64,000 bases of DNA, taken from the NCBI RefSeq assembly GCF_014803405.1, contig NZ_JACYFG010000055.1, positions 59,823-123,822 of the forward strand, read 5' to 3'. The notes under the pieces are model-generated. The model saw only the letters and a program-made list of their open reading frames with translations, was not told the DNA's origin and ran no database searches. This stretch comes from Pelagicoccus enzymogenes (GTDB lineage Bacteria; Verrucomicrobiota; Verrucomicrobiia; Opitutales; Opitutaceae). Made by a program: the position numbers and the translations under genes. This document shows positions 1-64,000 of this stretch, one piece after another; position 1 is the first letter of the stretch; each line of letters begins with the position of its first letter.

Positions 1-24299
<24,299 letters not shown>

Positions 24300-24408
24300 G
24301 TGGGAAACAGGGAAGTAAGCCTCGAAATAAAGAAATGCGTTTTACACATTGCGAGAACTTATTCCATGTATTCACAAAATTGTTAACATATTCACAAACA
24401 CCCTAGTT
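24300..24408 (-). promoter_or_regulatory. A+T-rich leader of the giant gene with two direct repeats
   Basis: The 109-base gap between the SecA-like gene and the giant gene is much richer in A+T than its surroundings. On the plus strand TATTCACAAA occurs at 24369-24378 and again at 24389-24398, exactly 20 bases apart (about two helical turns), with the palindrome TGTTAACA at 24381-24388 between them. This layout suits a regulator binding one face of the DNA and a promoter giving the cargo gene its own transcription. A TTAACA, 17-base gap, AATAAG arrangement can be read on the minus strand, but that assignment is weak. Confidence 0.45.
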
Positions 24409-26436
24409 TCATTGGGTGCTCTCTCCCCGTGAGAACCCGAGGGACGAACGCAATTCGTTTTCGTTTTTCATCACTGCCTTGCGAGCGATCTTGGCAAGTT
24501 TCTCCGCTCGACGCTGGGCGTAAAAGAGCCCGAGTCGTGACAATCCGGATACAAGGGGTACTCGGTTGAACCACTTCAAGACTCGCAAGGCCGAGCTAGG
24601 CAGCTGCTTCACCAGCAACTCGTCCTCGAAAGAGTAATACGCGCTGGTCGAGCCGCGAGCTCCCTGACGGGCTGCTCGTCCAAAAAGCTGACGATGCACA
24701 CGACGGCTGCTAGCCGGTTCGGTGGCGATCACGTGCAAGCCGCCCAAGGCTTCCACTCCGGCCTTGAGCTTAATGTCGGTCCCGCGGCCGGCCATGTTGG
24801 TAGCGATGGTCACGTGTCCAAGCTGTCCTGCCTGCTCGATGATCTTGGCCTCGTCCTCGATACGCACCGCATTCAATACCTCGCAACGCACTCCATTGAT
24901 GTTGAGCCTCCGAGCCAAGCGCTCGCTGGCGGTTACGCTCTGGGTACCGACTAGGACGGGCTGCCCATTGGATTGGCGCTGTCTGATCTCTTCGATGATA
25001 GCGTCTTCCTTGTCGTCGACGGTCAGAAAGAAACGCATGCCTCGGTCCGTTACTCGCTTGGGCTTGTTACGGGGAATCCGCACCGTCGCCAAGTCGTAGG
25101 TTTGCCAGACCTCGTCGGCGATCTCCTTCGCCGTGCCCGTCGCCCCCGACAGATGACCGTAACGTCGGAAGAAGGTTTGGAAGCTGATCTGGGCAATGGT
25201 CTGGGTCGGCGGCGTCATGGGCAGGTCTTCCTTGGCCTCCACCATCTGGTGCATCCCCAATTTCCAACTACGGTTCGGCATAGGACGTCCCGTGCTCTCG
25301 TCTACGATGACGATCGGGCTGGTCGAGGTGCCGAGATACTTCTTCTCTATAATGTAGTGGGTGCCCTTGAGGAAAAACTGGCGTGCCTCCAGGCCGAGCT
25401 GCACCAGCTGGCTGCGGCGAGTGGGACATTCCCAGAGCGCTGCGTCCGGGTAGCTTCCCGATTCGCGGGCGCGTTGGCGGCCTTGCGGGGTGAACTCCAA
25501 GCGACGTTGCTGGACCCAAACTCGAAAATCCCTGCCCTCCTCCATCTCGGAAGCCACGAACCAAGCTGCCCGGCAGGCTGCCTCCAGATCATCCATGTCC
25601 TGCTGGCGACTGATGATCAGCGGAGTCGTTGCCTCGTCGATCAAGCCGTTATCCGCCTCGTCGATGAAGGCACGAAATAGCCCGCGCTGCACCATGCCCA
25701 CATAGTTGCGGCCCCTACCGGAAAGTCTCTTAGCGCTGTAGCGACGTCCCGAACAGTTGGCTTCGCCCAAGAAAATGCGGTCCCGCAAGTAGTCCGCCGC
25801 CACTTCCTTGGCCGTAGTGTAGACGACCTGCTTCGCGTAAGCGTGGGAACGTTCGACCGGCTCCGACTGGCTGGTCACCGATCCCACTTCCAAGCCCACG
25901 CGATCGTACAGTCGCGACATGATCTTGGCGTCGCGATCCGCCAAGTAGTCGTTGGCCGTCACGATGTGGCAATAGCCGCCGCCCATGCAGGCCAGCGAGG
26001 CCGCCATGGCCAAAGATAAAGTCTTTCCCTCTCCCGTATCGATTTCGGCCAAGTACCCCTGGCACAAGGCCAAGGCTGCCAGCATCTGCACCGGATAGGG
26101 AGTCAGTCCGAGGCTGCGGCGCGAGAGTTCGCAAACCAAAGCCAGGCTTTCCGCCGTCGGCTTCAGGCAAAGCGGCCCCTCCAACCGAGCTGCCGCTCCG
26201 CAACGCTGCAGTTCCGAGTCCAAGGCCGCGTCGCTCAAATCTCTCAGATCCGCCAGCAAGCCGAGAGCAGTATCCACTTTTTCCTGCCACTTCTTGCGCA
26301 CCGAAGCGCGGCGAGACCAACGCCCCGCAACCCCCTTCGCCCAAACGTCCATACCCTTCAAAGGCGCCGGAACCGGCTTCTCGAAGAAGCGGTGCTGGAA
26401 CTCGCTGGGAGCCTGGAGCTGGAAGGGATTGCTCAT
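24409..26436 (-). CDS. SecA paralogue (accessory preprotein translocase ATPase)
   Basis: 675 residues, shorter than housekeeping SecA (about 850-900). Walker A is EIDTGEGKT (131-139), the DEAD box is FIDEADNGLIDEATTPLIIS (257-276), NMAGRGTDIK spans 547-556, and the motif VI region is QLFGRAARQG (583-592) followed by YSFEDEL. These are the SecA signatures, with changes: DEAD where SecA has DEVD, and GRAARQG where SecA has GRSGRQG. The C-terminal zinc-binding tail of ordinary SecA is absent. It starts 9 bases after the M50 gene and is followed, after 109 bases, by the giant gene, so it probably powers export of that protein. A housekeeping role is unlikely given length and context; the housekeeping secA should lie elsewhere in the genome. 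Confidence 0.92.
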   Translation of the reverse strand: MSNPFQLQAPSEFQHRFFEKPVPAPLKGMDVWAKGVAGRWSRRASVRKKWQEKVDTALGLLADLRDLSDAALDSELQRCGAAARLEGPLCLKPTAESLALVCELSRRSLGLTPYPVQMLAALALCQGYLAEIDTGEGKTLSLAMAASLACMGGGYCHIVTANDYLADRDAKIMSRLYDRVGLEVGSVTSQSEPVERSHAYAKQVVYTTAKEVAADYLRDRIFLGEANCSGRRYSAKRLSGRGRNYVGMVQRGLFRAFIDEADNGLIDEATTPLIISRQQDMDDLEAACRAAWFVASEMEEGRDFRVWVQQRRLEFTPQGRQRARESGSYPDAALWECPTRRSQLVQLGLEARQFFLKGTHYIIEKKYLGTSTSPIVIVDESTGRPMPNRSWKLGMHQMVEAKEDLPMTPPTQTIAQISFQTFFRRYGHLSGATGTAKEIADEVWQTYDLATVRIPRNKPKRVTDRGMRFFLTVDDKEDAIIEEIRQRQSNGQPVLVGTQSVTASERLARRLNINGVRCEVLNAVRIEDEAKIIEQAGQLGHVTIATNMAGRGTDIKLKAGVEALGGLHVIATEPASSRRVHRQLFGRAARQGARGSTSAYYSFEDELLVKQLPSSALRVLKWFNRVPLVSGLSRLGLFYAQRRAEKLAKIARKAVMKNENELRSSLGFSRGESTQ

Positions 26437-26445
26437 GCAACTATT

Positions 26446-28602
26446 TTAGAGTTGGTACTCTTTCTGGAAGGCCTGGCGCACCCGCAGGTACCATTGGCGA
26501 CCCAGCGGGAGATTTGGCAAGCGCAGCCGAGCCACTCCGCGCTGCCCGTGGTTGGCAATCTGTCCCTCGGGAACATGCAAGGTGGAACGTATCTCGAAAA
26601 ACGGTTCGGAGCTGGTGGAACCGGAGCGTTCGTTCGTATTCACCCCGACATTACCGCCACCCATAACGCCCAGCGATGCGGATGGCAGCTGGCTTTGTTC
26701 GGCCGGAATCGGCGTCACCTTGCTGAGCTGCATGGTTACGTTTTCCTGGCCAAAAAGCTTCACTTCGGCCGTGTCCCCTATCTCCGTGAACAAGCGATCC
26801 ACGTCCTTCTGGCGCACCACCGCCGAGAAACGAAACTCCCGCTCACCACGCACAAATCCAAGCGGCGACCCGCGTGCCACCATGCCATCCTCGTACTCGT
26901 GCAAGCCGGGAGCGATCCAACGGCCGGATACCGGCGCCTTCACCTGCAGCTCGGCGAGGCGACGCTTCGCTTCCTCGCGACGCACCAGAAGGGCTTCTTT
27001 CTTGGCCAGCAGCCCTTCCAACTGAGCCCCGTCCACGCTTTGGTCGGAACGGATCAAGAGCAGCAAGCGCTCGTATTCCAACTCCACCAAGTGGGCCTCC
27101 TGCTCCAGCTCGGGATTGCGGAAACTGACCAGCAACTGCCCCGCTTGCACCATAGATCCGGAAGGCGTATCAATCGAAACAAGCTCGCCCGCGGTCCCCG
27201 CATACACGTTCACGAAGGGATTCGACTGTACGATACCGTCGGTGCGGAAATAGTGCGGCAAGGGAACCCAGGTGAGAAATGCGGCGATCGCCAAAATGCT
27301 GCCCGCTGAAACCAATACTGCTCTGCTTCGATTGTTCATGAGTTCTGTCCCCGAGATTACATAGCGAGCGCCCTTTACGATCGGCACTACCAACCACATC
27401 ACCGCAAACACGATCGCAATGATCACGCCCGCGATTAGCCATTGTTTGGATACAAAAAAGAGAATGCTCACCAAAAGGAACATGCGATAGATCCAACTGG
27501 CGAAAAAGAAGGTCGTGAGCCCGACTACCTCCCCCAGGCTATTCGCCGGCACCGGTTGCCCGCGCAAGCCGAAGCCATAGCGATTCACCGCAAACTTTAT
27601 CAGCTGCTGAGCACGCATCTGCAAGTTCGGCGTCTCGCTCAGGTCCGTCAATATATGATAGCCGTCGAAGCGCAGCAGCGGATTCAAATTGAACAGGATC
27701 GTGGATACGGAAGCGGTAATCGCCATGTTGTAAGCTAGGCGCGACATCGTTCCGTCCCCCGCATTGGCCCAATACAAGATCGCCAAGCCTGCCACAAAGA
27801 TCTCCACATACATGCCTGCCGCCCCCACCAACACCCGGCGATGCTTGTGCGTGTAGGCATAGCTCGCGGATGCGTCCATGTAAGGCAGCGGGTTGAACAC
27901 GAGCAGCATCACCCCCATTTCCGGTACCTCGCGACCATAGCGGCGACAGGCATAGGCGTGGCCGAACTCGTGCAAGGTCTTGGTAATGATCATGGCCAAG
28001 TACAGCAGCGGTAGATTCGACAGTCCGAGCAAACCCTCCGACACGTCCTTGAATTCACCCCAATTCAAAGCCAAAGCCTGTACTCCAAAAGCAAGGACAA
28101 GCAGCCAAACTATAAATCCGAACGGAGCGAAGCACCAGCTGAAGAGGGCTATCGTCTTCTTCAAAAAAGGATCCGGATTGAAGAGCGGGATCTTCAAAAA
28201 GAGAAAGCTGGCCCACTGCTGCTTGGTCTTGGTGGCCTTCTCAGTCTTGCGCACTTCCGCCAAGGCTTCGATATCCGCCATGCGATCCCCTCTCAGCAAA
28301 CCGGAGCGGTAGAGCTGAGATAGCAGCTGCACCACGTCGCCTTGACTGGGCGAATTTTCCGGATCCACCCGCAAAGCCTCGTTCCAAGCGTCTTCCACGC
28401 AGTTCTCGTTTTCGAGGTGGCAAACAAACTTGTAGGCTTCCGGGCGGATACGGAAATACTGGTGGCCGAGCTTATCGCAAACCACGTACCACTGCTCGCC
28501 TTTGAAGCGTTGACGCACCAACTCGATCCCGGGCAGCAGTCGCAAGCGACAGTCCTTCACCCGATACCAGGATTCGTCAAAAACTCCGTTGGCCGTACTC
28601 AT
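26446..28602 (-). CDS. PqqD-like / M50 metalloprotease / HlyD-like membrane fusion protein
   Basis: 718 residues. Residues about 15-110 look like a PqqD-type winged-helix (RRE) domain: a short beta-rich stretch, then helices ending in a YRSGLLRGD tail. A polytopic domain follows with the M50 zinc motif HEFGH at 211-215 and the partner motif NPLLRFDGYH at 307-316 (Asp313), both intact. Hydrophobic segments fall near 151-178, 195-210, 257-280, 290-308, 365-385, 390-420 and 428-446. From about 455 an HlyD-like half begins, with a coiled coil (about 493-552) between two lipoyl-like strands and a Gly/Asn-rich loop near 650. The architecture resembles the putative peptide zinc metalloprotease (YydH-type) group seen with exported peptides. 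In this locus it could bind, cut or conduct the giant protein at the inner membrane (inference). Confidence 0.85.
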   Translation of the reverse strand: MSTANGVFDESWYRVKDCRLRLLPGIELVRQRFKGEQWYVVCDKLGHQYFRIRPEAYKFVCHLENENCVEDAWNEALRVDPENSPSQGDVVQLLSQLYRSGLLRGDRMADIEALAEVRKTEKATKTKQQWASFLFLKIPLFNPDPFLKKTIALFSWCFAPFGFIVWLLVLAFGVQALALNWGEFKDVSEGLLGLSNLPLLYLAMIITKTLHEFGHAYACRRYGREVPEMGVMLLVFNPLPYMDASASYAYTHKHRRVLVGAAGMYVEIFVAGLAILYWANAGDGTMSRLAYNMAITASVSTILFNLNPLLRFDGYHILTDLSETPNLQMRAQQLIKFAVNRYGFGLRGQPVPANSLGEVVGLTTFFFASWIYRMFLLVSILFFVSKQWLIAGVIIAIVFAVMWLVVPIVKGARYVISGTELMNNRSRAVLVSAGSILAIAAFLTWVPLPHYFRTDGIVQSNPFVNVYAGTAGELVSIDTPSGSMVQAGQLLVSFRNPELEQEAHLVELEYERLLLLIRSDQSVDGAQLEGLLAKKEALLVRREEAKRRLAELQVKAPVSGRWIAPGLHEYEDGMVARGSPLGFVRGEREFRFSAVVRQKDVDRLFTEIGDTAEVKLFGQENVTMQLSKVTPIPAEQSQLPSASLGVMGGGNVGVNTNERSGSTSSEPFFEIRSTLHVPEGQIANHGQRGVARLRLPNLPLGRQWYLRVRQAFQKEYQL

Positions 28603-28617
28603 GAGTTCGCTCGAAAA

Positions 28618-30414
28618 CTAGAACCAGAAAAGCATGCGGAAGAATTCGACGGTGCGGTGCATCAGGATCCACGCCAGCGAACGCTTGCCTGCATCCACCT
28701 TGCACACGCCGCTCATGCCCGGACGCCACCAATCGTCAGGCGCATCCTCCAAATGGATACGGACACGAAAATAGGTTCCCGACTCCTCGATGATCGCCAC
28801 CGGTTCGAACTGCTCGAGCCTCACGTCATAGCGATCGTAAGGGCGACTCGCAAAAGCCATCTGCCCCACTTGATCTGGGGAAAGGTAATTGATGTCCCGC
28901 TCGTCCACCCGCAGCTCCCCGTACAACCCTTCTAGCTTCACGATGCGATAAAGCGTTTCGCCAGCTTGCACGGGCGAAGCGAGCCGCTCGCGCAAGTCGC
29001 CTTCCACGATAATGCCATCGAAAGGCGCTCGCACCTGAGTCTTGGACAAGCGATACTCAAGTACATCGATCTTGGCATCCACTTGCTTGGCTGCCAATTG
29101 AGCCAAGCGCATCTCGGTCAGCTCGCCTTCGCCCTCAAGGCGACGGGCATCGGTGAGGTTGCGGTCGCGATTAGCCACCAATTCCGCGAGTTGAACTTCG
29201 AATTCACGGCGATCTAGATCCAGCAACAAGTCGCCTGCTTGCACGATATCGCCTACGTCATGGTGAACTTGGTCGATGTATCCAGGAAATGGAGCTGTCA
29301 AAAAAGCCGATGCCTCGGACTTCAAAATAAAGGACGCCTTCACCTTGTGCTCCATGCGCACCACCAGCGAGACCAGCATGAAAGCCACGATCAACAAGCC
29401 GGTCACCTTCCAACCGGTATGGCGATAGCCGATGAAACCTGCGCAAAAACGGCGGGAGCGGCGCCAGATACGCGCCCCGAACCAGCCCGTTTTGCGATGC
29501 ATCTCTTCTAGGCGAGGAGCAACCAAGTCGAGGATGACTCGCAAGGTTTCGATGTCCTCTTGCCCAACCGGAGCATCTTCCTGTGGATGCTCAACCGTCA
29601 GAACGCCCACACATCCATCTTCAAAACGAATCGGCAAGGAAAGCACTCTGCAGTTGGCATTGCTTTCCGAATACAAACGGTGCTGCAGATTCAAGGCATC
29701 GCCATCCAGCGGCGGGTGAGCGACCTCGCAGGATTGGTCCGCCGCCTCTTCCATCAGGCGTAGCAAGGAGCCAGCGGCTTCGGTGTCGTTGCGCACGCGA
29801 CCGCCATGGCTGGTGGCGACCAGCTTATACTTGTCGCCAGATTTCCACGACAAGGTCACTCGCATAGCCTTGAGGTGGTGGGCCAGCTCGCTGCAAAGCG
29901 TCATGGCCGCCGGATCGAAATTGACCGACTCCCCCAAAAGGAGGCCGAGGTCAACGATCTTGGAAAATTGGTCCAGCGAACGACTTGAACGCAATGCCGC
30001 CTGTTTCGCCTCCGAGCCGGATACCAAGGCCTGAGCCAGGGATACGACCTTGGCAGCATCTTGCTGCAGGCCTTCGCGTCCTTCGGCCAGTAGCACCAGA
30101 GAAACGCCATCCGCACGCTCCAAGCCGGCAACGAGCCAGCGTTCCGCGCCCTCTTCTATGACCTGGGCGCCTTCCGGCTTTTCGCCCACCACCGCGCGGC
30201 GCACGCTCTGCGGCAGCTCCGACATTCCCCCTTGGCCGTGCTGGCCGAGCAAGCGCACTTCCGAGGCGGAAGCCACGTGCAGCACCAGCGCGCGCTTCAA
30301 CTCCCACTGCTGGGAAAGGTAACGAGCCAGCGTATTCCAAAAGCTTACCGGATCCACCGCGTCTCCGAGCAATTTCTCGAAGCTGGCCGCATCAAATCTG
30401 TCTTCCGATTCCAT
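28618..30414 (-). CDS. GAF-GAF-TM-HlyD membrane fusion protein
   Basis: 598 residues. The first ~305 residues are soluble and fit one divergent GAF-like domain (about 10-130) and one clearer GAF domain (about 145-300). A single membrane helix spans about 335-353 (GLLIVAFMLVSLVVRM core). The rest is a periplasmic adaptor: lipoyl-like half-motifs near 373-400 (PGYIDQVHHDVGDIVQAGD) and 462-490 (VRAPFDGIIVEGDL) around a coiled coil at 402-460, then a beta-barrel region. A cytosolic GAF sensor on an HlyD adaptor would let export respond to a ligand or to the motor (inference). The gene starts 6 bases after the preceding adaptor gene stops, and 15 bases separate it from the M50 gene. Confidence 0.85.
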   Translation of the reverse strand: MESEDRFDAASFEKLLGDAVDPVSFWNTLARYLSQQWELKRALVLHVASASEVRLLGQHGQGGMSELPQSVRRAVVGEKPEGAQVIEEGAERWLVAGLERADGVSLVLLAEGREGLQQDAAKVVSLAQALVSGSEAKQAALRSSRSLDQFSKIVDLGLLLGESVNFDPAAMTLCSELAHHLKAMRVTLSWKSGDKYKLVATSHGGRVRNDTEAAGSLLRLMEEAADQSCEVAHPPLDGDALNLQHRLYSESNANCRVLSLPIRFEDGCVGVLTVEHPQEDAPVGQEDIETLRVILDLVAPRLEEMHRKTGWFGARIWRRSRRFCAGFIGYRHTGWKVTGLLIVAFMLVSLVVRMEHKVKASFILKSEASAFLTAPFPGYIDQVHHDVGDIVQAGDLLLDLDRREFEVQLAELVANRDRNLTDARRLEGEGELTEMRLAQLAAKQVDAKIDVLEYRLSKTQVRAPFDGIIVEGDLRERLASPVQAGETLYRIVKLEGLYGELRVDERDINYLSPDQVGQMAFASRPYDRYDVRLEQFEPVAIIEESGTYFRVRIHLEDAPDDWWRPGMSGVCKVDAGKRSLAWILMHRTVEFFRMLFWF

Positions 30415-30420
30415 GGAGCG

Positions 30421-31179
30421 TTACTGATCCCCCAAGTCGAGTTTCACTTGCACGCGGGCGCCGGGCTTCACCCCAGCCTGCGTATTGTCGAAGACGTAGC
30501 GCACCCGGAAAAGTCCGCTGCGGGAGTCGATCTGCGGATCCACGAAGTCCAGCCGCGCCGTGAAGGTTTGGCCCGGTTTGGCGATGGGGAATTGCACCTC
30601 CGCTTCGCCGCCCACCTGTAAAGCCGGCAAGTCGGAAGCCGACATGAAGAACTGCAGCTTGAGCTGGTCCGACTTGATCACTTCGAACAGCGGCTCCACT
30701 CGCCCGATCGCTTCGCCCGGGTCCTTCAAACGAAAAACCACCACGCCCGCGATGGGAGAACGGATAATGCGTTCCTCCACATCGTTAAGAGCGATCTCGC
30801 GCTCGATCTTGAGGCTCTGCAACGCCGTGCGGGCCTCCACCAGCTTGTCCTCGCTTTCGATGCGTTCCGCCACGAGGTCAGCCGTCGCCTTGAAATCGAC
30901 TTCCGCCTTCTCGATCAGCACTTCCAAACGCTCGACCTCCAGCCGCTCCTGGGAGGAAAGCAGCTCCGCCAAAACCTGTCCCGCTTCCACTTCGTCCCCT
31001 TCCGAGACGGACACGGACTTTACGATTTCCTCCACCGGAGAACTCACGGTGATACGCTCCATCGGTTGGCTGATGCCTTCCACCCAACGCGTTTCCGCGA
31101 GCAGGCTTGAGCTAACGAGGAAACCTAAACTTGCAGCGAACAAGCTCCGCAAGCGCACGAATCGATAAAGTGGATACAT
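30421..31179 (-). CDS. Periplasmic adaptor protein (HlyD/RND MFP family)
   Basis: 252 residues from the ATG at 31179, chosen because it gives a proper signal peptide (hydrophobic 13-27, likely cut after SSLLA); a longer in-frame reading upstream runs into the REP-like pair. The mature protein has a lipoyl-like half-motif (SPVEEIVKSVSVSEGDEVEAGQ, 47-68), a helical hairpin (74-135), the second half (RSPIAGVVVFRLKDPGEAIG, 140-159) and a beta domain ending in VKPGARVQVKLDLG. This is the standard fold of adaptors linking an inner-membrane pump to a TolC channel. Its small size suggests it works together with the two larger HlyD-like proteins encoded just downstream. The stop is 6 bases from the next start, indicating co-transcription. 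Confidence 0.9.
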   Translation of the reverse strand: MYPLYRFVRLRSLFAASLGFLVSSSLLAETRWVEGISQPMERITVSSPVEEIVKSVSVSEGDEVEAGQVLAELLSSQERLEVERLEVLIEKAEVDFKATADLVAERIESEDKLVEARTALQSLKIEREIALNDVEERIIRSPIAGVVVFRLKDPGEAIGRVEPLFEVIKSDQLKLQFFMSASDLPALQVGGEAEVQFPIAKPGQTFTARLDFVDPQIDSRSGLFRVRYVFDNTQAGVKPGARVQVKLDLGDQ

Positions 31180-31226
31180 AAATGATTTGGGGTAATTCAG
31201 ATTGTTAAGGAACTTGCCGTGTGAGC

Positions 31227-31306
31227 GTAGGGCTGGCGCTCGCGCCACGCCGCGTTGCAGGATATCGGTTCGAAGGCTCCCCGCAGGTCGCAAGCGACGG
31301 CCCTAC
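31227..31306. repeat. Pair of inverted REP-like hairpins
   Basis: Between the TolC and adaptor genes lie two related elements facing each other. The left begins GTAGGGCTGG and contains GGCGC-TC-GCGCC. The right, read on the minus strand, begins GTAGGGCCGTCGC and contains GTCGC-AA-GCGAC. Such inverted pairs of short GT(A/G)GG-headed hairpins are typical of bacterial REP/BIME elements. In the tolC-to-adaptor transcript they could form RNA hairpins that alter stability or readthrough. Confidence 0.7.
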
Positions 31307-31364
31307 AAAATCGAAACCTCGAGCAACAAGCACCACTTCAATAACAGTTAATTCTAAGATATTT

Positions 31365-32915
31365 CTATTCCGCTTCGCCCTTCTCGGCGAAGCTAAAGTC
31401 GTATCCGAGCACCTCGGAAAGTTCGCCCTGCAGAAGCAACAACTGGATCCAAGCCTTTTGCACTTCCACCTCGGCCGCGAGGCCTTGCGTACGAGAAACG
31501 CTGAGCTCGCGCTGCTGGTTAAGCACTTCGTAGTTGGTGGCCTTGCCGTTTTCCAAGCGGCGCTCTTCCGCCTTCAGGGCTTCGCGAGCGAGCTCCACGG
31601 ATTGCTCGATCAAGTCGCGACGCTTGATGCCCGCTTCCAGTTGGTAGATCGCGTTGTCCAAAGCGCCCAACAATTGGACCTCGGACTGCTTCACCTTCAA
31701 GAGAGCTTGCTGCTCGCGCTTCTTGGACGCGAGGTGGCGAGACTTGGCAGCGCGATTGTCCAAAGCCATGTTGAAGGCCAAGCCTACGCTCCAGTCCACG
31801 TCTTCGCGATTTTCGAAATCCGAAACCGAGCCGCGCCAGTCGTCGTTCAAGCCGCTGGTGCCCACCGACATGAGCAAATTGATTTCTGGGTAGCGTTGAT
31901 TCTTGCTGTAGACGACGCGGATTCCCTCGTTCTCCGCCGCCTTCATAGCCGCCAAGTAGTCCGGATTCTTCTCCAGCATCACCGACGCCAGCGCATCGTG
32001 GTCCACCCTGCCCGGTACATTCGGCAAGGCCCCTTCGACATCAGCCAAAACGTAGTCCGCCGCATTCAGCACGTAGTTCTCTTGGGTCAGCTCCTGCAGC
32101 TGGTTCTGGCGTTGCTTGAAAAACGCGGTCGCCTCGATCAGCTCCGCTTCCGCTTCCGCCACGCGGGCCTCGGCTTGCGTCACGTTGATGGGCGACATGC
32201 GCCCCGCTTCCACCCGCTTCTTGTTCTCTTCCAACAAGGCCTTGGCAAGATCGATCGACTCTTGCTTCACCTCGAGGTTGCGGATCGAAAAATGCGTCTC
32301 GTAAGTCGCAAGCAACACCCTGGCCACCACCGTTTCGATCGCGGAACGCGTCTCGAAGCGGGCTACTTCCAGCTCAGCCTTGGCCAAGCGGATGGGCGCG
32401 AGATTCACCTTCAAGCCGAAGTTGCGCAGCAAAGGCTGGGTCACCGTCAGCTTCACGTTAGACGTGTATTCAGGATCGTAGTACGCGCTGGCGCGACGCG
32501 TATAGGTGCTCTCCAAGCGTCCCGAGCCACCAGAGAGCTCATAGGTACTTCCGAATGGCAAGCGCCCGCCCAGCTTGCCGCGGGCGTAGTAGTTCTCGTG
32601 GTTGTACTCGGGATCCAGCGGATTGAAGGCAGAGGAGCTGCTGAGGTCCTGGGCGTTGAGCTGCTTGAACAAGCGGTCGGTGCCGATCTCCACTCCGATG
32701 CTGGGAGCGAAGCGGCCCCATTCGCCGCGAAGGTTGTCCTCCTTGATCGCCGCGTCCAAGCGGCTGACTTCGAGCCCCAAGTTGTTTTCCAGGGCGCGGG
32801 AGATCAGGTCTTGAGGCGTCAATGCCTCCTGAGCTGAAGATATTGAGAGAGGGAAAAGGGCAATGCACGCGAAACGCGCGACCCTGTTGGCACTGCGAGA
32901 TAGGGATTGGTTCAC
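31365..32915 (-). CDS. TolC-family outer membrane channel protein
   Basis: 516 residues from a GTG start at 32915. A signal peptide (about 1-28, ending ISSAQ) is followed by the duplicated outer membrane efflux protein fold: PQDLISRALENNLGLEVSRL near the mature start, a Tyr/Gly-rich beta region (about 75-150), VTQPLLRNFGLK near 157, long helices with the INVTQAEARVAEAEAELIEA segment (244-263), and a second half with a matching helix ending KATNYEVLNQQRELSVSRTQ. Length is usual for the family. It is the first gene of the minus-strand locus and should form the outer membrane exit for the downstream adaptors. The next gene lies 185 bases away across a REP-like pair. Confidence 0.93.
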   Translation of the reverse strand: MNQSLSRSANRVARFACIALFPLSISSAQEALTPQDLISRALENNLGLEVSRLDAAIKEDNLRGEWGRFAPSIGVEIGTDRLFKQLNAQDLSSSSAFNPLDPEYNHENYYARGKLGGRLPFGSTYELSGGSGRLESTYTRRASAYYDPEYTSNVKLTVTQPLLRNFGLKVNLAPIRLAKAELEVARFETRSAIETVVARVLLATYETHFSIRNLEVKQESIDLAKALLEENKKRVEAGRMSPINVTQAEARVAEAEAELIEATAFFKQRQNQLQELTQENYVLNAADYVLADVEGALPNVPGRVDHDALASVMLEKNPDYLAAMKAAENEGIRVVYSKNQRYPEINLLMSVGTSGLNDDWRGSVSDFENREDVDWSVGLAFNMALDNRAAKSRHLASKKREQQALLKVKQSEVQLLGALDNAIYQLEAGIKRRDLIEQSVELAREALKAEERRLENGKATNYEVLNQQRELSVSRTQGLAAEVEVQKAWIQLLLLQGELSEVLGYDFSFAEKGEAE

Positions 32916-35417
<2,502 letters not shown>

Positions 35418-35423
35418 CTGGTG

Positions 35424-35446
35424 GGTCGGCTTCTCCGAAGACGACC
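35424..35446. repeat. REP-like hairpin after icd
   Basis: GGTCGGCTTC, loop TCC, GAAGACGACC: ten-base arms with one mismatch, starting 7 bases after the icd stop and preceded by GTG as in other elements of this family. There is no T-run, so it is more likely a REP-like element than the terminator itself. Confidence 0.5.
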
Positions 35447-35470
35447 TATTCACACCAACCCAATCTCACA

Positions 35471-35500
35471 AAGAGCAGCCCTCACCGGCTGCTCTTTTTT
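35471..35500 (+). terminator. Rho-independent terminator of icd
   Basis: AAGAGCAGCC (35471-35480), loop CTCACC, GGCTGCTCTT (35487-35496), followed by more T to 35500. The ten-base perfect stem and T-run form a textbook intrinsic terminator 54 bases after the stop. The remaining ~235 bases before the next gene (35501-35735) contain a C-run and CCCTAGGGAA-like words but no gene or clear site. Confidence 0.93.
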
Positions 35501-35735
35501 ACGCCCATACCAGCCCCCCCCCTAAATTTGCGTACGTGGGCCAGCAAATAGACTCTAGTCAAAACGTTGGACCACGATAACACAATCCCCCTAGGGAACA
35601 ACGCGAGCTTCTTCGTGTATCCACGCAATCACGACGCTTGATCCAATTTTGGTAGAGACATCGCTAGGGAAGCCACCCACAAGGCATGCGTTCCTTTAAC
35701 ACCCATGCCAACTCCTGCTTGCCAACCGATCCTCG

Positions 35736-37256
35736 ATGAAACTCCTTCCTGACGCCCTCACTCGTCACGTCCAAATCCTCGCCGCACTCACACTCGCTCA
35801 CAGCGCCCAAGCCAGCGTATCGCTTAACTGGAAAGACAATTCCAGCAACGAAGACGGATTCGCTATCGAACGCTCCATCGACGGAATTCACTTCCAGGAA
35901 ATCGGTCGCGTTCCAGCCGACGTCGACAAATTCACCGATCCGAACGCGACCGAGGGAAAAACCTTCCACTACCGCGTACGCGCCTTCAACGCCTTCGGAT
36001 TCTCCGGCTACACCGACACCATCAGCGCCACCGTCGCTGCCTTGGTCGAAAGCGCCAGCGAAACGATCGACCGCACCCTGCAAACCGTTTCGGAGGAAAG
36101 CGAGAAGCTCCTCTTCAACGGTCAGTTGCTTTCCGCGAGCAGCCTGCCCACTACCACCGTCGGCTCCTCGACAATCCAAGACGCATACCAATACTACGAC
36201 AGCCTTGGGCTCCATGCCCTGATCTCCCTAGGCAGCGGTTTGGGCCCCCGCTCGGACTCCTTCAAATTTACCTACCTTCCCATCGAGCAAGACTGCCAAA
36301 TCGTGGTCCGCGTCCCTTTCCATTCCGGTGGATCTCCGGAGAGCGCCTGCGGCATCATGGTTCGAAGCAGCCTCGCTCCCGACTCCGCCTACGGGGCCGC
36401 GCTGCTCACGGCCAACGGCGCCGCTCAGGCTCGTTGGCGCCCAAAAAACAACGACATTTCGCAAACCCGAGAGCTGCTCAGTTCCCATCCCAACACCCGC
36501 TACCTGAAAATACGCCGCCGCGGTTCCTATTGCTGGCTGAGCGCTTCCCGGGACGGATACGACTGGTCACCAAGCAGCAAGGTTCCCGTCGCGCTCGGCA
36601 GCACCCCTCTGGTCGGCATTTTTCTCGCATCTTCCGGAAACACCAACTCCATCGCGGTGCTCGAAATCCTAGAAAGCACCGAACCCCTCTTGGCTCCTTC
36701 ACTCTCCTACTACCGCGCATCTGGCAGCCAAGCCGCCATCGGAGTCGAAAGTTCCCAGGTCTCCTCCACCCTCGACCAAGCGACCGGCCTCTACAAGCTG
36801 ACCGCCCAAGGACGCGGCTTCGAGCAATACCACGACCAACTCAATTTCTACCAGTGGACCGGCGTCGGATCGTGCCGCATTGTCGCCAAGATCCACGCCT
36901 TCGTGGGCGATGGAACCTCCGCCCGCACCGGGCTCTCCCTGCGAGCCTCCCTCGAACCCGACTCTCCAATCGCCGCCGTCACCCTCAACGGCTACGGCAA
37001 GATCGAGACCCTGACCCGCTCTGGGGACGGGGCCAAGATCACCACCCTCAGCGGACCGGAACTCCCCGCCGGTTGCTACCTCGCCCTCGAACGGCAAGGC
37101 AACACCGTCTCCTACCAATGGTCCCCCAACGGGGTCGACTGGAACGAATTCGGAACCGCAATCCTTGATCTCCCTTCAATCCATCACGTCGGCCTCACCC
37201 TCGGCTCTCATGATGGCGAATCCGCCTCGCTGATTGAGCTCACCGGCCTCTACTGA
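35736..37256 (+). CDS. Secreted FN3-domain protein with two beta-sandwich modules
   Basis: 506 residues. A signal peptide covers about 1-27 (ending HSAQA). Residues 28-98 form a fibronectin type III domain (LNWKDNSSNEDGFAIERS, then FHYRVRAFNAFGFSGYT). Two similar modules of about 180 residues follow (about 150-310 and 320-506). Each has a sandwich pattern with YLKIRRRGSYCWLSASRDGYDW in the first and YLALERQGNTVSYQWSPNGVDW in the second, which resembles concanavalin-like (DUF1349/beta-xylosidase C-terminal) domains that follow glycosidases. No catalytic motif is recognised. It could be a surface carbohydrate-binding or matrix protein. The gene stands alone, 54 bases before the next reading frame. 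Confidence 0.7.
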   Translation: MKLLPDALTRHVQILAALTLAHSAQASVSLNWKDNSSNEDGFAIERSIDGIHFQEIGRVPADVDKFTDPNATEGKTFHYRVRAFNAFGFSGYTDTISATVAALVESASETIDRTLQTVSEESEKLLFNGQLLSASSLPTTTVGSSTIQDAYQYYDSLGLHALISLGSGLGPRSDSFKFTYLPIEQDCQIVVRVPFHSGGSPESACGIMVRSSLAPDSAYGAALLTANGAAQARWRPKNNDISQTRELLSSHPNTRYLKIRRRGSYCWLSASRDGYDWSPSSKVPVALGSTPLVGIFLASSGNTNSIAVLEILESTEPLLAPSLSYYRASGSQAAIGVESSQVSSTLDQATGLYKLTAQGRGFEQYHDQLNFYQWTGVGSCRIVAKIHAFVGDGTSARTGLSLRASLEPDSPIAAVTLNGYGKIETLTRSGDGAKITTLSGPELPAGCYLALERQGNTVSYQWSPNGVDWNEFGTAILDLPSIHHVGLTLGSHDGESASLIELTGLY

Positions 37257-37325
37257 GACCTAACGCGCTTACCGAAGTGTAGAACCACCCTAGACAGTGG
37301 CAGCCGGGCTGTGCATAGACAAGGC

Positions 37326-38438
37326 ATGCCCTACCCCAAGATCCGCTTTACGGTTGCCGTCGTCGCGGCAATTTTCGCCCAGCTCTGCCATGCCAGTACG
37401 CTAGAGCTGCCACCCCCGCCCCCTCCCGCCGACATCCCCACGCCAGGCCCCCAAACCGACGCGCCCTACCAGCCTACGCCCATTGTGCCCGGCGGCATTG
37501 TCATCCCACTCTACCCGCCCGACTCTCCGCACCTCGACCCAAGCCGTATCCACGAAGCCGAGACATACGGCAGCTACAGCCCTCCCCACCTCGGCTACAT
37601 CGTAAACATCCACAACCCCTCCATCGAATTCCACGCCGCCAACGGAGCACTCAACACCGGAGCCACCGTCATCCTCGCCGCCGGAGGGGGACACAATAAT
37701 CTCAACATCGTGGGCGAAGGCTCCCTACTCGTACCCTTCTTTACCCAAAACGGCATCAACGCCGTGCTCTTGCGCAACCGCCTCCGCTCCGACGGCTATA
37801 AACCTACAACCCACGGCGTGCACGACGCCCAGCAGGCCATCAAGCTCGTCCGCGCCCACGCCAAGCATTGGAATTTGGATACAAACAAGATCGGCATTCT
37901 CGGCTTCTCCGCCGGTGCCGAACTCGCCGCCCGGGCCGGCCTGCAATACGAAGCCTTCGACGCGGCGGAAAACAAGCCCGACAATCCACTCGCCTCTATA
38001 TCCTCCCGACCGGACTTCATAGGTAGCGTCTACCCCGGTCCCTCGCCCTTCGCTTTCGGCAAGTCCGCGGACATTCCCCGCGACGCTCCCCCTGTATTTT
38101 TCGCCTCGCCCGGCTGGGGCGATTGGATTCACGCCATCTGGGCCACCGAGCACTTCACCGCCCTGCTCGAAGACGGCGTACCCAATTGCGAACTACACAT
38201 CTACGCCCGCGGTGTGCACCCCGGCGACCGCTCCCAAGCCAGCCAAGCCCCCGCCACCGCCGGCCTCAGCAGCCGCGACGGAGTCGCCTTCGGCAAATGG
38301 CAAGACCGCTACCTGCACTGGCTCGACGACCTCGGCTTCCTACAAAAACCAGGCGCTGAAACCCAAGCCGCCCGCGACACCGCCGCCAACCTCGACCGCC
38401 CCGACCGCATCTCGAAGTACCGCGAGATTAAACGTTAA
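37326..38438 (+). CDS. Secreted alpha/beta-hydrolase, acetyl-esterase type
   Basis: 370 residues from the ATG at 37326, which places a signal peptide (about 1-23, ending CHA) directly at the start. A Pro-rich stretch (29-55) precedes the catalytic domain. The oxyanion loop is AAGGGHNNL (118-126) and the nucleophile elbow is GFSAG with Ser195. A His for the triad is likely in ARGVHPGDRS near the C-terminus. The pattern fits the BD-FAE/Aes group, in which many members remove acetyl or feruloyl groups from plant or algal polysaccharides. Close proximity to glycosidase genes supports a polysaccharide role, but the substrate cannot be told from the sequence. Confidence 0.8.
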   Translation: MPYPKIRFTVAVVAAIFAQLCHASTLELPPPPPPADIPTPGPQTDAPYQPTPIVPGGIVIPLYPPDSPHLDPSRIHEAETYGSYSPPHLGYIVNIHNPSIEFHAANGALNTGATVILAAGGGHNNLNIVGEGSLLVPFFTQNGINAVLLRNRLRSDGYKPTTHGVHDAQQAIKLVRAHAKHWNLDTNKIGILGFSAGAELAARAGLQYEAFDAAENKPDNPLASISSRPDFIGSVYPGPSPFAFGKSADIPRDAPPVFFASPGWGDWIHAIWATEHFTALLEDGVPNCELHIYARGVHPGDRSQASQAPATAGLSSRDGVAFGKWQDRYLHWLDDLGFLQKPGAETQAARDTAANLDRPDRISKYREIKR

Positions 38439-38439
38439 G

Positions 38440-38461
38440 GTCGGGTCTTCCGTAAGACCTA
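38440..38461. repeat. Short hairpin after the esterase gene
   Basis: GGTCTT (38444-38449), loop CCGT, AAGACC (38454-38459), directly after the stop. There is no T-run. It matches in position and in its GGTCG-type head the other REP-like hairpins of the window, but the stem is short. Confidence 0.35.
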
Positions 38462-38518
38462 GCACTGCGCTTCAGCCAGCGGCCCCATTAGCAAGGTCGT
38501 TTCTCTTTGATCCGCCAC

Positions 38519-38782
38519 CTAACAGGCAGTCACGATATTCGAAACCTGGCAAAACGGATCCACTCGCCAACCGATCCCCATCGGGGAAGAGAAAACGATT
38601 CCCCGCCTCTCAAAAGCCAACCCCGGAGGCGGAGACATGTGCCCCAAAAAATCGATCACGCCGCAACCCGCTTTGCTCCGCCCCAAGATCCCGATCGTGC
38701 CCAATGCCAACTTCCTCGAAATAGAATCCGGCAGAGCAAACAAGAGGGGGCGACCTACAGTCCTGTAAAACCAGTCAGGCAT
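38519..38782 (-). pseudogene. pyrD: Remnant of dihydroorotate dehydrogenase (pyrD), N-terminal part
   Basis: From the ATG at 38782 the minus strand reads about 87 residues resembling the start of class 2 (membrane-linked) dihydroorotate dehydrogenase. It has FYRTVGRPLLF, then LALGTIGILGRS and a GIVFSSPMGIGWRVDP stretch where intact enzymes have G-L-F-NPVGLAAG-DK. The frame then stops. The family is about 340-360 residues long, so three quarters, including flavin and orotate binding residues, is missing. Only about 80 bases remain before the esterase gene, so the rest was deleted. PyrD would catalyse dihydroorotate to orotate in pyrimidine synthesis; this copy cannot. Chance similarity is possible, since only about 85 residues support the call. 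Confidence 0.5.
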
Positions 38783-38886
38783 AGCGGCAAACTGGCCAAA
38801 CTTAAAGCCGCGAGCAAGCCTCGGTATCAGCCAAATCTTTTGGCTTTCCACCTCAGCTTCCCCATCCATAGGTTTTTAGCCACCCC

Positions 38887-40152
38887 ATGCAGAAAGATCC
38901 CGCCCAGCTCCAAGCCCGCTCCCGCAAGTACGCCCGCATCGACTTCGCTCTGATCGCCCTTTGCCTCGCAGCCAACGCCGTCCTCGCCTACCTCATCGTC
39001 AGAGAAAGCTCGCTCTACTCCGTATTCGTTTCCTGTATACTATTCGGGCTTTCCTACGCCATCCACCTCAGCTTCGCCCACGGACTCTTCAAGCTCCCCA
39101 AGGCCCGCCTCGTCGAATTTGGCTCCACCCAAAAGATCGGTCGCTACCAAGCGGGCGAAATCTACCTCATGATGCGTGAACTGCTCGCCCCGCATCGCGG
39201 CAAAGAACAACCCCGCACCTACATCACCTTCCAGAAATACGACGGCGCCTTCGTGCTCAACAGCCTGCTCTTCAATTTCGTCAAACCGCTCAACGCCGTC
39301 TACATCTCCCAGCACCTTTTCCAAATCCTCAAGCCCGGCGAAATCAAAGCGATCCTCGCCCACGAGCTCGCCCATTTCTACGAATACATCCGCCCACTCA
39401 GCCGCGTTCACTTCGCTCTCATGGGCTTCAACGCCCTCTTCCCCATTTACCTCAGCCTCGACGCCGGCTCCATCTCCCTCTGGCAAGCCTTCCTCATCTG
39501 GCTCGCCTTCTCCCTGCTCTTCAACTTCTCCGTCAACACCTGGCTAGGCCGCACCTCCCGCGACCACGAACACCTCTGCGACCTTTCCGCCGCCCGCCGC
39601 TACGGAGTCCTCAACATCGCAAACGGCCTCTTCGGCGTCTGCAAAACCGCCGAAATCCAAGCCCAGCTCTACAAAGCCCTGCTTCAACGTATCCGCAACG
39701 ACAATACACTCTCCATCGATCAGCTCGACGAGCTGCTCTTTCGCTGCGAAAACGAACTGCCCGCCAAAGCCATCGGCCAAAAAGACATCCAACGCCTCGT
39801 CAGCAACATCCTCGCCAGTCCCCAGTCCCAACAAATCCGCAAGCCCCTCGACGCTCAGCAACAAGCCAAGGAGGAACAGCTCATCCAAAAGGCCATCGAC
39901 CGGCTCCTGCTCGACCGGGACTTCAAGCTGCTCGACTGGAAACGCTTCGACTTCGTCATCCCCGACGGCCGCCTCAACCAGGCCGAATACGAGCGTCTCG
40001 TACGCACCCTCGACGCCAGCCCCCAGCACCAACTCTTCAACATCGCTACCGACAACGTACGCGAAAGCAAAAACAGCACCCATCCCACCGTCGCCCAACG
40101 CATCCTCTTCCTCGAAAACGCCCGCCTCCTCGACCCCAGCATTCCCATCTAG
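38887..40152 (+). CDS. M48-family membrane metalloprotease
   Basis: 421 residues. Two membrane helices lie at about 18-38 and 45-66. The zinc motif HELAH is at 159-163 (AILAHELAHFYEYI) and the third zinc ligand is probably Glu228 in DHEHLCDLSAARRYG, the usual ExxxD arrangement of M48 (HtpX/Ste24-like) peptidases. Two further hydrophobic segments (about 171-192 and 197-216) lie between these motifs, as in HtpX. The C-terminal ~180 residues are charged and helical and probably cytosolic. Such proteases act in quality control of membrane proteins. The following membrane protein gene lies 33 bases downstream and may be co-transcribed. No signal peptide or lipobox is seen. Confidence 0.85.
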   Translation: MQKDPAQLQARSRKYARIDFALIALCLAANAVLAYLIVRESSLYSVFVSCILFGLSYAIHLSFAHGLFKLPKARLVEFGSTQKIGRYQAGEIYLMMRELLAPHRGKEQPRTYITFQKYDGAFVLNSLLFNFVKPLNAVYISQHLFQILKPGEIKAILAHELAHFYEYIRPLSRVHFALMGFNALFPIYLSLDAGSISLWQAFLIWLAFSLLFNFSVNTWLGRTSRDHEHLCDLSAARRYGVLNIANGLFGVCKTAEIQAQLYKALLQRIRNDNTLSIDQLDELLFRCENELPAKAIGQKDIQRLVSNILASPQSQQIRKPLDAQQQAKEEQLIQKAIDRLLLDRDFKLLDWKRFDFVIPDGRLNQAEYERLVRTLDASPQHQLFNIATDNVRESKNSTHPTVAQRILFLENARLLDPSIPI

Positions 40153-40185
40153 ACAAGCGAGCTCATCCACCCCCTCCCCCAATAA

Positions 40186-40617
40186 ATGGATACAAAACTA
40201 AAAGTAGGCTACTGGCTCTACGCCCTTTCCTTCGTGGCCCCTAGCTTCGACCTCTCACTTTGGGGCATCCAGATCGCCACCCACTGCGCGCTGAGCAGCG
40301 TCGCACTCCTGCTATCCGGATTTCCCGAGCTCTTGTATGGTTTGGCTATGCTGTCGCTTTTCTTTCTCAACTTCACCGTCCTACCCGGGATCGAGCTGCA
40401 CAAAGGCCTGAGAATAGCCACCATGATCCTCGCCGGACTCGCGGGAATCCTCCCTCAGCAAGGCCCCGAGGGCGAGACGCTCTTCTACATCACAATGCCT
40501 CCCTATTTGCTTTGGGTCGCGTCCGTTCTTCTGATCAACCTGGTGAAGATCAAGGAAGCCCACTCCGGCCAAACCGTAGATAACAAGGCCCTGCAGGAGC
40601 GACCGCGGTCGCGATAA
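40186..40617 (+). CDS. Small polytopic membrane protein of unknown function
   Basis: 143 residues with about four hydrophobic segments (roughly 9-27, 31-48, 50-68 and 78-90, with another at 105-122). I recognise no family. A notable feature is its end: the last eight codons and the TAA stop lie inside a REP-like element (40593-40615), so the C-terminus LQERPRSR probably derives from the inserted repeat. It follows the M48 protease gene by 33 bases and precedes an esterase gene by 22 bases, suggesting one transcript. Confidence 0.6.
   Translation: MDTKLKVGYWLYALSFVAPSFDLSLWGIQIATHCALSSVALLLSGFPELLYGLAMLSLFFLNFTVLPGIELHKGLRIATMILAGLAGILPQQGPEGETLFYITMPPYLLWVASVLLINLVKIKEAHSGQTVDNKALQERPRSR
40593..40615. 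repeat. REP-like element overlapping a gene end
   Basis: GCAGGAGCGACC, GC, GGTCGCGAT: a six-base perfect stem GCGACC/GGTCGC with a GC centre and the family head (G)AGGAGCG. It overlaps the last codons of the small membrane protein gene. Confidence 0.75.
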
Positions 40618-40639
40618 CTTCCGACTCATAAACCTATCC

Positions 40640-41353
40640 ATGCCCGAAACCGAGTACACCCTGCGCAGCGAGATTCTCGATAACGAGCGACGAATCTGGA
40701 TACGCGAACCCGCCTCCCTCCAAACGGACCTCGATCTCCTCATCGTCCTCGACGCCGAGCTCTACCGCAATCGCGTGCAAGCTCCGCAGATCATCGAGGA
40801 CCTCTTCGAATCCGGCACGCTCGCCCAAACCTTGGTCGTCTACGTCTCTAGCGTCAGTATGGACGTCCGCTGGATCGAGTGCCCCTGCTACCCTCCCTTC
40901 GCCGCCTTCGTAACCAAAGAGTTGATACCTTCGATCCACGAACGCTATCCCAAAACAGTCCAGGCCAAGGAACGCGTCATCGCCGGACTCAGCTACACCG
41001 GACTCGCCGCCTCCTTCGTCGCCCTCACCCACGACGGCCTTTTCACAAAAGTCATTTCCCAATCCGGTTCCTACTGGTCCAACGATTGTTGGCTCATTCG
41101 GGAATTCGACGGCCAATCCCTGAACCATCCGCCCGCCTTCTTCCTAGACGTAGGCGACAAGGAAACGCAGGAGTATGTCTGGCACAAAGAAGACGTCGTG
41201 CAAACCATCTCCCAGGTGGAAGGCGTCGAACGCTTCCGCGACATGTTGTTGAAAAACGGATACGAGGTACGCTACGACACCTTCTCCGGCGGACATTCCG
41301 CCGAAGCCTGGGCCACCTCTCTCCCCAACGCCCTGAAGTGGGCGCTGGGGTGA
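40640..41353 (+). CDS. Esterase, alpha/beta-hydrolase (Fes/esterase D-like)
   Basis: 237 residues without signal peptide, so probably cytosolic. VLDAELY near 37-43 is the first core strand, and the nucleophile elbow is GLSYTG with Ser118, a variant of the GxSxGG seen in Fes/IroE-type and S-formylglutathione-hydrolase-like esterases. The triad His is probably in FSGGHSAEAW (about 217-226), and LDVGDKETQE supplies the acid region. The family cleaves small esters, including siderophore esters and acyl-sugars; the substrate here is unknown. It follows a small membrane protein gene by 22 bases. Confidence 0.8.
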   Translation: MPETEYTLRSEILDNERRIWIREPASLQTDLDLLIVLDAELYRNRVQAPQIIEDLFESGTLAQTLVVYVSSVSMDVRWIECPCYPPFAAFVTKELIPSIHERYPKTVQAKERVIAGLSYTGLAASFVALTHDGLFTKVISQSGSYWSNDCWLIREFDGQSLNHPPAFFLDVGDKETQEYVWHKEDVVQTISQVEGVERFRDMLLKNGYEVRYDTFSGGHSAEAWATSLPNALKWALG

Positions 41354-41368
41354 CAACCGAAAACCGCG

Positions 41369-41460
41369 TGTGGGAGCGTGCTTCGCAAGTCCGCCATAGC
41401 TCGAAGAGCGACGGCTGGAGTCAAGCGATAAACGGAACCAGCTCCCACGCCACGCGATCA
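41369..41460. repeat. Degenerate pair of REP-like elements
   Basis: The left part carries GTGGGAGCG-like sequence (GTGTGGGAGCGTGCTTCGC). The right part, read on the minus strand, carries GATCGCGTGGCGTGGGAGC. Both share the family head but the stems are imperfect. They fill most of the 205-base gap between the esterase and phosphoesterase genes. Confidence 0.45.
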
Positions 41461-41558
41461 GGTCTGCCACAGGCAGGCGTTCGAGAACAAATTCGCTCTC
41501 GCGACCATTTCCCTTTGCAGCCTCAGCAAGCGTACCGTTTGCTTCCCACCGCAGATAA

Positions 41559-42311
41559 ATGAACGACTCCTCCCAGCACTGCCTCGTCCTCCCCGACATC
41601 CACCAAAACATCGATTGGGCGGAAGCCGTCTTGCAAAAAGAAGCCCCCGCCGCGGATCGCATCGTGGTGCTCGGCGACTACTTCGATACCAAGGTCGAAG
41701 CGGCAGCAGACGTCGCCCAGACCTGCCTCTACCTCTCCCAACTCGAAAAACGCTACGACGCCCCCTTCACCTTCCTCGTCGGCAACCACGACCTGCCCTA
41801 CCTCTACGACCTGCACCACCAGCGCCGCCCCGACGCCAGCGATTGGAACCCCTATTTCAACGGAGCCTACAAACCCTACCTCTCCGAAAGCATCCAAGGC
41901 CACCTCGCGCCGCAATTCCTGCGCAAACTCGAGCCTTTCGCTTTCGCCCAAGGCTGGATCCTCTCCCACGCCGGCCTCCATCCGCGCCACTTGGCATCGC
42001 CCGACTCCGCGGGCCTGCAAGCGCTCTACGACGCACTCAAGCCGCAGGTTCTCCGCCTTCCTTCCGACAAACCGCAAGCCCTCGCCGCCGTCGGAGCTGC
42101 CCGCGGCGGAACCGACGCGCACGGCGGCATCGTCTGGCAGGACTGGTTCAAGGAATTCGAGGACGCGCTGCCATGGCCGCAAATAGTGGGTCACACCCTC
42201 ATCCCCGAACCGAACCAAAAGGGCCGTAGTTGGGACCTCGATACGAAAAACGGAAGCTACGGCATCCTTCGCGGCGGGGAACTTGAAATCCGCTCCCACC
42301 CCAAAGAGTAG
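41559..42311 (+). CDS. Calcineurin-like metallophosphoesterase
   Basis: 250 residues, cytosolic. The metal-binding motifs are intact and in order: DIH (Asp13, His15), GDYFD (Asp40), GNHD (76-78), a His in LSHAGLHPRH and GHT near residue 211. This is the binuclear-metal fold of the PP1/calcineurin superfamily, acting on phosphomonoesters or phosphodiesters. The specific substrate cannot be read from sequence; bacterial relatives include serine/threonine phosphatases and nucleotide hydrolases. No Shine-Dalgarno is visible before the ATG at 41559. It is followed by the regulatory gap of the first GH43 gene. Confidence 0.87.
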   Translation: MNDSSQHCLVLPDIHQNIDWAEAVLQKEAPAADRIVVLGDYFDTKVEAAADVAQTCLYLSQLEKRYDAPFTFLVGNHDLPYLYDLHHQRRPDASDWNPYFNGAYKPYLSESIQGHLAPQFLRKLEPFAFAQGWILSHAGLHPRHLASPDSAGLQALYDALKPQVLRLPSDKPQALAAVGAARGGTDAHGGIVWQDWFKEFEDALPWPQIVGHTLIPEPNQKGRSWDLDTKNGSYGILRGGELEIRSHPKE

Positions 42312-42327
42312 CGCGCTACACCCCGCT

Positions 42328-42343
42328 TCCCCCAATCGAGGGA
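42328..42343. promoter_or_regulatory. Candidate operator upstream of the first GH43 gene
   Basis: TCCCCCAATCGAGGGA differs at two of 16 positions from the perfect palindrome found upstream of the TonB-dependent receptor. It lies about 100 bases before the GH43 start at 42445 and outside coding sequence. Confidence 0.5.
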
Positions 42344-42444
42344 TACAGATCCGCTTGCCCTCTTCCCCGCCAATTCGTGAATTGGGTAAACGCACATCCA
42401 ACGCGCTCCGCTCCAACGCCCACCCCAAACATTCTCCATCGCCC

Positions 42445-46835
<4,391 letters not shown>

Positions 46836-46852
46836 AAATTTCTAACTCTTTG

Positions 46853-46915
46853 TGGGAAGCGACCTTGTGTCGCGATTCGTTCGCCCAATATCGCGGCCCT
46901 GGGTCGCTTCCCACC
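46853..46915. repeat. Inverted pair of REP-like elements
   Basis: GTGGGAAGCGACC at 46853-46865 is answered by its inverse GGTCGCTTCCCAC at 46903-46915, thirteen perfect bases per arm. Each arm continues into a TCGCGAT or ATCGCG end. The unit sits 18 bases after the first GH2 stop and 22 bases before the second GH2 start, and could fold as one long cruciform or RNA hairpin between the two genes. Confidence 0.85.
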
Positions 46916-46937
46916 AACCCCCATCCCCCAAAGACAA

Positions 46938-49364
46938 ATGGCGTCCAAAAACTACGCTCTCGCCTTCGCCTGCCTCACCCTCGCCACCTCCAGCTTCGCT
47001 CAAGGATTCGGCGACTCCCAATCCATCAGGGAGTGGAACTTCCGTCTCGGCGACGACGTCACGGCCGAGGCATTGAAGCCTAATGATCCCGCCTGGCGCC
47101 CCGTCATCGTTCCCCACGACTGGAGCGTCGAGTATCCAGCCAGCCCCGACAACGCCAGTTGCACCGGCTACCTCCCCGGAGGCATCGGCTGGTACGAAAC
47201 CGAGCTCGAGATCGACCCAGCCAGCGACAAACGCCACTACCTCTACTTTGAAGGCGTCTACAATCGCAGCCAAGTATTCGTCAACGGCGACCTCGTCGGC
47301 GAACGCCCCAACGGCTACGTCTCATTCCTCTACGACATCACGCCCCACCTCGACCCCGACGGCAGCAACCAAGTCAGCGTACGCGTCGACCACAGCCTGT
47401 CCGCCGACTCCCGCTGGTACACCGGCTCCGGCATCTACCGCCCCGTCCACCACGTCACCGCAAACCAAATACACTTCGCCCAATGGGGCACCCACTACCA
47501 GGCCACCGTCGACGAACAAGGTCACGCCATCCTATCCATCGAGACCGCCGTACAGAACCACCAAAAGCGGACCCCAGAAAATCTCACCATCGAGCACACC
47601 CTCTACGCTCCCGAAGGCCACGTCGTCGCCACCAAAACCCTCCCGCTTTCCATCGATGCCGCCGAGCGAACCAGCATCCGCACCGAGGTCGCCGTCCCCC
47701 ATGCCCAGCTCTGGGGAATCCGGTCGCCTCACCTCTACCGGCTCGAATCCGAGCTCAAGACAAACGGAAAACGTATCGACCAAAGCGCTACAAACGTGGG
47801 AATCCGCACTATCGCTTTCGACCCCAACCACGGTTTCGCCCTCAACGGCGAGAACATGAAAATCAAAGGCGTCTGCCTCCACCACGACGCCGGGGTGCTC
47901 GGAGCCGCCGTACCCAAGCAAGTCTGGCGCGAACGCCTGCAAACGCTCAAGGAAATCGGCGTCAACGGCATCCGCATGAGCCACAACCCGCAAGCCACCG
48001 ACCTCTACGACCTTTGCGACGAGATGGGATTCCTCGTTATGGACGAAGCCTTCGACGAATGGGAAACGCCCAAGAAGAAATGGATCAAAGGCTGGAACAA
48101 GGGCGAACCCGGATTCCAGGGCGCCGCCGACTTCTTCCACGAATGGGGCGAGCGCGACCTCGAAGCCATGGTCCTGCGCGACCGCAACCACCCGTCCATC
48201 ATCATGTGGAGCATCGGCAACGAAGTCGACTATCCCAACGATCCCTACAGCCACCCCATCCTCGACAAGGAAGGCATCGGCCAACAACACGTCGCCGGCT
48301 ACCAAAAGAACCAACCCCACGCTGACCGGCTCAGCGAGCTCTCCGCACGCCTCGCCGCCGTCGTTCGCAAGCACGACACCTCCCGCCCCGTCACCGCCGC
48401 CCTCGCCGGAGCCGTCATGTCAAACGAAACGGAATACCCCAGCAACATCGATGTAGTGGGATACAACTACACCGAAAACCGCTACGCCCAAGACCACGCC
48501 GCCTACCCTGAGCGCATCCTCTACGGCAGCGAAACCCGTCACGATCTCGCCGCCTGGAAAGCCGTCACAGACAACGACTTCATATTCGGCCAATTCATCT
48601 GGACCGGCTTCGACTACCTCGGCGAATCCGGAGCCTGGCCCTCCCGCGGCTTCACCACCGGCATGGTCGACATCTCCAATAAGATCAAAGCCCGCGGACA
48701 CTTCCGCCGCGCCCTCTGGTCCGACGAACCCGTCGCCTACCTGGGAACCTACCAACCACGCGATCCAAAATCCAAATACGTCTCCATAGACGCCGGACGC
48801 AGTTGGAACTACGAACCTGGCCAAACGGTACGCGTCGTCTGCTACACCAACGGCGACTCCGCCCAGCTCTACCTCGACGGCAAAAAACTGGGCAAGCTCA
48901 AACCCTATGATGCCGAAACCGCCATCATCCACTGGGACATCCCCTACAAGCCGGGCAAACTCGAAGTGATCACCTACCGCGGCCAACAGCAACACGCCAC
49001 CGATTCCCTCGCCCCCGCCCGTCAAGCCGCCGACCTGCGAGCCAGTATCCAAAAACCAACGCTGGACGAAAAGTACGACATCGCAGTCATCACTCTCGAG
49101 GTCCTCGACCAAGACGGTCAGCCGCTCGACGCTTCCCAACTCGAAGTCACCTGCGAGGTCGAAGGCCCCGGCGAGCTCGTCGGACTGGAAAACGCCTCCC
49201 GCGACGCTTCCGAAAATTTCCACGACAACGTCGCCGTCGCCCAAAACGGCACCCTCGTCGCCTACGTGCGAGCCACCGCCGACCACGGCACCGTCGCCGT
49301 CCACTTCACCGCCGATCGAACCCCGCGCTCCGTCATCGAAATCCCGATACAAACTGGGGAGTAG
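46938..49364 (+). CDS. GH2 beta-galactosidase-type enzyme with DUF4982-like C-terminus, exported
   Basis: 808 residues. A signal peptide covers about 1-21 (ending SSFAQ). The domains in order are a sugar-binding jelly roll (about 28-180, WRPVIVPHDWSVEYP, YTGSGIYRPV), an Ig-like domain (about 185-290), and a TIM barrel with acid/base Glu429 in WSIGNEVD and nucleophile Glu532 in YGSET. A DUF4982-like segment (about 615-690) and a C-terminal Ig-like domain close the protein. This layout is common in exported GH2 enzymes of polysaccharide-utilisation loci. Substrate may be beta-galactosides or related glycosides. It lies 102 bases after the other GH2 gene, separated only by the REP-like pair, and has no operator-like dyad of its own. 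Confidence 0.93.
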   Translation: MASKNYALAFACLTLATSSFAQGFGDSQSIREWNFRLGDDVTAEALKPNDPAWRPVIVPHDWSVEYPASPDNASCTGYLPGGIGWYETELEIDPASDKRHYLYFEGVYNRSQVFVNGDLVGERPNGYVSFLYDITPHLDPDGSNQVSVRVDHSLSADSRWYTGSGIYRPVHHVTANQIHFAQWGTHYQATVDEQGHAILSIETAVQNHQKRTPENLTIEHTLYAPEGHVVATKTLPLSIDAAERTSIRTEVAVPHAQLWGIRSPHLYRLESELKTNGKRIDQSATNVGIRTIAFDPNHGFALNGENMKIKGVCLHHDAGVLGAAVPKQVWRERLQTLKEIGVNGIRMSHNPQATDLYDLCDEMGFLVMDEAFDEWETPKKKWIKGWNKGEPGFQGAADFFHEWGERDLEAMVLRDRNHPSIIMWSIGNEVDYPNDPYSHPILDKEGIGQQHVAGYQKNQPHADRLSELSARLAAVVRKHDTSRPVTAALAGAVMSNETEYPSNIDVVGYNYTENRYAQDHAAYPERILYGSETRHDLAAWKAVTDNDFIFGQFIWTGFDYLGESGAWPSRGFTTGMVDISNKIKARGHFRRALWSDEPVAYLGTYQPRDPKSKYVSIDAGRSWNYEPGQTVRVVCYTNGDSAQLYLDGKKLGKLKPYDAETAIIHWDIPYKPGKLEVITYRGQQQHATDSLAPARQAADLRASIQKPTLDEKYDIAVITLEVLDQDGQPLDASQLEVTCEVEGPGELVGLENASRDASENFHDNVAVAQNGTLVAYVRATADHGTVAVHFTADRTPRSVIEIPIQTGE

Positions 49365-49469
49365 AGCCCCTCACCTCCGCAAAACCGATTTGCCCATCCA
49401 TTCACAGAGGAGAAAAGCGTCCCGCAATAACGTGTTGCGGAACGCCCCCGACACCGCTCCAATAACGCC

Positions 49470-51416
49470 GTGTCCGCCCCTAACGTCATTCCAGACCGAA
49501 TCGCCGATTCGCTCGCCAAATACCCGCCCTTCTCCCTGCTCGCCCCCGAGGAAGTTCAAGAACTCGCCCGTAAAGCCCGCGTGCAAGCCCTCGTCTCAGG
49601 CGACACCCTGTTCGAACAAGGCTCCCCGCCACCGCCAGACGTCTACTTCCTCGAAAACGGCCGCATCGAATACTACTGGAACAACGAGGCCAAAAGCGAG
49701 CTGGTCGACGTCCGGGACGTGGGCGACCTCATCGGCCTCACCGCCATCCTCGAAAAGTCTCCCGTTCGCGTCTCCGCAAACGTGGCCGAGGACTGCCTGC
49801 TCTACGCCCTCGAAGCCGAAACCTTCCTCCAACTCATCGAGTTCAACGACGCCGCCCGAAATTACGTGCGACGCCACCTTTTCTGGGCCACCCGCGTCGG
49901 CGGCAAGGTCAGCGTCCCGGAGGAAGCCCGTATCCACGGAAAACGTACAATTCTCGAGTCCTACTTCGAGGGAGCCCAGCTGGTCAAGCCGCGCCCCCTC
50001 GACCGCCTGCTCACCTGCCTGCCCGACGAGTCCCTGGAAGTCGCCACCGCCATGATGGTCGCCAAACGAGTCCCTTCCATCCTCGTGGTGGACGAGCAGC
50101 GCCACCCCCTCGGCGTGGTCAAAAGCATCGACCTGCTCAAGGAAATGGTCGTCGCCGGCGGCTCCCCTTCCTCGCCGGTCAAAAGCCTCATGTCCGGCCC
50201 CGTGCAAACCGTCGCGCCCGACTCCAGCACCGCCGCCGCCATCCTGCTGATGCTCCGCCAACGCATCGGCCTGCTCTGCGTCACCGAAGACGGCACCGCT
50301 GACTCCAAGGCCCTCGACGTCTGCACCTACAAGGACCTCATCGCCCAAACCAGCCGCCACCCCGCCTTCTTCCTCAACCAAATCCGCCGCGCCCGCACCG
50401 TCACGCGGCTCCGCGAGATCTGCGACGAGATCGAGCTCGTCGGCAAAAGCTACCTGCAAGCCAAGATATCCGGCATCCTCGTCGGCCAAATCTTCGCTGA
50501 GCTCAACGACGTGCTCATCGAGCGCCTCATCGCCCTTTCCCTCGAGGAGTTCGCCGACCAAGGCAAGAAGCTGCCCGAAATCCCTTGGGCCTGGATAAGC
50601 ATCGGCAGCGACGGGCGACGCGAGCAAATCCTGCGTACCGACATGGACAACGCCATGGTCTTTGCATCCAGCGGCGACCCCGCCCAAGACGAGGAAAACC
50701 GCCAGGCTCTGCTCGCCTTCAACCAAAGCGTCATCGACAAGTTCGTCGCCTGCGGGTTCGCCCGCTGCCAAGGCGGCGTCATGAGCTCCAACCCACAATG
50801 GTGCCGCACCGAAACAGAGTGGACCCAAGAGCTCGCGGCCCTCAACCCCGAAGACGGAAACCAAATCCTGCGGGCCAGCATCCTGCTCGACCTGCGCTTC
50901 GTGGAAGGCGACCGGACCCTCTGCCAAAGCCTCCGCAAATCCCTCTTCGCCACCGCCGCCCAGAGCCCTTTCATGCTGCGCCGCCTCGCCGAAATCGCCG
51001 TCGCCACGCCGCCCCCGCTCAACTTCTTCGGCAAGTTCGTGGTGGAGAAAAAAGGCAGCAACGTCGGAGAATTCGACATCAAGGCCAAAGCTCTCTCCCC
51101 GCTGCGCGACGCCGCTCGCGTATTCGCTTTGCAATACAATCTCGCCAGCCGCCACTCCACCGGCGGACGTTTCGAGGAGCTCGCCGAAGCCGTGCCCGAG
51201 CTGCGGGAAATCGCCCAGCACGCCTACGGTGCCTACGACTACCTGCTCCAGCTGCGCAACCTCACCGGTCTCGATCGCCGCGACTCCGGCCGCTACATCA
51301 CCCCCTCCAAGCTCAGCAAGCTCGAGCGCGCCCAGCTCTCCAACATCTTCGACATCGTGCGCATGATCCAACAAGCCGTGCGTCGCACCTTCCACCTCGA
51401 CCCGCGCATGCAGTGA
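49470..51416 (+). CDS. cNMP-binding / CBS / DUF294 nucleotidyltransferase-like protein
   Basis: 648 residues from a GTG start. A cyclic-nucleotide-binding-like domain (about 18-135, GDTLFEQGSPPPPDVYFLENG), a CBS pair (about 165-295), a DUF294 nucleotidyltransferase-like domain with GSDGRREQ (379-386) and RTDMDNAMV (Asp391, Asp393), and a DUF294 C-terminal helical domain (about 500-645) follow in order. The motif resembles the metal-binding site of GlnE/GlnD-type transferases, so it may modify a protein or nucleotide in response to a ligand. In many bacteria this protein is encoded beside a DnaQ-like exonuclease and an acetate symporter; here the exonuclease is present, with start and stop overlapping, but no symporter. 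It has no obvious link with the surrounding glycosidases. Confidence 0.88.
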   Translation: MSAPNVIPDRIADSLAKYPPFSLLAPEEVQELARKARVQALVSGDTLFEQGSPPPPDVYFLENGRIEYYWNNEAKSELVDVRDVGDLIGLTAILEKSPVRVSANVAEDCLLYALEAETFLQLIEFNDAARNYVRRHLFWATRVGGKVSVPEEARIHGKRTILESYFEGAQLVKPRPLDRLLTCLPDESLEVATAMMVAKRVPSILVVDEQRHPLGVVKSIDLLKEMVVAGGSPSSPVKSLMSGPVQTVAPDSSTAAAILLMLRQRIGLLCVTEDGTADSKALDVCTYKDLIAQTSRHPAFFLNQIRRARTVTRLREICDEIELVGKSYLQAKISGILVGQIFAELNDVLIERLIALSLEEFADQGKKLPEIPWAWISIGSDGRREQILRTDMDNAMVFASSGDPAQDEENRQALLAFNQSVIDKFVACGFARCQGGVMSSNPQWCRTETEWTQELAALNPEDGNQILRASILLDLRFVEGDRTLCQSLRKSLFATAAQSPFMLRRLAEIAVATPPPLNFFGKFVVEKKGSNVGEFDIKAKALSPLRDAARVFALQYNLASRHSTGGRFEELAEAVPELREIAQHAYGAYDYLLQLRNLTGLDRRDSGRYITPSKLSKLERAQLSNIFDIVRMIQQAVRRTFHLDPRMQ

Positions 51417-52084
51417 TCTGGCCCTTCTCCCAGCCCAAGGAACCCACCGTCGCCGCTTACCTCGCCAGCAAACCGAGCCAACGGCGCGAAGCGAAGGAGA
51501 TCCGCGAACTCCCCATCGTGCTGCTCGACGCCGAAACCACCGGCTTCAAGATCGGCGTCGACCGGCTCCTCACCCTTGGCATCATACGCGTCCAAGCCCA
51601 GCAAATCCTCGTCGAAAGCGCCCGCAGCTGGACCGTCTACCAAGAAAAGCCCATCCTCAACGAAGCCGTAAAGGTGCACGGTATCCTGCCTTCCGATACC
51701 AACAACGGCAGGCCCGAAAAAGAGGTCATGCTCGAATTCCTCTCTGAATTGCAAGACGCCATCATCGTCGGCCACCACATCGGATTCGACACGGCCGTCC
51801 TCAACGAAGCCAGCAAACGCCACTTCCGCATTTCCATAAAAAACCGCGTCGTGGATACCGCCCACCTCGCCATGCAAGAGCTCACCGCCTTCAAGCGCAC
51901 CGGATACGTCAACCAACGCCCCCCCACCCTCGAAGAGCTCTGCACCCATCTCAAAATGCCCATCCTCGAGCGCCATACCGCCCTCGGCGACGCCTACACC
52001 ACCGGCCTGCTCTTCCTCAATCTCTGCGCCCGCATCAGCCGACGCCTCGGTCGCCCTGTCCAACTACGCGACCTCCCCAGATAA
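51413..52084 (+). CDS. DnaQ-like 3'-5' exonuclease (DEDDh)
   Basis: 223 residues from a GTG at 51413 that overlaps the preceding TGA stop (GTGA), so translation is probably coupled. Exo I is LLDAETTGF (Asp39, Glu41), Exo II is HHIGFD (Asp126) and Exo III is HTALGDA (His188, Asp193), giving all catalytic residues of the DEDDh class. It removes nucleotides from 3' ends, as in the proofreading subunit of DNA polymerase III. This shorter paralogue, paired with the DUF294 protein, is a recurring two-gene unit of unknown purpose. The GH43 gene starts 15 bases after its stop. Confidence 0.9.
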   Translation: MIWPFSQPKEPTVAAYLASKPSQRREAKEIRELPIVLLDAETTGFKIGVDRLLTLGIIRVQAQQILVESARSWTVYQEKPILNEAVKVHGILPSDTNNGRPEKEVMLEFLSELQDAIIVGHHIGFDTAVLNEASKRHFRISIKNRVVDTAHLAMQELTAFKRTGYVNQRPPTLEELCTHLKMPILERHTALGDAYTTGLLFLNLCARISRRLGRPVQLRDLPR

Positions 52085-52099
52085 CGCCCCCCTTTCCCC

Positions 52100-53482
52100 A
52101 TGAAAATCACTATTCGCCACCTCCGAACTCTCGCTCTCGCCGCCGCCCTCGCCACTTCCAGCGCCTTCGCCTCCATTCCTGGCGAGCAACCGCACAGCGG
52201 CAACCCAATCCTCCCCGGCTACTACGCCGACCCTGCTATCGTCTCGTATCAAGGCAATCACTACATTTACGCCACCATCGATCCCTGGGGTGGCGAGCAG
52301 CTCTCCTGCTGGGAATCCAGCGACTTCAAGAACTGGAAGCTCAACCTGCTCAACTGGCCCACCAAAACCGCCTGTACCGGCCCCACCTCCATGGGAGCCA
52401 TGGTCTGGGCCCCCTCCGTCGTGCAAGGCACCGACGGCAAATTCTACATGCACGTATCCGTGGGAAGCGAGGTCTGGGTGGGCGTCGCCGAACACCCGCT
52501 CGGCCCCTGGGAAAACCCGCTCGGAGACCGGCCCATGATCTCCGCCGACTTCGACCGCGAGTTCCACATGATCGACGCCCAGGCCTTCATCGACGACGAC
52601 GGCTCCGCCTACCTCTACTGGGGCTCCGGCTGGAATTGGGTCAACGGCGCCTGCTTCGCCGCCAAGCTCGCTCCCGACATGGCCAGCTTCGACGGCGAAG
52701 TGAAAAACGTCACTCCTCCCCACTACTTCGAAGCCCCCGTCATGGTGAAACAAAACGGCAAGTACTACCTCATGTATTCAGACGGCAAGACAACCATCGA
52801 CACCTACCAAGTTCACTACGCCATCGGCGACTCGCCCCTCGGCCCCTTCGAAGAAGCCAGCAACAGCCCCATCCTCGTCACCGACCACTCCCGCAACGTC
52901 TCCTCCCCCGGCCACCACACCGTATTCGAAAAAGACGGACAACACTACATCCTCTACCACCGCCACAACATCCCCTTCGAGCCCGTGCACCGCCAGATCT
53001 GCGTGGACGAGCTTAACTTCACTCCAGACGGCCTCATCGAGACTGTCACTCCGACCCATCGCGGCCCCGAACTCGTCGCAAACCGACTCGGGAACAATAC
53101 TTCCATTCCCGCCAGCGCCACCGCTTCCAGCTTCCGTGACGAGCGCACAGCACCCAACCACGTCCTGGACAACAACTACGCCACCCGCTGGCAAGCCGCT
53201 AGCGACGACAGCGAGCCCACAATCCAATTGGAATTCGACTCAATTTCGCAAGTAAGCCATCAAGAGCTTCGCCCCACCTTCGGCTGGAAGGAACAGCGGT
53301 TCATTATGGAGAGTTCCCTCGACGGCACAAGCTGGGAGACCGTGGCCGACTACCGCCAGTCCCCAATTTCCGGTTCCCCGATCACCCTCATAGAACCCGT
53401 CACCTGCAAATTCCTACGTATCCAATTTGTCGATGCGGCAGCAGAGAATCCTCCCTCGCTCATAGAATGGCTCGCCTACTGA
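52100..53482 (+). CDS. Secreted GH43 enzyme with F5/8-type (CBM32-like) domain
   Basis: 460 residues. The signal peptide spans about 1-25 (ending SAFAS). The GH43 core shows base Asp44 in YYADPAIV, pKa-modulating Asp159 in MIDAQAFID and acid Glu211 in YFEAPVMV, so the triad is complete. SPGHHTVFEKDG is the conserved blade that follows. Residues about 340-460 form a discoidin-like carbohydrate-binding module (ATASSFRDERTAPNHVLDNN, then ATRWQAA and KFLRIQFV). The enzyme should act on arabino-, xylo- or galacto-polysaccharides outside the cytoplasm. It starts 15 bases after the exonuclease gene and may read through from it. Confidence 0.92.
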   Translation: MKITIRHLRTLALAAALATSSAFASIPGEQPHSGNPILPGYYADPAIVSYQGNHYIYATIDPWGGEQLSCWESSDFKNWKLNLLNWPTKTACTGPTSMGAMVWAPSVVQGTDGKFYMHVSVGSEVWVGVAEHPLGPWENPLGDRPMISADFDREFHMIDAQAFIDDDGSAYLYWGSGWNWVNGACFAAKLAPDMASFDGEVKNVTPPHYFEAPVMVKQNGKYYLMYSDGKTTIDTYQVHYAIGDSPLGPFEEASNSPILVTDHSRNVSSPGHHTVFEKDGQHYILYHRHNIPFEPVHRQICVDELNFTPDGLIETVTPTHRGPELVANRLGNNTSIPASATASSFRDERTAPNHVLDNNYATRWQAASDDSEPTIQLEFDSISQVSHQELRPTFGWKEQRFIMESSLDGTSWETVADYRQSPISGSPITLIEPVTCKFLRIQFVDAAAENPPSLIEWLAY

Positions 53483-53507
53483 CACATTCATCTTAAACAT
53501 GACCTTT

Positions 53508-53531
53508 GTAGGAGCGTGCTTGTCACGCGAT
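53508..53531. repeat. REP-like element between two GH43 genes
   Basis: GTAGGAGCGTG, CTTGT, CACGCGAT: five-base stem GCGTG/CACGC under the family head GTAGGAGCG. It lies 25 bases after the GH43-CBM gene. Confidence 0.75.
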
Positions 53532-53601
53532 GATTCGCGTCAATCCAACTGAAAAGTGCTCTCATGCCCCCACACTAGCCAACCCCACGACCGCCAACGC
53601 C

Positions 53602-54654
53602 ATGAAAAATCGGATACAAATCGCATTTGCAGCAAGCTGCCTAGCGTTCGCTCCCACCACCCAAGCCAGCGAGCCAAGCCTTCTCATGCCGGACATGCCG
53701 CTGCACGATCCCTACATCGTGGCCCACGAGCCGACCCAGACCTACTACCTCTACACCCGAAACGTTTCACGTCTCACCGGCGTCAAAGCCCTCGGCACCA
53801 TGGCCTACACCTCCAAGGACCTGAAGCACTGGAATCAGCCTAAAGTCGTCTTCACCGTGCCCGAGGACAGCTTCGCCCAAGAAGGCAACTGGGCGCCCGA
53901 AGTGCACGAGTACCAAGGCAAGTTCTACCTCTTCGTCACCCTGCACGACAGCGACGCCTTTCTCAAGCGCCCACCCGAAGCCTGGCGCGACACCTACGTG
54001 CGCGGAACCATCACCGCCGTATCCGATTCTCCTGACGGTCCCTTCGAGATGCTCAACAAGAATGGCCCCGTCGTGCCCAGAGAGCTTATGACCCTCGACG
54101 GCACGCTGTACGTCGACGCAGACGAGCAGCCTTGGATGGTCTACGCCCACGAATGGTTGCAGCGCATCGACGGCACCATCGAAGCCGTCAAACTCTCACC
54201 CGACCTCTCAACCGCGATCAGCGACCCCATTCATCTCTTCAAAGCCTCCGATGCCCCTTGGCTCAACGCCTCCATAAATGTATCCGACGCAGGACTACAC
54301 TATTGCACCGACGGGCCGCAATTCTTCCGCAGCAAGACCGGAGATCTCCTCATGCTCTGGTCCAGCTACGAAAGCGATTCCTACGTGCAGACCATCGCCC
54401 GTTCCGAATCCGGCACCTTGACAGGCCCCTGGAAACAACTTCCGCCTCTCGTCAAACGCGACTCCGGACACGGCATGCTTTTCCATACCTTCGAAGGCGA
54501 GCTGATGATGGTGCTGCACCGCCCCTTCCGCAACGCCCGCGGCAAGCTCTTCGACATGGCCGACCGCGGCGACCACTTGGAAATCCTCCGCCAACGCACC
54601 GACCTAGACGGCGACCCCGCTTACGAGAACCTTCAACAAGCGCTCGGTCTCTAG
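53602..54654 (+). CDS. Secreted GH43-type glycoside hydrolase
   Basis: 350 residues from the ATG at 53602, chosen because MKNRIQIAFAASCLAFAPTT is a signal peptide; the frame is open 72 bases further up into the REP-like element. The five-blade core shows the base Asp36 in LHDPYIV, NWAPEVHEY (97-105) and LDGTLYVD with candidate Asp166. At the usual place of the acid Glu the sequence reads CTDGPQFF (Asp237), where many GH43 enzymes have EGP; a DGP form may be normal for its subgroup, but activity should not be assumed. Likely substrate is arabinose- or galactose-containing side chains. The collapsed two-component gene follows. Confidence 0.82.
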   Translation: MKNRIQIAFAASCLAFAPTTQASEPSLLMPDMPLHDPYIVAHEPTQTYYLYTRNVSRLTGVKALGTMAYTSKDLKHWNQPKVVFTVPEDSFAQEGNWAPEVHEYQGKFYLFVTLHDSDAFLKRPPEAWRDTYVRGTITAVSDSPDGPFEMLNKNGPVVPRELMTLDGTLYVDADEQPWMVYAHEWLQRIDGTIEAVKLSPDLSTAISDPIHLFKASDAPWLNASINVSDAGLHYCTDGPQFFRSKTGDLLMLWSSYESDSYVQTIARSESGTLTGPWKQLPPLVKRDSGHGMLFHTFEGELMMVLHRPFRNARGKLFDMADRGDHLEILRQRTDLDGDPAYENLQQALGL

Positions 54655-54775
54655 GCTCAGTCCTTGTCCAGGTTCCCCCAGTCCGATGCCTCGCCTGTCC
54701 CTCACCTTATCAACGATTGCTCTGCACCTCGGCCACCAACGCGATGACGATCGAAAACCCCACCTCTACACTCTC

Positions 54776-55737
54776 ATGAAGCTGGCCGACGGGAACGCTG
54801 AAATCGCCGTCGAGCTCCAAGAGTACAAAACATCGGCGCCATCTCCGTCCAGCTGGAAATGGTCAGAACCGACTCGCACAACTTGGGAGAAACTACCCAG
54901 AAACACATTCAAACCGCCCACAAGTTGGCTCGCACCGCCCTGGCCGACGCTCGCGACTCCATTTGGAACATGTGCTCCCAAGTCCTCGAGAAATACGACT
55001 TGAGCCGGGCGCTCGAACGGATCGCCAAGCAACTGACCGGCGTCACCGATATCGAAATAGATGTCGACGTAGTGGGAAAACGGAGACGTCTCCCACCCGT
55101 CGTCGAAAATAACTTGCTGCGCATCGGACAAGAGGCCCTCACCAACGCCTGCAAGCACGCCAACCCAAAAACCATAAATGTCCGCATCTCCTACCAGAAC
55201 AGAAGACTCGAGCTGCTGGTGAGCGACGACGGAATCGGTTTCGACATCGAATCGCTTTCTCCCGAATCAAAAAAGAGCTTCGGACTGCCCGGCATGGGCG
55301 GCGCCGAGGCGATCATGGCCATCAGAAAACTCCACCCCGAAACCAAGGTCATCGTCATCTCCACCTACGACTGGGACGAGGATATTCATCGCGCCCTGCA
55401 ATCGGGAGCGGCTTCCTACATCTTGAAAGACATGCCCATCGAAGACATAGCGGAAATCGTGCGCTCCGTATTCGAAGGCGGAAGCTCCCTGCCTCCCCCC
55501 GTAGCCAAACGCCTCGCCGAACACTCCGAACGCGAGCAAATCACAGAACGGGAACGCGAAGTTCTGGCAGCTCTGGTGAAAGGACGCAGCAACAAGGAGA
55601 TCGCGGTGAGCCTCTCCATTTCCGACGAAACGGTGAAGTCCCACCTGAAGACGCTCTTCCAAAAGCTGAAGGTACGCGACCGCACTGAAGCCGCCATTGC
55701 CGACATCCGCCACGGCATCGTCCACCTGGACGAGTAA
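54776..55737 (+). pseudogene. Collapsed histidine kinase-response regulator chimera
   Basis: From the ATG at 54859 a frame of 292 residues joins two halves. Residues 1-141 are the end of a NarL/DegS-type kinase: HATPase N-box NNLLRIGQEALTNACKHA (84-101) and G1 box DDGIGFD (123-129). At FGLPGMGG (141-148) it passes into the second half of a receiver domain (IMAIRKLHPETKVIVIS, Lys190 in ILKDMP) and an intact LuxR HTH (about 228-275). The receiver's phosphate-accepting Asp precedes the junction and is lost. Upstream, the H-box reads EIAVELQE in another frame, with Gln where His should be, followed by a frameshift before QNIGAISVQLEM. All kinase sensor parts are missing. A DNA-binding protein insensitive to phosphorylation might still be made, and could bind the dyads of this cluster. 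Confidence 0.75.
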
Positions 55738-55860
55738 GCCGATCAGCAGCGGAAGCCGCGCCACCTTTTTCTGCAATTAATTGTATTCAATTTCCAGACA
55801 CAAAAGGGTCATCCGAGCTGCTGTGAATATTGTTTCTGCAATGCGGACTACACGGAGGTC

Positions 55861-55890
55861 GTCCCTCCATTTTGCATGTTCTGGAGGGAC
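55861..55890. repeat. Inverted repeat between the chimera and the receptor gene
   Basis: GTCCCTCCA (55861-55869) and TGGAGGGAC (55882-55890) are perfect nine-base arms around a 12-base loop. There is no T-run on either side. It may be a REP-like unit or an operator; the rest of this 273-base gap shows no gene. Confidence 0.5.
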
Positions 55891-55957
55891 CGGTGAACGT
55901 GTCGCTTCGCTCGGCAACACCCGGTCCGTAGTGCAGGAGCTGTTCTTCAGGAGGCAC

Positions 55958-55984
55958 AAAAAGGCCTCCCTTTTCAGGGAGGCC
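55958..55984 (-). terminator. Rho-independent terminator of the TonB-dependent receptor gene
   Basis: Read on the minus strand: GGCCTCCC, loop TGAAAA, GGGAGGCC, then TTTTT. The eight-base perfect stem begins 26 bases after the receptor stop. The T-run is on the minus strand only, so it does not serve the plus-strand gene. Confidence 0.93.
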
Positions 55985-56010
55985 CATAAGCTGCTCGCAC
56001 TTGCTTTCAG

Positions 56011-59000
56011 CTAGAAGCTGAAGGTGTTGGAAAGCGTCCACGTAGTCTTGGCTGGGATACGGACTTGGGCGATCGATCCGTCCGGGTTGGCGAGGATCGG
56101 GATCATGTCGTCGTCGGCGAAGAGATTACGCACATTGAGCTGCACGCGATAGTCCACCTTGTCGTTTAGCTTACGCTGATAACCGACCCAGGCGTCGTAG
56201 TTCTCCTCGGAAGGACCGTAGATCGGGCGGTCCACGTCAGTCACCCAGATGTTCGCGTCCTCGTTGAACTCGGGGTAGTAGCCGATGGCCGACTTGTCTT
56301 GCCAGCGCACCGCGCCGCCAACGTTGAAGCCTTTCATCGGGCCGTCGTCGGCGAACTGGTAGTTGGTGACGAAGTTGAAGCGCCACTTGCGCAGCTCGTT
56401 CACGCCCTGGCCCTCGCCGGCCATCAGATTATGGTAGCTGCTGTAGACCTGGTTCATCATGCGACCGCCAGTAGTCTCGCCGTAGCCCGAGTAGCCTTGC
56501 TCTCCGTACCAGTGGCGAACGTCGGCGTAGCCGTCGATAGTCCAGTAGTTCAAGCCGTCAACCTCTTCCTGGGTGCTGTTGAAGCCGTCGAACCAAATGG
56601 GGGCCATCGACTCGATGAAACGTGGCCAGTCCGGAAGGATGTTGGTGCGGGTCGCCTCGTTCTTAGAGGCGTTGAAGCTCATGCGCCAGCGATCAGTCGG
56701 GTTGGCGGTAATCTCGAACTCGATGCCCTTGGACACCAGGTCGTTGGTCAGCTTCTGGCCGCCCGGAGGGCTCTGCTCCCAGAGGTAGTAGTCGTTGGTA
56801 ATCTTCTGGAAGTCCTTGGAGGCGACCCACTCAGGGTCGAGGGGACGGAACCATTCCGCGTCCGTGCGGGCGTCGAACCAAGCTTGGCGATATTCGACCT
56901 CTTCCGGCGTCAACAGAGGGCCGAGGTACGGCTGGTCGGTCTCCGGGTTGATATCGCCTTGGGCAATGTAGTTGTCCGAGCCTGGCACCGCGCCCTGGCG
57001 GATACGAAGCGGCTGGTTGACCAAGGTAGAGATCTGGTCGCGCCAGTCCGCCGGGATCGGCTGGTTCATCACGCTTGCGTCGTAGGCGCCCTCGCCGAGG
57101 AACCAGTCGTTGACCAGCCACTCGGGAACGGGCTGGTGGAGGCGGCCCGCGTTGACCGAGGAGCCCCAGGTTTCCATGGCTAGGCCGTCGACGTGGCGCA
57201 CGATGCCCCCCTTGGCCCAGAAGACCATGCCACTCGGGTCGCTGAGGGTGGTGTTGCGCTGCGTCGTTTCGTACCAGGTGGTGCGAAGCTCGAGCTTGTT
57301 CTTGAAGAGAGCGAGGCGGAATCCGTAGTCCTCGGTCGTTCCGGAAGGGGATGCCAAGTCGTTGCCGTAGTTGTCGATGCCCACGTCCGCCGGACGGAAG
57401 CTGCTGGAGTCGTTGTAGAAGACGCTGAACTCGGTGTCGCCCGGCAACTCGGCTCCGAAGAGGTCGAGCAGCTGGTTCGCGTGGACCACCACGCCCCAGC
57501 TGGTGCGGGAAGCCTTCGCTACGATCGGGTCTACGCCTTCGTAGGTCCATTCCGGATCGAACGGCAGATAGTAGTTATAGGTCTCGTCACGAGGCGGAGC
57601 CGCCTTGTCCCAGCGCTTGTACTCGTCCTCGCGCCAGCCGAACAGCGGGATGATGGCGTCGTTGAGCAAGCGGCCCTGCCAGACGAAGGCAAGCGACTCG
57701 GTCGTGTCGTAGCCTTCCCAAGCCCAGTTGTAGAGCGGAGCCTTGTCGCCCCGGTAGTCCAAGATGTTGGACGTTCCCGTCACCCAGGTCCGCGAATCAG
57801 CGTAGTCGAAGGTCAACACGTTGTTGCTGCTGCCCGGCTCCTGCACGACGTTGAGTCCCTGGATAGCGGATGCGGGCACCGAGCCGAAGCTAGAGTAGCC
57901 GCTCAGGTCGTCGCCCAAGTAGCGGGCGCTCCAGGTCCCACCGTAGGTTAGGCTGTTGTTGTAGCGGTCGTTGTAGGTCTCCGCGTCCCAAACGAACGGA
58001 TTGTAGTTCGCGCCAGAGTTGGTCTTCTCCTCGTCAGAGAAGACAGCAGTGAAAGTCTGCTCGCCGAAGAGCTTGCCGAGCAGGTCGTTGCCGGTCGCCT
58101 CGCCCGGGTCGAACTTGTAGAACGCGGTGGCGCGGAGGGACTCGACCGAATCCTCGGCGTCGCTCGCGCTGTTGCCTCCATAGACCACCGGACGGCCAGC
58201 GTCGGGATTCGAGTATCCAGCCCGAAGGTTGGCGTTCACGTCGATCGTCACCGCGTTGGTGTCGATGAAGTTCATGCGACCGTACCGGTAGCTCTCGTCG
58301 TAGTAGCCCACGTTGATACCGAGATCGCCGTCGAGGTAGGTCTGCGAGAAGGAAAGCTCGAGGGAGTCGAAGTCGTTGTACTCGCTCTTGTTGGGGCCCT
58401 GGATCGACTGGTCGATCATAGCCAACGGGCCGTCAAGTATCATCTGGGTCGGCCAAAGGGAACCGAAACCGGTGAACGACTGGCCCGTAGAGCTCTCGAA
58501 GTTGGAGATCAGCGAGGAAACGTACGAGTTGCCCGAATAGTAGGAAACCTGGTCCTTGTCGTTCGCCCAATTCCTGCCTCCGAGGCCGCTCAGGCCGCCC
58601 CATGGACTACCGTCACGCTGACGATAGGCGTCAAGCTGGCCGTTGCCCACGACGCTGGAGTTGGGGTCCTGGAAGATCGTAGCCGGCTGGCCGTTCCACC
58701 AAGAGCCAGAGGGTGCCCCTGTGAAGAAGGTCCTGAGGTCGTCGCGGGTGGTGAACGGGTTCTCGGGGTCGCCCGTCGGCTCCTGGGGAGCACCGTTAGC
58801 CCGCAGCGGCTCGTGCATGAAGAGCTGCTCCGCGCGCCACCAGTTGGAGGCGAAGTCCGCCGCGGTGGTGGAGACAGGACGGTTCGCGTCGATTTCACCG
58901 AACTCGCCCCGGACGTCGAACTGGGTGAACACGCCGTCGCCCATCTTGGGCTGCCAGCGCAAGGCGCCGTAGTAGCGGCGGTCGTCGTTGAAGGTGTGGT

Positions 59001-59736
59001 CCTGGCGGAACTTGGACTCGTCGTTCATAGCGATGAAGCGCACCGCCAGAACGTCCTCGATCAAGGGCTTGCTCACGTCCACCACCTCGCGATGGGAGCC
59101 GTAGCTGTCGAACCCGACCTCCAAGGCGCCGCCGGACTCGCTCATGTAAGGATCCTTGAGGGAGCCGTTGATAATGCCGGCCGGGCTCCCAAGCCCGTAG
59201 AGGATCGAGTTGGAGCCGCGCTGGATGTCCACGCGGGAAATGTTATAGGAGTTGGTCGGGATGTTCGAGGTGAAGTAATTGCGGGTGATGTCCGCCTGGT
59301 TGAGGCCACGCAAGCGCGTGCCGCGCTGCGGGTTCACCAGCATTTCGTTGCGGTAGCCACCGTCGTCGGCGTTAGTCCCGTAGAAGTTGCCTCCGATGCC
59401 CGCGACCTCTGAATTGGTCGTATACACTAGGATATCCTTGAGGTCTGTCGAAGCCGTATCGTCGAGGAATTCCTCAGTCACGACCGAGATCGCGGAGGCC
59501 ACGTCCTTTAGCTGCGTTTTAAGACGGGAGCCGGCGAGAGAGGATGTGGCGCGGTAGCCTTGGTTATCTTCGCCAGTCACCTCGAAGGGAGAGAGCTCGA
59601 AGACATCTTCGTCCGCCTCGTCGGCGTTTTGGGCGGTGAGCGGAATCGCGGAAATCGTCGCGATACAAGAGATCGAAAACAGCTTCGACCAGGGCGCCTG
59701 ATGGACAGGCGCAATGAGGTTAGGGTATCTATTCAT
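56011..59736 (-). CDS. TonB-dependent outer membrane receptor
   Basis: 1,241 residues. A long signal peptide (about 1-36, ending IPLTAQ) precedes FELSPFEVTGEDNQGYRATS (46-65), the leader typical of Opitutae-type receptors. The plug follows (SSLAGSRLKTQLKDVASAIS, then VDIQRGSNSILYGLGSPAGIIN), and then a long barrel with extended Gly/Asn/Trp-rich loops, ending in TLSNTFSF with the terminal Phe needed for barrel assembly. Receptors of this kind import oligosaccharides or chelates across the outer membrane using TonB energy. The gene is convergent with the GH43/GH2 cluster, so an oligosaccharide released by those enzymes is a reasonable ligand. No SusD-like partner is present. A perfect copy of the shared dyad lies about 255 bases upstream. 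Confidence 0.95.
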   Translation of the reverse strand: MNRYPNLIAPVHQAPWSKLFSISCIATISAIPLTAQNADEADEDVFELSPFEVTGEDNQGYRATSSLAGSRLKTQLKDVASAISVVTEEFLDDTASTDLKDILVYTTNSEVAGIGGNFYGTNADDGGYRNEMLVNPQRGTRLRGLNQADITRNYFTSNIPTNSYNISRVDIQRGSNSILYGLGSPAGIINGSLKDPYMSESGGALEVGFDSYGSHREVVDVSKPLIEDVLAVRFIAMNDESKFRQDHTFNDDRRYYGALRWQPKMGDGVFTQFDVRGEFGEIDANRPVSTTAADFASNWWRAEQLFMHEPLRANGAPQEPTGDPENPFTTRDDLRTFFTGAPSGSWWNGQPATIFQDPNSSVVGNGQLDAYRQRDGSPWGGLSGLGGRNWANDKDQVSYYSGNSYVSSLISNFESSTGQSFTGFGSLWPTQMILDGPLAMIDQSIQGPNKSEYNDFDSLELSFSQTYLDGDLGINVGYYDESYRYGRMNFIDTNAVTIDVNANLRAGYSNPDAGRPVVYGGNSASDAEDSVESLRATAFYKFDPGEATGNDLLGKLFGEQTFTAVFSDEEKTNSGANYNPFVWDAETYNDRYNNSLTYGGTWSARYLGDDLSGYSSFGSVPASAIQGLNVVQEPGSSNNVLTFDYADSRTWVTGTSNILDYRGDKAPLYNWAWEGYDTTESLAFVWQGRLLNDAIIPLFGWREDEYKRWDKAAPPRDETYNYYLPFDPEWTYEGVDPIVAKASRTSWGVVVHANQLLDLFGAELPGDTEFSVFYNDSSSFRPADVGIDNYGNDLASPSGTTEDYGFRLALFKNKLELRTTWYETTQRNTTLSDPSGMVFWAKGGIVRHVDGLAMETWGSSVNAGRLHQPVPEWLVNDWFLGEGAYDASVMNQPIPADWRDQISTLVNQPLRIRQGAVPGSDNYIAQGDINPETDQPYLGPLLTPEEVEYRQAWFDARTDAEWFRPLDPEWVASKDFQKITNDYYLWEQSPPGGQKLTNDLVSKGIEFEITANPTDRWRMSFNASKNEATRTNILPDWPRFIESMAPIWFDGFNSTQEEVDGLNYWTIDGYADVRHWYGEQGYSGYGETTGGRMMNQVYSSYHNLMAGEGQGVNELRKWRFNFVTNYQFADDGPMKGFNVGGAVRWQDKSAIGYYPEFNEDANIWVTDVDRPIYGPSEENYDAWVGYQRKLNDKVDYRVQLNVRNLFADDDMIPILANPDGSIAQVRIPAKTTWTLSNTFSF

Positions 59737-59991
59737 AGCTTGGTTGCAAAGGAGATCAGCTAGATCTCGTTGGTAGGGTTAGCTTTACAGGGGGTAAGCC
59801 TCGAGAACACCTAGGGAAACGCGAAGGGACGACCTACAGCGATGGGGCTTGAGGTCGACCGCGAGATGGAGGGGCTCTCACGGCATCTTGGAGTAAGAAA
59901 AAGAAGATTCGCTTGAGGACGCTGTATGGACGGCCTCAGCAACCTTCTGGTAGACGAGGCTAATTTTAACCCAATACGCCCAGATCCTCAA

Positions 59992-60007
59992 TCCCCCAAT
60001 TGGGGGA
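59992..60007. promoter_or_regulatory. Perfect 16-bp palindrome upstream of the receptor gene
   Basis: TCCCCCAATTGGGGGA is a perfect palindrome about 255 bases before the receptor start. Near-copies stand upstream of the first GH43 gene and the first GH2 gene. The symmetry and spacing suit a dimeric LuxR-type or similar regulator. Confidence 0.6.
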
Positions 60008-60168
60008 AAGTGCCAGCAGGCATCATAAAACCTCCGTTCTTTTCCCGGATTGCCACGAGCTTCGCGATGTCTTTTCCCTGAGAAAACCCCACAAGAAGTT
60101 CCAGGCTTTGGGCGTCCACCGCGAGACAACGAATGAACGCAGAATTGAACAGTGAAGGCCAAGGGATG

Positions 60169-60189
60169 CGATACTAGTATCAGTTGATA
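60169..60189. promoter_or_regulatory. Overlapping palindromes of alternating GATAC/GTATC half-sites
   Basis: GATACTAGTATC (60169-60180) is a perfect palindrome, and GTATCA-GT-TGATAC (60176-60189) is another that shares its middle half-site. Three alternating half-sites in 21 bases look like a compound operator. The site is about 430 bases upstream of the receptor gene. Confidence 0.35.
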
Positions 60190-60691
60190 CGAAACCAGAT
60201 GTGTAACCACAATCTAGATACAAAGACAGCTTCTTGCGTTGATCGCCGATAGAAAGCCAAGCTGCTTCAGCGCAGTCACGAAGTCAGGCAGCGAAGGCTT
60301 GGCGGCCGTCGGTCGCTATTCCATCCCCTTCGTAGCTCGGTAACCCATCTATCCACTCCACCTACCCCTGAGGATTTGGCGTCCCGTAAAGGATTGGTTC
60401 GCTAACGCTCAGGACTTCGTCCCAACACTTCGTGTTGCCCATCTCCGCTCGCAGGCTCGCTACGTCGAACCTCTCTTCCCGGTTCTCACCCTTTCCGCGT
60501 CGCCAAACCCTGCGGAGCTGGCGTCCCAAAGAATTGGAAATTCGAACTTTTTCAGCGCAATCATCCACGTACCCACAGACTGCTCGAAATCCTTCTTAGC
60601 CACTACGGGTCAGCTACTTACCATTCCTAGAAGCAAAAAGCACCTAGCCCTCCTAAAAGCGATCAGATGCGCCGACCGATGGGCTGAACGA
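60190..60691. other. Non-coding stretch with an imperfect direct repeat
   Basis: About 500 bases with no convincing gene or RNA gene. Two similar segments stand about 143 bases apart: CTGAGGATTTGGCGTCCC (from 60368) and CTGCGGAGCTGGCGTCCC (from 60511), each followed by an A-rich stretch and ATTGG. The TGGCGTCCC word resembles a tRNA-Glu 3' end read backwards, but the rest does not fold as a tRNA. The stretch may be the decayed flank of a mobile element. Confidence 0.35.
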
Positions 60692-60913
60692 ATGAGACAG
60701 GAACCTTCCGTGACACAATCCGACATCGCAAAGGAGGAGGGAATTTGTCGGACTCGCGTGTCTCAACTGCTCCAACTGAAACGCCTTCCCGAGGACATCA
60801 GAAGGAAGCTAGAACACGCTCCAGAACAGCTTACAATCCCTATCAACATACACTCGTTGCGAAAACTGGCCGCTTCCAAGACCGCGGAAAATTCGAGCAA
60901 ATCTTCAGCATAG
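60692..60913 (+). CDS. Small helix-turn-helix protein
   Basis: 73 residues. TQSDIAKEEGICRTRVSQLLQLKRLP (8-33) is a clear helix-turn-helix, like the short HTH proteins or tails found next to site-specific recombinases and resolvases. The frame stays open upstream (LALLKAIRCADRWAERM), also in the style of that family, but without a start, so this may be the tail of a larger broken gene. The C-terminus is basic and Ser-rich. A perfect hairpin follows 11 bases after the stop, and mobile elements lie to the right. Function is not established. Confidence 0.5.
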   Translation: MRQEPSVTQSDIAKEEGICRTRVSQLLQLKRLPEDIRRKLEHAPEQLTIPINIHSLRKLAASKTAENSSKSSA

Positions 60914-60924
60914 CTCTCACGCTT

Positions 60925-60951
60925 GGGTATGACCGCCTTGCGGTCATACCC
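60925..60951. repeat. Perfect 12-base hairpin
   Basis: GGGTATGACCGC, loop CTT, GCGGTCATACCC. The stem is fully paired and sits 11 bases after the HTH gene stop. It lacks a T-run; it may be a REP-like unit (GACCGC/GCGGTC core) that also blocks exonucleases at the transcript end. Confidence 0.7.
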
Positions 60952-61085
60952 GCGATGCGCTGGACTCTACCGCGACATAGCGAAGGCAGTCGCATCCATA
61001 CCTAGTTGTTGGCGAGGTCGAGGGGCACTTGGATGAAGCCTGGACATCGTCCGTTGACGGGGACAAGCGCCACGAGGCGGGCCAG

Positions 61086-61138
61086 TGTCGAACATCATTT
61101 GAAAACGTACCACCCGTCATCACCTCAAAACGTACCAC
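61086..61138. repeat. Left terminal repeats of the IS21 element
   Basis: TGTCGAACATCA at the tip, then AAAACGTACCAC at 61102-61113 and again at 61127-61138. These are probable transposase binding sites and pair with the right end. Confidence 0.85.
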
Positions 61139-61153
61139 CTGAGCGTGGTTTTT

Positions 61154-61906
61154 TCATGGGTTTACGGGTTGTTCGGGGCAAGCCTGATTTCGTAGCCGAT
61201 AGCTTCTTCCAGCGATCTTGATGACGTTGGCGTGGTGGAGGAAGCGATCGAGGATCGCCGTGGCGGCGGGAACGTCGCCGATAAGCTTGCCCCATTCCTC
61301 CAAGGGGCGGTTGGAGGTCATCATCGTCGCCTTCACCTCATAGCGACGCATGACGATCTCGAAGAGATACTCCCCCGACTTGGGGGGCAGCTGCTTGATG
61401 CCCATGTCGTCGATGATCAGCAGGTCGCACTTGAGATAGCGGGTCATTATCTTGTGGTGGCGTTCGGCCAGGTCGTCGTCCATCAGCTCGGCGACGACGT
61501 CGAAGATCGAGCGGTAGAGCACGCTTTTGCCCCTTTTGGCGACCTCGGCGCCGATGGCTTGGGCAAGATGGCTTTTTCCCACTCCGGGAGGGCCGATGAG
61601 CAATACGTCGCGCGGTTCCTCCACGAAGCGTCCCGTCGCCAGGGCGTAGACCTGCTTGCGGTCGATGCTGGAGTTGAAGGAGAAGTCGAAGCCGTCGAGG
61701 CTTCGGCTTTCGCGGAAGGCGGCGGCCTTGAGCCGTCGCTCCAGCGCTCTTTGCTCGCGGATGTCGATCTCGTCCTGCAGGGCAAGCTCGAGGAACTCGA
61801 CGTGGTCGAGCCCGTTGCCTCGGGCCTCCTGCAGCCGCAGCTCCAGCGTGGAAGCCAAGCCGGAGAGGCGCAGCTTGCTTAGGTTCTTTCTGATGTTCTC
61901 GTTCAT
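61154..61906 (-). CDS. istB: IS21 ATP-binding protein IstB
   Basis: 250 residues. A DnaC-like AAA+ ATPase with Walker A GPPGVGKS (105-112) and Walker B DLLIIDDMG (161-169), followed by sensor-type TSNRPLEEWG. The N-terminal ~75 residues are helical and charged, as in the family. IstB oligomerises on target DNA and stimulates the IstA transposase. The gene lies downstream of istA by 111 bases. Length is normal, so it appears functional. Confidence 0.96.
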   Translation of the reverse strand: MNENIRKNLSKLRLSGLASTLELRLQEARGNGLDHVEFLELALQDEIDIREQRALERRLKAAAFRESRSLDGFDFSFNSSIDRKQVYALATGRFVEEPRDVLLIGPPGVGKSHLAQAIGAEVAKRGKSVLYRSIFDVVAELMDDDLAERHHKIMTRYLKCDLLIIDDMGIKQLPPKSGEYLFEIVMRRYEVKATMMTSNRPLEEWGKLIGDVPAATAILDRFLHHANVIKIAGRSYRLRNQACPEQPVNP

Positions 61907-62017
61907 GTATCTTCTATTTGGTTACGGATAAAACTCGTTTTCTTTGGACCCCTAGCCCCTGCGGTCCCGCTGGGCGGGAAGCAGCGGGTTCGGGCAGCGC
62001 CCGAGGGCCTCTTGCCG

Positions 62018-63526
62018 CTAGTTGCCGGGATCGAACAGGGAGGCGCCGCCGATATGGCTGTCGTAGCCGGCCGGAGAACGGATGATCTCGTGGCTCTCGA
62101 GGAAGCTGAAGCTTTCCTGTCGAGCCGGAGCGACCAGCCAGTTCTTCAGCTCGCCGAGGCGGTAGTGCCCGTGCAGCGTCGCCTTGGCGCAGGCGGCGTC
62201 GATCTGGCTCTTGCTGTATTTGCCGTTCAAGGACAGAAGGCCCTGCATGATCCGCACGGCCATCTCCCCGCGGTTGGCGAGGACCCCGTCGGCCCACGCC
62301 GCCACGCTTGGCCCCATGCGAGAGCAGCGGGAACGGTAGTAGCCGCAGCTTTCCTCGAAGCTTCCGCGGCGTCCGTCGGCGCCGAGGACCTGGGTGAACT
62401 GGCCCTGGGCCAAGCGGGCGTGGACGCGCACGCTCTCCAGCTTCGAGTCGAGGATGCGGACCGTTCGAGCGTCCCAGCGTACCCACATATGGCGTCCGAT
62501 GTACTGTTCGGGCACGTCGTAGTAGGCCTTCTCCACGATGAAGTAGCCGTCGCGGCCGACCTTGCGCCGGCTTTCCCTGTAGCAGGGGAAAAGCCCTTCG
62601 GGTAGCGGCTTTAGGGCCGGCTTCTCCTCGGCGAGGAAGTGCTCGATCACCTGCCGGCGGGTGGTGCCGTGTATCCGCTTGTCGGCGACATTGCATTCCC
62701 ATGAGCGCAGATGCTCGTTGAGCTCGGCGGCGCTGCCGAAGCGACGCCCCTTGAGCTCCCGCTTGAGGTATCCGATCCCGTTCTCCACCTTGCCCTTGTG
62801 CTGGGGCGTGTAGGGCCGCGTGGGCATGATGGAGACGCCGTAGTGGCGGGCGAAGGAAAGCAGCTTGGGGTTGACCTCCGGGTCGTGCCAGTCCGCCTTC
62901 ACTACGGCTGCCTTGAGGTTGTCGGGGCAAAGCCGAAGGGGAACCCCGCCGAAGTGGCGGAACGCGTTCTCCAACCCTCGGATGAAGCTCTCGCAGTCCT
63001 GGCTGGGCATGGCCTCGCTGTAGCTTTTGCGGGAATGGGAGAGGGTTACGCGAAGCAGCTGGGCCCTTTTCAGTCGGCCGTCCTCGCCTTCGATGATCGT
63101 CATAGTGCCGTAATCGATCTGGGCTTCCTCGCCGGGCTCCACCTCCATACGCCAGATGCGTTTCGGGGCGGCTTCCTTGAGCGACTTGACGAAACGCTGG
63201 ACGGAGTTGTAGGAGCCCACGAAGGCATGCTCGGACTGCAGGTCGCGATGGATGCGCTTGGCGTCGAGGCCAAGATCGAGCTTCGCCTCGATGCTCTCGC
63301 GAAACGGGTCGCACATGCTCTGCGTCGGCGCCGGATTCCCGGTCATCACCGTGGCGCGTTTTGAATCGCCGCTCGTAGTTTGCCTGCCCTCCAAGGCGCG
63401 CCGCACCGCGCTGCGGTGGGCTCCAAGTTCGCGGGCAATGCGCCGTTGCGACCATCCTTGGGCCGCCAGATTCCTTATCGCTTCGATCTTATCCATTTTG
63501 AGCTGGTTTGACATGGATCGATCCAT
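62018..63526 (-). CDS. istA: IS21 transposase IstA
   Basis: 502 residues from the ATG at 63526 (a second ATG at 63514 is possible). An N-terminal HTH (WSQRRIARELGAHRSAVRRAL, 25-45) binds the terminal sites. The DDE catalytic triad is Asp138 in EEAQIDYG, Asp202 in LCPDNLKAAV and Glu248 in HKGKVENGIG. The C-terminal beta domain (FIVEKAYYDVPEQYIG) is also as in the family. It cuts and joins the element ends, with IstB choosing target DNA. All key residues are present. Confidence 0.96.
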   Translation of the reverse strand: MDRSMSNQLKMDKIEAIRNLAAQGWSQRRIARELGAHRSAVRRALEGRQTTSGDSKRATVMTGNPAPTQSMCDPFRESIEAKLDLGLDAKRIHRDLQSEHAFVGSYNSVQRFVKSLKEAAPKRIWRMEVEPGEEAQIDYGTMTIIEGEDGRLKRAQLLRVTLSHSRKSYSEAMPSQDCESFIRGLENAFRHFGGVPLRLCPDNLKAAVVKADWHDPEVNPKLLSFARHYGVSIMPTRPYTPQHKGKVENGIGYLKRELKGRRFGSAAELNEHLRSWECNVADKRIHGTTRRQVIEHFLAEEKPALKPLPEGLFPCYRESRRKVGRDGYFIVEKAYYDVPEQYIGRHMWVRWDARTVRILDSKLESVRVHARLAQGQFTQVLGADGRRGSFEESCGYYRSRCSRMGPSVAAWADGVLANRGEMAVRIMQGLLSLNGKYSKSQIDAACAKATLHGHYRLGELKNWLVAPARQESFSFLESHEIIRSPAGYDSHIGGASLFDPGN

Positions 63527-63544
63527 GCCAAACCGGCGCTCAAA

Positions 63545-63596
63545 GTGGTACGTTTTGAAGTGATGTTAGCTGGTACGTTTTGGGTGATGTTCGACA
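63545..63596. repeat. Right terminal repeats of the IS21 element
   Basis: GTGGTACGTTTT at 63545-63556 and CTGGTACGTTTT at 63570-63581, then the tip TGATGTTCGACA ending at 63596. They mirror the left end with the same 25-base spacing. Confidence 0.85.
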
Positions 63597-64000
63597 CCGC
63601 CGAAGCGGCGGTCGGAGGCGAAGAAGCTTTTGAGCGTGCCCGAGCTCGCCGCGAAGAGAAGGTCGTATATGGCGGCTTCGTTGTAGCGGACCAGCTCGTC
63701 GAGCGTGTCGGGCAACGTGAATACGCAGTGGTGGTACCTGGTGGGGAGCAAGCGTTCGCTCTGGGCGGCGACCCACTTGCGGGTGGCCCTGCCTTGGCAT
63801 TGGGGGCAGTGCCTGTCCCGGCAGCTGTTGTAGGCGACGATCTCGTTGCCGCATGCGCAGACCGTCTGGACGCTGGCTCCCAGGCGGCTTGTGCGGCAGG
63901 CCTTGACGCTGCCGAAGACCTTGCACTGCTGGGCGCTGAGCGCCCGTTTCCTTTTGAGAGGGGGTTCGAAGCGGGTGATGATGTCCGCCAGCTTGCCCAT
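63597..64000 (-). pseudogene. IS91-type transposase, N-terminal part truncated by IS21
   Basis: The frame begins with an ATG at the last base of the window and runs 134 residues before entering the IS21 tip, which adds a short false tail (VEHHPKRTS) and a stop at 63566. The sequence MGKLADIITRF, CxCG (residues 48-51, in TVCACGNEI), YNSCRDRHCPQCQG (57-70) and PTRYHHCVFTLPDTLDELV is the zinc-binding N-terminal domain of IS91/IS801-type rolling-circle (Y1 HUH) transposases. Intact proteins have about 350-400 residues; the catalytic HUH and Tyr motifs are lost. The sequence left of the IS21 does not continue this protein. Confidence 0.85.

Follow-up and report, generated by a model that had tools for sequence, protein, structure and literature searches.

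A predicted ABC-free export machine with a short SecA for LEPR-tagged giant proteins in Pelagicoccus enzymogenes and other bacteria

The window analysed here is a stretch of 64,000 nucleotides of Pelagicoccus enzymogenes (GCF_014803405.1, contig NZ_JACYFG010000055.1), which contains five cluster genes and a neighboring giant frame, all on the minus strand. The gene at 31365..32915 encodes a TolC-family outer-membrane channel of 516 amino acids (PF02321, OEP, 7.8e-43, 146.9 bits), of which the match to TIGR01844 (3.5e-30) lies under the cut-off of that model. After 71 bases, it is followed by the gene for a periplasmic adaptor of the HlyD_D23/RND_mfp type (30421..31293; PF16576, 5.9e-19; TIGR01730, 126.4 bits, cut-off 94.9). 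The TTG start listed for this adaptor is probably too early, and the true start is probably an internal ATG followed by what, by eye, looks like a signal peptide. A second adaptor (28618..30414) combines a GAF domain (PF01590, 1.2e-6) with an HlyD domain (PF13437, 6e-15), and a single membrane stretch, also judged by eye, lies between the two. The next protein, M50-HlyD (26446..28602), is a polytopic M50 intramembrane protease fused to an adaptor of the HlyD/MexA type, and the last is a short SecA (24409..26436), in which NBD1, the preprotein-binding domain and NBD2 are followed by just the beginning of the scaffold helix. The last four genes are separated by only 6, 15 and 9 bases, and 109 bases lie between the SecA gene and the giant frame; coordinates and profile matches thus agree with the earlier note, which had described five same-strand genes with these gaps before a giant LEPR-type protein. 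The note had also reported that an ABC ATPase is missing, and indeed a scan of nine frames between 24409 and 40152 found no ABC transporter. Hence, membrane fusion proteins of the type I secretion kind and TolC are present at this locus, and a dedicated ABC exporter is absent from the frames scanned.

The giant LEPR-XLL protein fills positions 1..24299 of the window as an open frame, which on the contig comprises 16,523 codons without a single Cys and ends outside the window (C54:34550). Its start is at about 24299 (TTG) or 24263 (GTG), start codons of the giants being uncertain. Its N-terminal LEPR-XLL tag, FVVEQLEPKVLLSAAP (24171..24233, minus strand), matches NF012209 (LEPR-8K; E 1.2e-6, 31.5 bits, cut-off 17), and this match is the only one in the P. 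enzymogenes genome. Planc_extracel (PF07595) is a putative relative of the tag. The N-terminus has no hydrophobic core (peak 12-residue hydropathy 1.09), in line with the earlier claim that the cargo lacks an ordinary signal peptide, and no 12-residue stretch over 2.2 was found in 44 giant N-termini, which were judged by hydropathy rather than by a signal-peptide predictor. A Pfam scan covering residues 1-7,999, about 8,075-12,974 and the last 1,813 codons found RTX repeats close to the C-terminus; beyond these, it gave only a weak RTX match around residue 9,600 and a single match under the cut-off. Other giants were sampled as 17 far-end pieces, one of which (L233) is cut off by the end of its contig and has no true C-terminus. 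These pieces contain 4 Cys in about 26,260 residues, and RTX motifs are present in eight of them. A C-terminal sequence shared by every one of the 17 was not found. Related giants do share C-terminal sequence within small groups (L220/L230/L231, L223/L225 and L228/L229), so that a C-terminal signal may exist, a point against the best explanation.

The M50 assignment is based on PF02163 (28.9 bits, cut-off 27.2) and on an HExxH motif with a distal Asp, which are invariant in 22 relatives. M50 does not appear among the structure matches listed, but this list is filled by one domain and provides no argument against the assignment. Below the cut-off, M50-HlyD is related to the daptide and YydH-type RiPP proteases. 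A PqqD-like N-terminal domain is indicated by PF05402, which matches at E<=1 in 10 of the 22 relatives and over the cut-off in two alphaproteobacterial ones; the window's own M50-HlyD gave no match to this model. In RiPP pathways, PqqD-like domains bind leader peptides.

The P. enzymogenes genome (~96% complete) holds two SecA_DEAD proteins and one SecY; a second, SecY2-like SecY was not found in it. The SecA of the cluster is truncated after the first scaffold helix, with the wing-scaffold domain otherwise missing: both its alignment and its predicted model stop at SecA residue about 604-613, and PF07516 is found neither in this protein nor in any of the 120 relatives listed. It therefore lacks the region with the two-helix finger, a feature of the SecA2 of accessory Sec systems, which lies beyond residue 613. 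The Walker A and DExD motifs and the arginines of NBD2 are invariant in 22 short SecAs. In a tree built by a quick method and without an outgroup, 16 housekeeping SecAs (10 from the phylum and 6 from Burkholderiales) were split from all 62 short ones with an SH-aLRT of 100, so that a duplicate of the housekeeping protein is ruled out; such a tree had been proposed in the earlier note. Short SecAs from different phyla intermingle in it. All four NCBIfam SecA2 models scored the short SecA below their cut-offs (414, 379, 372 and 310 bits vs. 1085, 930, 725 and 1100).

The earlier note presented the locus as a possible new export system. In this respect it was anticipated, as the locus, the missing ABC transporter, SecA as a stand-in motor and M50 as a pore were published in 2015. 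The main text of that paper describes a laterally spread module of a SecA_DEAD protein without all or most of SecA_SW, M50-HlyD, GAF-HlyD, HlyD and at times OEP, with no ABC transporter; it proposes that M50 is the pore and SecA_DEAD the ATPase, and calls the role completely unknown (Kamneva, Poudel and Ward, 2015; PMC4452313). The window contains the same locus, with the same truncated SecA beside M50-HlyD, GAF-HlyD and HlyD, and with a short SecA that likewise stands apart from housekeeping SecA in the tree. The giant, LEPR, PqqD, RTX and a cargo were not found in that main text. For the laboratory strain Methylorubrum (Methylobacterium) extorquens AM1, the 2015 paper gives META1p2399-2402 as the position of the cluster and reports little or no expression of its M50, SecA and HlyD genes during exponential growth; an RTX protein of 15,831 residues is located at META1_2412 of this strain (Vuilleumier, 2009). 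What is added here are the cargo, the tag, a SecA-less sister branch and a tag code.

The cluster is a conserved unit across genomes, with a GAF-HlyD profile match in 72 of 80 named M50-HlyD loci, and it goes together with LEPR-XLL proteins, as the earlier note had expected. SecA is not seen in nine of the 80, of which six stop inside or shortly past M50-HlyD; in the other three (L140, L171 and L173), sequence past M50-HlyD is visible, yet it contains no SecA. Among 288 genomes of the phylum, 21 have a short SecA (at least 290 bits, every other SecA match listed being at most 230), 28 have LEPR-8K over the cut-off, and 20 have both; LEPR was thus found in 20/21 genomes with the short SecA vs. 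8/267 without. At E<=1e-3, these counts are 19/21 vs. 1/267 (Fisher 1.7e-26), and within family f1 they are 8/8 vs. 0/17. The counts carry no species-tree correction, and kinship is addressed by within-genus pairs alone: in four genera (g6, g8, g19 and g59), short SecA and LEPR are jointly present or jointly absent. A sample of 200 Burkholderiales genomes gave LEPR over the cut-off in 22/24 with the short SecA vs. 13/176 without, and 21/24 vs. 2/176 at E<=1e-3 (p 3.6e-23); here, in agreement with the tree, G518 (597 bits) was taken as positive, and the proteins of about 890 amino acids in G355, G446 and G522 (604-607 bits) as housekeeping. In genomes reached via M50-HlyD loci outside named Verrucomicrobia, LEPR was over the cut-off in 42 of 50, a set that covers 50 of the 80 loci, has no negative counterpart and includes three loci without SecA (L140, L162 and L173). 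Exceptions are G086, G389 and G451, with a short SecA and no LEPR over the cut-off, and G430 and G431, which lack a short SecA and have LEPR at E about 2e-4. The earlier note had assumed that one giant protein is served. This fits the single LEPR match in P. enzymogenes, but there are up to three matches per genome in the phylum and up to 32 elsewhere.

On 12 alphaproteobacterial plasmids (H1-H12), one or more giant frames directly precede the SecA-containing cluster in all 12 cases, and the LEPR tag was present in all seven giant N-termini read; H13 (Caballeronia, no SecA) stands outside this count. The giant of H7 (R. beringeri) appears as two frames that overlap, and the tag of the Alisedimentitalea giant is located upstream of the annotated start. 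A large Ig-like gene also precedes the TolC/HlyD/HlyD/M50-HlyD clusters of Azospirillum p2 and of an E. coli plasmid. Their genes are of the same kinds, but the stretch seen contains no SecA, and such sister clusters adjoin large proteins with a different tag, LExRxxFD[GA]A. A first tag scan, of which the pattern needed S, N or A after the motif and was blind to FDGA, matched 44 of 60 loci and left 16 without a match; a wider scan gave the LSA type in 20/21 and 30/30, with one no match. Tag type follows the motor: among 30 SecA-containing rows, 29 had LSA, one another pattern and none FDGA, vs. eight FDGA and one LSA among nine SecA-less rows (p 1.8e-7). In this count, two SecA-containing rows (L110 and L163) agree in tag and coordinates and probably represent a single genome, the SecA-less LSA row (L154) breaks off within M50-HlyD at the edge of its contig, where SecA could not show, Azospirillum is called SecA-less from 29 kb of one plasmid, and the E. 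coli frame is left out.

That M50-HlyD alone explains the LSA-type tag was ruled out in the phylum, where LEPR is over the cut-off in 2 of 39 SecA-less M50-HlyD genomes. Nine LEPR-match loci from phylum genomes without the short SecA comprised five with no motif match, three with another letter pattern and one in which an LSA motif lies far inside a short frame. The idea that the matches in the 13 SecA-less Burkholderiales genomes are noise was dropped, since seven of them have a weaker M50-HlyD (360-388 bits), and in the four inspected (L325-L328) the large frame has an FDGA-type tag; such a weaker M50-HlyD was also found in one of ten further genomes without SecA or LEPR.

In the best explanation, which we consider probable, the short SecA drives LEPR-tagged giants through M50-HlyD into a conduit of adaptors and TolC, without an ABC transporter. 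From the conserved arrangement, we infer that the parts form one machine. The LEPR tag would act as the signal for export and be recognized by the PqqD-like domain of M50-HlyD, and the M50 domain would form or gate the way through the inner membrane, where it may also clip the tag. The short SecA would push the chain in its unfolded state, and in giants that have RTX repeats, these would fold outside with calcium. A sister branch that does without SecA and has a tag of its own points to SecA as an add-on motor for very long chains. More broadly, the chances appear evenly balanced that M50-HlyD/TolC exporters without an ABC transporter, addressed by LExR tags, constitute a class of one-step secretion in its own right with an N-terminal signal code of its own. 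In this class, LEPRxLLSAD would direct giants (frames up to about 20,000 codons) to SecA-fitted machines and LExRxxFDGA would direct shorter adhesins to motorless ones, with an intramembrane protease as the conduit.

Type I secretion systems (HlyBD-TolC and LapBCE) resemble this system in their adaptors and TolC and in their huge, Cys-poor, partly RTX cargo; here, instead, the locus has SecA and M50 and no ABC transporter, and the common tag of the cargo is N-terminal. Accessory Sec systems (SecA2 and SecA2-SecY2) devote a second SecA to particular surface proteins. The window system shares this second SecA, but differs in having no SecY2 and no wing-scaffold, in scoring below the four SecA2 cut-offs listed and in having outer-membrane parts. 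Proteins of the LEPR-XLL domain family (NF012209), such as that of Vibrio VB16 (PMC10868602), carry the same cargo tag. Within the CC-licensed PMC literature searched, neither an assigned export route for LEPR-XLL proteins nor a paper linking the locus to them was found.

A two-step route, in which the short SecA works on ordinary SecYEG and HlyD/TolC only relay the chain from the periplasmic side, seems unlikely. Mycobacterial SecA2 uses ordinary SecYEG, and the genome has a single SecY. Since the predicted model of the short SecA, which in Z ties with free SecA chains, also fits the SecY-bound chains 6itc, 5eul, 3dl8 and 3din at an rmsd of 3.4-3.6, SecYEG is a candidate partner, a point against the best explanation. 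However, the short SecA lacks the wing, the finger of two helices and most of its scaffold, PF07516 is absent from all 120 relatives listed, the tag has no hydrophobic core, and the SecA-less sister clusters retain the M50-HlyD/adaptor/TolC set. It is much less probable that the cluster merely processes, tethers or releases the giants by M50 clipping after their export by another route. The invariant HExxH motif and distal Asp and the sub-cut-off relation to RiPP proteases fit such a role, which does not explain why TolC and three adaptors stand beside a SecA ATPase.

Very improbable, too, is that an ABC transporter exports the giants as ordinary type I substrates, with some other function for the SecA cluster. 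The earlier expectation that no suitable ABC transporter exists elsewhere failed for P. enzymogenes itself, which has one of the LapB/LssB type at C6 (TIGR03375, 909 bits, cut-off 693) with a frame nearby that is TolC-like by eye; with the RTX repeats of its giant, this leaves a type I route open for this organism. It held for the 20 other SecA-containing genomes in a survey by TIGR03375, a model of the LapB type alone: the window's own genome was the only one of 40, 21 of them SecA-containing, over the cut-off, so that a LapB-type transporter is ruled out as general exporter of the giants. Weaker, near-full-length matches occur in the SecA-containing genomes G126 (379 bits) and G274 (315 bits). 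RTX motifs in 8 of the 17 far-end pieces speak for this route, whereas the absence of a C-terminal sequence common to them all and of a giant frame within C6:136000-170000 speaks against it. Least probable of all is that giant and cluster co-occur merely by sharing one mobile stretch. The order in cis on plasmids and the mixing of phyla in the tree would agree with it, but the LEPR giants of G018 lie at least 148 kb from the cluster and those of G186 46 and 98 kb from the first, and tag type follows the motor.

Thus, the cluster likely exports LEPR giants, and the 2015 locus of unexplained role would gain a cargo and a signal. How single chains of 5,000 to 20,000 residues move across two membranes is an open question outside type I secretion, and for this question the locus now offers a probable cargo, a short portable signal and natural contrasts, i.e., the presence or absence of SecA and two tag types. 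If the best explanation is true, SecA needs no wing-scaffold region to power export, an intramembrane protease can replace an ABC exporter, and the LEPR-XLL proteins of Verrucomicrobiota, Planctomycetota and Proteobacteria would have an export route.

A frame and profile scan of the window, which spans C54:59823-123822, confirmed the placing in the earlier note of five minus-strand genes (TolC, HlyD, GAF-HlyD, M50-HlyD and a SecA paralogue) beside a giant frame. The SecA is short, mostly missing the wing-scaffold region. Followed on the contig, this open frame comprises 16,523 codons without a single Cys, with RTX repeats close to the C terminus. The M50-HlyD protein is 97% identical to that of Pelagicoccus sp. 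SDUM812005, its closest named relative. The next gene downstream, starting 29 bases past the stop of the giant, encodes a two-partner-secretion exoprotein of 1,939 aa with a TPS domain and eight MBG_2 stretches (L007:8701-14520, a fetched locus on contig C54 left of the window) and is followed by its partner, a ShlB/FhaC-type transporter (L007:6663-8738). This pair is a system separate from the cluster. Across the 20 kb right of the cluster (window 34000-54000), the GC skew is ~-0.24 to -0.31 and differs from that in the remaining window.

The cluster had been regarded as a possibly new export system, but the same locus was published in 2015 and was thus rediscovered. Kamneva, Poudel and Ward (2015; PMC4452313) described secondary SecA_DEAD proteins without all or most of SecA_SW, encoded near M50-HlyD, GAF-HlyD, HlyD and sometimes OEP proteins, with ABC proteins absent. 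They proposed SecA_DEAD as the ATPase and M50 as a possible pore, inferred lateral transfer of the locus and called its broader role "completely unknown". The terms giant, LEPR, PqqD, RTX and cargo do not occur in the main text of that paper. In Methylobacterium extorquens AM1, the cluster lies at META1p2399-2402 (Kamneva et al., 2015), and a 15,831-residue protein is found at META1_2412 (Vuilleumier et al., 2009).

The association with the N-terminal LEPR-XLL tag was assessed in one set of 288 genomes of the Verrucomicrobiota, searched alike for M50-HlyD, the LEPR-8K profile (NF012209, cut-off 17 bits) and the short SecA. The latter was present in 21 genomes, always at 290 bits or more, with all other listed SecA matches at 230 bits or less. 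LEPR matches exceeded the cut-off in 28 genomes, 20 of which were among these 21; at E ≤ 1e-3, they were found in 19/21 genomes with and 1/267 without short SecA (Fisher, p = 1.7e-26), and within the family of the window in 8/8 vs. 0/17. Both features were present or absent together even within genera: present in G274 and absent from G075, G122 and G155 (genus g6), present in G140 and absent from G085 and G260 (g8), present in G039 and absent from G048 and G108 (g19), and present in G093 and G186 and absent from G023 (g59). The exceptions were G086 (short SecA, no LEPR), G189 (LEPR at E 0.01 only) and G119, which lacks short SecA and has a 636-aa frame matching LEPR at 9.6e-4. Of the 39 genomes in which M50-HlyD scored at least 100 bits and short SecA was missing, two had LEPR over the cut-off. 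In some genomes (G018 and G186), giants are distant from the cluster, and coordinates and frame lengths revealed near-tandem pairs of LEPR giants in seven (G186, G091, G140, G018, G157, G015 and G039), the second giant being ~4,500-6,600 aa.

The association was replicated in 200 genomes of the Burkholderiales, the order of one Comamonadaceae genome. LEPR was over the cut-off in 35, short SecA was present in 24 and both in 22; at E ≤ 1e-3, LEPR was found in 21/24 genomes with vs. 2/176 without short SecA (p = 3.6e-23), and M50-HlyD exceeded 560 bits in all 24. The co-occurrence search proposed earlier revealed a conserved neighborhood, and the SecA paralogue goes with LEPR proteins in both groups. 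Of 80 named M50-HlyD loci, many on short contigs, 71 had short SecA, 72 GAF-HlyD, 55 HlyD and 41 TolC in view, and LEPR was over the cut-off in 42 of 50 genomes reached via such loci beyond named Verrucomicrobia, a set with no negative counterpart. The control genome of Deinobacterium chartae also had LEPR-8K over the cut-off. In two planctomycete genomes, LEPR matches at E ≤ 0.05 number 32 (G324, of locus L195) and 14 (G330, of L201), with many on frames of ~500-2,000 aa; numerous clients may be served by the tag there.

A tblastn search of plasmids with M50-HlyD yielded twelve alphaproteobacterial records (H1-H12) with an adjoining short SecA. Public records label short SecA proteins (e.g., L303:22198-24114 and L304:22139-24124) 'prepilin peptidase', 'DEAD/DEAH box helicase' or 'translocase'. 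In all twelve plasmids, one or more giant frames lie immediately ahead of the cluster on the same strand; the giant consists of two overlapping frames in R. beringeri and spans the start of the record in R. johnstonii and Pseudohalocynthiibacter. In six (L303-L306, L314 and L322), a DUF3467 gene of ~100 codons separates giant and adaptors, and its product is possibly a chaperone or an additional part. The tag was present in all seven N termini read, e.g., VHFEALEPRLLLSAD, LHLETFEPRVLLSAD and MLDPMEPRVLLSAD, and all four scored passed the NF012209 cut-off.

The tag, with consensus F-x-(V/L/I)-E-x-L-E-P-R-x-(L/M)-L-S-A-D, is mostly located 10-80 residues past a possible start codon, behind a basic stretch. 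None of 44 giant N termini contained a 12-residue stretch with hydropathy >2.2. Cys is rare, with 23 in 22,200 residues of N-terminal pieces and four in ~26,260 residues of far-end pieces of other giants. No C-terminal sequence common to all 17 far-end pieces was found; small groups of related giants share far-end sequence, and eight pieces have RTX motifs.

Two clusters without short SecA (TolC, HlyD, HlyD and M50-HlyD), one from Azospirillum and one from an E. coli plasmid, likewise adjoin a large gene. Tags of this branch end differently: LEPRFMFDAA, on a DUF4347 gene overlapping the start of the Ig-like gene, and LESRQLFDGA; those from Burkholderiales and Verrucomicrobiota include LEPRLMFDGA and LEDRILFDGA. 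Large frames poor in Cys and bearing an LExR motif at the N terminus were counted in the fetched loci, neither ending being required: clusters with short SecA had 29 tags of the LEPRxLLSAD type, one other (LLSV) and none of the LExRxxFD[GA]A type, vs. eight of the latter and one of the former, at a contig edge, in those without (p = 1.8e-7). No such frame was seen in six of the nine loci without short SecA in the Verrucomicrobiota. The E. coli IncFIA/IncFIB plasmid (L324 and L330; NZ_CP081687.1) carries its cluster behind a 13.4-kb Ig-like gene with an FDGA-type tag, and M50-HlyD matches were found in 17 Escherichia plasmid records.

In the SecA tree that the earlier note had called for (79 sequences, quick method, no outgroup), a branch with SH-aLRT 100 separates 16 housekeeping SecAs of Verrucomicrobiota and Burkholderiales from all short SecAs, and short SecAs of different phyla are intermixed, in line with Kamneva et al. 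(2015). An ABC transporter encoded elsewhere had been considered as well. One LapB/LssB-type type I secretion ABC protein (909 bits, cut-off 693) is indeed encoded in the genome of the window, with a frame judged TolC-like by eye, on contig C6 (L237:1691-3925 and L301:3832-5145), but no giant frame lies within the surrounding 34 kb (C6:136000-170000). With this LapB-type model, none of 39 other genomes passed the cut-off (40 tested, 21 with short SecA).

The cluster is a conserved unit associated with tagged giant proteins as its probable cargo, and its short SecA, the predicted motor, lacks the wing-scaffold region. The PqqD-like domain may read the tag, and the short SecA would push the chain through a passage formed or gated by the M50 domain. 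The main alternative, that SecYEG provides the inner-membrane step, appears rather improbable to us. In the M50-dependent route, the adaptors and TolC would complete the duct, whilst GAF may sense the state of the machinery. What is new here is the link between the cluster and its probable cargo.
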